Below are positions 1 to 64,000 of a stretch of 64,000 nt of DNA, one piece after another. The notes under the pieces are model-generated. The model did no database searches and was not told the origin of the DNA. It saw only the letters and a program-made list of their open reading frames with translations. Positions within the stretch are counted from its first letter, which is position 1; the number at the start of each line of letters is the position of its first letter. The translations under genes were made by a program, and so were the position numbers. Location: contig CM073323.1 of the NCBI GenBank assembly GCA_037043015.1, positions 15,083,258 through 15,147,257 on the forward strand, in the 5' to 3' direction. The DNA comes from Bryum argenteum. Taxonomy: Eukaryota > Streptophyta > Bryopsida > Bryales > Bryaceae.

Positions 1-1657
1 ATTTTGGCGTCCTTCGTTTACTGTTGTTCATACGTGTGTGTAAATGACGTTACACATCCTCAAAATTGACAGTAGAAAGCATTTCAAAAACGTTACAAAA
101 AGACGTCATGTTGTATTTCAAGTGACGCAAAGTAACGTTTCGTAAGACATGACATTGTGTTAGATCGCGTTTATCGTGACGTAAAATGACATCTCAGAAG
201 ACATTAGAACACATTACTCTGCGTTTCTGATGACAGAAATAAATGTCTTCAGAGACGTGAAATAATGTTGCAGGTTGTTTGACATGACGCAACATAACTT
301 GAAAGCTTTTACATGTTAATTTAAATATGCACAAGCAATGCGTCCACAAAAGTGGTCGCGTTCACCCAACACAATGCATTTGTAAGTGATCTCGGAATCA
401 ACGCACTCCATGTTCTCCTGGATGATCGGCGAGCGTTCTAAAACTCGGGAGCTAAGAACACTTGATCGTCCTTGCGGTTTGCGTGATAGGCGCAAAGATT
501 TCCTCCGATCGTCGTAGCATTACTAAAAGAAGTTCCTTCATCTCCATCTTCTTACTATGCGAATGTCTCACCCCGCTACGAGCCGCTTGGGTGTCCTTCC
601 TAGGGTATGTTTTACGTATTATATGGTCAAGGTACTGCAATGTACTCTTCCCTTCCCATATGGGAGCACTCTCATTTGCCTCCATTGACGAAACAGGCTC
701 GTTGCTCACACAATGGCCGGAGCCCTACCGCTAATGTGGAGTCCCGTTGCCGTCCATGTTCACAAGTGCTTGGTTTGTGTACCGTCCCCGTTCCCAACAA
801 TCCCGCCCGCATGTCCACTCCCAAATTAGTGTGTAAGTAATAATAGAAAAGCTAAAGTTTGGCATGTCTCAATTTATAAGGCAGAATGACTGCCATGAGG
901 TTGCAACCACATGGGACCCTCCTACGAAAGCGACATGTGATAATGGATGCCCTGCCACCAATTTAGTGGTGCATGATGTTATCATGGATAGGACATACAC
1001 ACTACATTCATTCCCCTCAGATTCACGACATCTATGAGTCTCTTGGTACTCCTCACTCTTTCAAACGCAAGTGATGGACCCGGTTTGCACCATGCAAACA
1101 GCCCAAAACAATTATCAAGACTGAAAACAGCTCTTCCTCATCCCTCTAAGAACATAATCACTCGGTAAGATACAAACATTTAGATTGCGTCCATCAAAGG
1201 AGTAGTACAATTTCTCAAACACATATACTGCTGTTGTTAAGAATGAACGTGAACGTGTAGTTGAAACGAACATGATAGCGTCATATTAACATGATATCAT
1301 GTTAAACATGACGAGAGAGCGCATCACAGATGACAGAAATTGCGTAACACATGACGTTTCATCACGTTTGTCGTGACGCAGGCTTTATGTTCAATTATGT
1401 CTACCATGACGCTACACCAATTCAAACATGACATGACTTTGCGTCTGAAGTGACGCTGTACTTTGTTACTCATGGCATTCAATAACACTATGTAGTATAA
1501 TTTCAAATTAAACTTCTATTCTATTTATTTCCGCGGTTACAGAGTTGACGTACCTGATCACCACCGAGTGATTTAACTGGCCACGGTTATAGGCTCACGT
1601 ACTCAACATCACTTAGGGAATGGAGATTATGCATTCATTTGGAATATCTGTGGAGAT
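1..1657. repeat. CACTA-1 word-rich non-coding tract upstream of the TNPA-like gene
   Basis: No gene is visible here. Positions 30-300 and 1240-1480 are full of imperfect dyads in which a half like GCGTTT or ACGTYW is followed after about 4 bases by TGACGY or TGACAK. Examples are at about 168-183, 1365-1380 and 1441-1456. The tract 310-1230 has few words and some short open frames without recognisable domains. This is probably the 5' flank or an upstream intron of the gene starting at 1658. Confidence 0.5.
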
Positions 1658-1984
1658 ATGGACCCGACTGCTGTCAGTTCCGCTTACGAGGTGATGAGAG
1701 ATGAAATTGTAGAGGCAAACCAGAAAGAGGTAGCGAACCGATTGAAGGAGGCAGGATTTGATCCACAATTCGCGAGCGGATTGTTTCCTTTGCGTGCTGG
1801 TTCTTCAGTCAAATCTTCCGCTGCTCCAAGTGTCGATTTTAGAAGAAGAAGAAGAAGGCGCTCCGATTCCGTGGAGTCGGACTTCAAACCGAGGCGAAGC
1901 TTGCGCGCAAAAAAAAAGGTGGCACGTACTCTAAAGGAGCAGAGCAATCGCAGGCGCGAGCTTGCGACCGCTTTTCAGCTGTAA
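1658..1984 (+). CDS. CACTA-1 TNPA-like gene, first coding exon
   Basis: Starts at ATG 1658 (MDPTAVSSAYEVM) and runs 108 codons before a stop at a GTAAGT-type donor (about 1981). The N-terminal 45 residues look helical (VMRDEIVEANQKEVANRLKE). A very basic arginine/lysine stretch (RRRRRRR, later RSLRAKKK) follows and could serve as a nuclear localisation or DNA-contact segment. No named domain is recognised. It is the first in a series of same-strand exons with intervening dyad-rich introns, and an exon role in the TNPA-like gene is inferred from position. It could be a separate small gene. Confidence 0.5.
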   Translation: MDPTAVSSAYEVMRDEIVEANQKEVANRLKEAGFDPQFASGLFPLRAGSSVKSSAAPSVDFRRRRRRRSDSVESDFKPRRSLRAKKKVARTLKEQSNRRRELATAFQL

Positions 1985-2402
1985 GTCCCTGCCGTGACAA
2001 TTCCGCTTACGATTAGTTTTTGTACCTAGAGCTGCAGCATCTAACATGTACATTGAACTAGAGAAAACTACTCCATGCGCATTTACAAACACCTAATGGC
2101 AAGCTCCTTCAGAACTTGCAGACACAAAAAGGTCATAGAATTTTAGGTCTTCACGCTATAAAGGCGTTCTAAGCCGTCACTGCAGAGAGGTAGTTGAGCG
2201 TCTTGTGTCAGGAACTTTTAATAAGGGCTTTCTCTTACGTTGGCGTTTTTGTGGGCGGCTTTCGATCCTCGGTTGTTCTCCGTTGTCGTTTCTCCCTGAC
2301 AGAAACGGAAGGAGACGAAGGAGCTTTTTGAGCAGTGGAGGCAGCGACCATCTTCTAAATCGCTTAGAAGAAATTGTTTGTCGGTGAGGGCGATTCGAGC
2401 AG

Positions 2403-3388
2403 CACTCCTTGGAGAGGACTCTCACCTTCTGGACTCAATGGAGGACGACCATGACGACGCTTGGAGGTCCGCTGCGCCACGCAAGAGCAATATTGGCGAG
2501 CCGAGGCGCGCTCCAACTGGGTGGATGTCCATCGCTGCGGGAGGAAGCCCTCCGAGAAGTCGGCCCTTGGCAAAGTCCGGTGGTAGGGCATCTCCAGGGC
2601 CTTCTCGCAAGAAGCTGGCTCGAGTGTTGAAGCGGAAACCGGGAGCACCAACGAGACCCTCGGAGGAGGTCAGCGAGGAGTTAACTCCGCCACCGGGCCG
2701 TCCTCACGACACGGACATGTCCTCTCCAGCAGGGCGCTCATCTGCCTCCCGGGCGAAACCAGCGACGGGGAGTACGGCCATGCGTAGCTCGGGATCTGGC
2801 TCCCACAGCCGAGCACATCGATATTCCGAATCTCCTCGGGAGGATGAAGAAATGGAGGAAGATTTTGATGACGACAAAGCGGAGGAGGCTACAGACTTTG
2901 ACACATTCGAAGAGGATGACGGAGAACCAAGGGACCCGCTGCGCATCAAACTGGATCGGCAAGGCGTGCCGATTGGACACCACCAGGCAGTGGTGACGAG
3001 AGAACTCCAGAAGTTTGCACGCACCTTGGATCCGACAGCAAAGCCCGGTTGGCACGGACAACAGAAGTCTGCAAAGAATGCGTTGATTGAGCGAGTGCAG
3101 ATGGAGTTCGATTTTTACGGTGACGCTGAAGAACTCAGTCAGAAGTGGTTCAACTCAAGAATGTCTAGATGCGTGACGCGGGTGAAGGCTGGGATCAATT
3201 CGCTAATCAAGCAGGGAGGAGCAAAGCCAGCAGACATAAGCAAGCGCCATTGGGACAAGTTGGTGGAATTAAGGGATGATCCAGATGTACAGCACAAGTC
3301 CCACATCATGTCGACCATTAGCCTTGGCAGGCCTTCGTCCAAAGGTACCGCATGGAACCAGACTTTAACGGCGATGTCAACGCTGTAA
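2403..3388 (+). CDS. CACTA-1 TNPA-like gene, Ptta/En/Spm transposase-type exon
   Basis: Large exon after a CAG acceptor ending at 2402, closing at a GTAAGT donor near 3385. Residues to about 150 are low-complexity, basic and Ser/Pro-rich, followed by an acidic block (EDEEMEEDFDDDKAEEATDFD). The last 120 residues hold a globular region with the order RVKAGINSLIKQ, then KPADISKRHWDKLVEL, then a polar helix ending SSKGTAW. This matches the general pattern of the plant transposase family Ptta/En/Spm (Transposase_24): a basic helix, a tryptophan-centred segment and an N/R-K motif. A homologous exon lies in CACTA-2 at 52194-53050. The role is likely binding of subterminal element DNA, inferred from TNPA of En/Spm. 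The phase does not join cleanly to the next exon, so the copy may be damaged. Confidence 0.6.
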
Positions 3389-3715
3389 GTTCTTCACCAC
3401 TCTGCTGAAGTTCAGTTCTGTCACTAATGACGTGCATATTGCGTTTACATTGACGCTACATTGCGTTTTGAGTGACGCATACGACTGAAGTTACGTCTTT
3501 GTACGTTTCTAACGACAAACCATCACGTTTTTTCTGACGTGCTCGGAAGTTTATGATGACGTAACCTTCTGTTTCTTCTGACATGACTTTACGTTTCTTG
3601 TGAACTAAAACTGCGTTCCGTCCAACACCAATCTAACATGGGTGCATTACAATGAATGTATGTTCGAAGTTTTGATTACCATGCTAGGATATGAGAACGT
3701 TTGACTCATGTGCAG
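3389..3715. repeat. CACTA-1 intron packed with GCGTTT/TGACG dyad words
   Basis: Intron between two TNPA-like exons, bounded by GTAAGT (3385) and TGCAG (3715). Positions 3425-3610 repeat the same half-site pairs found in the terminal region: GCGTTT or ACGTTT followed by TGACGY after about four bases (for example near 3440-3455 and 3463-3479). Words stop before the acceptor. Confidence 0.55.
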
Positions 3716-4045
3716 ATTATCAAATTAGGACGCAAGCCAACGGAAGCGGAAGTCGCAATGGAGGTGAAGGCAATGAGGCGAAAGGAGCACGAAGAGCGCC
3801 TGCTTGCAAAGAAGCTGAAGTCAGACTCTCGTGCAGATGAGTGGAAGGAGCACATTGAAGCCATGTGTGAGGCCCAAGACAAGAGGTTGAAGGCGGTGGA
3901 GGAGACGCTGAAGGACTTATGCGCTACCATTGCGAGGGTTGCACCTCCACCGTCTCCTTCGCCATTGCCGCCCAAGCATAAGGGTACCAAGAAGTCAGCA
4001 GTGAGAACAAAGCCCACGCGAGGCAAAGAGGATCGCGGCACATGA
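3716..4045 (+). CDS. CACTA-1 TNPA-like gene, coiled-coil exon
   Basis: Begins after TGCAG at 3715 with IIKLGRKPTEAEVAMEVKAM and stops at 4045. Residues 8-75 form a charged helix rich in Lys/Glu (AMRRKEHEERLLAKKLK, WKEHIEAMCEAQDKRLKAVEETL) that looks like a coiled coil for dimerisation. A proline-rich hinge and a basic tail follow. The stop at 4043-4045 is out of frame with the next exon, so either a further splice or a frameshift lies between 4030 and 4059. The CACTA-2 counterpart is the segment near 52900-53000 (METRMEGMEANLKMILEHL-like helix). Confidence 0.5.
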   Translation: MIKLGRKPTEAEVAMEVKAMRRKEHEERLLAKKLKSDSRADEWKEHIEAMCEAQDKRLKAVEETLKDLCATIARVAPPPSPSPLPPKHKGTKKSAVRTKPTRGKEDRGT

Positions 4046-4058
4046 AAATGATGGAGAC

Positions 4059-4301
4059 ATGCAAACGCTAGGGGAACCGGTTGACGAAGGTGAAAATCCA
4101 GAGGAGGCCCCGGAAGAAGATGCCGATAGCGAGGAGGCCGCCACGGAAAATGACGCAGACGTTCATCCTGAAGGTGAGCATGACAAAAGTGACGAACCCA
4201 ATGCTATATCGGAGGATCAGGCCTCCTCTCCACGAGCGGCCGAGCAGCAGGTTGTCCAAACGATGGAAACCCAAGCCATCGCAAAGAAGCCTGCAGTTCA
4301 G
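4059..4301 (+). CDS. CACTA-1 TNPA-like gene, acidic exon
   Basis: Acidic, low-complexity segment (EEAPEEDADSEEAATENDAD) that ends in phase 0 at CAG 4301 directly before a GTACGC donor. It splices in frame to the exon starting at 4496. Acidic linkers of this kind are common in TNPA-type proteins; no enzymatic function is indicated. The following intron (4302-4495) again carries dyad words (about 4363-4450). Confidence 0.5.
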
Positions 4302-4495
4302 GTACGCAAACGTTGCTAGATTGTGTAGATCAGGCGTTTAGAAGGTCAAGTCTTTTATGACATAAAAATGCGTTTTTGTTGACATGAAGTTCCGTCTTCA
4401 ATGACATGAATATGCGTTTATCTTGACAGAATACATGTTCCAAGTGACGTTACAGAAATTAACCAAGTGTAATTCTCCACGTTAATGTATGGCAG

Positions 4496-4993
4496 GGCAT
4501 ACTTGTAAAAGGAGACCGAGTGGAGTTGCTCAGCGGTCCTCATGATGACCCCGGCACTGAAGTTGTTGGATACGGAGTGATGCACGGAATGCCTGGTGAG
4601 TCGTGCCACTTCAAACTAATCGAGGAGGACGAGTTCTCTGTGCAGGTGAAGTCAAGCGTAAAACACAATCACGACCTTCAGTGCCCATTCCCGAATGAGA
4701 ATGTATTGAAAATGAATCAGGCGATTGGTTTTATCATTCGGTGGCTCGCGAGCGACCTAAGGCGTGTGCAAGTGGAAGGGGCATCCCCGGCAGTGCCGTC
4801 CGAAGCTAAAGCAACTCCAGACGAGGGAGCAAAGTTTTTATTGACGCATTACGGGAAAGAGGAGGCCGAATCTCCTTTGAAGGAAAAAAAGGCTAAATCC
4901 CCAGTGAAGGCCCCCTCGAAGAAGTCAAAGACAAGGGAGGATGGTCCGAACACGAGAAAACGAGTTGCCTTCAAGCCTCCTGCGTTGATTGAG
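4496..4993 (+). CDS. CACTA-1 TNPA-like gene, Tnp1/En/Spm-like domain exon
   Basis: Exon begins after GGCAG (acceptor at 4495) with GILVKGDRVELLSG and ends at GAG 4993 before GTACGT. The first 90 residues align by eye with the CACTA-2 exon 54208-54534: a G-x-x-V-E-(L/I) start, then VVGYG-V (VVGFG-V in the other), a V-x-V strand, a P-x-N-x-x-x(M/I)-x-x-A segment, and I-x-R/L-W-x-x-x-x-L at the end. This is the pattern of the Tnp1/En/Spm-like domain found at the C-terminus of many plant CACTA accessory proteins. A basic tail (KKAKSPVKAPSKKSK) follows. Confidence 0.62.
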
Positions 4994-5096
4994 GTACGTG
5001 GTCTACCGAGTTTTCAATCAAGCCTTCCAGGTAAGCTCTGCAATGTAAGAAGAAACTCAATCTACATTTCAGATCTCTTTGTATTCCAATACGCAG

Positions 5097-5541
5097 GTCC
5101 AGTCTATCCGTGCACGCTCTCGCAAGAGTTCACCACGTGCCATCGACAAAAATAGATCCCACTTGAAGGCGTTGTTGCAGGCTATTGCTTTCCTCTACCC
5201 ACGTGATGATACGTCAATTGTGTATACAGGACGAAGCTGGGGATTCGGTGAAGTTGACAGATCCGGAAGCGACAGGTCCTGTTAAGAGCACCAAAAAGGT
5301 ACGTAAGATCTCCACCATGCTCCACTAAATCTTGACTCGGATTTCTACACCTATGTGTTGGTATGAACTGAACGAAACTGTGATGATGTGGGGTGTGTAG
5401 GTTAAGAAAAACCCAAAGATGAGCAACCCCTCACGTGGCCCAAAGATTTCAAATAAAACCCAAACCTTTCGTCACCGCAACTACAACAATTACACATGCG
5501 CCATTTTAGTACAGAGGCGTTCCTTTCAAGTAGCACAGTAG
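5097..5541 (+). CDS. CACTA-1 TNPA-like gene, 3' terminal small exons
   Basis: Three short coding pieces can be joined by GT/AG introns: 5097 to about 5180 (VQSIRARSRKSSPRAIDKNR), 5230-5298 (DEAGDSVKLTDPEATG, in phase 0) and 5401-5541 (KKNPKMSNPSRGPK, stop TAG 5539-5541). The first intron boundary is not certain because no good GT donor is present. All are basic and low in complexity. They extend the C-terminal tail beyond what the CACTA-2 homologue shows. Confidence 0.4.
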
Positions 5542-6569
5542 CCTTTAAACATTGTGATATTCAATGGCCGGACATCACATGTATCGATTATATGCAATGC
5601 GGATGGTCGCTTTTTGATGTAATTGCGCTCGTATTACATCGATGAGCTTTTGGTAAACCTAATACGGCGTTTTACCCATGTTTAAAGTGACGTTCCAAAT
5701 GCGTTAAAATGTGTTTTTTCACGTCAATGTTGACGTTGTCGCTCACGTTTACGAATGTTTGATCATGTCAATATGTACGCTGGCTGTGTGTATACGTGAA
5801 CACACTTTTGTGTTATTCTTGACACAAACGCAATTCGATGCGTCAAATAGGATAGAGTGAATGGCGTCAACCTGAACAAGGCATTGTCTTTCTTTTGACA
5901 CAAAATTGAATTTGGATGCGTCACTTCGTACACGTGACCCCCCTGATCCTACGTCTAAAGATGTCTCCGTAAACGCCTTACATTATGAACACATGTGTCA
6001 CAATGCGTCAAACAGCGTCAAAGATGACGTTTGTGACGCGTTTCGAAAACACAATACACTGCGTCACAAGTGACAGAAAATAACCACCATGCTGAAATTC
6101 CAGCGGAAATTTACACTCAATCCAAGATCGTGCCACGTGTCACAATCTCAGCCATCGAAATCCTACTGCCACGTCAGATTTCCATGACACATCAGCAAAT
6201 TTTTCATCCATCACACGGACGTAGACTTCTCCACGTCATATGTGACATGGAATTAAATAAATTGGAGAATGTACATGTAGATTTCCACCGTGGAATGTAC
6301 TAAACCGGGAAATGCTCACATGGCAACAAAGTTACTTCCTAATTTACTGACCCTAGGTAACTTCTCCAAACATGTCTTGACGTAAGATGACATAGACGTC
6401 ATAAAGGTCATATGCCTTAGACGTGCTATGACGTGCAACGTCATGGCCATTTGACCTTTGTGACCTTTTTGGTATTTTCACGTCATAAAAATATTTGTGT
6501 CAAACCGCGTCAAACCGCGTTAAAAACAGCGTCTAAGAGCGTCACTTTGGTCACTGTTTTCCTCTAGTG
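5542..6569. repeat. CACTA-1 right subterminal repeat region
   Basis: No gene. From about 5690 to the terminus the sequence is saturated with GCGTYA/TGACGY half-sites, many as ~16-18 bp imperfect dyads with a spacer near four bases (for example 6016-6040 and 6061-6076). The last 80 bp contain iterated GCGTCAAACC units followed by AGCGTCTAAGAGCGTCAC. In En/Spm elements such subterminal motifs are binding sites for TNPA; that role is inferred here. A short open frame at 6070-6303 has no recognisable domain. Confidence 0.65.
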
Positions 6570-6579
6570 GTTTTTGCAG

Positions 6580-7550
6580 TTGGAGTTCGAGCTCGTACAA
6601 GAGTTCAATAAGATCCTCGAAAATCACGCTATGCCTATTGTGTGGAAAGAGGACGTTCTCCCTCCATCCGCTTACGTAGAGCATTGGAGGGTGCGCCTTT
6701 GGGATCACGCGTAGCTTGCATATCTCGCACCAACAGCAGGCCCAAAGTTTGTCAAAGGAACCGATTTGAAGAAGTTCGAGAATGGCACGTTGATCATCAA
6801 ACTCTTGGTCTATAGGTATTTTATGCTCCCCGCTTACTTATTTATTTGCTTTCTACTTGGTAATAATTGGTTTTCTAAACCATTTTGTTTTTCGTACTTT
6901 ACCCGCGAGTTGATGACCAAAGGTGCTCTTCGTTTGTCTTCTCTTCCCGAGTTTCAAGGGATGCTCGTGATAAAGACTCAAAGCATAACGCATTCACTCC
7001 TCGCCAAAGATGAGAGGTTCTCAACAAAGAGCCCTCAAGACTGGAGCTTGGTTTTTGACCGCTCGGCCCCGTTCGTTCCTACGGAGGAGCAAGATCTTGC
7101 GGTGTCAATGGGCGTCGTCTCTCGCACCTCAAGCTCGTATTGACATTGAAGACGACAATGATGCAGAGACTTCGTCGACGATATGCCTAACCGAGCTCCT
7201 AAAGTTGGGAAGAAACGTGCTTTCAGTGCCAAGAAGATCACGACCTGCAGCCATGAACGCATCAATGTCTCAAGGTGGTCCTTCGTCACAAGCTGAATCT
7301 GGTCCTTCCCTTACTCAGGCAAGTGAACGTCTTGGTGACGTTGATGGCTTGCCATCCCACGCCACAAAATTCAATCGGCTTGTTCGCGGTCGCGATGTGG
7401 TGCGTCCTGACTTGTCTGAGAAAGTATCTGCTAACGTATCACCCTTGCCCATATTCCTCAAGCATGGAGACATGGGTGAGGTTTTGAACTTGAGCGACAC
7501 TAATTCCCGCATGGAACCTCAGGCTGTACGCATTATGCATCATATTCGTA
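6580..7550 (+). pseudogene. PM-A: middle exons of the ParB/methyltransferase-type gene (decayed)
   Basis: Exon about 6580-6815 reads LEFELVQEFNKILEN...VLPPSAYVEHWRVRLW and then APTAGPKFVKGTDL, matching PM-B 38004-38239. The second exon (from about 6904; RELMTKGAL) continues to 7550 and ends MHHIRK before a GTAAAC donor, matching 38326-39121. A TAG stop stands at 6712-6714 where PM-B is open, and the second exon changes frame near 7100, so it cannot be translated as is. The function of this region is unknown. It contains no recognised domain and a low-complexity acidic block (DIEDDNDAE) shared with PM-B. Confidence 0.6.
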
Positions 7551-7649
7551 AGGTAAACCCATATTCTCATAATTTCATATTGTTTTCAATGTCCCTTTTT
7601 AATCGTGGTGATTTTATGACACTAATAATTGTTATACTTTATCGTCCAG

Positions 7650-8942
7650 GTTGGGAAAGGTCGTGATAAGCCCATTCAAAACATGACTATGAAGCCCAAA
7701 CATCCCGGCATTGACCTAATCATCGCTGATGCACCTGAAAACCTTACGGTGCCTCTCATCGAACCACACGTTGTACCCATGTGGAACATGCGAGATGACG
7801 ATTATTTCGATAACGTATTCGCATTTGCTGATGCGAATCTAACGGATGATGGGGTTATACTTCTCATGCACCCAAGGGATAGGGCCATTGAACGAGAGTT
7901 GGACGAGTGCATGTATAGTTACCAGTTCAAGATTGTTCGTGACTGGTGGGGTTATAACCCACTTCGTTTGACGTCCGCTGTTGTACTCGGGCTGCAACGG
8001 TAAATCTCTGACGTTTATATTTCTATATTGTTTTCTCCGTTCAATTTGATAGATTGTAATGTAGTTTTCTAATCGCCCGATTGGATTGTGTAGACTCAGA
8101 ACTTCCACATCAAGGTCTTTGCAAGAAAGGATGCAAAGTTTGAAATAAAGAGATCGAATGGTCTATGGGGGCAGCTCGACATTCTCCCGGACGACAATGA
8201 CAACTTAACCAACTTCACCCACGCCGAAGACCAGATGTTACGCCCGATGGGAAACCGTGGCGGGCGCTCGGAGAAAACATCCAGATTTCATCCAGTGTTT
8301 TATCGAGTGCTTGACCGACGAGAACGACATCGTGTTTGATTGGAGTGTTTCTACAGGTAGGTGGTTTATGTCAAGATTGAGGATAAATGTGATCAAGTGA
8401 TTTATACTAACACTTGCTCGAATTGTTTTTGTACAGGAGCTTCGAACGAATCGTTTTCTCATCGGCTTGGAGCGAGATGAGGAAATCTTCGCGACAGTCT
8501 TGAAACCGATGTTAGAGCAATCGCAAAGTCGGCTTGATGCAAGCTCATCCAGAGATCTTACAGAGGATGTGGAGCCTAGGAGGAAGAAACCTCGCAAGTA
8601 CATGGGTGCGTTATATCTGCTCTTTGTATTTTAACTTTTTATGACGCTTTTGTCAACAGGAATTTCTAAACTTCACTTTGGAATCTAGTCACGGAGGATT
8701 GACTCGAAGATTATCACTCCATTCGGATCTCATTCGGAGTCCTCCATCGCCATTTGCGCTTCCCCTCGTATCTTTGAGCGACTTGCCGAGCGGTGGGTGG
8801 CGACTCCATCTCCTATTCGTGCTCAAGCCCAAATACCAAAGTTTCCTCAGAGTGTATTGCGCTCATAGATTTTGAAGCTGACCAATGTGATGAAGAATTT
8901 GACTCGCCCCACGATAGCGACCATTCTCTTTATTACTATTGA
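7650..8942 (+). pseudogene. PM-A: beta-class DNA methyltransferase-like 3' exons
   Basis: Exon 7650-7999 starts after TCCAG and contains KHPGIDLIIADAPENL (motif IV-like), LTDDGVILLMHP and VRDWWGYNPL. Exon from 8094 starts TQNFHIKVFARKDAKFEI and, after a frame change, ends TDENDIVFDWSVST (motif I-like). Exon about 8437-8604 has NRFLIGLERDEEIF, as after motif I in beta-class N4/N6 methyltransferases. The C-terminal piece LIDFEADQCDEEF ends at TGA 8940-8942. Every block has a counterpart in PM-B at 39218-40510. Frame changes near 8000, 8240 and 8855 break the copy. The DPPY-type tetrad is DAPE in both copies, so catalysis is uncertain. The methyltransferase assignment is by motif order only. Confidence 0.58.
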
Positions 8943-9570
8943 ACTTAGCCTCCCTATAGCTTTTGGCAACAATATTCGATATTTTTGAATTCGTATGTTT
9001 TCAACTCATTTATGAGTTACTATTACTTATTTATACATCTTGGCGTATTGGTTATATATTAAACCGTTTTAATTCTAATTACCATGTCTAAACCGCTCCA
9101 ATATTTTTTTGATCACGCCAAATCAAATTTGTTGTTTGAGTGAGTTGTTGTATATAAAACTCAGTTTGTATTAAGTAAGTTTATGAGGTAATTGGGATTT
9201 TGAAACCATAATATGTAAATCGAACAATTTTTTTCTTAAAAAAAAAAATCTATTTTTAGGGGTTCCCTCGTGTACGAGGAAGCCCCCTACTTCTGACAAT
9301 TATGTCACCTTCTCTCGCCCTTCACGACTTTTGCTTGAGCGAGAGAAACCCTAAACCACCTAAACCCCTAAAGTGATGACGTCTGTGATGACGTCAGCAC
9401 TAACCTATTGTATAGTGTACCCAAAAACCTAAACAAATGTGACTTAAGTCCACGGGTTTGGGAGCATTTACTTCTAAACCCTATACCAATATTTCAGTTT
9501 TATTTACCCTAAACCGTGGTAATAGGATACTTAATATTCGTAAACTCGGGGGGATTTTTTTGGAAATTTT
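8943..9570. other. PM-A 3' non-coding end
   Basis: AT-rich tract with no gene. It includes a small hairpin (CCTCG-TGTA-CGAGG at about 9265-9278), an A-run near 9237-9248 and a TGATGACGTC duplication near 9374-9396. Parts resemble the PM-B right flank: both carry a degenerate phrase around 'TAAACC..TGGTAATAGG' about 60 bp before the terminal repeats. Confidence 0.45.
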
Positions 9571-9590
9571 CTCACCGCTCACCGCTCACG
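9571..9590. repeat. PM-A right terminal repeats (ACCGCTC heptamers)
   Basis: Reads CTC-ACCGCTC-ACCGCTC-ACG. It is the same heptamer array as at both ends of PM-B, reduced to two full units. It marks the boundary with Gypsy-1 coding sequence. Confidence 0.7.
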
Positions 9591-9609
9591 CCTGTGCATT
9601 CCCCTCGAG

Positions 9610-12600
9610 ATGCCTCACGACAGCAGTTTTCCAATCATATTAGGACGACCCTGGCTACGGGACATGCAGGCAATCCACGACTGGACCAAGAATCACATCC
9701 GCATTCAACGCCACGGGAGAACCGTGGTCATACCCGTGGACAGTTGCCTTACTCGCGCCAAAATGAGCCAAATCAGAACCTCGGCAGGAACTGACTGGCC
9801 GGAAGAATTCACCAACGAGCAGGAGGCCCTCGTACTCCACGTGCATCCAAGTCTGGTCCCTGTGGCAGAGATACATCTCGCCAGTCTGGTGCAGGAGGAG
9901 GAAAAATTGGACATCCCTAAGCATTTCACCCGTGAGATATCCGAGGAAGTAGTGGTGAACGCTGTTCCCGCCAAAGCAGCATTATACCACGAGACCATCA
10001 GAGGATGGACGCACGGGGCCAAGGAGAGAGTCCAGTTAGTCAACCTCGGGACGGAGGACGGTCCCAAATACATCAAAATCAACACCGATGCACCGCCAGC
10101 CATCAAACACGCAGCCATTGCCTTGTTCCACGAATACCGGGATATATTTGCTTGGAACCACGAAGATCTCAAAGGTATACCCAATGCCCTGGCCGAGCAC
10201 ACCATTGATCTCCTCCCCGGGGCAACCCCAGTGCAACAGAGGCGCTATAGAATGAACCCAAATTACGCTGCTCGGGTCAAGGCCGAGCTTGACAAACTAC
10301 TCCACGCGAAATTTATCTCCCCCGTGGATGCAGCACCGTGGCTCTCACCCATGGTAATTATCCCCAAGAAAAATGACACATTGCGCATCTGCGTGGACTT
10401 CCGGAAACTTAATGCGGCCACAAAAAAGGATCATTATCCGCTGCCATACATGGAGGAGATCATCGACGAGGTAGCAGGGCACGAGATGTACTCGTTCCTG
10501 GACTGCTTGTCGGGATACTACCAAGTGGCCATGGCAGAACAGGACAAATGCAAAACAGCCTTCTCCACGGAATGGGGCCCGTACCAGTTCGAAAGGATGC
10601 CCTTCGGGGCCAAAAACGCACCCATGACATTTCAACGTGTCATGGAACTAATCTTCCGGCCATACCTTAAACGATTCTTCCGAATCTACCTAGATGACGG
10701 CACCGTTTACGGGAAAATGACCGACCACGTTGCCCATCTCAGACAAATCTTCCACGCATGTAGAGCCAACGGGGTCAGCCTCAACGCAGATAAATGCATG
10801 TTTCTATACTTCGCCGGGATGATCCTTGGGTACATCGTATGTAAACATGGTAAACTACCAGACCCCAAGAAGATCAAAGACATCCTGGGCATGACACCCC
10901 CGTTGAATCAGAAGGGCGTACAAAGACTTTTAGGCTTGGCACAGTTCAACCGCATCTACATCGAGAAGCTGGCACACATCACCGCCCCGATCACTGCGTT
11001 GAACCACGCCAAATATGCCTACCCCCGGGACTGGACACCGGAAGCAGAGGCAGCATTGGAAAAAATAAAACATGCGTACTCCAACGCACCCATACTCATC
11101 GCCCCGGATTGGTCCAAACCATTCCACGTCCACACCGACGCATCCAACATTGCCGTGGGAGTAATGTTAGCCCAAAATATAAATGGCAAACACAATCAAC
11201 CCGTGGCTTACGCCAGCCGACTACTCAACCAAGCTGAAAGGAACTACTCTACCACAGAACGTGAAGCTCTGGCGATGATCTACGCTGTCAAAAAATTTCG
11301 GCATTACCTCCTCGGAAAGAAATTCCGGTTCATGGTCGATCATCACAGTTTGTCGTACCTCGTCAACCAAACCTTGGTCACAGGGAGAGTGGCGCGGTGG
11401 ATTATGATACTACTCGAATACGATTTCGAAGTAGTATACGTCCCGGGGAAGCGACACATCGTGGCCGACTATCTATCTAGGGACACTAACACCACCGCAG
11501 AAGGAATCGATGATTCCTTTAACGAAGCCTACGTACAGGCCGCACAAATAACAACGGACCCCGAGGAGTACGGGGATGATTGGAGGACCGATATTATCCG
11601 GTACCTCACCACCGGCATTACCCCCGGGGACTTGACCGGAACACGCAAGATCAGTTTCGTGCAGACAACCTTGCCATACACCGTGGTCCAAGGGATGCTA
11701 TACAAACGTGGGCCCGACCAAGAAATACGGTTGTGCGTCCCAACCCAGCAACAGCAACAAATCATCGAGCACCTCCATGATGGACCCGCGGGAGGACACC
11801 AGGGTCCAGACACCACGATAAAAAAAATACTATCTGCCAAATACTGGTGGCCGACGCTTCACAAGGACGTGTTTAACTATGTCAAAAATTGCCACGCCTG
11901 CCAGGTCTCCACGACGAATTTCCAACACCAAGGCAAAGTACCGTTGAAATCTATACCACCCCTCGGGCCATTTCAAAGATGGGGGCTGGATTTCGTGGGG
12001 CCAATCAAACCAGCGACACGCCAGGGGTACAAATATATCCTTGTAGCCACGGACTATACCACAAAGTGGGTTGAGGCTAAACCCGTGCGAACCAACACCG
12101 CGGTAGTCACAGCATCGTTTATTTATGAAAACATAATTACAAGGTTTGGGTGCCCCCTGGAGATAGTATCGGATCAAGGCACACATTTTGTAAACACGGC
12201 CATCCAAGACCTCCTCGACAATCACATCATCAAGCATCGAACCAGCACCGTGTATTACCCCCAAGGAAATGGACAAGCAGAGTCGACAAACAAGACATTA
12301 ATCAACATGCTCAAACGATTTGTGCATGCGAACCAGGCAGACTGGGACGATTGCTTACCAGCTGCGCTGTGGGCATACCGTGTAGCCGTCAAAACCGCCA
12401 CGAATGCCAGTCCATTTGAAATGGTCTATGGCACCCAACCACTCATACCCACGGAATACATCGTACCAACATTTCAGACCCTCCAGCCAAGGGATTATAC
12501 ACCGCACAGGGTACTGGCAGCCCGCATCAGCGATCTTCACCACCTGGAGGAAATTCGAACCACGGCAGCCACACACGTACTGCACAAACAAGCCTTGTCA

Positions 12601-15600
12601 GCTCGGCATTTCCAAGGCACGCAACCCCCGCGGGTGTTCCAAAAGGGTGACCAAGTACTGTGGTGCCCCAGGGACCCAAAACTCAAAAGATCAAAATTTG
12701 AATCAATATGGCATGGCCCCTACACTGTCCAACTGGCGTTACCGAACAACACGGTACTCCTCGTCAACGGTCCAAATTACGACCCCCACGCCACCATTGT
12801 CAATTCGGCAAAATTAAAACAGTATCACACCACGACACCACAAATCACAACCGCCCTCAGCCTCCAAGATATTCACACAACTCTGGCAGCCGAAGCAACA
12901 TCCTTGGAGGACAACCCCGGGGCACAGCAACTTTCCGAAGTACAATTCCAAGAAGCCATGGACATCCAATCCGAAGTGCTTCACGAACAAGGCATCAGGA
13001 CACGCCAGGCACAAACCCGGGGAGACAACCACGGGCAGACAAACACAAAATCCGAGGGGACAATACACCCGCAGGCCATCCAGGGACAAACCCAGGGACA
13101 CACCGACACTACAGCAAAAAAGCAGAGAACAACCCCATGGGACTTAGCCGCGGAAGGGGCCTCCCCCGCCTCGGCCATACCCATACACATCCCATGTGCA
13201 TACATAAGCCACATCCACGTCATCCAGGGACCAGACTCAGAAAATCACAGTCGCAACCCGACTACCGAGACATGGCAAATCAGTACCATAATTACCCCCC
13301 AAGATCTTCCCGAGGCATCACCACCTTATTCTCCTACCGAGACATCATTACCTGATTATACCGCCGAGGCCTCATCACTCCCCATCATAAAAGCAGACAC
13401 CGCCGCCACGGAGAGGTCTCTCATTATCACCACTCTCACCCTTCCACAGCCGGCGAGAGCTCAAGTACCGAGGGTTTTTCCGGGGAGAAAACACATTCGC
13501 GCACCACCGCCACCATCCGTTTCGCTCAGTGTTTGTAGTTGTCCACATTCTCTGTCCCCCTCGCTTGCACACACTTGCTTCCCACTTTCGGACCCCCCGG
13601 TGCAGGTCGTAGCAGCTATGGCGCGCGGTGCTCCCCGGGATCGAAAACCCCTGTACGTGCCCCGACAGATCGCAGAGTGGAAAAAGTACCCCGACGTGGA
13701 ATGGCTAACGCAGGCGGGATTATTTCGCTACGCCAGCCACCTCCGCGACAGCATCGACCTCGGTCGATGTCGTGCTTTTATCGCCTCGATGCGGGAGAGG
13801 CAGTTGGAGGATCCCATCAACAGGGACGTGGCCGGGGTCGTGGAGGGGATCCTTGTCCGATACTCCCCGCGATACCTGTATCAATTTTTCGGGTGGGATG
13901 GCACGGGAGTCACGAGTTGGGCACCACACAGCAGCAATTTGCCGCAGCCCGACACCACAGTTTACACCCACGGGTACCCAGCACAAGGGGATGGCAAGTT
14001 TGATGTCTACGAGATCACTCGTAGCAATCCAAACATGCCCGACCCGTGGTTCGGTAGAATCCGTCGAATCCTTAGTCAAGTATTTTTTCGAAACGACTGC
14101 AACGCAGTACACCCGAATCAACTCGCGTTGTGTGTCATGGCGGGCCGGGGAGAGAAGATCAACTGGGGAAAGCTCGTGGACGGAAATGCAGTGAGCCAAA
14201 TCCAGGGGCATGTTCACAGCGATACATACGAGAGCCCCATAGCCCCGTTTCTGACCCAGTTTATTGGCCATTTTTTGGATTACCACAGGGCAAACCATCA
14301 CCCGTGGACCATGGGTACTTTCTTAGATGTGCAGCGGGAAATTGCAGAGGCTGCGAGGCCAAGTACGATACCGCCTCACAAAGGCAAGCGCCCACGCACC
14401 GAGGAAGCCGAGGTAGCTGAAGCAGCCCCCATGGAGGTAGCCAGCACATCCACGGCCACACAGTTTGGCCCGCGAGCCACGGCGTTCGAAGTGCAGAAAC
14501 ACACCATGGAGACATGCATGGAGGACATACTCAATTTTCTCCATGCCACCGAGCAGCAGCAGCAGACCGCCACGGCCAAATATAAGGAGTGGGAGACGCG
14601 GCACAAACGACACACCGCCCAGCTGGTGCAAGCCACCCAGGCCGCGGCTCACAAAACCATGGCGGAGTACAAGCTGGAAGTACAGCTGCACACGGAGCAG
14701 CTACAAGGACAGGTAACATCCCTACGCAATCAACTCAACACGAGGGATTTGGAACTACAGGCTGCCACGGAAAGAGCCAAGTCCTTCGAAGACCAGGGTG
14801 CCAGAGATCGGGAAAGGATCGAGCGGTTGGACCGCCAAACGACCGAACTCGTGGCACAGTGTAAGGCACTCACCGAGGAATTAGCACTCAAATCCTCGGC
14901 CCCGGCACCCAGCACCATGGACGTGGAGTCGATGCAACGGCATCGCCAGGAGGTGGACGATGCCCGGGAGAATTTCGAGGCCAACAAACTGGCCTGGACG
15001 AACCACGCGGCCCGAGTGATAGCCACCACGGCCTATCAACTGCTGCGGACCACACCCCTCACATCCGAAGAACCCCCCGCATCGTTCCTCGATCAGTGCA
15101 CCGGCGATGCGCTAATCACGTTGGACCTGGAGAGCTCTGACAATAACTGGGGTAGCCAAGGAGAGCCATTCCTCGGAGAAGATGAGGAGGACACCCAGCC
15201 CCAGGAGGAGCCGGCGTTGACACAAACCCGGGCACACCCCCACGAGGAGGATTATGACGCACAGGAGGAGGACACCCACGCACAGCAAACCCACGCACAA
15301 GCAGAACACAGGGACATGGACGTTGACTCCGGGGAGGGGATGTACGAATTCTCAACACAGATAGGAGATGAGAGAGTGGACATACCCGAGGGATTTACGG
15401 ATCATGAACAGACGCCATACCAGTCCCCGCGGCAGCACACCACGGCAAGCTCACCGCAGTACCATCTCCCGGTTCTGTCCCCTCCAACACAATACGAGTC
15501 CCCGGTCAGACAAAACGCTGACGGAACTTACCCGTGGCCAAGGCGGGCCGAATCTCCCATGACTCCCTCGAACCCACTGCCGGTATTTTCCCCATTGCGA

Positions 15601-16008
15601 ACGAGGCCTTCCCCTCAGTCCTTGGCTCGACACAGGCAGGTCATCCTCCAGCAGGAGGAGCACGAGGGGTGGAACATCGAGGACCCGGACGAGGACGGGG
15701 ATGAGGCCTCGGAGTCAATGCATTTTGTATTGAAATATTTCCACGAACACCCTGACCTCGCCGCGCATTATACGGACCCCGAAGCACAAGGCCGACAATG
15801 CCCGGCATGCAACAGGACATTGGGAGGCACGGTATTTGATGTATACACCCATGCACTCAATTTCCGTGGCAACCACGTTCTGGTACATCGAGCCGTGGCC
15901 GAGGCACTTTGGCGGATCCACAACGATGAAGAACCCCCTCGCAGCGGCCGGCAACTTCCCCGAGAACAGGCCAGGCCGAACAGGAGGCCCGCCCCCACAC
16001 GACGTTGA
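9610..16008 (+). CDS. pol: Gypsy-1 pol polyprotein: protease end, reverse transcriptase, RNase H, integrase and a C-terminal extension
   Basis: A single 2132-codon frame; it is open upstream to the PM-A junction, so ATG 9610 is not a true start. Order: the protease tail (ILGRPWL); reverse transcriptase at about residues 210-380 with the YLDD active site at 10687-10698; RNase H from about residue 500 (HTDAS); the integrase zinc finger (H-x-H...C-x-x-C, about 11770-11913); the integrase core with D at LDFVGP and VSDQG and E at AESTNK (about 11986-12290); and a GPYT motif (about 12712). The frame then continues through a Thr/Gln/Pro-rich linker into roughly 800 residues of non-pol sequence. The enzymes copy element RNA and insert the DNA. 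The intact frame suggests a young copy apart from the PM-A insertion. Confidence 0.88.
13618..16008 (+). CDS. Gypsy-1 post-integrase domain, function unknown
   Basis: This is the in-frame C-terminal extension of the pol polyprotein; a Met at 13618 could also start a separate product. Residues run [17 protein letters not shown], then a globular region to about 14340. A long coiled coil follows (about 14480-15020; repeated L/Q/E heptad-like text such as [20 protein letters not shown]), then an acidic Gln/His/Pro-rich segment, and near the end a CPAC...H...H cluster (about 15800-15890) that could bind zinc. It is not a gag. Extra frames 3' of integrase are known in some plant gypsy lineages, but I do not recognise this one. 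The coiled-coil and tail features are seen directly; a structural or envelope-like role would be a guess. Confidence 0.55.
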
Positions 16009-16052
16009 CACAGCAATTCGGGACGAATTGCACTCTGCGAAGGAGGGCAAAA

Positions 16053-16844
16053 TGTTACCCGCCACGACACGCGGGTATCATCACCGAGGACCAGCAGCCA
16101 CGGAGAAGACCAGAACTTAACAGCCACGGGGCTCGAGGCCGAGGTAGTGACAGAGGACCACGAGGATCGAGACCACGGGTGCAGGCAGTTAAGGCCGAAG
16201 AATAGCGCAAGCATTAGGTTTTATTATAAAGAGAGGTAGAATTTACAAAATAGCAGTTCTGTATCGCACGGACTTAGTGATAGCGCCACGAGCACCTGGC
16301 CGTGACCACTTGTAGCCAAATTCGGCATTCTCACTGATCAATGCAATACGGGCTCAGTCCCACTTCTATCCTACTTGTCTATTCTGTAAAACTCTCCTCC
16401 TCTTGCTCCTTCTGTGTAATACCCTAGCTCGGACACTCACCGTGACGCCGAGGAATTCTTGGGGCGACTGTGTCGTCGGGAGATCACACCGTGGTTCAAG
16501 AAGACACTGGCACTTCTGCTCCCTCGTCCTCGAAGATAGTCACGCCACGGACGATCGCCTTGGCCGGGGAAGCTCACCCTGAGAGCGACGTAGCAAGGCC
16601 GCAACCCTGTAACGCCGCGGTGCAACACCCTCACCGGGCCTCCTCTGCGTGAACTCATTCGATCGCGCTAATCAACCGTGATTACGGTTGGTGAGTCAAC
16701 GGGTCTCGGAGTATACCCTGACCTTCTCCTTCCCCGGGGATTACCGTGGTATCGAGCCACACACCCGGTCAATTCTTGTACCCTGCCCCCTGTTCCTCCC
16801 TTCCCCGCACCTCGGACACCTCCATACCTGTACCCCGGCTAACA
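16053..16844 (+). repeat. Gypsy-1 3' LTR
   Basis: Begins TGTTACCCGCC after a purine tract and ends CCGGCTAACA, giving a 792-bp LTR with a 5-bp inverted terminus. The partner LTR is outside the window, so limits rest on the TG...CA ends and the purine tract only. It contains a CTGTATCG..TTCTGT region typical of non-coding LTR DNA and no coding potential. Confidence 0.6.
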
Positions 16845-16966
16845 CAGCGGAAGAATGATTATATGCTGACATACTCTTAGCCGACGCATGACTACATTCC
16901 AAAATAAAACTAGGGGCTAATACGACTACGCATGGATGTTCCCCTTCAAGTAATGACTACACGTAG

Positions 16967-19827
16967 TCATCTTTTGCACGATATCCGGTACGGAAATGTT
17001 TCCGTACTATGAGCGCAATTTCCATGCAGTTCCAAGGGAGGATTTGGTGCATACTCTCTGTATTCTTCGATGATTTCAGTGCTGTTCATCACAAAATCAT
17101 GGATCCATTGCTGCAGTTCCGAAGAGAGTACGCGCCGTCTCCCGTTCCCCTCTAGAACTTCATCATTCATAGTAGGCTCCTCTTTGTCGTCCCATACACG
17201 GCGTGTCGTCATGCTGCAGTTCTTCATGTACTCCGTGCAGAATCCGAGCGTCTCCTCCATGATATACCCTCGTGCCATCGAGCCCTCCGGTTTCGCTTGT
17301 TGCCGTACATATCCCTTTAAGGTTTTGAGATACCGTTCCACGGGGTACATCCAGCGTGTATGCACCGGGCCACAAATGGCTAATTGTTGCACTAGGTGGA
17401 TTGGAAGATGTGACATGACATCGAAAAATGACGGTGGAAATATTTTTTCCATCATGCACATGGTCACTGCTGTTTCCTCCACCAAATCAGACATTGTTGA
17501 CGGATCCACAGACTTCTCACATAGTCGCACAAATACCCTGCATATCCGAATGATGGCTGCCCGAACGTCTTTTGTTAGTAATGTCCGGAGACACAAAGGG
17601 AGGACCTGCTGCATCATGATGTGATAGTCATGTGATTTAAGCCCACGAAGGTCTCCATCAGGGGTGATCCTCTTCGATAACTGCCCCACGTAATTGCTGG
17701 GAGTCTTTAAGTTCCGGATAGTGTTGATGAATGTCGCCTTCTCCACCTTTGTAAGAACGTAGGGAGCAACTGGTAGTACGATGGTATCACTCCCGACGTG
17801 TTGAGGGTGCAGTTCGGGGCGTATATTGGCCTCCTTCATGTCTAGACGGACTTTGAGTGTGTCTTTCAATCCCCATATTGTCCTCATGATGTTTTCGCAG
17901 AGATTCTTTTCGCAGTGCATGGGATCAAGCACATGCCTTATTATGAGAGTCTGCGATGAGGAACACATCCTACGTCAGAACATATCTAATATTACTAACA
18001 TGCATGTTCCAGAGTAAGACCACTATTAGTCATGATTTTGCTGAGAATGAGGAGTCCTACCCATGCATTCTCCGCCTATGACTGCTGTTAGTCCTATGGT
18101 GTCACGATATGACTACTGGTAGTCACGGTCTAACAGTACATGACAACAGGCAGTCGTTTTGTTCTCAAAATCTGACTACTCTACGAAAAAACAATTTCAT
18201 ATCATGAGTAGCACTAGAAACATGGTTTACAGCGTAAGCATGCTTACCTGCCAATATGGAAGACTGTAAAGAACTGATAGCCTCTTCACTCCGGTCTAGT
18301 GCACTGGATCACTCTCGCCTCCTTCTCTATTTTGATCACTGGCTGCTAGCCACCTCTCCCTAGCTTTAGCATGGCGCACAATATCCCGTCCATTCAGAGA
18401 CCTTGGGGGTGCTCTTATTTCTGTGCCATCAAATGCTCTTTTCAGTCGTCGATATGGATGATTCTTCTGCAAGTACCTCCGATGTCCGAGGTAAACATTC
18501 TTTCCCAGTGAAGCTGATCGACGAGAACTGACGTTAGGACCGCATTCAAGACAGCCTTTGTACCCCTTTTTCACTTGCCCGGAAATAAGACCATATGCTG
18601 GGTAATCATGGATGCACCACATCAACATTGCTCTGAGTGTGAAATTGGTGTTGTGAGTGTCGGCGGAGACATCCACGGCATTTACACCCTCCCAAAGTTG
18701 CTGCAGCTCTTCGATGAGAGGGGCCAGGTACACATCTATATTCGATGACGTTACACTCTCCTTCCCTGGAATGAGGAAAGCAATCATCACTTTAATGAAT
18801 GAACTTTAGTGAAAGAGAAATCCTACGGCTTTGCGAAAATTCCTAATGTTTGTCCAGTGCTTGCAAAAATGTGAATAACAGCGTCGTCAGAGTCACATAA
18901 CAGCAATTTACCTGGGATGAGGAGAGCTAGCATTAGAAAGAACCGTTTTGTTACTAGCCAAGGATGTAGGTTGTAATTTAATAGTATCACTGGCCACGTT
19001 GAGTGGCTCAGTGACAGGTTCGAAAAAGGATTCACTCCATCTATGGCTAGAGCTAATCGTACATTTCTCTCGTCAGCTGCGAATTCTGGATACAAAGCGT
19101 TGATGTGTTTCCAAGCTTTTGAGTCCGGTACACACTCCATATTGCCATTTATGTCTTTCCTTGTTGTGTGCCACTTGTTCAACTCGGCTATCTCCTTACA
19201 TCGATACATTCGCAGTAGTCGCGGTATAAGTGGAAAGTGCCTCAAAATCTTCACCGGCCGTCCACTATTCTCCGATGCGTATCGCTGTTGTCCACATTTT
19301 GGGCACGTCAACGCCTCGGCCAAGTCCCCTCGGAACAGACAACAACCGTTTCGGCAAGCATGGATTAGCTTGTAATTCAACCCTAGTGTCCGGATGAGTT
19401 TATTCCCTTTCAAGTGCGACTTGGGAAGTTTGTTGCCCTTTGGGAGAAGTTCGCTGATAACGTTCAATAGTTCATCTGCACACGTGTTTGATACACCGTG
19501 TACTGTGAAACAATTGAAAATTAGGAGCACCGCCACCAATAGCTTCGTCTCACATCCTTCGTAAAGTGGAACACTTGATATGTGAATGAAGTCGTCTGGG
19601 TATATGTCAGGGAGGTTGTCGTCATCAACTACAACGTCAACTTCGTCCTCATCCGCAGAATCGTCATCAGGTGGAGGGACACAATCGAATCTGCCGAGGC
19701 ACTCCGTGATCATCCTGGCAACGTCGAAATGTTCTGAAGCAGTTGGCATTGTTGTGTTGCCCTCGTGAGTTTCGTTTGGTTCGTGAAGGTCTTCACGATC
19801 ATCGTCACTCTCGCCTGTAGCACTAGA
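16967..19827 (-). pseudogene. CACTA-2 TNP2-type transposase (three exons, in-frame stop)
   Basis: Minus-strand exons 19827-18912, 18765-18248 and 17950-16967 join with consensus splice sites; the first junction rebuilds LLIPGKES. Diagnostic Tnp2 blocks are present in order: LGLNYKLIHACRNGC, CPKCGQQRY, LRHFPLIPRLLRMY, ALAIDGVNPFSNLS, WPVILLNYNL, GHRRYLQKNHPYRR, GVKRLSVLYSLPYW, then RHVLDPMHCEKNLCENI and HLPIHLVQQL. These are the Transposase_21 and DUF4218-like parts that cut and join CACTA ends. A TAG codon at 18298-18296 interrupts the conserved stretch just before GVKRLSVL, so this copy is probably inactive unless that base is an error. The 3' end lies close to word-rich DNA at 16.85-18.2 kb, as expected of a subterminal gene. 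Confidence 0.85.
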
Positions 19828-20005
19828 CTGCACAATAAAGTTTTCACTACAAGGATATATGTGACCTAATTGACAAGACATTGACGTAATTCAGTCAATT
19901 GTCCCGTCAATTAGGAGACCCTGATTCGGTCACTTATTAACAAAAACATGTCAATTCGGCTGTCAAATCGGACAAGAATACACGTCAGCAAGTTCTTACG
20001 GTGAG

Positions 20006-20037
<32 letters not shown>

Positions 20038-20215
20038 TTTTTTTCGCTGCCCGAAATTTTCGGGCAATAGTTACTTTCAAAAATCTTTTTACTGATTCCA
20101 GGCCGACAACTACGGAAGTCCTGACCCATGCTGGAATCGAACTCGGGACCTCGTGCGTCTGAACTCGTTACCTTGCCAACCCGCCCTCCATTCCACTCAA
20201 TGATAAAGGTGTAAT
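20006..20215 (-). repeat. tRNA-derived SINE-like segment inside the mini-CACTA
   Basis: On the minus strand a tRNA-like head from about 20215 contains GAGTTCGATTCC (20145-20133), a good pol III B box, preceded by GAGGTCCC as in SINE heads. An A-box-like GGTTGGCAAGGTAAC stands about 40 bases upstream. Downstream is an unrelated body. The plus strand carries a 30-A run at 20006-20035, which reads as T-run on this strand, so a normal SINE A-tail is not shown. Confidence 0.4.
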
Positions 20216-20252
20216 TTGTTTAATTTATATAGACTTGTTGTTTCCAAACTCA

Positions 20253-20600
20253 GCAGACTTTGGCGGCCATTTTGACATAGTAAAACAAATTTTTTCAAAA
20301 ACCTTTAGACTAAGAAAAGCTGGTAAATCAAGTTAAGTTTCATCTCCAAAAATCCGTTTGTCATTTAAAGCCTCCATTCAAAAGTTATAGACAAAATTCA
20401 AAGAGGGTGTTTGAAAATATCAAAAAAGAAAATTCCTTACTACCCGTCTTTGAATTTTGTCTATAACTTTTGATTGGAGGCTTTAAATGACAAACGAACT
20501 TTTGGAGATGAAACTTTACTTGGTTTACTAGCTTTTTTTATCCTAACAATTTTTGAAAAAAACTATTCTACTATGACAAAATTCTTGCTAAAGTCTGCTG
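20253..20600. repeat. Foldback (large inverted repeat) inside the mini-CACTA
   Basis: Left arm about 20253-20412 and right arm about 20445-20600 are reverse complements with scattered mismatches. Examples are TTTGTCATTTAAAGCCTCC (left) against GGAGGCTTTAAATGACAAAC (right), and CAGACTTTGGC against the GCTAAAGTCTGCTGA side. The spacer is about 30 bp. It would fold to a long hairpin and may be an independent foldback MITE. No coding capacity. Confidence 0.75.
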
Positions 20601-21970
20601 ATTTTGTTTAAATCCCTAAATGACCTTCACGCCCCCATGCGGCTTCTAGAAGTAGAAAGTGAGAAAATTATGGTTCTTGGGCTGTGAATTATAGGATGAC
20701 ATGTAAATGTTGGGTATTTTTCAAGTTTTCTTAACCCCAAACCGTCCGTGTGTGTTTTTGGGAGCTCAAAACCTTGAAACTGCGATTTTCTACCTCTATG
20801 CATTCCCAAGGTCAGTAAACGAAAGTTATTTCTTTTTTTGAAACTTCCAACCGTAAGATCTTGTACTTAAGACTATTTTTAGTTACTGTTCAAAAAATGA
20901 ACCGTTGGATGTTTACCATTTGCGAGATCATAACATCCAAAGTTTGTCTCCCAAGCTTTTTTGGGCATTGTCAAGATTGTTTTGGAAACTTTGGAGGTCG
21001 CCCTTGTAAAATTGGTAAACTTTTTGACCAAGAGCCCTTAGGAACTTAAGTAGTACTTTGGTTATGAACGTAATTCCAATTCTTTTTTGAAAACCTAAAT
21101 TTAAATTGCCCGATCTTGGCTCGCACATCAAGAATTGCCCTAGAATATTCAAAAATTGAAATTCCACTTTGCAAATTTTACCACACCCACTTTGCAGTAT
21201 AAGGAGCGCCAAGTAAAAATATTAGACAGAAAATATTACCTTCAACACCTTTATCTAGGTTGCCCAAAATTGCAAAATCCCATTTCGGACTTCAAGGACG
21301 GTTAGGAATTAAGTGCCCCCATTTTAGCAATTCCACGCTGGTCAAAAATAAAAAAGTTGACAAGAAGTTGACAAAGAGTTGACAAAAACATTTATAATTT
21401 CCAAAGTGACAGAAGTTGGGCTGCGAGCCTGCGACTTCGTCAATTTGGACATTTTCTTGTCAACTATTGGTCATATCAGGCCCTATTTCCTTGTAGTGTT
21501 TAGACACTTGAATGAGTTTGTAAGGCATACATATATCAATGTAAACAGAAGCCACTGCTGTTCGGAACGGTTGTAATGGTCACAGCCATGGAATTGACTA
21601 CAGGAATTGTTCCCCATTTTTTAGGAACGTGACTTATATTTTATCGGTTTGGGCAGAATATAACCGCGTCATACATAATAAAGAGCTGACTATTGCTAGT
21701 CGACAAACGGTGGACTTCTCTAAGGCAATATGACTAAATTTAGTCATATATATGAAAAGGATGACTACAAGTAGTCATCGACAAGAAAAGTGGTGGTTGC
21801 ACACTTAGATCACGAACATGACCACTGATGCGGACATTGGTCATCTGTGCAAAGCATATGAGTGCATTCAGTCATTCAGGTGTGATCAATATCATGAGTC
21901 ATCAAACGATGTAAAAGAGTTCAAATTCCTGTGTTGGTACCCTATTCATTAACAACCTTTGAAAGACATA

Positions 21971-22528
21971 TCAGTTTACATGGTAAGATGTGAAAAGTTC
22001 CTCCCCCGCTTCAATGTCACGCGATGCTACAGTCATGATATACCCCCAAGTATACGGATTCCATGGGGTACGCAAGGATACATATTCCCAAATCACATTC
22101 TGTATGTGCTCTCGTCCAATTGAACTGTTTATAAATCCTGCTACATTTCCTTTCAGCACATCCCCATCGAGGTACGTGTTTTTCTTCATGCGTATTACAT
22201 ATTTCAGAAATCGCGGATCCTGCTCACACTTTTGAAGGACCTGGGCCTCTGAGAAAACATTCCCAACAAAGGGCAATAACTCTTCACCCAATTTTGCTGG
22301 CTCCATAGCATACATGCCCCATCCCATGTGCGGATGTGTTGACACTCTCACCTGCCACTTCCTCTTCCAGAATGTGAAGACGGTCAGCTTTGGAATGGGG
22401 CCTATGCTCAATTGCACATTTGCTCCATCTGTGCCACTAATATGACGAGTCTCTTTGTTCTTGGGAGACAACAGACCTTGACCGCTCGTTGCAAGCGGGA
22501 GAGGATTCGAAATTATGAACTCTAATGC
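21971..22528 (-). CDS. SET-domain (lysine methyltransferase-like) coding exon in CACTA-2
   Basis: After a GCCGCAG acceptor, the minus strand reads about 185 codons to a TGA at 21973-21971; a GTAAAC donor just before it is possible. SET landmarks appear in order: GWGMYAMEPAKLGEELLPFVG, YVIRMKKNTYLDGDVLKGN, GFINSSIG (in place of the canonical NHSC), and IMTVASRDIEAGEELFTSY (the final motif with the catalytic-pocket tyrosine). About 50 residues precede the domain. SET enzymes methylate lysines, usually on histones. It lies on the same strand as TNP2 and between the Transpos_assoc exon (22856) and the TNP2 exon (19827), so it could be a fused domain or a separate captured gene. The missing NHSC residues leave activity open. 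Confidence 0.75.
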   Translation of the reverse strand, partial: ALEFIISNPLPLATSGQGLLSPKNKETRHISGTDGANVQLSIGPIPKLTVFTFWKRKWQVRVSTHPHMGWGMYAMEPAKLGEELLPFVGNVFSEAQVLQKCEQDPRFLKYVIRMKKNTYLDGDVLKGNVAGFINSSIGREHIQNVIWEYVSLRTPWNPYTWGYIMTVASRDIEAGEELFTSYHVN

Positions 22529-22659
22529 AACAACTGCTGCGGCCAATACAACAGGTCTTTGTATTTCCTACACGACCATATTAAAAGAGTAAGGCAATCA
22601 TTATGGATCTCCACACATTCGACACCAACATGATCAAGAACAATCATGAGTACCGTACC

Positions 22660-22856
22660 AGAATGGATGTCTTGAAAATTGGATCGCGCTTGTACTTCCG
22701 TAGGTGTCTACGGATGGTTTTCCTAAAAACCACTCTTCCACCCATGCATTTCTTACATGGGCAACGGTAACTTTGTAGACCGCGTAGGTCTGCTTCTCTC
22801 TCTTCGATGTCCCACAATTGCAAGTGCAGAAGATCTTCGCGCGATGTTCGATCCAT
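22660..22856 (-). CDS. CACTA-2 transposase-associated zinc-finger exon (start of the minus-strand gene)
   Basis: ATG at 22856-22854 gives MDRTSREDLLHLQLWDI, then YRCPCKKCMGGRVVFRKTIRRHL. The C-P-C-x-x-C plus spaced H-L pattern matches the transposase-associated domain found at the N-terminus of plant TNP2 proteins. A donor GTACGG near 22665 would end the exon. It precedes the SET exon (22528) and the TNP2 exons on the same strand. It is probably the first coding exon of the transposase; a CAG acceptor at about 22892 implies a 5' UTR intron. Confidence 0.6.
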
Positions 22857-23980
22857 ATCAACTTGCAATCTCCACCTACACACACCTGCAAAACACGGGC
22901 TCAATAATTAGATACAAATCACGTAGCAAATAGACATTGCAAAATGCTGATAAATACAGCCAGCAATTGTTGGTAATTGGGTCAGTAGACGTAGATCAGT
23001 TACTCATGTATCACTTTCGAGACTACGGTATTCGCAGAGCCCATTCCACCGCCATATGTGAACACAACTATTTCGTTTACTTAGACGATACACAGATGGC
23101 CCAATCAAAATAATGCAAAGTACCACAAAAATACGCAGTTTATCAGCCAAAGCAGAAGAATGACTATTGTTTCAGGCTTTCAATTCATCAGTGAATTAAG
23201 AAACATTGAAGCTCCTACGAAAGAAGACGAGGAACTCTGGCGCCGACAACTTCAGCTCCTCATCCAATTATTCTGCTTCGGTTCACTGCTACTAACAAGT
23301 GCAGTTATCTTCATTTACACCTCGTGCATTGAAGATCAAAGCTAAAGCTCACGGCTACTCGGAACACAGAACTCTCGGAAGCCTTTCGGAACACACAATT
23401 GTAGACCTAGAGAAGTACACAACCTGTTGGATCGATAGGTACTCCAAAACCGGAATTCTGCTCAACCTTTCGTCAAACAACGGAGTTGTGGTAATGGTGT
23501 GAAATCTGATCTAAGCAATTCAATGTCCTCTCCATCCACCAAAGTTTGTAACCAGGGCCCCATGTTCATTCAAATTTGTCTCACCTGGGCATTACTGAAA
23601 AAAAAATCTTCCTTCAGATCTACTGTGATGTGAATGATGACATCCAATATCCATGTATCCGCAAAAAAATCTCAAAAAAGATATGACTACGACTAGTCAT
23701 GAGTTTGAATGGACTGACTACCAAATGGCGGCTATGATCATTTATTGCACCCAGCCGCCAGTAATTAAAGTACATCTCCTCACAACTTAGCACTCAATTA
23801 CACAACCTCCCCACTCGCATGCTCCTTCAGCTCCCCACTCTCTCTCAATCAAATGATGAATTCATGATTGCTCTCCACCCACATACCTTGAAGAACGAAA
23901 TTCGAAAAAAATGGCCTCCACTCACTTTCGTTTTCTCCCCTGCTCAGTTGCTGTTGTTTGTGAGGGTCTTTTGTGTAGCA
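22857..23980. promoter_or_regulatory. Divergent intergenic region of CACTA-2
   Basis: Lies between the start of the minus-strand transposase gene (22856) and the plus-strand acidic-protein gene (23981). No gene is seen. It carries the word ATGACTA-CGAC-TAGTCAT-like dyad at 23683-23700 and other half words around 23720. The position suggests a shared promoter; no core promoter elements are identified with confidence. Confidence 0.35.
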
Positions 23981-24931
23981 ATGGCGCCTAGGAAGTCTGC
24001 ATCTCTTCCTTCACCACCTGAGCGTGAGCCTGAGAGGACTGAGAGTGAGGTGGCAGCATCGGTAATAGAGTCGGAGAAGGAGGTCGACGAGGCGGAAGAA
24101 GGATCAGAGAGTAGCTCGGAGGAAGGGTCGGAGAAGTCAGGCAGGGAGGAAGGATCGGAGAAGGCAGCCCCGGAGGAAGGATCAGACGACGAAGACGAGG
24201 CGAAGGAGCAATCGGGGGAGGACTCTGAAGAAGCTACTTCAGCAGAGGGGGAGGCGACGTCGGCAAAGGAGGCATCCGAGGGAGAGGCGGCGGCGTCGGA
24301 GGAGGCGTCCGAATCCGAGCCATCCGAAGGAGAGGCGGCGGAGGATCCCGACAACGCAGCGCCGGAGGACCATGACGAGGCAGCAACGGAGGACCCTGAC
24401 GACGCAGCGCCGGAGGACCCCGACAAGGCAGAGGAGGACGACTCAAGCGGGTCGGAGGAGGACGACTCCCGCGCCGCGGAGAAGGAAACAAGCGGCGCGG
24501 AGGAAGTAAGTCCACTTGCAGCCCCTTCGAACCCCAAATCGAAGGTCAGTTCGGCGTCTGTGGCAAAAAGGTCGGCGCTCGAAACGCCGCCCACACGGCG
24601 TCCAGCCACGCGATTGGCAACAAAGGAGAAGGAGGTCGGCCGTGGCGGGCTGCTTTTTGTCAGGCGCTCCCGCTCACAAACTGTCCTGCCGCAAAAGCAG
24701 AAGATACTGTCGCTCTCCGATAGCGACAGTGACTCTACACCGAAGGCGCGAGGGAAGACGCGAGGGAAGACGAAGAAGAAGAAGGCGCCCTCTCCAAACC
24801 CATACGAGCTCGCGCGCGATAAAAATGTGGAGTTCAACCAGCGCGTTCTGAAGTTCTTCGGTATTCAGAATCTGACTACGGCTGCACAAATCACTACATC
24901 TCCCCCGAAGACTACTTCCCCATACGTATGA
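23981..24931 (+). CDS. CACTA-2 acidic low-complexity protein, first exon
   Basis: ATG 23981 gives MAPRKSASLPSPPERE. Residues about 25-165 are a Glu/Ser/Ala/Asp repeat (EEGSEKSGREEGSEKAAPEE; then PDDAAPEDPD-like units), followed by a basic Ser/Thr-rich part (KARGKTRGKTKKKKAPS) and a short globular-looking end (VEFNQRVLKFFGIQNL). A GTATGA donor at about 24926 may end the exon before the stop. The upstream frame (from 23819) is open but less likely to be translated. No family is recognised. Location and composition suggest the N-terminal part of an element-encoded accessory protein. Confidence 0.5.
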   Translation: MAPRKSASLPSPPEREPERTESEVAASVIESEKEVDEAEEGSESSSEEGSEKSGREEGSEKAAPEEGSDDEDEAKEQSGEDSEEATSAEGEATSAKEASEGEAAASEEASESEPSEGEAAEDPDNAAPEDHDEAATEDPDDAAPEDPDKAEEDDSSGSEEDDSRAAEKETSGAEEVSPLAAPSNPKSKVSSASVAKRSALETPPTRRPATRLATKEKEVGRGGLLFVRRSRSQTVLPQKQKILSLSDSDSDSTPKARGKTRGKTKKKKAPSPNPYELARDKNVEFNQRVLKFFGIQNLTTAAQITTSPPKTTSPYV

Positions 24932-24995
24932 GCTTTATGTAGATGTAGATTGTTAGTGAACATTAAATAGTAATATTTGCCTAATTCTAGGAACA

Positions 24996-25345
24996 ATGAC
25001 AACTGAATATAGTGCCTCGGTAGAAAAGATAATGAGGATGGTAGCAAATTTACCTGACAATTGCGTACAAGAGGTTTTTCAAGGAATCGGTAGAATGCCA
25101 CAAATCACTAGTGTAGCCTTGCATGAAATGGCCAAAGTATTAACGGACATTTTTCAAGAGTCCAGGGAGGCTGTGAGTCCACAGAGGAGGTCCACTCGCG
25201 TCACATCGAAGCAGCCGACAAGTACTGCTCGAAGGATTCGGAAGTCGAAGAACGACGCGTCCGAATCTGAGCCTGAAGAAGAGGAGACGGAGACAGAGTT
25301 GCTCTCGGAGGACGAGGCGGCGTCATCTGAGGGACGTTGCTACCG
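24996..25345 (+). pseudogene. CACTA-2 coding exon, 5' part, interrupted by PM-B
   Basis: Starts after CTAG at 24990; Met 24996 begins MTTEYSASVEKIMRMVANL. Helical text and an acidic tail (ASESEPEEEETETELL) follow up to the PM-B insertion at 25346. After removing PM-B and one CCG duplicate, the same frame continues at 41481 and runs 68 codons to TGA 41682-41684. This is a direct sign that PM-B landed inside an open frame. The phase does not join simply to the exon ending near 24926, so this may be a separate gene. Confidence 0.55.
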
Positions 25346-25404
25346 TGTGAGCGTTGAGCGGTGAGCGGTGAGCGGTGAGCGGTGAGCGGTGAGCGGTGAG
25401 CGGT
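25346..25404. repeat. PM-B left terminal repeats (seven GAGCGGT heptamers)
   Basis: TGTGAGCGTT plus seven perfect tandem GAGCGGT units. It is the inverse of the right end. Confidence 0.9.
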
Positions 25405-25827
25405 AAGATTTAGAATTTTTAGGGCTGAGTTTGTATTTTTAGTAAAAACATTACTAAAAATAGATTTTTAAACAAAATTTGAGAATAATTTTCGAATATT
25501 CTCAAGAATATTCGAATATTCTAGACTTATAACCGTGGATTTAGTGACCCAAACCCGTGGAAATAAGGCTTAAATTCCCTGAATTTATGAGACTTAAGCT
25601 ACAAAACTGTACAGTAAATCACAAATTTTTAAATGTCAAGAGGTTTCTAAGGTAATATTTCTAAGTGAATAGTACTCCGAGTTAGACAAATTGGCAAGGT
25701 CTGCTGTACATGTAGGTACTGGTATAATAATTTTTAATAAGTTTGTGAAAAAATATCACATATAGTGTGGAGCACCCAATGATAAGACTAACACATAGCG
25801 TACGTAGATGAGGAGATATAAGGCATT

Positions 25828-26112
25828 CTAATCTGTAGCATGGTCTAGGATTCCTCCCTCCAGAATCTTTTTCACCTCGTTGAAACTAAGAGTGGCCGCG
25901 TGGATGAAGAGGTCAGCATCCGGATCAAATATGCAAACCAATACTGTGATGTAGTATAGGTGCTTGCACGGTCGATATGGATCTCTCCTTCCTAACAAAG
26001 AAATTGTTTTCTTGAACACTGGGCATGAGCAATCCGGGAATTTACTAATTGAAAGTCTATAAACTGCATCCGAATCCGACTCCAAGTCTACGATACATCC
26101 AAAACCAGTCAT
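25828..26112 (-). CDS. PM-B transposase, SWIM zinc-finger exon
   Basis: Minus-strand frame MTGFGCIVDLESDSDAVYRL, then PDCSCPVFKKTISL...DPYRPCKHLYYI. The C-x-C-x(n)-C-x-H spacing is the SWIM zinc finger, which closes the C-terminus of MuDR/MULE transposases. The tail (FNEVKKILEGG) resembles the region after SWIM in such proteins. The downstream end of the gene is 420 bp from the left terminal repeats. It is likely the last coding exon. Confidence 0.65.
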   Translation of the reverse strand: MTGFGCIVDLESDSDAVYRLSISKFPDCSCPVFKKTISLLGRRDPYRPCKHLYYITVLVCIFDPDADLFIHAATLSFNEVKKILEGGILDHATD

Positions 26113-26877
26113 GGATCATGGTCACTTTCGTAATTTTGGCCCGCATTGAGGTGGCGCGACTCAATATTCTTCATGTGCTTTGAAGTCATAGCCGGAATGC
26201 GTTTCATGTTCTTCGATCTTCTTGACCTAGGGAACACGTCCGCTTCTCCGGGACGGGAATATGGGACAAGTCTCTTGGTGGGGCAAAGATTATTGAAAGT
26301 GCGGTTCGTAGGAAGTCGTTTCTTTTTTGTGGTAGTCGAAAGCCCGCATTCTCCAACGCCTCCATTTCATCACGTGTAAGGTTAGTCCCTATCTTTACAG
26401 TGCCATATTGAAGGAATAGGGGTCTGTCTCCGGCTTAGAGAGAATGGCTCAATCCACTTGCGACGATGACCCTTCACACACCTCTCAATATCATCCGCAC
26501 AAAAAAGAACTCGATCAATTTTTCTTGGCCCCTCTTGAGGGCGTTGCCATACTCCGGTGTAAGTTGGAGCCGCGGTCGCCTTCCCCTTCGAATAATTCGT
26601 GAGTCACATCTTTTTTACTCTTTCGCATGATACCCCAACATGCCTTGGCGAATTCTCCCTCAAACGGGCAATGTGCCACGACCTCTCGTCTACTTTAGTC
26701 TCCCGAATGGCCACACGTTCAATACTAGGTCCAAAGAAAAGTGGATGGTATTGTCGGTAGCTCCTCAACTTCATCCTCCTCATGGATAGTACTCGATTTT
26801 CGAAGACAAGCTCGGGTAACCCTTCTTCCAATTCGAGGACGTGAGTAGCTCAAGGTGTCGTGTCCGCGCGCGTTTCA
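26113..26877 (-). other. PM-B transposase region without a clear frame
   Basis: Lies between the SWIM exon and the exon ending 26878. A minus frame at 26831-26604 (MEEGLPELVFENRVLSM) may be a further exon but carries no recognised motif. The remainder is intron or decayed coding DNA. Confidence 0.3.
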
Positions 26878-29091
26878 TCATCGGCTCAATCGGAACATCG
26901 CCTTACGTTTCTTGGATCCGAACACCTCGGCCCCCTCAAGGTGGGCGTCTCGGGTACAAATCTTTTCCGCTCCTGGATAGTCAGAAACTGCCTTTGTGAG
27001 GCCTGATGGATCGCCGGTTCGTTGAGCTTTATGGGCAAGACGAAGTAAGAGTTCTTCGGATGTTGGTCCACTACCACCCTTGCCACCTCCGTTGAAGTCG
27101 TGGTAACCGACAACTTGGAGGAAAGCACGAACATAATCATCAACAGCTGCAACGTACAAGTCCCCACCCTTGTTGCCGGACGCTTGCAACCATTTGTTAT
27201 GGATAGATTCCGCAAGATTACATGAAGGCATCTCCGCCAACTCCTCTGCTGAATATTTATTTTCCTGCAAGGTGCAAAGACAATTGACTTAGTAACAAAA
27301 AAAGATGATCACAATATCCACAGCGGGTTAGACTTGCGTCACAGCAAGTCTGATCTAAAAATAGAATATTATTATTTTTTTAAATGATTGATATTGAAAA
27401 AGATTAAGAAAGCAGAATATTCTATACTAAAAAAGTAAATATATTTTACAGAATTATTAGACATCAATTCACGTGTATATAATAGCTACAGTGACTGTGG
27501 ACTCACCAATTCCATGAAGCCACCCCACTGCCTATATCGGAAATGCCAGAATGCAAGCCAGTGTTCGAGGTGACCTAATCCAACTTCGGAGGTGGCTTGC
27601 GCCGACGCCCACCACGCTCGGATCGCCCAGTATCTTGTCTCCGCCTCAGCCATGGTGCGTGCATCTTTGTATTGCTTACAAAGATGTCGATGTTGATCCT
27701 GTAGTTCGTGCACGATGTATTGTTTGGTGTGTTTCTCTAGGGATTGCGTCCAATGGAAGTAGCAAGTCCGCTCGCGGCCTTCCATGGGCACTTTAGGGTC
27801 TCCGGAGCCATAAATGATCCGCACAATGTTCAGCTTGGCTCGCGCACCGCCGGCCATGAACCCTTGAAATCTGCGGGCTTCCACTCCGTTCCCGCCTACG
27901 ACGTGGTTAAGATTCTTCCGGAAGACGATTTGAGCATCCCCGTCTTGATTGGAAATCACAAAGATGCAATAGTTAGAATGCGGCATTTTTCGAGTCATAA
28001 ACGTGGCATGCCATGGTGGTCCAGTTCTTGACACGCTTGACGTGGTCGAACATCATCCAAGCATGTGACAAGTCGCCCCCGGGCTGCATACGACGAACAA
28101 GGTCAACACCGCTTCCGGGGCCAACCTCGGACATCTTGAAAATGAACACTTTGTCACTTTCATCTCCCCGCCCGGGAATCGGTTACGTTGGATGTAAGCC
28201 CGATTCTTTGAGGCCTCGAAGCTTGGTGATCCCATCAAGAACACCGTATCTGCGCAAGTGCTTAAAAGTGGTAATACGATTCCTGACGCTCGGAGAGTTC
28301 AGCTCTTTACACTGATCGAAGATAGGTTCTAGCTCCTGGAGGGTGAGCTTAGAGGTTACAGGGTCACCTTCTTCACGGAGAAGTAAGTTTCCGAGTAAGT
28401 CCTTGCTAGCCTCCATGACTATTTTGGATGTGGTAGCTTGTGGGTTACGTTCTACGTGCTCCTCTATTAACTCATCAATCATTTTACGTGCACATCTGTA
28501 GTCTCCGACCTTAACAGGATGTTTGTGCGTACCGATATGCACACATGCCCTCTCTTGACTCTCTTCTCCGAATACGTAGAAAATTTTAGCAGGGCATAAA
28601 GCAACACAAATGGGAGGTTCTTTGCAGATCTTACAGACAAGTGATGACGAAGGAGGAGGCGCTTGGCCGACCGAGAAGGGGTCCTTGGTAAAGCCCTCAA
28701 ACTCCACCTCATTAACTTGTGATCTACGGTCAGGTCTTAGCAAGAATCCGCAGTTTCCATTGTGGCATTGAAGATGACCTACACAGTTAGAGTAGCGGAA
28801 AGACAAACCGAGGTTGTTACTGATGTTAGTAGTCATTGTCCTGGTCCACACATGGCCGTCGTATCTTTTGTCCATCCCTTCCATAGATTTGGCTACCTTG
28901 GCAGCAGTAGTTGGTAGAACAGGAGGGAGAATGTAGAGGACATCACCATTGAAAGTGTGAGGCAGGAAAGAGACGCTATGAGTTCGGATGGAATGGAAAT
29001 CTATTTTTTTGAGTATAGTTTTGTTGCGAGACATACTACCTAGTCTACGGAGCGAGGAAAGAATGTTTTTGGGTTTTACGACTTTTGACAC
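26878..29091 (-). pseudogene. PM-B MULE-type transposase, N-terminal and core exons (frameshifted)
   Basis: Frame 29091-28183 holds a zinc-binding segment (RYSNCVGHLQCHNGNCGFL), a CKICKEPPICVALCP cluster and ERACVHIGTHKHPV. Reading goes on in the same frame (FKMSEVGPGSGVDL, WMMFDHVKRVKNW) and changes near 28000. Frame 28034-27486 has NQDGDAQIVFRKNLN, RRFQGFMAGGARAKLNIVR and RTCYFHWTQSLEKHTKQYI. The exon 27270-26878 has CNLAESIHNKWLQASG. This is the layout of Mutator-like transposases: an N-terminal zinc finger, an RNase H-fold core, a C..FHW motif and a SWIM end. The FMAD-type catalytic aspartate appears as Gly (FMAG). An intron near 27271-27485 contains a palindrome shared with the satellite. 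Confidence 0.6.
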
Positions 29092-30174
29092 GGGAAGAGA
29101 AACGGGGTGGTTACGAGACGTGTTCGAGAACCCGAGGAGGAATAATAGGCGATTCGATGATATTCGACGGACCGGATGGACGCTTTTCTTTCATCGCCGA
29201 TGAATCAAAATATCGATTCGAACTTGAGAGTCCGGTTCGACCTTGACACGAGCGAACCGGAACAATTGTGGAGATGGTAGAAGAACTACGAGGAGTGAGG
29301 AGGACGGTGGAGGCGTTCATGACGAACTCACTCAAGCCGAAACAATCGATCTCGACCGGGCCGTAGCCTATACATTTTAGAGTTACTCTCTAAGGCGGCG
29401 GTTCGACAAGGACAGAGTAGTCGACAAGATTAGTGTTTGGATCCAAGACCCGATTCTCCAACCGTAGAGAGGACTCATCAAACCCGAAACGAACGAATCG
29501 CTAGCCAAAACGGAGTGACTTACGCCAACCCATCCACCCCTGAGAATGCGAAGGGAGGACTTAAGTCTTGAACCTAATGGCAATGACGTTTGCAGCGGGA
29601 GGCAGGGGAGCGGATGATGCCATGATAGACGAAGGCGAGAAAGAGAGCATCAACAAGCGCGCGGAGAAAGAGAGTCTTAGTTGCGTCACGGAGGTTCAAA
29701 TACGAGAAATTAATGTAAGGTACATGCATACGTATTGCACACTTATTTGTCGTAATTTCATATAATACAACGTACAGATACTCGATACTCCTAATCGTGA
29801 GCATGATAATTTGAAGCAAGTTGCTTAGGATACTTAAAATATCTCGACTGACATAATTGCATTAAGTACTTAGGATTATAAATATGAGATCCTTCGATAA
29901 AAATAAGTTGGTGCAGAAGGTAAAGTGACGGCGGCAGTCATTGTCAGATATTTAGTTGGATAATAGATACTTTCTAAATTAGTTTATTTTGGCAAGTCAG
30001 TCACCGTCATAGCCGTATGTTAGGCAATCCGCGGCGGCTGATTAGGGTTTTTTAGCCGCAATTGGGGACCTTATGTAATGGAGTTGAAACTCATAGTTCG
30101 ACCTCTTTATTTGCAATGAGACCTCTTGGACTCGTTTGGAAGAACGTGTAATAAGTTATCTCATTGCAAGCAAC
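29092..30174. promoter_or_regulatory. PM-B divergent intergenic region
   Basis: Separates the minus-strand transposase from the plus-strand gene at 30175. Short open frames (minus 29335-29111; plus 29568-29765) have no recognised domain; part could be 5' exon or UTR. A bidirectional promoter is inferred from layout only. Confidence 0.35.
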
Positions 30175-30552
30175 ATGGACGAAACTGCTAGCGGTAGTGA
30201 GAGAGGAAAGGAAATAGGTCAGAGAAAGAAGAAGAGGAGGGGTGGTACGAAGTTCACTAATTCTAAAGCACAGGGCGTAGTGCTTTGGAAGGAAGCGACG
30301 GGATAAGCTCTAGCGGTGAATATCGAGAGCCAGACGGGTACGATCTCTTGATCGATGATGATGTGCTACCGCCGTTTAGGCGGACTATTAAGATGCGATC
30401 GCTCAACCTCGACACTGTCCAGGAGAGTGTCGCGACGGACGAAGCTGAGGAAGAGGAGGATGAAGGGCATATAGGGCAGATCAAAACGCCTAGTGAGGTT
30501 GTTTGCGTGGATGGGGACGACGATGGAGGTGTAGACTCTACATATGAGGTAA
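30175..30552 (+). CDS. PM-B acidic/basic protein, first exon
   Basis: ATG 30175 gives MDETASGSERGKEIGQRKKK with a basic patch (RKKKRRGG), and its frame closes at 30306. A second frame from 30285 (EGSDGISSSGEYREPDGYD) continues to a GTAATT donor after GAG (about 30550). One frame change near 30270-30285 separates them, by mutation, error or alternative start. Acidic stretches (TDEAEEEEDEGH) dominate. No family is recognised. The next exon is 30650 to about 30815. Confidence 0.4.
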
Positions 30553-30649
30553 TTAAGTTTTGTATGGTATAAACCCGCGGATATTTCTAAAGGTTAAATT
30601 ATTTCTGAATATTTATATTGATTTATATCGACTTGTGATGTCTCCAGAG

Positions 30650-30917
30650 CCCCAAAGGATCGGAAGAGGAAGACAATCGATCAGGAGATGAATCAACGAT
30701 GTTTGAGGAGAAAAGAGTCACTGACACTGGCGAGAGAGGAGAAGCTTCTTCTCATCCGAAAACAATGGATGATACAACGGATGGATTTGAGACAAGTGTT
30801 GAAGAATTAGAGGAGGTACATGAAAAACCCTACTTCCTGGTTTACTGGGAGGACCTAGGGTGGATTAAGTATACAGTCAACGAGAGTTCATTTTTCAATA
30901 TAAGTAGTTCTGAGTTT
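30650..30917 (+). CDS. PM-B acidic protein, second exon
   Basis: After CTCCAG (about 30646) the frame reads PKGSEEEDNRSGDESTMFEEK, DTTDGFETSVEELEE, then FLVYWEDLGWIKYTV and a stop at 30920. A GTACAT donor after GAG at about 30815 may end the exon earlier. Nothing beyond acidic composition can be said. It probably continues the gene starting at 30175. Confidence 0.35.
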
Positions 30918-31139
30918 TGACATGATATAATTTCATGATTTGTATGGACCGGAGATTGAATAATATATATTATATTCATTTTATACTGCAAATATTGTTT
31001 TGATAGTGGAATAAATCGTACTAATATGAAGTGCACTGACTGAGTTCGGTGATCAAAAAAACAGTCTCTAGTAATTTTAAAAATATCACGGAAAAAACAA
31101 ATAAATAGTCCTTACGAAGTATGTTTAGTCAAGTTGCCG

Positions 31140-31400
31140 GGTAGGTACGGTTAGGGTATAAAGAAACATGTAGGAATTATATTCGGCCCAAGTAGGATCC
31201 GGCTGATCGGGTATGGGCCGGGTAGGAGCCAGGTTGGTTAGTCCGGTTATCGAGCGGGTAGGATCCGGGTAGGAGCTGGCTGGGCGGGTACTGGCCCGGT
31301 AGGACTAGGTAGGGTAGCGTGCGGGTAGGGTCCGGGTAGGGGGGTCCGGGTAGGATCCGGGTACGAGGGTCCGGGTAGGAGCTTGCAGGGCGCTTATCGG
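31140..31400. repeat. GGGTAGG-rich degenerate tandem repeat in PM-B
   Basis: About 25 occurrences of GGTAGG or GGGTA spaced 8-20 bp, with CCGGGTAGGATCCGGGTAGG as a recurring phrase. Frames across it (for example minus 31467-31177) are composition artefacts. The GC-rich tract ends near 31400. Confidence 0.6.
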
Positions 31401-32240
31401 GTAGGTGGAATCCACGTAGGTCGCCGTCTCCTCTTCTCGCCGCACCGATGGCAGCCTGCTGCTCCATCGGGCCGTGTCCCTGCCTGTTGCTCGGTGCTGT
31501 CCCCTCCAGCGGCCGTAGCCCCTCCAGCGATGAATGTGCCGTCCCCTCCAGCGAACATCGGGCTGGCAGCGGCGCCTGCTACGCCAGGCTTCGAGCCTCT
31601 GGATGCGGTCCCTCGACATCGTGTGTTGTCATTTTCTGCAGGAGAAAAGTGGACCTGCAAATTGGTTGGTGATGGTGCAAACGGTGGAGAATAGGACAAA
31701 CGGGATTAATTGACCCTAACTTTGGATTCCAATACGCCGGCGCAGTAATTAGTTCCAAGTTGATAACGTAGTATTTTTAGAGCAGTTGAGGGATCTGTGC
31801 TGACAAAAGCAGATTCAGCATGGCTGTCAGTGTTGACTATGGAATGTGGACCTCATTTGAGAAGTTGATGAAACCAATGAAACAGTTGTGTTTAGCGCCG
31901 TGGTTGGATTACTTGTGCATATTTCAAATTGAACCAAGGAGGTGCTCATCTCGAAGAAGAAGGAGAAATGGCAGACATAGTCCAAGAACAGATGGGCCGG
32001 GTGCGTGGAGAGGAGGACGACATGCTGCGTGGAGAGGAGGGAGTCGCCAAGGATCAAGAGAATGTAAGTTATCAATCTTCGGACTCAAGTTTCTTCTCTT
32101 CCATTTACACGACCGATCCGTATTGGGGCCAAGCAATCAAGCCTCCAGCCAAGGTTGAAAACATCAACTCCGAAAACATCAAGGTATGGATTTCTAATAA
32201 ACCCTAATCATTTGAAGTAGTTTCTCTGCCCATGTTGTGT
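31401..32240 (+). other. PM-B region with possible small exons
   Basis: A plus-strand frame at about 31939-32063 (GGAHLEEEGEMADIVQEQMGRV) ends at a GTAAGT donor, and another at about 32110-32184 ends before GTATGG. They may be exons of the acidic-protein gene begun at 30175, whose last exon could be 35748-36057. The GC-rich 31440-31690 has open frames on both strands but no recognisable domain. Confidence 0.3.
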
Positions 32241-35200
32241 TTGGCTTGCAGCTCGTGCTTGTTGTGAAGGAGGGCCCTCGAGGGTGCGCATGAAGCCCCC
32301 AGCTCCTGCTTGTTGGGAAGGAGGCCCTCGAGGGTGCGCATGAAGCCCACAGCTCGTGCTTGGCTGGTCACATTCCGGTGATGAAGTCTGGCGATGAAGG
32401 AAGCTCTGGCAATGAAGCCCAAGGCTGAGCCGGCCTTTTCCAGAGCCTGTGAGTCCACGTGATGAATGGTGTGCGGGGTTTTTTGTTTTGTGCATGCAGA
32501 ATTTGTCCTTAAAATGAAAAATGGTCCGACAAGCGTCAGACTTGCGTCGACGCAAGTCTGGACCGAATTCGTGACATTGGTTTTGAAAAAATTTTGCTCC
32601 CTCGGTTTCCGTTGAATGTCTTGTTCTGTTTGGCGTGAAGCTAACTGTGATGTGAACGACGGCCCTCGAGAGTGCGCATGTAGCCCTCAGCTCGTGCTTG
32701 TTGTGAAGGAGGCCCTCGAGGGTGCGCATGAAGCCCCCAGCTCCTGCTTGTTGTGAAGGAGGCCCTCGAGGGTGCGCATGAAGCCCCCAGCTCCTGCTTG
32801 TTGGGAAGGAGGCCCTCGAGGGTGCGCATGAAGCCCACAGCTCGTGCTTGGTTGGTCACCATCCCGGTGATGAAGTCTGGCGATGAAGGAGCTCTGGCGA
32901 TGATGCCCAAGGCTGAGCCGGCCTTTTCCAGAGCCTGTGGGTCCTCGTGATGAATGGTGTGCGCGGTTTTTTGTTTTGTGCATGCAGAATTTGTCCTTAA
33001 AATGAAAAATGGTCCGACAAGCGTTAGACTTGCGTCGACGCAAGTCTGGTCCGAATTCGTCACATTGGTTTTGAAAAAATTTTGCTCCCTCGGTTTCCGT
33101 TGAATGTCTTGCTCTGTTTGGCTTGAAGCTAATTGTGTTGTGAACGAGGGCCCTCGAGGGTGCGCATGTAGCCCTCAGCTCGTGCTTGTTGTGAAGGAGG
33201 CCCTCAAGGGTGCGCATGAAGCCCACAGCTCGTGCTTGGCTGGTCACCATCCCGGTGATGAAGTCTGGCGATGAAGGAGCTCTGGCGATGATGCCCAAGG
33301 CTGAGCCGGCCTTTTCCAGAGCCTGTGGGTCCTCGTGATGAATGGTGTGCGCGGTTTTTTGTTTTGTGCATGCAGAATTTGTCCTTAAAATGAAAAATGG
33401 TCCGACAAGCGTCAGACTTGCGTCGACGCAAGTCTGGACCGAATTCGTGACATTGGTTTTGAAAAAATTTTGCTCCCTCGGTTTCCGTTGAATGTCTTGC
33501 TCTGTTTGGCTTGAAGCTAACTGTGATGTGAACGACGGCCCTCGAGAGTGCGAATTGACCACGGCTCGTGCTTGTTGTGAAGGAGGCCCTCGAGGGTGCG
33601 CATGAAGCCCCCGACTCCCGCTTGTTGTGAAGGAGGCCCTCGAGGTGCGCGCATGAAGCCCCCACTCCCGCTTGTTGGGAAGGAGGCCCTCGAGGTGCGC
33701 GCATGAAGCCCACAACTCGTGCTTGGCCGGGTCACCATCCCGGTGATGAAGTCTCAGCGATGAAGGAGCTCGGCGATGATGCCCAAGGTGAGCCGGCCTT
33801 TTCCAGAGCCTGTGGGTCCTCGTGATGAATGGTGTGCGCGGTTTTTTGTTTTGTGCATGCAAAATTTGTCCTTAAAATGAAAAATGGTCCGACAAGCGTC
33901 AGACTTGCGTCGACGCAAGTCTGGACCGAATTCGTGACATTGGTTTTGAAAAAATTTTGCTCCCTCGGTTTCCGTTGAATGTCTTGCTCTGTTTGGCTTG
34001 AAGCTAACTGTGATGTGAACGACGGCCCTCGAGAGTGCGCATGTAGCCCTCAGCTCGTGCTTGTTGTGAAGGAGGCCCTCGAGAGTGCGCATGTAGCCCT
34101 CAGCTCGTGCTTGTTGTGAAGGAGGCCCTCGAGGGTGCGCATGAAGCCCCCAGCTCCTGCTTGTTGTGAAGGAGGCCCTCGAGGGTGCGCATGAAGCCCC
34201 CAGCTCCTGCTTGTTGGGAAGGAGGCCCTCGAGGGTGCGCATGAAGCCCACAGCTCGTGCTTGGTTGGTCACCATCCCGGTGATGAAGTCTGGCGATGAA
34301 GGAGCTCTGGCGATGATGCCCAAGGCTGAGCCGGCCTTTTCCAGAGCCTGTGGGTCCTCGTGATGAATGGTGTGCGCGGTTTTTTGTTTTGTGCATGCAG
34401 AATTTGTCCTTAAAATGAAAAATGGTCCGACAAGCGTCAGACTTGCGTCGACGCAAGTCTGGACCGAATTCGTGACATTGGTTTTGAAAAAATTTTGCTC
34501 CCTCGGTTTCCGTTGAATGTCTTGCTCTGTTTGGCTTGAAGCTAACTGTGATGTGAACGACGGCCCTCGAGAGTGCGAATTCAGCCCACAGCTCGTGCTT
34601 GTTGTGAAGGAGGCCCTCGAGGGTGCGCATGAAGCCCCCAGCTCCTGCTTGTTGTGAAGGAGGCCCTCGAGGGTGCGCATGAAGCCCCCAGCTCCTGCTT
34701 GTTGGGAAGGAGGCCCTCGAGGGTGCGCATGAAGCCCACAGCTCGTGCTTGGCTGGTCACCATCCCGGTGATGAAGTCTGGCGATGAAGGAGCTCTGGCG
34801 ATGATGCCCAAGGCTGAGCCGGCCTTTTCCAGAGCCTGTGGGTCCTCGTGATGAATGGTGTGCGCGGTTTTTTGTTTTGTGCATGCAAAATTTGTCCTTA
34901 AAATGAAAAATGGTCCGACAAGCGTCAGACTTGCGTCGACGCAAGTCTGGACCGAATTCGTCACATTGGTTTTGAAAAAATTTTGCTCCCTCGGTTTCCG
35001 TTGAATGTCTTGCTCTGTTTGGCTTGAAGCTAATTGTGTTGTGAACGAGGGCCCTCGAGAGTGCGCATGTAGCCCTCAGCTCGTGCTTGTTGTGAAGGAG
35101 GCCCTCAAGGGTGCGCATGAAGCCCACAGCTCGTGCTTGGCTGGTCACCATCCCGGTGATGAAGTCTGGCGATGAAGGAGCTCTGGCGATGATGCCCAAG

Positions 35201-35520
35201 GCTGAGCCGGCCTTTTCCAGAGCCTGTGGGTCCTCGTGATGAATGGTGTGCGCGGTTTTTTGTTTTGTGCAAGCAGAATTTGTCCTTAAAATGAAAAATG
35301 GTCCGACAAGCGTTAGACTTGCGTCGACGCAAGTCTGGTCCGAATTCGTCACATTGGTTTTGAAAAAATTTTGCTCCCTCGGTTTCCGTTGAATGTCTTG
35401 CTCTGTTTGGCTTGAAGCTAATTGTGTTGTGAACGAGGGCCCTCGAGGGTGCGCATGAAGCCCCCAGCTCCTGCTTGGCTGGTCACCATCGTCGGTGATG
35501 AAGATCTGGCGATGAGGCAA
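32240..35520. repeat. Nested satellite: seven long units built on 50-bp subunits, each with a perfect 24-bp palindrome
   Basis: Seven copies of a unit containing the dyad half CAGACTTGCGTC start their AGACTT core at 32538, 33026, 33414, 33901, 34439, 34927 and 35315. Intervals are 488, 388, 487, 538, 488 and 388 bp, so they differ by one or two 50-bp steps. The 50-bp subunit (GGCCCTCGAGGGTGCGCATG core) occurs a variable number of times per unit. The 488/388 pair appears at both ends, implying a higher-order duplication. It probably sits in an intron between the exons at 32.2 kb and 35.75 kb. Long minus-strand frames here are a by-product of the repeat. Confidence 0.9.
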
Positions 35521-35747
35521 TTGGCTGAGCCTGTGTTTTTTACTGCATGTGGGGGTCCTCGTCTTGAATGGTCATGGATCGATTTGTGCTCAATGTTTCA
35601 TGGCAGAATATGAAATAGGATGTGAATTATTTATTCATGTGTATACTTTATGAGACAAACGTATATTGTTTTATTTGTTTTATCTTTTAAAATGATGTTT
35701 TTTGTTGTTCAGGATTTGATTATTAAGTTGGCGGTGATTTTGCAGGA

Positions 35748-36057
35748 TCCTATCAAGCGACTTGTGCTTCATCCGGATGAGGAATCTGATGCAGATAGTG
35801 ACCTCTCTGTTTTGAGAGAGAATGTGTTGGCTTACGTTGAGTCCCGTCGATTAGTTATAGCATGTTCGTCAGTTCCGGAAACTCCACCTCCTTCCTCATC
35901 TGTCCGTCACACTTCGCGAGTTGACGTTGATCGATTAGCAGTTCACATGGGCATAAAAAAGAATGAGGCCAAGGCCCTTCGTATTCACGCAAAACAATTT
36001 GCTAGACTTGCACCTAGACGTTCTCTGCGACTTGCCGCAAAAATGCATCAGCCTTAG
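35748..36057 (+). CDS. PM-B small basic/acidic protein, terminal exon
   Basis: After TTTTGCAG (acceptor at 35747) the frame reads DPIKRLVLHPDEESDADSDL, ENVLAYVESRRLVIACSS, a Ser/Pro hinge, then a basic helix-rich end (KNEAKALRIHAKQFARLAPRRS) and TAG 36055-36057. It may be the last exon of the gene starting at 30175, with the satellite in its intron. No family is recognised. The arginine-rich C-terminus could contact nucleic acid. Confidence 0.45.
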
Positions 36058-36198
36058 TATTCTTGGAACATTATATGATACGTTTATCATATTCTAATTT
36101 ACAACAAGATTATGTATTCATTTTTATTTAATCTTGTTCAGTTCACACTATTTTATGCTTATTGTGATGTGTTGAATTTGGTTTACTGATTTGCCAGA

Positions 36199-37051
36199 TG
36201 AACATAGCTCAAGTCCAAGATGACGGAGCCAACCTGCCTCATCTTAATGCTCTCCAAATTGTACCGTCCAACGAGAATGACCTCATTTTAGAAGAGTTGG
36301 GAAGTGGAGTTCCACATAACAGCCCTTTGGAAAGTGATCGCCAACCTGTGGAGGGCGATTGCAATGCGGTTTCAAGTGACAATCCTCTGGAAGCGGCAGA
36401 TATTCATCAAGCAACTGAAGACAATGATGGGCACCAATCCCTCTCGGAAGACGAAGAATCTACATTGCCTGAAGGTGTCAACGTGGGCATCAGTCACATG
36501 CCCACCCATCTTCATAACAAGGACCCCGACTGGAGTGCAAACGAGATGCGAATGCTCCACAAGAGTGATTCGATTGCTATCATTAACAGGTTACGCTACA
36601 AACCTGTTAAGAAGTCTCGTATGCTAATTCCACTCTGCCGCCTCGTTTGTTATCCGAAGGTTCGCCCGATCTCAGAACAAGACGTCAGGAAACTCGAGAA
36701 AGAGTTCAACAAGGGATACCGCGAAGGCGATCGGGTAATGTACGTGTCTCCCTTCGACAGGAAAGGCCGAGAGAAAATTGTTGACACTGAAGATGAACTT
36801 TGGAAAAACCCGCTTTGGGCAGCCGCGAATGAGGAGTTCGAGAGTACGCTGCGGTCTGATCCAGATCTTCGTAACCTTAGTGACAAATATTTCTATGTCT
36901 ACGAAGGTAACCACCGTGTTACAGCCCGGATGCGCCATATAGAGAGGTACCACAAGAATGATCCCTCGTGGTACATTTCGGTTGATTGCATCGTCCTCGA
37001 TGCCCGTGGAGAGAGCAATCTCCTCCTCGATGCTATGAACGATATTAACTG
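36199..37051 (+). CDS. PM-B: ParB/sulfiredoxin-like domain exon of the methyltransferase-type gene
   Basis: ATG 36199 directly follows a GCCAG acceptor; the exon closes at GTAAGC (37052). About 110 residues of acidic linker precede a globular part. That part has LIPLCRLVCYPKVRPISEQDVRKLEKEF (the strand-plus-helix start of ParB-like domains, including the I-x-x-x-D-V-x-x-L pattern), then YFYVYEGNHRVTARMRHIER, where GNHRVTA corresponds to the G-x-H-R-x-x-A signature of the ParB/sulfiredoxin fold. The exon continues in phase into 37138 (W-STEHDHVED). ParB-like domains bind DNA or nucleotides, and in bacteriophages and bacteria they are often fused to DNA methyltransferases, the arrangement inferred here. 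Assignment is by motif only. Confidence 0.6.
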
Positions 37052-37137
37052 GTAAGCGAATGTCGCATTTTTAAGAATTTGTTCCTTTTATGATATTGTC
37101 ATCTTTAAATTATCTCATCCTTTGTCATATGTTGTAG

Positions 37138-39121
37138 GTCTACTGAACATGATCACGTCGAAGACAGTTTGTGTGCGAAACTCCAACGCATGAGGAAGTT
37201 TGGAAAGTTGAAACTTGAAGATTTCAAGGACCTCATTTCTCCAGAAGATTACAGGATCTGTAAGAACGCCAAAGCAAAACGAGGCACTTGGTATCCTGTC
37301 ACAATAGACGTATTTGTAAAGTTTCTATACGCGGTAAGCTCACTACATATGTGCTCGACTCCTCTTCTCCAATTTGATTTAAAACAAATTCTCATTTGTG
37401 TTCTGGTTGTTATTCAGAGGAGGTTAGCGAAAAAATCTGACGATGCTGAGGCTGCGTACTACGCCGCGGTTCCAAAAGATAAACAAACTGGACCGGGAGT
37501 ATGGAGTGCCATGGATAACGCTATTAAGGCTGAAATCAAATTAATTCGTGGCAAAAATTTCGACAAGATGGTGGCCGTGGCCAATATCAAACTCGGGAAG
37601 GTTTTTGCGAAAGAGGTATTGGTCGTTTGGTTCTTTGATTTCTAAACTGTATCTTTTTATACGTTTTGTTCCTCCAATCAACACTATGGGTCTGATGTGC
37701 AGATTAACTCTCATTACAGCCAAAACCTAAAACCCGACATGACGCTTGATCGCTTACACATGGTCGCCACTACGAATGTGCGCACTTCGATTTCAAGGCA
37801 AAGTGGTCGATCGTGGAACTCATCAAACGACGATCGACGATCATTTCGCTTCCCTGAAGATCGCCCTATGAAAGATAAAGCTTTGCTTTCATTTCTTCAT
37901 CGTGCTTCTCTTTGGGCATAGGTAACTTGGATTTTTGTTCCGTCATTACAGAATTTGAGTTTATATGTTACTTGAAATATTAACTGGTTTCCTGTATTCT
38001 CAGCTTGAGCAATCACTAGAAAGTGAATTGCAGAATCTTATAGACAACGAGAACCTCAACATTGAGTGGTCTAGTGTTGTCCTAAAGCCATCTGAGTATG
38101 TCGAGAAGTGGAGGCTACTCTTATGGGAGAAGGCATTCGGAATCTATCTTGCTCCGAATGCAAGTCCGAAGTTCATTAAAGGCTCGGATCTTCGAAAAAT
38201 TACTGGAGGCAAAGCTACAATTAAGCGGCTTGTATTCCGGTATGTATTCCTTTTCCTATATAATATTATAGAACATTGTTCAACGTAATCAATTTTCCCT
38301 ATCTAATTTGTTTACTTCCTTGTAGGTACTTAAAACAAGAGCTCGTTGCCAAGGGAGCATTACCTTCGTTCTCCATTCCCATGGAATTCGAGGACGTCGG
38401 CAGAACGAATGATCCCCGAAGCTTTTTCTCCTCAGCCCAACAAGAACGGTTTACTAACTCCCAATTGTCGACCGGTGGATGGTTCCTTGAGTGCCACGAC
38501 AACTACGTCCACAAGGAGGAGAAGCATCTTCTTCAAATCTGGCTACAAACCCAAACACTCAAAGACCGATGGAGATTGACGACGAGGACGATGACGACTT
38601 GTCCATTTTACCAGATGCACCAGATCCAATCTCCTCTCCTTCGTCACCAGTTGCAGTGCCCAAGTCTCGTGCAACCAGGAAGCGACGCAATGCTGTTGCG
38701 GAACCTGTAGTCGATCTCGAGCAAGAATCGGAAGAAATCGCTCCTCCCCCCGGATGACATTGCAGGGCCAGAAGATGCTGATCTGACTCAGGCTTCAGAG
38801 GGAGTGACAAACAATGCAAATCGTCGCAATGCAAGACTGACTCAGCTTTCGACAGGTGAACTTACGAATGCAGGGTCCCCTCCTCAATCGTTCACCGTGG
38901 ACCACAACTCACAGCAGTCTCCGCGTCGCATCAGCCAGCCATTGTTTCCGAAACGCCCTCTTCCGAAACCCAATCACATTGGTAGCAGCTCGTCGTCAAA
39001 AATTTCGGTGACTTTGCCAATGTATCTCGAGAAGGGCAACATTGGAGACTTGGTTCATCAGTCGTCGAAGACTGCAAAATGGGATTCGCAAATCCTCGAT
39101 ATCGTTGAGCACATCAAGAAG
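37138..39121 (+). CDS. PM-B: middle exons of the ParB/methyltransferase-type gene
   Basis: Exons with GT/AG borders: 37138-37333 (LCAKLQRMRKFGKLKLEDFK), 37418-37615 (RLAKKSDDAEAAYYAAVPKD), 37703 to about 37921, 38004-38239 (LEQSLESELQNLIDNENL; WEKAFGIYLAPNASPKF) and 38326-39121. The last contains an acidic block (MEIDDEDDDDLSI) and ends HIKK. The last two align with PM-A 6580-7550. Two frame changes lie in 38326-39121, one at a run of seven C (about 38746-38752), which might be a consensus error. A stop at 37919-37921 may mark a missed splice. Part of this region resembles the helical C-terminal half of ParB-type proteins in length only. Confidence 0.5.
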
Positions 39122-39217
39122 GTATTGTTTCATACATTTGTCATTTATATTTTCCATATGTAAGTTGAGTACTTGTGAATCTAGTAGCCAGTATCTAAAT
39201 TTTCACTTCTATCTCAG

Positions 39218-40510
39218 ATTGGCAAAGACCGTAAGTACCCGTGTTCGGCGATGGAGTATGAACCCAAGCATCCAGGAATTGATCTCATTTTTGCAGATGC
39301 TCCCGAAAACTTGCCTGTTCCGGGTGTGTCTCCAACAGAAATTCCATCCTGGAATCGGCGTGACAAAACCTACTTTGAGAGCCTCTTCGTGTTTGCCGCT
39401 TATCATTTGACGGACGTTGGAGCCATACTTCTCATGCATCCAAAATGTCGTAGAATCGAGCGTACTCTCGATTCTGAGTCTGCAACATATGGTTTTCGTC
39501 TGGTTCGAGACTGGTGGGGATATAATCCCCTTCCTATGGCCTCTACCGTACCCAAACCGAAAGAGGTACGTAACAGATTCCAATTTTAAATTTCACGATT
39601 CATGATTATTTCCGACTATGCTTCTATGTTAACGTATTTTTACTTGTGTTTTGCAGACTCACTGCTTCCACATCAAAGTCTATGTTCGTAAAGAGTATGT
39701 TTCGAAGTTCCAGACTCGGCAAGTGGCACACGCATACGGGGGTGTGGCAATCGTACCTGATGAGGAAGACCACCTCTCAACTGCGCAGAAAAGAAACATT
39801 ACGTTATCGTCCGGACGGTACGCCACGGGCGTGGGCGGCGAGAGAAGGACCCCTCCTTCATTGATGTTTCAATCGATTGTCTCACGGACGACGGAGGTAT
39901 AGTCTTCGATTGGAGCGCTAGTACGAGTAATGTTTCCGTAAACACTACATTCGAGTTCGTTTATACACACTTCGCTTTTCTAACGTGGGCTTCGTATTTG
40001 TAGGTGCATCCGTAATTGCTTGCGCGCTCAACCAACACCTCATCGCCATGGAACCCGACGAAGAAATCTTTGATGGTGTGCTAGCCGATTACAAGAATGG
40101 TCCTCCCGGTGATGAAGAAAGTGGAGAATCGCCCCTCCCGGATTATGACTCTGACGAACCGGTCGTGAAGAAGCCACGAAAGTTCATTGGTGCGTAATTC
40201 CATCTTGTGTTCTTTTTCTCGATTTTTTATTTAGCACTTACAAATCTGTTGAACTGACTTTCTTTGCAATTTTAGGATCGCAGGTCTGAAGGAGCGATTG
40301 ACTCGCAACGCTCATCTCTACAAGAGCCCTCCATCAAAATTCACCCTACCATCGTACGCTGAGCGGCTTGCTCAAGAGTTTGTTCAAGCTCCATCTCCCA
40401 TTCTCTTGGATACTCCACGTCGACGTTATAACAATAGTGTGCTTAAGTTTATAGACTTTGAGGCTGATCAGTGTGATCAGCACTTTAATGGTTCAACACC
40501 TTCTGCCTAG
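39218..40510 (+). CDS. PM-B: beta-class N4/N6 DNA methyltransferase-like exons
   Basis: Exons 39218-39565, 39657-39926, 40004 to about 40193 and about 40284-40510. Order of motifs: HPGIDLIFADAPENLPVP (motif IV-like, with DAPE where active enzymes have DPPY or similar), LTDVGAILLMHP, VRDWWGYNPL. Then, in a shifted frame, CLTDDGGIVFDWSAST and, across a clean splice, ASVIACAL...HLIAMEPDEEIF. The last two match motif I and its following strand in beta-class methyltransferases (D-x-F-x-G-x-T..., then I-G-x-E-x-D). Motif IV before motif I is the beta-class order. The C-terminus KFIDFEADQCD is conserved in PM-A. Frame changes near 39800 mean this copy may not be functional. A target of element DNA is speculation. 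Confidence 0.58.
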
Positions 40511-41439
40511 AGTGTGATTTGTTTTCTGATAGGTACTAGACATGGTACTAGAGTATTCGTTTATCTCGATCTATTACTGCTATAGCATGTATTTGTGTTT
40601 TTCAATATATATGGTTTTATATATTTATTTATTGTGATTATCGTTTATAGCTTAAGCTACACTAAGTGTTTCAAGTATTAATTTAAGTATCTCACTACAA
40701 TGTAATCTAAAGCCATGCTTGACTGTAACGAAGACGTCAGCCCTAATTTTGATGTAACTTCTTAAACTCCAGTTTCGATGCACCGGTGTATGTAAATGCT
40801 TAAGTTCTAAACTAAATACAGACTAAAAGTTTGAGAAGGTCTTTTTTTATTTCCATTGGAGTGATTGAATTTTGCCAATGTTGGTAGGGGCTATAGTCCA
40901 GTATTTGTATAGCTCGGGATAGGCGATTTAAGACGCAGTCACAACGCTCAAAACGAGGCCGAGGAGAATCGAACTCGGACCACTTTGCAATGCCACGTGA
41001 ATGTCTTTTCGTACACCTTACAAGGGGACACGAAAGACGACGTGTCTTCATAATTTTCGCTTAATATATGCCAAGCATTTACATATAATTCTTACAAGTG
41101 CAATACGCTATTGATGACGTCGGCCCTAATTAGTCTCTAAAGCTTATCACGATAAATTAAACTTATTGATTACCTAAATGGATCATCCCTAATTTTGGTT
41201 TATATTTTGGATATGATTTGAATTGTGTTGGTTACACATGATGATGCTAGTCCATAATTTAATTAACTTTTATTTAAACTTACAAGTGTGGATAATTTTT
41301 GAAATATTGTATGACCTATGTCCACGGTTTTGGGTACTTTTATGCCTAAAAATGACCATTTCAAAAATTCTAAACCACCCATTCCATGGTAATAGGGCCA
41401 TTAACTTTAAATTTTTTTTTTCCTTACCGCTGAAACTTT
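40511..41439. other. PM-B 3' non-coding end
   Basis: AT-rich, no gene. It has paired GACGTC phrases (about 40732 and 41116) with CCTAATT neighbours, echoing the PM-A end, and a tRNA-like segment (next entry). The 41400-41440 stretch is T/C-rich just before the terminal heptamers. Confidence 0.5.
40915..41050 (-). repeat. tRNA-like (SINE-type) segment in the PM-B 3' end
   Basis: On the minus strand GAGTTCGATTCTC (about 40981-40969) is a good B box, with TCCGAGTTCGA context as in tRNA-derived SINE heads. Upstream GTGTCCCCTTGTAAGGTGT may be a weak A box. No tail or duplication is seen. It could be a SINE remnant or part of the element. Confidence 0.35.
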
Positions 41440-41477
41440 ACCGCTCACCGCTCACCGCTCACCGCTCAACGCTCACA
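41440..41477. repeat. PM-B right terminal repeats (four ACCGCTC heptamers)
   Basis: Four ACCGCTC units, then AACGCTCACA. Reverse complement of the left end apart from unit number. Confidence 0.9.
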
Positions 41478-41480
41478 CCG

Positions 41481-41684
41481 GTGGTTTCCCCAATCTAAGG
41501 TTCGTAATATGGGGCCAACTCTGGATGAGGAAATGAGGGCAGTAAAGAAAGACATAAATGTTTTTAAGATTCAGTTTATGCTCCATGAAATGCTAGAAGT
41601 GTCCGTTGCTATCCAGAAAAAGGCCGCTCAACTGCAGGAGGAATGTCGGCTTGTGTTGGAGGATATCACCAAATCAGATTTCTG
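41481..41684 (+). pseudogene. CACTA-2 coding exon, 3' part after the PM-B insertion
   Basis: Continues the frame of 24996-25345 when PM-B and one CCG are removed. It reads WFPQSKVRNMGPTLDEEM, then a helix (VKKDINVFKIQFMLHEMLEV) and a second coiled-coil-like stretch (IQKKAAQLQEECRLVLEDI), stop TGA 41682-41684. There is no further match. The helices could mediate dimerisation. Confidence 0.5.
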
Positions 41685-41767
41685 AAACTGTTTAATTCTA
41701 CACTAAGTGAGGACATGCCAACCTTGCAACCTTCTGACTCAAAGAACTAACTTTAGACGAAATCCCT

Positions 41768-43560
41768 TGTCGAACCCTGTTCTCCAATATTTTTGTTTTT
41801 AGCAATTAATTAGGAGTAAAATAGCTGATTTAGCAAATAGGAATAAAAACCGGCCTGTTTAAACCGGTTCGTAGGTAGTAATTTTGTGTTAAGATTCTTC
41901 CGGCTAACCTTATGGGATTTTAGAGCTTACTGGATAGCCGGGTTGATACCCGGCTGATACCCTGAGATGCCCGGATGGCGATGTCACAGGAGAAGGGGTA
42001 GTACTCCCCGAACAGGTTGAAGAGGTAATACCTCACCCGGAGGCCCAAGTCAACGAGGTGGGAGATCCGGCGAACAAGGGCAAGCGGCGGGAGGAGCCCG
42101 AGGTCCCTCAAGAGGAAGTTGAGGTCCAACCCGTGGGCCCTCAGTGCAGTTGGAGGAACCCGTGGTTCCTCATGAAGAAGAAGGAAGTCCACCCCGTGCC
42201 CCCTCCATCGAAGTTGAAGGCACTCCGGGACAGTGGAAGAGCCGGAGGACGCAAAGAAAAAATCCGAGATTTTACATCCACCCCGTGTTGATCGGGGAGG
42301 AGATTCCTCCCCGCGAGTTGGCGAGCCCTTCCCGGGATGAATACGCCGCCGTCAAACCCCTCGAGCCGACCCACGCCGCCGGAAGAAGACACTAGTCGGT
42401 AGTTAGTTAGGTTAGAATGGGTAGGATTAGTAGGTGCCTTTTTTGCCACTCACCCGGGAATCTCGGGAGCCCGAGAATTCGGATCGATAGGGTTTCCGGG
42501 AAAACCGGGACCCTCTGTGACTTACCAAGACTCGCGGAGTCCTTCGGGTCTTCTCTGTGTTTCCGCACTGTGAGTAAAGGTTGATCTTTGCACCTAAAAT
42601 TCGTGATTGTGTGTAAGTCGTGATCTTGTAATTGTGTGTGCGTAGTTGATGTCCGAGCCGGGTCGTGGATACGGGAAGTCCCTCGTAGATTCGGTGGTTG
42701 CAATCCCGCAACCCGGAGAGGTCTCTAGGAGAGTGACAGAGTCGGTGAGAGGTCCGTGTGAGAAGTACTAGAGCATATCTGGGAGTAGTCGTCACCTAGG
42801 AAGGTGATACACTAACCGGGTTGGGGTGAGGTACTAGGGTTAGCAAGAAACGCTAACTGATTGCCAACCTCCCGAATGGGATGTTCGGTTGAGAAAGCCT
42901 CTCCCGGGAGTAGGGTATGAACCCGGTTCTATGTTATTGGAACTCTAATGGATTAAGTGGCGGGATACCACCCACTGTGATCCGGGTCACGAGTAAACAA
43001 CCCCCTCGTTGGCTCAGTTAGGAGGAAACCGGGCCATTCTTTGTGTGACCCACTTTGTTTGGGTGAGAATCGGATAGTGGCGAGTAGTAGCAAGGAAGGA
43101 ACTCCCGAGAGAGAAGGAAAGGGTAGTCGAGATACTAAGGGTGGAACTCCGGACACCTTAATCAACCGGTAGGGAGCGACATTCCGCGCTCTTCCAAATA
43201 AATAGGAAAGACCCCTCCGGATTTACGGAGGTTAAACTAAATCACCACAGATACTAAGTCCCCCTCCCGAACAGGGAGGCCGTTCAATCTAGAAAACCAC
43301 CGGATCGGACGCAAAGTCTGGTTTCCTTGGGGTTTTGGATTTGGGAGCTAGTCGACCCCAACCCCTCCCGAGTTCCCTAATCCGGTAGATTAGAACGTTT
43401 TTGTCGTTGTAGCGTCCATAGGTTGTTGGTCCGGATTTCATTTGGTCTTCACACTTCACTGAATCTCCGTGGAACGTTACCCGGAAGCGAACCATTTTGC
43501 TTGGTTGTATAAGTAAAATTGTCTTTGTTTTTGGTCTTCTCGATCCAGTAACTCACGACA
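41768..43560 (+). repeat. Gypsy-2 5' LTR
   Basis: 1793 bp, starting TGTCGAACCCTG and ending ACTCACGACA. It matches 49599-51397 along its whole length apart from small indels and scattered substitutions. Confidence 0.95.
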
Positions 43561-43572
43561 TGAGTGAAACTT

Positions 43573-43590
43573 TGGCGCCATTGCTGGGGA
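43573..43590 (+). other. Gypsy-2 primer-binding site
   Basis: TGGCGCCATTGCTGGGGA begins 12 bp after the 5' LTR. It starts with TGG (pairs with the tRNA CCA end) and resembles the TGGCGCCGTTGCC-type site of Tat/Athila-like plant elements. Confidence 0.7.
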
Positions 43591-43669
43591 TCTAAAGTCG
43601 TGAGCCACGAATTCCCGGTGGGACGCCGAGTTCCTTTTGTAGATCCGGTGGGAGCAAAGGGAGATCGGA

Positions 43670-45500
43670 ATGTTGGTGAGCTCGTCAAGACGAAGTCGCA
43701 AGTGTGAGTCGGATCAACGAGGAGAGAGCCTCACTGAGGAATACCAGGCCGATTGCTTCATGACTCAAGGGCAAAACCAAAAACCGGACTCACGACGTGT
43801 TACCCGGTGCGCGAGAAGGAGTACCATTCCGGTAGTTACCCCAACTCGCCCAAGCACGAGAGGTTCCGTACGGCCTAGAAGAAAACGCTATACGCCGCTC
43901 CACCGGAAGAGGTTGTTGTTCTGTGAGGGAGTGGAACGTACCAGCCCCTCCACCGGGTGTGGAGATACTAGTTGCACCGGAGGAAAGGAGGCCAAACCCC
44001 ATGGAGGCTCTCGCCGGTCAAAGGAGAGCCGCCCACTCACTCGCTCAAGTATAATCGCTTCCAAGGAGATGGCGGCAAGGACGTGGACGATCGGTTGCAA
44101 GAGTTCACCACCACGGCGAACGCCAACCAGGAAGATCCGAGTCCCGGTTGAGAGTCTTCTCCGGAATGATGAAGGGGGAAGCACTCAAGTGGTTCATGGA
44201 TGTTCCGGATGAGGTACGCGAGAATCGGGAGGAGCTCACGGCGTTGTTCCCCGCATACCTTCCGTGAAGCGGGAGGGGAGGCCGAGCCCCTGGCCGGTTG
44301 AGCGAGATCACCAAGAAGAAGTCGAGAACATCCGGCAAGATGGGATGAGGGTTAAGTCCCTCATGAACAAGGTCACAACGGACATTGCTCCGATTGTGGC
44401 CATTCATGGTACATAGCCGGTCTCACCGAATGAGATGGCCTTCCGGATCCGGAGGACCAAACCGTTACACTCCGGCGGCGATGGAGGCCGCCAGATTATG
44501 AAGATTCGGCCCTATCTCTGCGTGATCCGAAGAAGGAGAAAAATAAGAAGCGGCCAGAAGGAAGGACCGAAGAAGAAAGAAGAAAAACGGAGTCGGACGG
44601 CTCGGAGGACGACAAAGTCTTTGCTGAGAAGGAGTCCGAAGAGGATGGCGATCCGGACAGCGAGTCGGACCCCCCGAAGAGGTCCGGCAGTAGCAAAGCC
44701 GCGAAATCCGGTAAGGAGAAAGCGACCATCAAGATCAAGGTCGAACCGGAAGACAACATGAAGCTCCTCCTGGACGAACTCCGCGCCATCAAGGTCAACC
44801 TCACGGAGAACCGGCCATCCCGGAAACTGCCCTCAAGTACCAGGTCGAACGTGTGGTGTTCACGCTGCCGTGAGCCCGGCCATTTCGCTTCAGACTGCCC
44901 CCACGCAAAAGCAAAGAAACTCCGTCCATTTCGTGGAGGCGGGACCGGAGTGGAGTACACCATGCCGGATGATGATGATTATGAGGATGGTGATGTCCAG
45001 TACATCTACCAAGTCCAAACCGGTTACGGAAGAGGAAGAGGGAACCCCCCTCGACCGAACGGCAACCCAGGCAGATCCGGTCATGGGCGGGGAGCTAGTT
45101 CCAACGGCCCACCCGGGGATCAGCGGAGTTACAGCTACCTGGACAATGTCCAGTGCTACCGGTGTGGACAGTATGGTCATTATGCGACCGGGTGCTTCAA
45201 CGAGCCCCTGCAAGGTAACGGAGCTGTGCAAATCCTACCTTGTCAAAACTGTGGGGGAGCATGGCCATAGGAGACGAGTCATCCGAAACCTCCTCGACAG
45301 AAGATTGCACCGAAGATGGTGGTGGAGCCACCCCGGGAGATGACTGCGCTGAACTACGCGCACACCGCTGGGGTCGACAATCCGCCCAAATGATGCCAGG
45401 AGGTGGAACTGCCGGACGTGGGGGAGGTTGCTGTGAACAAGGTCTCCACCCGCAGCTCCACCAAAGGCAATACGGACTCCGGTAGCAGGCGGAAGAAGAA
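43670..45500 (+). pseudogene. gag: Gypsy-2 gag remnant with two CCHC zinc knuckles
   Basis: Frame changes every few hundred bases. The clearest segment, 44758-45270, has WCSRCREPGHFASDCPH and CYRCGQYGHYATGC, both C-x2-C-x4-H-x4-C knuckles that package element RNA. Upstream pieces (43670-44212; 44435-44761) are basic and contain no intact capsid domain in one frame. Confidence 0.7.
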
Positions 45501-45754
45501 GAATACCAGAGCCAACCGGAAACGCAGTGGTAGTCCGGGCGGTTACTCCGAGGAGGTAAACCGGAGTAGTCAGCCACCAGTAGAACCACCCCCGGTAGAA
45601 GCAAAGAAAGGGGTGGAGTACGATAGGTTAGAAATAGACATAACTGATGAAGTCAGGAACTCCTTGCTGAGGGAGAACCCGAAACCGGAGGCGAAGAAAG
45701 TCCGGTTTGTGGACAATCCGGTGATATTGAAACCGGGACCCAAGGCAAGGGTGG

Positions 45755-46099
45755 ATGAGTACGACATCCTGCAGACGTCAAGGATCGGTAGCGAACGTCA
45801 CAATCGGTCAACTACTCCACGACAACGTCAATTACCAGAAGGTTATCCGGGAGGCTTGGATACAGAGAAGGAAGAAGAGGTACAAGCTTCCGGCGGTGGC
45901 GGTAAATTTTGCTGCCCTCGAGGATTACGGAGCCCCCGAAATTACAGTTGAAGTTGATGGCTGCAATATCCATAACGTTCCGGTAGATGGCGGATCCGGA
46001 GTTAACCTCATGCTGGAAGATACGGCATACGACCTCGGTTACACGACTTTGGAGAGAACCGGCCTGGTGCTACGGATGGCAGATACCAATCTCGAGTAG
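45755..46099 (+). pseudogene. Gypsy-2 protease remnant
   Basis: APEITVEVDGCNIHNVPVDG then GSGVNLM: the retropepsin pattern with D-G-G-S-G in place of the usual D-S/T-G. A hydrophobic LVLRMAD segment follows. Frame breaks before 45755 and after 46099. Confidence 0.6.
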
Positions 46100-46939
46100 T
46101 TCCGGTCGGCCTTCTCTCTCAGATCCCATCCCGTGTAGGAAAGCGGAGACCTATTCTGCCGAACTACGTGGTGATCCGGGTTGACGAGGAAGACCCTTCC
46201 GAATCTTTGCTTGGACGACCATGGCTCTATCTCGCCAAGGTAGTGGTAGATCGGGAGAGAGAAGGAATTCCGGGTTGGGAGACCCCGTCCGGATTCCTTG
46301 GAGACACGTCGCTCACGAAGGAGAAACCAAGACAACCGAGGATTACACCTCGGATTGGTCGAGTCGAACCGGAGTCCCAGGGCGTGTTATCCGGTCGAGG
46401 AGTTTACCGGATTGGTGGAGAAGGACTTCGAATTCCCAGAGCAAGTCCCGAGGAAGCACCCCTCCTGCAGCTTGGACCCACTCCGGGAAGGAAGACCGAT
46501 GTGGAGGACCGTTCCCGGGCGAATCATGTACCGCATTCACAGAGAAGTGGTACGCCAACAACTCGACTAACCCGGATACCCAACCCGTGCGAATGGGAGG
46601 GGTAGTCACTTGTCATGGGGGCGTTAGACCCGGATCCGAGGAGAAAGGACTCGAGAGGGTCAAGAACGTGGTCTCACCCAAGGACTACGAGGAGATGGAA
46701 GTCCGGCGGGGGCGGAAGTTCTACGTGGGGAAGACGTTGACCGCGGAGGAAAAGGAGGAATGCCGCCAACCGCCGGGGCGGAATATTCCGATGTGTTCGC
46801 TGACTCGAGCGACCCGAGGGGATCCTTCCCACCGGGGGAGCATGAAATCGATTTGATCGATGGAGCCGTTCCGGTCAGACAACGCCTCTACCGTGAACCC
46901 AAAGTACTCGCCGGATGGTGAAGGAAGAGATAGATCGGT

Positions 46940-47662
46940 TCTGTGGATGCGGGATTCATCTACCCGGTCAACAACTCGGAATGGGTTTCTCCGATAGTGG
47001 TTGTTCCGAAGAAAACCGGAGCAGATGGGAAGGTAAAGATCCGTGTCTGCCAGGATTTCCGGAAGCTGAATGCGGCCACCAAGAAGGACTACTACCCCCT
47101 ACCCTTCACCGATGTCATCCTTGATCATGTAGCTGGTCGGGAACTGTACAGCTTTCCTCGACGGATTCTCGGGTTACAACCAAGTGTCAATCCGGGCTAG
47201 CGATCAGCTGAAGACCACCTTCACGACGGAATGGGAACCTACGCGTTCAACCGGATGCCCTTCGGACTTTGTAACGCCCCGGGTACATTCCAAAGATTGA
47301 TGATTGACATCTTTAAAGACTTCCTGCGACATTTCCTGGAAGTCTTCATCGATGACTTCGCCGTGTTTGGAGAACGGAGGAACCACCTTTCCCACCTTCG
47401 CCAAACCTTCCAAATACTGAGAGACGGACCTCAAAACCGCATCCCGGTAAATGCTTCTTTGGCATGGAAACCGGGTTCTTTGTTAGGACACGTTGTTAGT
47501 CGGCAAGGGTTGCAAGTGGATACAGATAAGGTTAAGGTAATCCTGACCCTATCCCCACCCCGGACGGTACGGGAAGTGCGAGGATTCCTTGGCTGTGTCG
47601 GGTACTACCGGAGATTTATCGACAGCTATGCAAGGAGGGCGTCCCCTCGACGGAGTTCTTGA
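46940..47662 (+). pseudogene. Gypsy-2 reverse transcriptase (frameshifted)
   Basis: [39 protein letters not shown] in one frame (to 47200), then FNRMPFGLCNAPGTFQRLM and VFIDDFAVFG (catalytic I-D-D at about 47346-47360) in another, continuing to RGFLGCVGYYRRFI. The region 46340-46900 upstream is decayed protease/RT linker. Confidence 0.75.
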
Positions 47663-47732
47663 AGAACAACGAGCCGTTCGTGTGGACATCCGAACGGCAG
47701 TCGCGTCGAGGACCTGAAGAAGCGATTGGTCG

Positions 47733-48240
47733 ATGCTCAATCCTCTCCCACCGGATTGGAAGAAGGAGTTTAATGTGACCATTGATGCGTCCGGATGGTG
47801 CCTAGGGGCCATCTTGTGGCAAGCGGACGACCAAGGGCGGGAGAACCCGATTTACTACGCTAGCAGTCAGATGAGCTCCGCGGAGCGCAATTACACCACC
47901 ACCACAGAGGGAAGCGTTAGCAGTGGTGTACTCCTGCAAGAAGTTCCGGCATTACCTCCTCGGTTACAAAGTCGTGTTCCATACGGACCATGACTCCCTG
48001 AAGTACCTTGTTAACAAGGCTGACCTGTCCGGGAGGATTGCCCGGTGGATCCTACTCCTCCAGGAATTCGATTACGAGGTGAAGGTGAAATCCGGGAAAG
48101 CCAATTCCAATGCGGATTATCTCTCCAGGATGCGCGGAGACAAAGCTTTTGAGGATGTGCCGATCCTCTTTCCGGACGAGTTTTCAGAAGGGAACCCGGT
48201 TCCCCACAGAGTGTTCCACATTGAACAGCGCCCATATCGG
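47733..48240 (+). pseudogene. Gypsy-2 RNase H (frameshifted)
   Basis: VTIDASGWCLGAILWQ with the first catalytic aspartate, YYASSQMSSAERNYTTTT, then in a new frame [24 protein letters not shown] and RIARWILLLQEFDYEV. These are the standard blocks of the gypsy RNase H domain; two or more frame changes interrupt them. Confidence 0.7.
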
Positions 48241-48323
48241 ACTATCGGGACATCGAGATTTTCTAAACACGGGGAGTATCCGGAAGGTATGTCGAGGATC
48301 GAAGAGCGTGTTCCAAAGACAAA

Positions 48324-49535
48324 ATGGCACCCTACACCCTCCTATCTGGGATCCTCTTCCGGATGGGACCTGATGATGTCATCCGACGCTTGGAGCCCGA
48401 CGAACGTAAACCGGTGATGGAAGCACTTCACGCAGCGATTCGGAGGACACCTCGCAGCGATGAGCACGCGGTGAACCGGATCAAAAGTCTTGGTTATTGG
48501 TGGCCCTACATCATCCGTGACGTGAAGAAGTATGTTCGAGTTGCGATCGGTGCCGTGACCGGTGCCTACGCATTTAAGCACCACCGCCATCGACCCCATC
48601 ATCCCCTTAGCCCCTTTTGTCAAATGGGGATCGACTTCATCGGTCCACCAATCCGGTCAAGAGTGATCGGAAGAGGTACATAATCCTCGCTACGGATTAT
48701 GCCACCAAATGGGTAGAGGCCGGGCTACAAGAGAAACGACGCACGAGTAGCAGCCCGGTTCCTTTTCGAGAGAGATCATGATGCGTTTGGTACCCCACAG
48801 GTTGGTGAGTGACCGGGAAAGCACTTCATCAACGACATTGTGGAGGATCTCGACCAAGAGGTATGCCATCAAACACCGGAAGACGACTCCGTATAACCCG
48901 AAGGCTAATGGTCTTACGGAGCGGTCCAACGGAATTGTTGGCAAAATCCTCAAGAAAATGGTGTCGGCACACAAGACGGATTGGGATCGCAAGCCGCCAT
49001 CCGCCATACATGCCTACAACACCTCGGAGAAGACCACCACCGGGAAGACCCGTTCTTCATGGTGTTTGGACAAGAATGCATCCACGGCATTGAGCTCAAC
49101 ATCGAGTCTCACCGGGTGATGGCAATCCGGATGGGGAGAGAGAGTAGAGGATGACACCCCCGCCCGATGGCCATTGACAACTTGGAGGAGCCGAGGAGGA
49201 GGCCATTGAGAAAAACCGGGTAGAGCAAGAGAACCGTAAGGTAATCTATGACCGACGCCTTCCCGGGATCATGGAATCCGAACCGAGACGCCGGTCCCTC
49301 TCAGACGACAAAATTCGGTTCATGGACTTCCCGGAAAACTCCACACCGGTGGATCGGACCTTACAAGGTCACGAGGGTCTTCGCCAATGGGTCACTACAG
49401 TTGGAGGATTTGCAAGGTAATCCCCTACCAACCCGAACGAACGGATCTCGAGTGAAAAGGTACTACCCCGAATCAATTTCGGAGGCAGACACCGGTTCCG
49501 AACCGGAGGATGCCTCAGCTGATGATTCCAGTTAA
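48324..49535 (+). pseudogene. Gypsy-2 integrase and C-terminus (frameshifted)
   Basis: Remnants in several frames: ALHAAIRRTPRSDEHAVNRI (zinc-binding region) and a C-x2-C near 48545-48556. The core holds GIDFIGPP at about 48628, ATDY(A)TKW at about 48694-48715 and YNPKANGLTERSNG at about 48893. A GPYKVTRV motif (about 49350) lies in frame 49248-49535, which runs to a TAA. Confidence 0.65.
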
Positions 49536-49598
49536 AGGCAATCGTGTTGGAGAGGACGAATGTGTTCGCGGGGACGCTCACATTTAAGAAAGGGGTAA

Positions 49599-51397
49599 TG
49601 TCGAACCCTGTTCTCCAATATTTTTGTTTTTAGCAATTAATTAGGAGTAAAATAGCTGATTTAGCAAATAGGAATAAAAACCGGCCTGTTTAAACCGGTT
49701 CGTAGGTAGTAATTTTGTGTTAAGATTCTTCCGGCTAACCTTATGGGATTTTAGAGCTTACTGGATAGCCGGGTTGATACCCGGCTGATACCCTGAGATG
49801 CCCGGATGGCGATGTCACAGGAGAAGGGGTAGTACTCCCCGAACAGGTTGAAGAGGTAATACCTCACCCGGAGGCCCAAGTCAACGAGGTGGGAGATCCG
49901 GGCGAACAAGGGCAGCAGGAGGAGCCCGAGGTCCCTCAAGAGGAAGTTGAGGTCCAACCCGTGGGCCCTCAGGTACAGCTGGAGGAACCCGTGGTTCCTC
50001 ATGAAGAAGAGGAAGTCCACCCCGTGCCCCCTCCATCGAAGTTGAAGGCACTCCGGGACAGGTGGAAGAGCCGGAGGACGCAGTAAAATCCGAGATTTTA
50101 CATCCACCCCGTGTTGATCAGGGAGGGAGATTCCTCCCCGCGAGTTGGCAGGCCCTTCCAGGATGAATACGCCGCCGTCAAACCCCTCGAGCCGACCCAC
50201 GCCGCCGGAAGAAGACACTAGTCAGTAGTTAGTTAGGTTAGAATGGGTAGGATTAGTAGGTGCCTTTTTGGCCACTCACCCGGGAATCTCGGGAGCCCGA
50301 GAATTCCGGATCTGATAGGGTTTCCGGGAAAACCGGGACCCTCTGTACTTACCGAAGACTCTGCGGAGTCCTTCGGGTCTTCTCTGTGTTTCCGTACCTG
50401 TGAGTAAAGGTTGATCTTTGCACCTAAAATTCGTGATTGTGTGTAAGTCGTGATCTTGTAATTGTGTGTGCGTAGTTGATGTCTGAGCCGGGTCGTGGAT
50501 ACAGGAAGTCCCTCGTAGATTCGGTGGTTGCAATCCCAGAACCCGGGAGAGGTCTCTAGGAGAGTGACAAAGTCAGTGAGAGGTCCGTGTGAGAAGTACT
50601 AGAGCATATCGGGGAGTAGTCGTCACCTAGGAAGGTGATACACTAACCGGGTTGGGGTGAGGTACTAGGGTTAGGGTTAAACGCTAACTGATTGCCAACC
50701 TCCCGAATGGGATGTTCGGTTGAGGAAAGCCTCTCCCAGGAGTAGGGTACGAACCCGGTTCTATGTTATTGGAACTCTAATGGATTAAGTGGCGGGATAC
50801 CACCCACTGTGATCCGGGTCACGAGTAAACAACCCCCCTCGTTGGCTCAGATTAGGGAGGAAACCGGGCCACTGCTGTGTGACCCACTGTTTGGGTGAGA
50901 ATCCGGATAGTGGCAGTAGTAGCAAGGAAGGAACTCCCAGAGAGAAGGAAAGGGTAGTCGAGATACTAAGGGTGGAACTCCGGACACCTTAATCAACCGG
51001 TAGGGAGCGACATTCCGCGCTCTTCCAAATAAATAGGAAAGACCCCTCCGAGGATTTACGGAGGTTAAACTAAATCACCACAGGATACTAAGTCCCCCTC
51101 CCGAACAGGGAGGCCGTTCGAATCTAGAAAACCACCGGATCAGACGCAAAGCTGGTTTCCTTGGGGTTTTGGATTTGGGAGCTAGTCAGACCCCAACCCC
51201 TCCCCGAGTTCCCTAATCCGGTAGATTAGAACGTTTTCTGTCGTTGTAGCGTCCATAGGTTGTTGGTCCGGATTTCATTTGGTCTTCACACTTCACAGAA
51301 TCTCCGTGGAACGTTACCCGGAAGGCGAACCATTTTGCTTGGTTGTATAAGTAAAATTGTGCTGTTTTTGGTCTTCTCGGTCTGGTAACTCACGACA
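49599..51397 (+). repeat. Gypsy-2 3' LTR
   Basis: 1799 bp, preceded by the purine tract AAGAAAGGGG (about 49587-49595). Same ends as the 5' LTR. Several CG dinucleotides of the 5' copy appear as CA here. Confidence 0.95.
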
Positions 51398-51402
51398 TCC
51401 CT

Positions 51403-51973
51403 GAACACCCGACTATCAGAGATTTCTTGACTATTCTGACTTCAGCACAATCCCTGTTTCCAATCACATACCCTCGTGCCTTGTCGTATACTAGCTTCTT
51501 GTTTTTAATAACTCTGAGACAAGGCTTTACTAACGTGTCTTTACGAGCTTACATTGTGTAGTCACGTTTGACTTGTTTTACGTCGTGTCTATCTTTAGTC
51601 GTCTACCCTGCCAACGTGACTATTGAGAGCAATATCTAATTGGACTACCTCTAGTCATCAGTCTGTCTATATGACTAAGTAAAGTCATATACTAACCATT
51701 TTTTACTCATTATAGTCCTGTGAGGCCACACATATGACTATGTATAGTCATCGAGTCGTGTTACATTATTACATTCAGTCATCACCACGAAGCATCTGAC
51801 TAGTTATAGGCATTTAGCACAACATATGTCTGAAGAGGTAGTATACGGTTTAGTCCTCTAAAAATTGAGACAGTCGCATCCGCAGCTGGGGTGGCAACCT
51901 TTGCAAAGCCTTCTATGGGCATGGCAGAATGTTTGCCATTACGCAGACCCAATTACTGATTCTCTGCAGCGAG
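51403..51973. repeat. CACTA-2 word-rich tract upstream of the TNPA-like gene
   Basis: No gene. Contains TGACTA/TAGTCA dyads, for example 51671-51688 and 51733-51750, plus many half words (51600-51820). It is the 5' flank or first intron of the next gene. Confidence 0.6.
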
Positions 51974-52078
51974 ATGCAGAAATCCAGCGCCAAGGGTCCT
52001 CCTCCCTCAAAACCCGCACCAACACAGGCGCTGGACGACGCAGCACCACATCCAGCCCCTTCAAAACGCGAATCGAAG
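51974..52078 (+). CDS. CACTA-2 TNPA-like gene, short first exon
   Basis: ATG 51974 gives MQKSSAKGPPPSKPAPTQAL and ends in phase 0 at AAG 52078 before GTTTGT. It is proline-rich with a basic end. It is 113 bp from the next exon, across an intron carrying TGACTA/TAGTCA words. Confidence 0.5.
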
Positions 52079-52193
52079 GTTTGTACATGTCTATCCTGCA
52101 TCCAGAAAAGGCCAATTTTTCCAATCTAGAATGTGACTAATTGTAGTATTCCTTATACCAAAACTCACTAATGCTAGTCATCCTTTACCAGGA

Positions 52194-53050
52194 AAGGGTG
52201 AAGTCCACGGACCCCATCTATTGGGAGGTGAGGACCCCGACATTGCGCAGAAGATCAAGAAGCTGAAGGCTAAGCAGAAAGCAGTGCTCAGCAGTAAGCA
52301 CCCGAAGGCCAGTTCGCTGGACCGCAAGAAGAGGCGGGCAGCAGAGCGAGCTTTTGAGGAGGAGGCACGCGAACGAGAGGACCATGGTGGCCGTCGCTAC
52401 CTAGTCGAGGTGGACATGAAGGGCATGCCTTGCGGTCAGCACCGGAAGAAATGGATGGATTGCCTGCGAGGCCATTCCCAGCATGTGGACTTCTCAGTCG
52501 ACAACTACAACCATCACAGCACCGGATGCTACTTGCCATTAAGAAAAAGGTGGACTCCACCTTTGATTACGAGGGAGGTCTTGGGTATGTCACGGAGGAG
52601 TCTTTTCACCAAGTTTTGAGGTCAAAATTGAAGACAAAGCGATATGAATTGAAGAAATTATTGCTTAAGGGGACGGGCAAGCCACATCACATATCCAGTG
52701 AGCATTGGGTCAACCTCTCCACAATGATTGCAGAAGAGGGAAAGATCAAGCAAGCGCAGACGCTGAAGGGAAATCGTGCGGCTTTGAAGAAGGCGGCCTA
52801 CTCGGAGACTCTGGCTCCCGAATTGACTGACCGGATGAGAAGCATGTGCAGACATCGCTCTTCATCTCCGAAGCAGTCAAAGGTGGCGCAGCAAAGTAAC
52901 CCCGACATCGAGACACGCATGGAGGGTATGGAGGCGAACCTGAAAATGATCTTAGAACATTTGAAGGTTGCGGGTGTTGCATCTGCAGCTCCTCCACTTC
53001 TACAGCAGGGACCCAGTGACATGCGCACTCTAGCACCGGACGCGGAGAAG
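52194..53050 (+). pseudogene. CACTA-2 TNPA-like gene, Ptta/En/Spm-type exon (frameshifted)
   Basis: The frame to about 52510 reads GEDPDIAQKIKKLKAKQKAV and RYLVEVDMKGMPCGQH, matching the LDRQGVPIGHH segment of CACTA-1. After a one-base shift near 52505-52530 the second frame reads LLAIKKKVDSTFDYEGG, LRSKLKTKRYELKKLL, HHISSEHWVNLSTMI and KGNRAALKKAAYS. The W-centred block and the N-R-A-A-L-K-K motif fit the Ptta/En/Spm transposase family. A coiled-coil helix (ETRMEGMEANLKMILEHL) follows, and the exon ends at GAG-AAG before GTATCT (53051). The shift probably inactivates the copy. Confidence 0.65.
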
Positions 53051-53380
53051 GTATCTGCATGACTATTTGTAGTGTTATGGATAGTCATCCGTAGTCATCC
53101 GTAGTACTAAGTAGTCATTGTAACAGTAGTCTAATATTACCATTGAATTTTGTGAAGAAGAAGTGACAAAGTTTGGACTTATGTCATTTCTTTCTGATTA
53201 ACTCGATATTCGTTATTTTGAGAGATTTTCAATCTCCCAATTTAATGCAGTTTAGCTCGAGTCGAGCTAAACTGCATTTTCCCAAGATCATGGAATTTTC
53301 CTAATATAATGAATATCGTGTTGATTTCCATAACATGGTTCGTGTGCTTGGGCGGTGTGGGGAATAGGAGCATGTCGCAG
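53051..53380. repeat. CACTA-2 intron with dyad words and a 35-bp palindrome
   Basis: Words at 53062-53120. At 53244-53278 lies a near-perfect palindrome with arm AATGCAGTTTAGCTCGA around one central G. No exon signal inside. Confidence 0.6.
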
Positions 53381-53497
53381 GGGAGGACACACAAATGGTA
53401 GAAGATATGAACCGGGCCGACAAGGAGGACGACACCGCCGCGCCATGTCTCATGTTGCTGACTACACAACAACCGCACGAACAAAATAAATCTGAGG
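53381..53497 (+). CDS. CACTA-2 TNPA-like gene, short internal exon
   Basis: Between a TCGCAG acceptor and GAG-GTAAAC donor: EDTQMVEDMNRADKEDDTAA, then TTQQPHEQNKSE. Acidic linker corresponding in place to CACTA-1 4059-4301. Boundaries are by splice consensus only. Confidence 0.4.
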
Positions 53498-53654
53498 TAA
53501 ACTTTTGAGATATGACTACTCGTAGTCACACACGCACACTGATTGACAATTTTCAGTCATGAACTTCACGTAGTATGACTAAATTAGTTTACATGTCCCT
53601 CCCCCCCTCTTTTGATATCCAACATTCAATGTGTTTATTTTCCACCCATATGAG

Positions 53655-54066
53655 CAAGAGTCTGGAGATAGTGACGACGTCCAAGAGACAAAAGGAAGGA
53701 AAGGGAAGGAAGTGGTAGAAGACAGCACTGCCAATTCCCCGCAGAAGACTCGTCCAGCTGCTGAGAAGAGGAAGAGGGCTACCGAGGTCCAAAAGCTAAT
53801 CGAAACCAGCGGGGGTGAGCAGAAGACAAAGCGTTCAGAGAAAGAGAAGGTACCTTACACAAGGAAGGAAAAGGCGTCCGCTGCGGTGCAGCAGGTGGTG
53901 ACAACACAGAAGGGGTCCGATGTTGGCCCGGAGAAACAGCCACGACAAAAGGGGAGTAAGCCCAAGAGATTTAAGAACCCTGCTACTATGGCAAAAGACA
54001 GTAGTCACAGTACCGATGCGGAGATGTGGAAAGTCGTGCCCCATGACGAGAAGGGCACACCAGTGG
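53655..54066 (+). CDS. CACTA-2 TNPA-like gene, basic exon
   Basis: Starts after ATGAG (about 53654): QESGDSDDVQETKGRKGKEV, later KRKRATEVQKLIETSGGEQK and RQKGSKPKRFKNPATM, ending EKGTPV before GTAATG. Highly charged and basic with no domain. It probably supplies nuclear localisation and DNA contacts. Confidence 0.45.
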
Positions 54067-54207
54067 TAATGTACTTTGCATGTGTCAAACGTCATGTGCA
54101 ACTCTGGAATGTCATGGTCTCTAGTCATGTTTTGAGACGCTCTGACTACCTTCAGTCATCGTCCGTGCTTGTCTAATGGTCTGTAATCACGTTTGAATGG
54201 AATGCAG

Positions 54208-54537
54208 GCAGGCGGGCAAAAGGAGGAAGCTCCATCACAGCGAGAGAGGATCACCAGAGGCTCCGTTGTAGAAATCAACGGTGTTGGTGAAGGGGAAGAG
54301 GCTATGGTAGTCGGCTTTGGGAAGGTTATTAACCTGGAAGGATCCAATTTCCATGGGGTGGCTATCCCGGAAGGAATGGCCACCGTGGAGGTGACAAAGA
54401 GCAACGATGATGCGTACCTGCTCTGTGAACCGGTGAACATGGACGACCCTCCGATCACAAACATAGGCCAGGCAGTAACCAACTACATATTGTGGCCTCT
54501 GGAATTCCTCAACCAGACTGTCGAAATGGCGTAACGC
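54208..54537 (+). CDS. CACTA-2 TNPA-like gene, Tnp1/En/Spm-like terminal exon
   Basis: After AATGCAG (54207): AGGQKEEAPSQRERITRGSV, then VEINGVGEGEEAMVVGFGKV, FHGVAIPEGMATVEVTKS, IGQAVTNYILWPLEFL and a TAA at 54535-54537. It is homologous to CACTA-1 4496-4770 (VELLSG..VVGYG..V..FIIRWLASDL), the Tnp1/En/Spm-like domain pattern. The stop follows seven residues after the domain, unlike CACTA-1, which has a long basic tail. Confidence 0.62.
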
Positions 54538-54539
54538 TC

Positions 54540-55822
54540 TTCGTGTAGTCGTAGGTGCGCAGGCGTATATCTACTAGTAGCCATTTTACCGGACTATCAC
54601 TAGTAGACTAGACTATAGTCATAATCTCTAGTTCTGTAATTGGTAACGGTGACGACATGTAGTCATCCTTCCTAGCTCAGTACTTGCAAACCATGACTAA
54701 ACATAGCCAGTATATGTGGGCATATGACTATTTGTAGTCATATGATTTAGTATCGTGTTCCTGGGATGACTATGCCTAGTCAATGTCCACGTACATTTCC
54801 ACAGAAACAATCGTTTTGGTATATTGATTACGCTGGTCTTGTTGTTGAATGCATGACTATTTGTAGTGACTGCATTGAGAGAGAATGACTATATGTAGTC
54901 AAGTAACATGCATTTGTTTCATTGCCATGACTGTACGTAGTCAGTATTTCTAGAGATTTTCTGGAAGGCATGACTATACGTAGTGAGCCTATGTACAGTG
55001 TTTAAAAACTGTATGTCTACACGTAGTCATCAGCGACACAACTCTCCGTCCGAAAAGATAACTTTTAAAATACAGTTGGAACCCTTCATATGACTAACTG
55101 TAGTCGTGTTGTGTGCTAGATGTAGTCAAATTAGTAGTTGAGCAGCCCGTAGTACTGACTAGCAGTAATCAGCTAAGTGACTACTGTGATGTACATTTAC
55201 GACTATTTGTTGTCATTGATGTTATGAAAAACCTCGCCAGGTATTCGTGGAAAGGCAGTATAGTTCACAAGAAGATGACTAAAGATTGTCATCCTGTGGA
55301 CTATGAGTAGTCCTTACATGCGAAGTGAAGACTGAAGTAAGTCAGGCCCATAACTACCGTTTTAGTGAATACCTACCGATAATGACTCTGTGTAGTCAGT
55401 TGCATATTATCTTGTGACTATGTTTAGTCAGACACTGTCAGCATATTATGTCTAATTGTAGTCATCTTTCACTTCGCCCATCTGACTACAGACAGTCATA
55501 TGTCCACGTCACCTCACTTGGTCACTGCTGACGTGGCCATATTTCCACGTCACCTCACATGGTCACTGCTGACGTGGCCATATGACTGTCTGTAGTCAGA
55601 TGACTATGCTACGTCACTCTGCCCGGGCAGCCCCCAAACGAGGTCTCAAAAACTCCATTGGGAACGAACCTATGGGAACGCCTGTAGTCATCCCATCTGA
55701 CTTGTCCGATCTGACCAGGTACCCGACTAGATGGCTGACTAAATGTAGTGCCGTCAGAGTGTCCGCAACGTCGACTTTGAGTCATAAAACCCAGTCAGAA
55801 TTGACACGTTTTTCTAGTAGTG
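54540..55822. repeat. CACTA-2 right subterminal repeat region and terminus
   Basis: No gene. Roughly 25 TGACTA/TAGTCA words, many as ~18-bp dyads with a 4-base spacer (for example 54726-54743), arranged on both strands. A 124-bp compound palindrome sits at 55479-55602, and the final 20 bp are the CACTA end. It is the counterpart of TNPA-binding subterminal repeats in En/Spm. Confidence 0.8.
55479..55602. repeat. Compound palindrome in the CACTA-2 subterminal region
   Basis: Perfect 24-bp inverted arms (55479-55502 and 55579-55602, core CTGACTACAGACAGTCAT) enclose two tandem ~38-bp copies, each itself a hairpin with CCACGTCA and TGACGTGG stems. Confidence 0.9.
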
Positions 55823-58800
55823 ATGTCATTTTGGACATGAATTTTTTATCGGTTACATAATTCCAATTAACATTTTAGAATACAATTCCTAGTAGCCAAT
55901 CAACCCTTCGTAACAATCAAAAACCACTTATCAAAACTCTTCATGCCGTGTATGCATAACCATGGGAGTTACCACTTGGGATCCTCACGAGCATCATTAT
56001 GTCATGTATATAGGTGAATAGCAAGGCATTTATCGAGTTAAGATTCTAGAAATGTTGAAGTGTAAGTTATCACTTGTTAAACTAGTTTCATATTTTATTT
56101 GTGATACAAGAGGAGAATATTCTCTCAAACAATTCTTTAGTTTCCAATTATAAAGCTTGTAATTGCTTAAGGTTAGGAGGAGTAAATCTTATTTGAACCA
56201 TAGTGATCACTTGATATTGATTAAAAGGTCTCATTTCTCTTGGTATATCCCAATAACTAATTTTTTACATATTAATTTGGAATACGAGGACAAATTTTCT
56301 TTAAAAATGGGCTCTTATGAATTGTATAATAAACCTGGGTTTAAAGCGAAAAGAAAGTCCAGTAAGCTCTTTGCCTCAACAATGTCAAGCTAATTATGAA
56401 TATTTCTATCTAAATATGGTTTCACATGCAACAAGTATGATAGTAAATGTTGCACATTTTATAGTTGAATCAACTCCTTCTTATATTTAATTACATCGTA
56501 AGATTCTTAGCCCCTAAATTTCCCTCCCATATTCAGTAAAAATAAAAATAAAATAATAAATTCAAGCTTACTAAACGGGAATGAAAGTAAGTTATTTAGA
56601 TTTGAAGCTTACAATCTAGTAGTACACTTGGTATAGGTCACGTGGGTCAAATGTGAAATCATGAGGTCTTATAGATTGCGAGATTGTAATATATTTATAC
56701 TCAAAAACAATAATGAAGTTTCATCATTTTCACCTTGAAGTGGAAATACTATCAAACAAACCAATCGCAATTAGAAGCTCACAAACAAGAAAGCTGGTCA
56801 CCTTCATCTCAAAAATACTATTGAACCTAAAAAATTACAAAAAAAGAAAACTCATCTAAAATTGGAGCCGTACAATGGTGAAAATTGCCTCATATTTTAC
56901 AAAGGAAGAATAGCCCAAACCTAACCTCTTGCACTAAAATCTATGCCGTGTCTTCAAATTGTATTGGATGATATGACACTACATTATATCTATATCAAGA
57001 ACTTGACTTGAAATCGGATTTTAGCTCAAAAAATAACATTGAAATCCAATTATGGATTTAGGAGATACAACTCCTCGACGATCATGCATTTTTTGGGTTT
57101 ACTTTTTGGACCCAGGGACGCTTTGCATAGGGGTTAATATTTCAAAAGTATGATATCATCATGATATGAAAAGTTGTATATTTGTGATAGATCTTGTGTC
57201 AAAAGTCTAACTTGTAATCAATGGTTGATCTAAGATTGAAACTTTTCAAATTTAAGTTTACATTACATCACATGATTGACCATCATTGCTATGTGACAAT
57301 CATCATTATGTTTCCATCAAAATCGATATACTTCTAAGAATTTGGTAACTAAGTCATTTGAGATAGTCGAAGTTTTATAGGACATATTTCAAAAAGTTTG
57401 AAGCGTACGAACTAAAAAGAGAACTTAAACAAATTTATTCAAACAAGAAGGCAATGAGTGTGGAAGTGTGGCTATACAACTGCAAGAGTTTGTTTGTGAT
57501 GACAACTGAATTTTGGTGATTGCATGGTTAACAAGAACATAATAATAGTTGTTGAAAGGATTACAAGAGACTTGTGGCATTAGCAATTCCCTTGAATGGC
57601 AGTATTCCAAGGTTCATTTTTCCATATATTAGAATGGTAACACTTGCAATATCACCATTTCACCATGGTTACTGAGGAATAAATACCAAAAAAAATAACG
57701 CACTTTATAAACGTATAAACACAACATTCAAGTACAAAAATATGAACTAATGTTATACTTGGCTCAACAATACTGAAGCTTCTCAGATTCTTATCGACCA
57801 ATGATGTATTTAATATTTATAATGAATATAAGACACAAATATAACTACTTCGAGACCTATTGTAACCACCTTGAGTGTCAACTGACATTAGGAAAATGAG
57901 AGACCGCTCAAGCCCTCCAAATTAATGCCCTTCGACTCAAGGGCACACTTTTACATCAAAGTCCAACATACCAACCCTTAAAAGCCCTAGCATACAAACT
58001 TTGATATGTATAGTGTTGCTAGATGGTCGATCAAAAGTAACTCACAAGCTTTAAATATGATTTTTCACTACAGCGGATGGTTGCGTTTAGTACATTTAGT
58101 GTAGCTGAATGGTTGATGAAGAGCAACTCTGAAGAAGTCAACTTCTAGCACAACAACTTCAAGGAGAGGAACTTCAAGGACTGCAACTTGAAGAAGAGCA
58201 ACTTCGAGAAGATAGAGAAGACGCTCTGAAAAAATTCTTCTGATGAATATAAATATATTTTTTGTTATTGTACTTTGTTCAAAAACAGTCAAGCTTGTAC
58301 AATATGTGTACAAACACATACTTGTACAACGTACTTGGTTACCAACTTACCATGCACCACACTATATAATGTCACCTTCCTTCTGAAAAGTTAGTTGTCA
58401 AATAGTCCTCACCAACTTTTTGGCCCAAAATGGCCTACATTCACATATTTTGTCATATCAAAAAAAAACTTCTAATCATCCTAAACCCACCGTTTGAATG
58501 TTATGTGGCCTTTTGTACGGGATTGTCATTTGGATAAAGGCAAATGGCCTCCTAAGTAGACACCTCCTATACATGGGACTATTTTTCAACAAATGATTCT
58601 TCAACATACCTTTCAACCTCAAAATTTGCCTAAAATTTAAAAAAGTAATAAATAATAATTTTTTAAATTTTTTTTTAAATTTTTTAAATTAAAAAATAAA
58701 TCTCAAATGGTGCAAAACATTGAGTAAAGTTAGGTGACACAAAATCTGGCTAACTGAAGAATTTACAAGAAAGAGGTAAAATCAGAATAACTTAATGATA

Positions 58801-58960
58801 TGTTTATCAACATTTCCAATGAAAATTATTACATCAATAATTTGCAATTTCAGAATGGTAAAAATGTTAAAGATGAATTAAAAGGTCTCAATATTTAGTT
58901 ATTTACCTAATTTTTCAATTTATGGGTTTTTATTCCATATACAATTACTTACAATCCTAA
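55823..58960. other. AT-rich flank of CACTA-2, no gene seen
   Basis: Probable pre-insertion host or older repeat DNA. All open frames are short and without recognisable domains. A loose 15-bp CAACTTCAAGGA-type tandem occurs at about 58130-58200 and an A/T-rich tract at 58640-58700. Confidence 0.5.
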
Positions 58961-58994
58961 ATGGAGGGCAACTTTTCAACCCTTACTTTGTTAA

Positions 58995-59004
58995 AAGAAA
59001 AAAG

Positions 59005-59062
<58 letters not shown>

Positions 59063-59111
59063 AAAGAAAGAAAAGAAAAGAAAAGAAAAGAAAAGAAAAA
59101 AAAAAGAAAAA

Positions 59112-59148
<37 letters not shown>

Positions 59149-59241
59149 GAAAAGAAAAAAAAGAAAAGAAAAGAAAAGAAAAGAAAAAAAAAGAAAAAAA
59201 AAGAAAAGAAAAGAAAAAAAGAAAAAAGAAAAGGGGGGGGT
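58995..59241. repeat. Poly-A and GAAAA simple repeat ending in a G run
   Basis: A long A-run (from about 59006) passes into (AAAAG)n with interruptions and ends in eight G (59234-59241). Open frames on either strand here (Lys-rich or Phe-rich) are artefacts. Confidence 0.95.
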
Positions 59242-59689
59242 GTAGAAAAGGCCATAATGGTCGACCGTTACGTACATGCAATTTTTTATCTATCCAAGCA
59301 GGTCTACAATGCAATAATTGGCCCTTAAAATATTTCCAATTGGTATCTTTATTTTTTGGGGTATCTTTGAAAAAAATAAAATGCATGAATATAACACATT
59401 ATTTACCTACGTATCTACTTATAATTGAGTGTTCAACAATGTGTACACCCTATATTATCTCAAACTTTTCTTTAATTTTCAGACACCATAATTTGATACC
59501 TCCTAACATGATGCTGCCGGTTGTTTGGTAAGAAAATCTAAGTGACCCCCCGGGAAAGTCACTCAGACCTCTCTAGATGTTTTTACTATCAAACTTCGTA
59601 ACCTCTCGAATGTTGTTCCTGACTTGCCCCACGGTTCATAATTTACATATTCATGGGCAAATACTGCCATTTGAATCAAATCAAATGGG

Positions 59690-60050
59690 ATACTAAGGGA
59701 TGTTTTACATGGGGAGTCAAGTCGAGTATGGGGCGGAAGGAGAGCAAAAATTCTGTCAACGTAATTGGTCTATTACTTATAATTCAAAGAATTAACCAAT
59801 CAAGTCAAGAGGATTTTTGCTCTCCCATTTAAATCAAATCAAATGGGACATTAGGGAATGCTTTACACGGGGAGTCAGGCCGAGTACGTGGCCAAAGGAG
59901 GGCAAAAATTCTGTCAATGTGATTGGTCTATTACATGTAAATTTGTAATTCAAAAAATGAACCAATCAACGTGTGAGAGGATTTTTGCTGGAGATCCATC
60001 GGCTCCATACTCGGCTTGACTTCCATGGAAAGAAAGCGTCCCTAATGGGT
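59690..60050. mobile_element. Probable MITE with nested inverted repeats
   Basis: The outer arms pair GGGAGTCAAGTCGAGTATGG (about 59718) with the reverse complement of CCATACTCGGCTTGACTTCC (about 60007). Inner arms GGAGAGCAAAAATT and AATTGGT pair with ATTTTTGCTCTCC, and this inner hairpin is present twice as a ~170-bp tandem (59740-59830; 59895-60000). No open frame. Short ends around (C)TAAGGGATG and TTAGGGACG suggest terminal repeats; target duplication is not certain. Confidence 0.6.
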
Positions 60051-61229
60051 TAACACAAAAACTGAATAATGGTAAACGATTTTCAATGTTGTTCACATCA
60101 ATCGAGAGAGTTTGAAGAGAGATTGACAGAAAGAGATGTTTTCAGGCAGCCTCCTCATCTGTACTGTTACACATATGTTGACAGAGGAGGAATTACGGAT
60201 CAAAATGCACCGAGTTTAATTGGTAAGGCACGGAACTGAGATTCAAGATCGAAAGACTTGAATGAGCTTCAATTTCAAGCAGTGCTGCTGGCTATCTAGC
60301 TTGAATTAGTCTATGGAACCTCACTCGTTTCGTTTCGGGATTAATTGGGTTGACATACCGACTCGGCCTTAGTTACTCCTCTTGGAATTCTACCGCTAAT
60401 CCGTGGCCGCCTCGATGTGTACCTTTCACTTCTACCCTATCACCCTATCATCATTCATGCCAAGGAATTGTAGATCGATCGCCAGTGCTTGGTACAGCAG
60501 TCTGTGTGCCGGGATCCACTAGCCTTAATCTTAAATTCATCGAGATTCATCTCTAACTTCCATTCTACTAATTATTATCGAAGTAAAAATGGCGATTGAG
60601 AGAACGTCAATCTGCACGGGAAGATAAAAGCTCATGCAACGGATCGATGGTATCAAAATATATACATGCGACAGTCAGGAATTATATCCCTTTTCACCAA
60701 CATCTTCCGATCCTGTGGATATCAAATAGAGCATCTCCTCGCAGGATTGGACTTATAGTACTCACGTATAGAGTTCAGTATGAGAAAAGGTTTACTTTCT
60801 GTTCTTCCAAAGCTAGCTCAATAGGATATTCAATACAATTTCATAGTTTTGAGCAAGCTGGAGTGCTCATGTATGTCCATATATCTTCCTTCTGTTGAAA
60901 CGGTGCTACCTTGTGCGTAATTTTTAGATCAAGATGAGTGGCTTATAAACCACTCAATTTTAATTTTTTTGAGGATGAGGAACTTTCATTTCACCATCGC
61001 CAATGAAAAGAAAGTGAGTGAGTTTGTTTTTAGACATGGGGATCGAGTGCATCATTGAATGGTGTGACAACGCCTAGGCTTGAGTGAAGAGCAAAAAAGC
61101 AAAGGGAATTGCCATTCAAAAATGACGGAATGAATATGATTAGTGATTTTGTTATGTGGGAGTTGGCTATGGGCTCAATCTCACCAAAGTCAAAGTCACA
61201 AAACCTTGTCAAGTTTGGTCTCTCTTGTA
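60051..61229. other. No gene seen
   Basis: Mixed-composition non-coding DNA. Frames at 60350-60556 and 60596-60898 are short and unrecognised. Confidence 0.45.
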
Positions 61230-61375
61230 CCCTCGGCTCTTGCATAATAAGTTACAACATTAATACAATTGCTATCATATTGACTCTCATGTTGCATGGC
61301 AAGTTACAATATTGATACAATTGCTACTTTGTCGATTCTTGCTCTCGTGTTTTGTTGTTTTTCAAACCATTAATT
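61230..61375. repeat. Diverged tandem duplication
   Basis: AAGTTACAAYATTRATACAATTGCTA occurs at about 61250 and 61300, followed in each copy by TTGAYTCT(T)-GCTCTC/TCATGTT-type text; unit near 55 bp. Confidence 0.55.
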
Positions 61376-63330
61376 TGACTATTCTTAGCTCAAACATATC
61401 CAATTAATATCCAAGTGGCAATGTTTTGAGATATTCTAAATAGATGTTTTGGATGCCTAGATGTCCACATGCAACCGCACTCCTTGTCGCTACCATCCTG
61501 AATTGCCTCCCTGTTGATAACCAACATGGGACCATCAACAAGCAATGGTCTCAAACTAGTTGAACACTAGTAGTTTACTAGCATCACCCCTTGCATCTCC
61601 CAAGTGTTTGTCATCTATTTCAAGATAAGAATGATCCTAGCTACCCCACCCACTCTTAACCCTTAAGCGCCCACAGTGTCGTTTTTCGACATTCTGGATG
61701 TGAGGCTCCGTCTTTGGTGTACAACCCCGCTTTCATCCCATCAATTTTTCATCCGTCGTTTTTTTTGCTCAACTCCTCGGTGGGTTTACTCTACTCCTTC
61801 CTTGGATAAATAGTAAATACCTTGATCCTCAATTTGTGAGAGTGGGCAAAAGAGATTTTTCATGAAAGTTTTGGTGGTGTGATCTTCACCCCTTTTTTGC
61901 ATGGATCTTGAAATCCATAGCTCCAAATGGCATGCAACTTGGCGGTCATACTAATTGCCATGCTCCAAAGAAGATCCTACGGTTGGATTTTCCATTTTCA
62001 TCTTTTATTTGTTTTTACGCAGTTTCGAAAAAATCAGCATTATTACCAACTGTTAGGAGCTTTACCCCCCTTGGGCGTTTAGGGGTTAAGTGTTTATGTT
62101 GTATCAACAACTATATATTTATCGGCATACAATTGTTGTCCACGACCTAAAGGATCAACACATGATACTGTTTAAGATACAAAAATCAATTCTATTAACA
62201 AAATCATTGTTAATAGAGTCATTAAAATTGGAGAAAATGTTGTTTGTGCATTACAAGAAATTGACTGTATTTAACCGAGTTATTTACAACAAGTAGACCA
62301 TAGTCAAGTTTGATTCAACAGGTGGTAAAATTGATATGTTCATCTTGGGGATACAAAAGTGTTACATTAAGCACCACAAACTTACCACTCAAGGCAATTT
62401 TCTTGATATGAAGTAATAATGTCAACTATATTTATATATTAAGCTAAATTATAATTTATTCAAAACTAATGTATGTGAAACCATGCATATATTTTATCAC
62501 TTGAGAATTTAATTTGGTATTAGTCTTGAAACTGCGCTGGATTGGGTACATGGGTGTCATTATTAAGTTTTGTTGAAATTTACATAGATGTTCATCACAT
62601 TTTCACTACTTCACACATACTATTTTTTACAAATCGAACTTCTACTAAATACTACTTGTGTGCTTTTACGCCATTTGAGAGTTGATTGTTATGAATAAGT
62701 GGTCAATTAAAGGTGCTTTACCTTATATATCGGTACGAGATAAGTTGAACCAAGTGAGCTTTTAATCGATGCCAAGGTTATTAGAGTACAAGAAACTTCA
62801 TTGTACTTTAATTTTCAACTACATACTTATCCTTCAAGATCTATGTACTTGACACTTAATTTTCTTCTTACAATCACTTTCAATGTCATTACTCTAAAAA
62901 GATCAAAAATACTAAAATAAAACTTCATATGTTACATTTTCTTCACACGAAAACAATATATTTTTGCACTCTAATAACCATGAATCAAAGTGTGGTTGTA
63001 CAAGCAATCTCAATGCATGCTAAAATTATTATAGGCAGACGCGCTTACTGATGATTTCCACTCTATACTCTCCACACTACTAACCTATTGAGATAGGAAG
63101 CATTCCTATACATTTCTCTCAAATGTGTATGAAATGATGAAATGACATTTGCCTCGAGGTTGCAAAGGTTACAAGAGAATAAATTTATCCTTATGCAAGT
63201 GTCAGGATGACAATCTTCAAATTAATATAAATCATACATTTAGTTATCTACTTTTATTTGTACTAGTATGCCCTCGTTGTGTGGCCACAGACCTACTTAA
63301 ATGATTTTATCATGCCCCTCTTGTTTTTTC
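61376..63330. other. No gene seen
   Basis: AT-rich, with many stops in all frames. No RNA gene, LTR or terminal repeat was recognised. Confidence 0.45.
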
Positions 63331-63900
63331 TGGTAGATCTATAATCATGCCATTTTAGTAATTTTTGGTGATTTGGGGGCCAAAATTACTTGAAAAATCA
63401 ATATCTCCAAATCCCTTCACCCGTTTTGCAATCTGATCGCTTTCTGTAGCTCTACAAGGAAAAATTGCTTCAAACGACACCTCATGCCACCCAATCCAAC
63501 TTGTGATTTCCAAGATCATAATGTCACATCCAAAACAAAATGAAATAAACAAACTACTTGTCTCAAATAATAGACTAGTACGCCCGCGTAATGTTGCGAC
63601 GCCGACATAAATACTTCAATTATGCACGTCTCCACTACCGTTAAAGAAAAAAACCATGTTTGTACACTTGTAGGCCCACATTTCTAATTTTAGTTTCTCA
63701 TGCTCCACACAACGTGATTCTTGCGTGGTTGGATTTCTTTCCCCCCCCCCCTCAGTTTAAATTAGGTCATTTTAGGTAATTTTTGGGGCCATAAATACTT
63801 TGAAATTCAATATTTCAATATCCGTGGGCCCAATTCACAATCCGATTGTTGCCCACACCCTTCCAAAAATACCCGCTTCAAAACAGGTCGTTTGGGGTCT
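63330..63900. repeat. Pair of diverged direct repeats
   Basis: About 63350-63490 and 63762-63890 share phrases in the same order (GTAATTTTTGG; GGGGCCA; AATCAATAT/TTCAATAT; CAATCYGATYG; GCTTCAAA). A C-run (63741-63750) lies just before the second copy. Likely fragments of one repeat family. Confidence 0.5.
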
Positions 63901-64000
63901 GGTCAGCCCCCTTTTACTATATTTAGCTCATATGAAATTGAGACCCTTTGAAGGTTGTAGAGTTTTTTCTTACCTTTCCAAAGAGTCCAAACGAGTTTCG

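Follow-up and report, generated by a model that had tools for sequence, protein, structure and literature searches.

A plant-type transposon of 16 kb, bounded by terminal inverted repeats (TIRs), may encode, in ten exons, a protein that carries a ParB/sulfiredoxin-fold domain together with a degenerate methyltransferase-like domain, binds the element's own DNA, and counters silencing or aids transposition. Taken as a whole, we regard this reading as equally likely to be right or wrong. The homologies of both domains, the phased exon structure, the conservation of the family, a second copy and a palindromic array were demonstrated. A phage-type ParB-methyltransferase combination is now found in a plant-type transposon, and this structural claim survived testing.

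Organization of the Element

The window (the whole 64,000-nucleotide stretch of Bryum argenteum DNA that was analysed) contained a TIR-bounded element at ~25345–41478. The TIRs were 56 nt long (25345–25400 and 41423–41478) and 88% complementary. The main features of the element outside the gene were as follows:

25345–25407, plus strand: left TIR, with GTGAGCG heptamers
25828–29190, minus strand: decayed transposase-like gene, with open frames at ~28183–29190, 27486–28052, 26878–27288, and 25828–26115 and a weak SWIM-like C-terminus
35746–36057, plus strand: open frame after an acceptor, either the end of a neighbouring gene (its last exon) or the 5′ part of the transcript unit
41423–41478, minus strand: right TIR, an inverted repeat built of GTGAGCG heptamers

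The Mutator-like label given to the element in the sequence-only reading stood with respect to the TIRs. As to the other features of such elements, no target-site duplication (8–11 bp) was seen by eye in the flanks, no Pfam MULE family matched the transposase-like pieces tried, and the SWIM match of the transposase-like C-terminus was below the Pfam cut-off (E 0.24). No Pfam match was obtained for the open frame at 35746–36057. The window also encoded retroelement (RVT_1, rve) and CACTA (Transposase_21, DUF4218) proteins, as identified with Pfam, a content in keeping with a plant.

Structure of the Gene

Ten plus-strand exons at 36198–40510 were read as one gene near the right end of the element. 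The borders were GT/AG, and the exon phases were compatible across nine junctions, a fit that was partly built in because the borders were picked with the reading frames in view.

Exon 1, 36198–37051, plus strand: acidic N-terminus and ParB/sulfiredoxin-fold domain (47 relatives, alignment, AlphaFold2, Foldseek/VIA)
Exon 2, 37138–37333, plus strand: open frame, GT/AG, phase compatible with exon 1
Exon 3, 37418–37615, plus strand: open frame, GT/AG
Exon 4, 37703–37921, plus strand: in this copy, a stop is the final codon before the donor
Exon 5, 38004–38239, plus strand: open frame, resembling the second copy
Exon 6, 38326–39121, plus strand: low-complexity linker with frame shifts in this copy, then the start of the methyltransferase-like domain
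Exon 7, 39218–39565, plus strand: motif IV-like DLIFADAPEN and subsequent strands (12 relatives, alignment, hhalign)
Exon 8, 39657–39926, plus strand: motif I-like IVFDWSAST at its end, frame shifted in this copy (relatives P0060 and P0061)
Exon 9, 40004–40189, plus strand: remainder of the motif I region, HLIAMEPDEE (aligned by hhalign with the GRKFIGIEIN block of YhdJ)
Exon 10, 40284–40510, plus strand: C-terminus, matching the second copy (FIDFEADQCDQHFN / LIDFEADQCDEEFD)

The motifs named in the sequence-only reading were all encoded here, GNHRVTA at 36906–36926, DLIFADAPEN at 39281–39310, IVFDWSAST at 39899–39925, and LIAMEPDEEIF inside 40004–40189, and they lay on separate plus-strand exons, which have GT/AG borders and phases that fit each other. 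The claim of an intron-containing gene inside a 16-kb, TIR-bounded element also held, and the second copy repeats the order of exons 5–10 beside the same terminal heptamers. This copy of the gene was broken by the stop that closes exon 4 and by the frame shifts in exons 6 and 8, and it is therefore probably dead. One of these lesions, at a C run, could be a sequencing error.

ParB/Sulfiredoxin-Fold Domain

Relatives of exon 1 were confirmed for 47 of 544 candidates, with E-values of 4e-79 to 6e-21. In the AlphaFold2 model, pLDDT was at least 90 in 15 of the 19 ten-residue blocks from residue 101 onward. The top 26 matches of a Foldseek search against the PDB were sulfiredoxin, Noc, PadC, SbnI, and ParB, and the matches in BFVD included a Mycobacterium phage DNA methylase; the E-values of these structure matches were modest (best 0.022 in the PDB and 0.004 in BFVD). 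Residues G237, N238, H239, and R240 were invariant in all 35 aligned exon-1 sequences, and the arginine of the P motif (GxxR) was present at a strand-to-helix turn of the model (strand 232–236, helix 238–251). AlphaFold2 and Foldseek thus placed exon 1 in the fold first proposed for it, and we conclude from the model that it is a divergent ParB/sulfiredoxin-fold domain.

The Pfam family PF02195 matched neither exon 1 nor the 35 family members. No family of Pfam, PHROGs, or NCBIfam matched exon 1 at E ≤0.001, the closest being phrog_1033 ParB (0.012), and the hhalign comparison with a YbdM-type ParB profile was negative. In viral contigs, 25 stretches fitted the exon-1 pattern and none was confirmed as a relative; the same held for 43 stretches from genome contigs of bacteria and archaea.

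The catalytic cysteine of sulfiredoxin sits in a GCHR motif. Arabidopsis sulfiredoxin, the best single Foldseek match, shares the fold and the GxHR position with exon 1, which would favor a redox enzyme of the sulfiredoxin kind. However, asparagine replaces the catalytic cysteine in 35 of 35 aligned sequences (GNHR), and the present protein carries large additional domains. Because the catalytic cysteine is absent, we rejected this reading as hardly credible. A survey describes the ParB-CTPase fold of eukaryotes as mostly sulfiredoxin (PMC12704722).

Methyltransferase-Like Domain

Twelve of 13 candidate relatives were confirmed for exon 7 (E 6e-54 to 6e-33), and exon 8 had two (P0060 and P0061). 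A composite profile (Neff 1.5) was made from the window splice, the 12 exon-7 relatives, and the two exon-8 relatives; for exon 9 it drew only on the window sequence. When it was compared with 26 N6/N4 methyltransferases by hhalign, a match of 226 columns was obtained with a probability of 92.9% (P 3.7e-7), and motif IV preceded motif I, which is the beta order. The score of 51.2 compared with a maximum of 22.8 in 60 column shuffles, 17.4 for the reverse, and 36.7 when the halves were swapped. Among partial queries, the window sequence alone scored 42.7, exon 7 alone 27.8, and exons 8–9 alone 35.6. When compared with single sequences, the composite scored 11.6 to 13.0 against PanF, PrmA, DusB, and Fis, and 24.6 against YhdJ, a match that alone was not significant (probability 4.5%). 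This profile comparison places exons 6–9 with the beta-order N6/N4 DNA methyltransferases, in agreement with the beta-class domain suggested earlier, and indicates that they are divergent homologues of these enzymes.

The spliced methyltransferase part had no PF01555 match and no Pfam family at all, and no PHROGs or NCBIfam family reached E ≤0.001; exons 2, 7, 8, and 9 likewise matched no Pfam family at that threshold. Profile matches to TAZ1_RBM, DUF2264_C, and BCAS3 were taken as noise. The best E-value in PDB sequence searches was 0.13. An AlphaFold2 model of exon 7 alone (mean pLDDT 55) had no N6/N4-kind methyltransferase among the best 50 Foldseek matches listed, and it was uninformative because the exon covers half a domain.

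Canonical motif IV of these methyltransferases is (D/N/S)PP(Y/F/W), and motif I is FxGxG. The canonical motif IV was found in none of 13 sequences, which instead carried DAPE, DAPD, DVPE, DTPS, DAPS, DALE, or YAPE, and the motif IV region of the second copy also read DAPEN. Motif I was DWSASTG in P0060 and P0061 and DWSVSTG in the second copy, and FxGxG was absent. The catalytic motifs were thus altered in relatives as well as in the copy at 36198–40510. Since motif IV was noncanonical in 13 of 13 sequences and motif I was DWSAxTG-like, ordinary base methylation by this protein looks doubtful, and the methylation function once proposed for the element was not sustained by a motif IV that is canonical in 0 of 13 sequences. 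The segregation-like function named in the sequence-only reading gained no support either. It is more likely that the methyltransferase half is a reader rather than a writer.

We also considered that the element encodes a DNA methyltransferase that is active in spite of its unusual active site, is brought to the element by the ParB-like domain, and writes 6mA or 4mC there. The near full-length match to beta-order methyltransferases, the purifying selection described below, the first aspartate and the third-position proline of motif IV (each kept in 12 of 13 sequences), and the last glycine of motif I in P0060 and P0061 are in its favor. However, all 13 sequences had E, D, or S in place of the aromatic residue of motif IV, and neither P0060 and P0061 nor the second copy had F-x-G in motif I. 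We consider such an enzyme unlikely.

Second Copy and Linkage of the Two Domains

A second, divergent copy was found in the window beside another element end:

6580–8942, plus strand: second copy, exons 5–10 (tblastn E 9e-50, HMM E 3e-61)
9571–9592, minus strand: heptamers (ACCGCTC) at the right terminus of the second element, adjoining a gypsy-type polyprotein frame

Exons 5 to 10 had the same order and orientation in this copy. Exon 7 was 55% identical, and exon 5 with the start of exon 6 was 38.6% identical over 127 columns (second copy 6580–6957). Comparison of exon 7 between the copy at 36198–40510 and the second copy showed differences at 87% of the synonymous sites and 34% of the non-synonymous sites (pS 0.87, pN 0.34), which indicates purifying selection on the protein. 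The second copy had a stop in exon 5, and no exon 1 (the ParB exon) was detectable in it. Its terminal heptamers directly adjoin the retroelement polyprotein frame, as if the second element had jumped into a retroelement.

The second copy, which has only exons 5–10, would fit a reading in which two neighbouring genes without any relation to each other, or fragments captured from the host, were misread as one gene. Against this, the phases were compatible across nine junctions, although the borders were chosen by us, and 25 of the 34 aligned exon-1 relatives stopped exactly at the exon border. In addition, P0017 (exon 1) and P0059 (exon 7), the latter near-identical by eye to the second copy, each came from one contig of length 4432 in the same source, which gives indirect support for a linkage of exons 1 and 7 in a relative. 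We therefore consider the misreading of separate genes improbable and retain the fused gene.

Palindromic Array

A tandem array was located upstream of the gene, and a related site was found in the transposase-like gene:

32249–35480 (right end approximate), strand not assigned: tandem array of 50-bp and 388/488-bp units
27330–27351, strand not assigned: eighth palindrome copy with three mismatches, alone in the intron of the transposase-like gene, between two open frames

The array contained seven perfect palindromes of 22–24 bp, AGACTTGCGTCGACGCAAGTCT, at 32538, 33026, 33414, 33901, 34439, 34927, and 35315, and five of the seven were 24 bp long. In 20 random sequences of order 1, the mean number of palindromes with arms of at least 10 was 0.05 per window. 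Because the array units are near-identical, the perfection of the palindromes within them says nothing about constraint. A stronger sign is the isolated copy at 27330: its flanks showed no homology to the array, and among 200 random sequences of order 1 the nearest approach to the palindrome had 5 mismatches, so that three was never reached. Outside the array, no other copy was found within seven mismatches, and hence none at the termini; the exact palindrome did not occur in viral contigs. As a candidate site the palindrome is a lead, since it was found after the array had been inspected.

A ParB fold beside repeated perfect palindromes recalls a ParABS-like partition system, in which a parS-like palindromic array would spread or anchor the element. 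However, no ParA or helix-turn-helix domain was seen in the sequence of this locus, and the domain is as Srx-like as it is ParB-like. Chromosomal elements are not known to need partitioning, which also counts against a partition system, and we consider it very unlikely.

The protein could instead be an accessory factor of transposition, which binds the termini or the internal palindromes and organizes the large element for excision while silencing is unaltered. The gene adjoins the right terminus in both elements, the element is large, and ParB-fold proteins serve as DNA clamps (PMC12704722). However, no palindrome was present at the termini (≤7 mismatches), and the sole copy outside the array was that at 27330. 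This explanation is unlikely, and it is the most probable of the alternatives.

Proposed Function and Comparison with Known Systems

The preferred reading is that of a protein that acts on its own element. ParB-fold proteins bind CTP, ATP, or GTP, although 17 of 28 tested bound none, and on mobile elements the fold frequently occurs with other domains in one protein, which in phages include N6/N4 methyltransferases, as the same survey describes (PMC12704722). The phage fusion of a ParB-CTPase and an N6_N4 methyltransferase (PF02195 plus PF01555) unites both folds in one protein, as here (PMC12704722). The DNA methylase of a Mycobacterium phage that was listed in BFVD as a match to the ParB fold may be an example. 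In contrast to the phage proteins, the gene described here has introns, sits in a eukaryotic transposon, is recognized by neither Pfam model, and has no canonical motif IV or I. Five phage records were taken as possible ParB-methyltransferases, two translated (L127 and L128) and three judged from annotated gene tables only; the phage methylases L127 (start missing) and L128 had a Pfam methyltransferase domain and no ParB domain.

The VANC protein probably differs in architecture from the present protein. VANC of the Mutator-like VANDAL elements binds tandem repeats that contain short motifs and lie in the non-coding part of the element, and it removes silent marks (PMC10398659). Both systems have an accessory gene of a plant DNA transposon and tandem repeats with a short motif in the non-coding DNA of the element. 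The bdelloid N4CMT is, like the present domain, a bacterial-type amino methyltransferase in a eukaryote; its 4mC mark is reported in the host, (PMC8885841), whereas the present gene is element-borne and degenerate. Among the matches listed from one literature collection, judged by titles and abstract openings, none dealt with a ParB-methyltransferase carried by a plant transposon, and the term ParB did not occur in the main text of either PMC6446971 or PMC6431247.

We propose a VANC-like strategy because an accessory protein of DNA-binding type adjoins a tandem array that bears a motif. The protein would bind the non-coding DNA of its own element, with the repeated 22–24 bp palindrome as the candidate binding site. 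In this reading, binding would be the task of the ParB-like domain, under the control of a nucleotide, and the methyltransferase-like domain would be a reader of DNA or cofactor, not a writer. The bound protein might then counter host silencing or help transposition, as in VANC and VANDAL. Binding, nucleotide use, and anti-silencing by the protein are what we infer. In a more specific version, which we consider quite unlikely, a lineage of eukaryotic transposons would use a ParB-type nucleotide-gated clamp, fused to a methyltransferase-derived DNA reader, that loads on parS-like palindromic arrays, spreads, and shields the element from host silencing.

Together, these features suggest that the element encodes a protein to mark or protect its own DNA. 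The palindrome of 22–24 bp is a ready candidate binding site for direct assay. A conserved element-borne fusion of ParB and methyltransferase-like domains in plants would bring an architecture of the phage type into the mobile DNA of eukaryotes, and it would give transposons a second way to counter silencing beside VANC, one that can be tested.

Features in and around the element

Seven palindromes of 22-24 bp, all perfect, were found within the tandem array upstream of the ParB-methyltransferase gene (32249-35480), and a single imperfect copy of the array palindrome stood isolated within the transposase-like gene (27330-27351). A perfect 18-bp palindrome, AGAATATTCGAATATTCT, was located immediately inward of the left terminus of the 16-kb element (25505-25522). 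Between the transposase-like gene and the ParB-methyltransferase gene, there were two forward-strand open frames (30267-30920 and 35746-36057), each with an acidic or basic predicted protein.

External to the element, ~3 kb from its left end, an open frame on the reverse strand contained a SET domain (21971-22564; PF00856, E 1.2e-10). Remnants of a CACTA-type transposase (Transposase_21, DUF4218) occupied 16967-19887 on the reverse strand. The methyltransferase-like half of the ParB-methyltransferase gene had a divergent second copy (6580-8942), beside which the same terminal heptamers as in the 16-kb element lay at 9571-9592; a retroelement pol frame bordered these heptamers.
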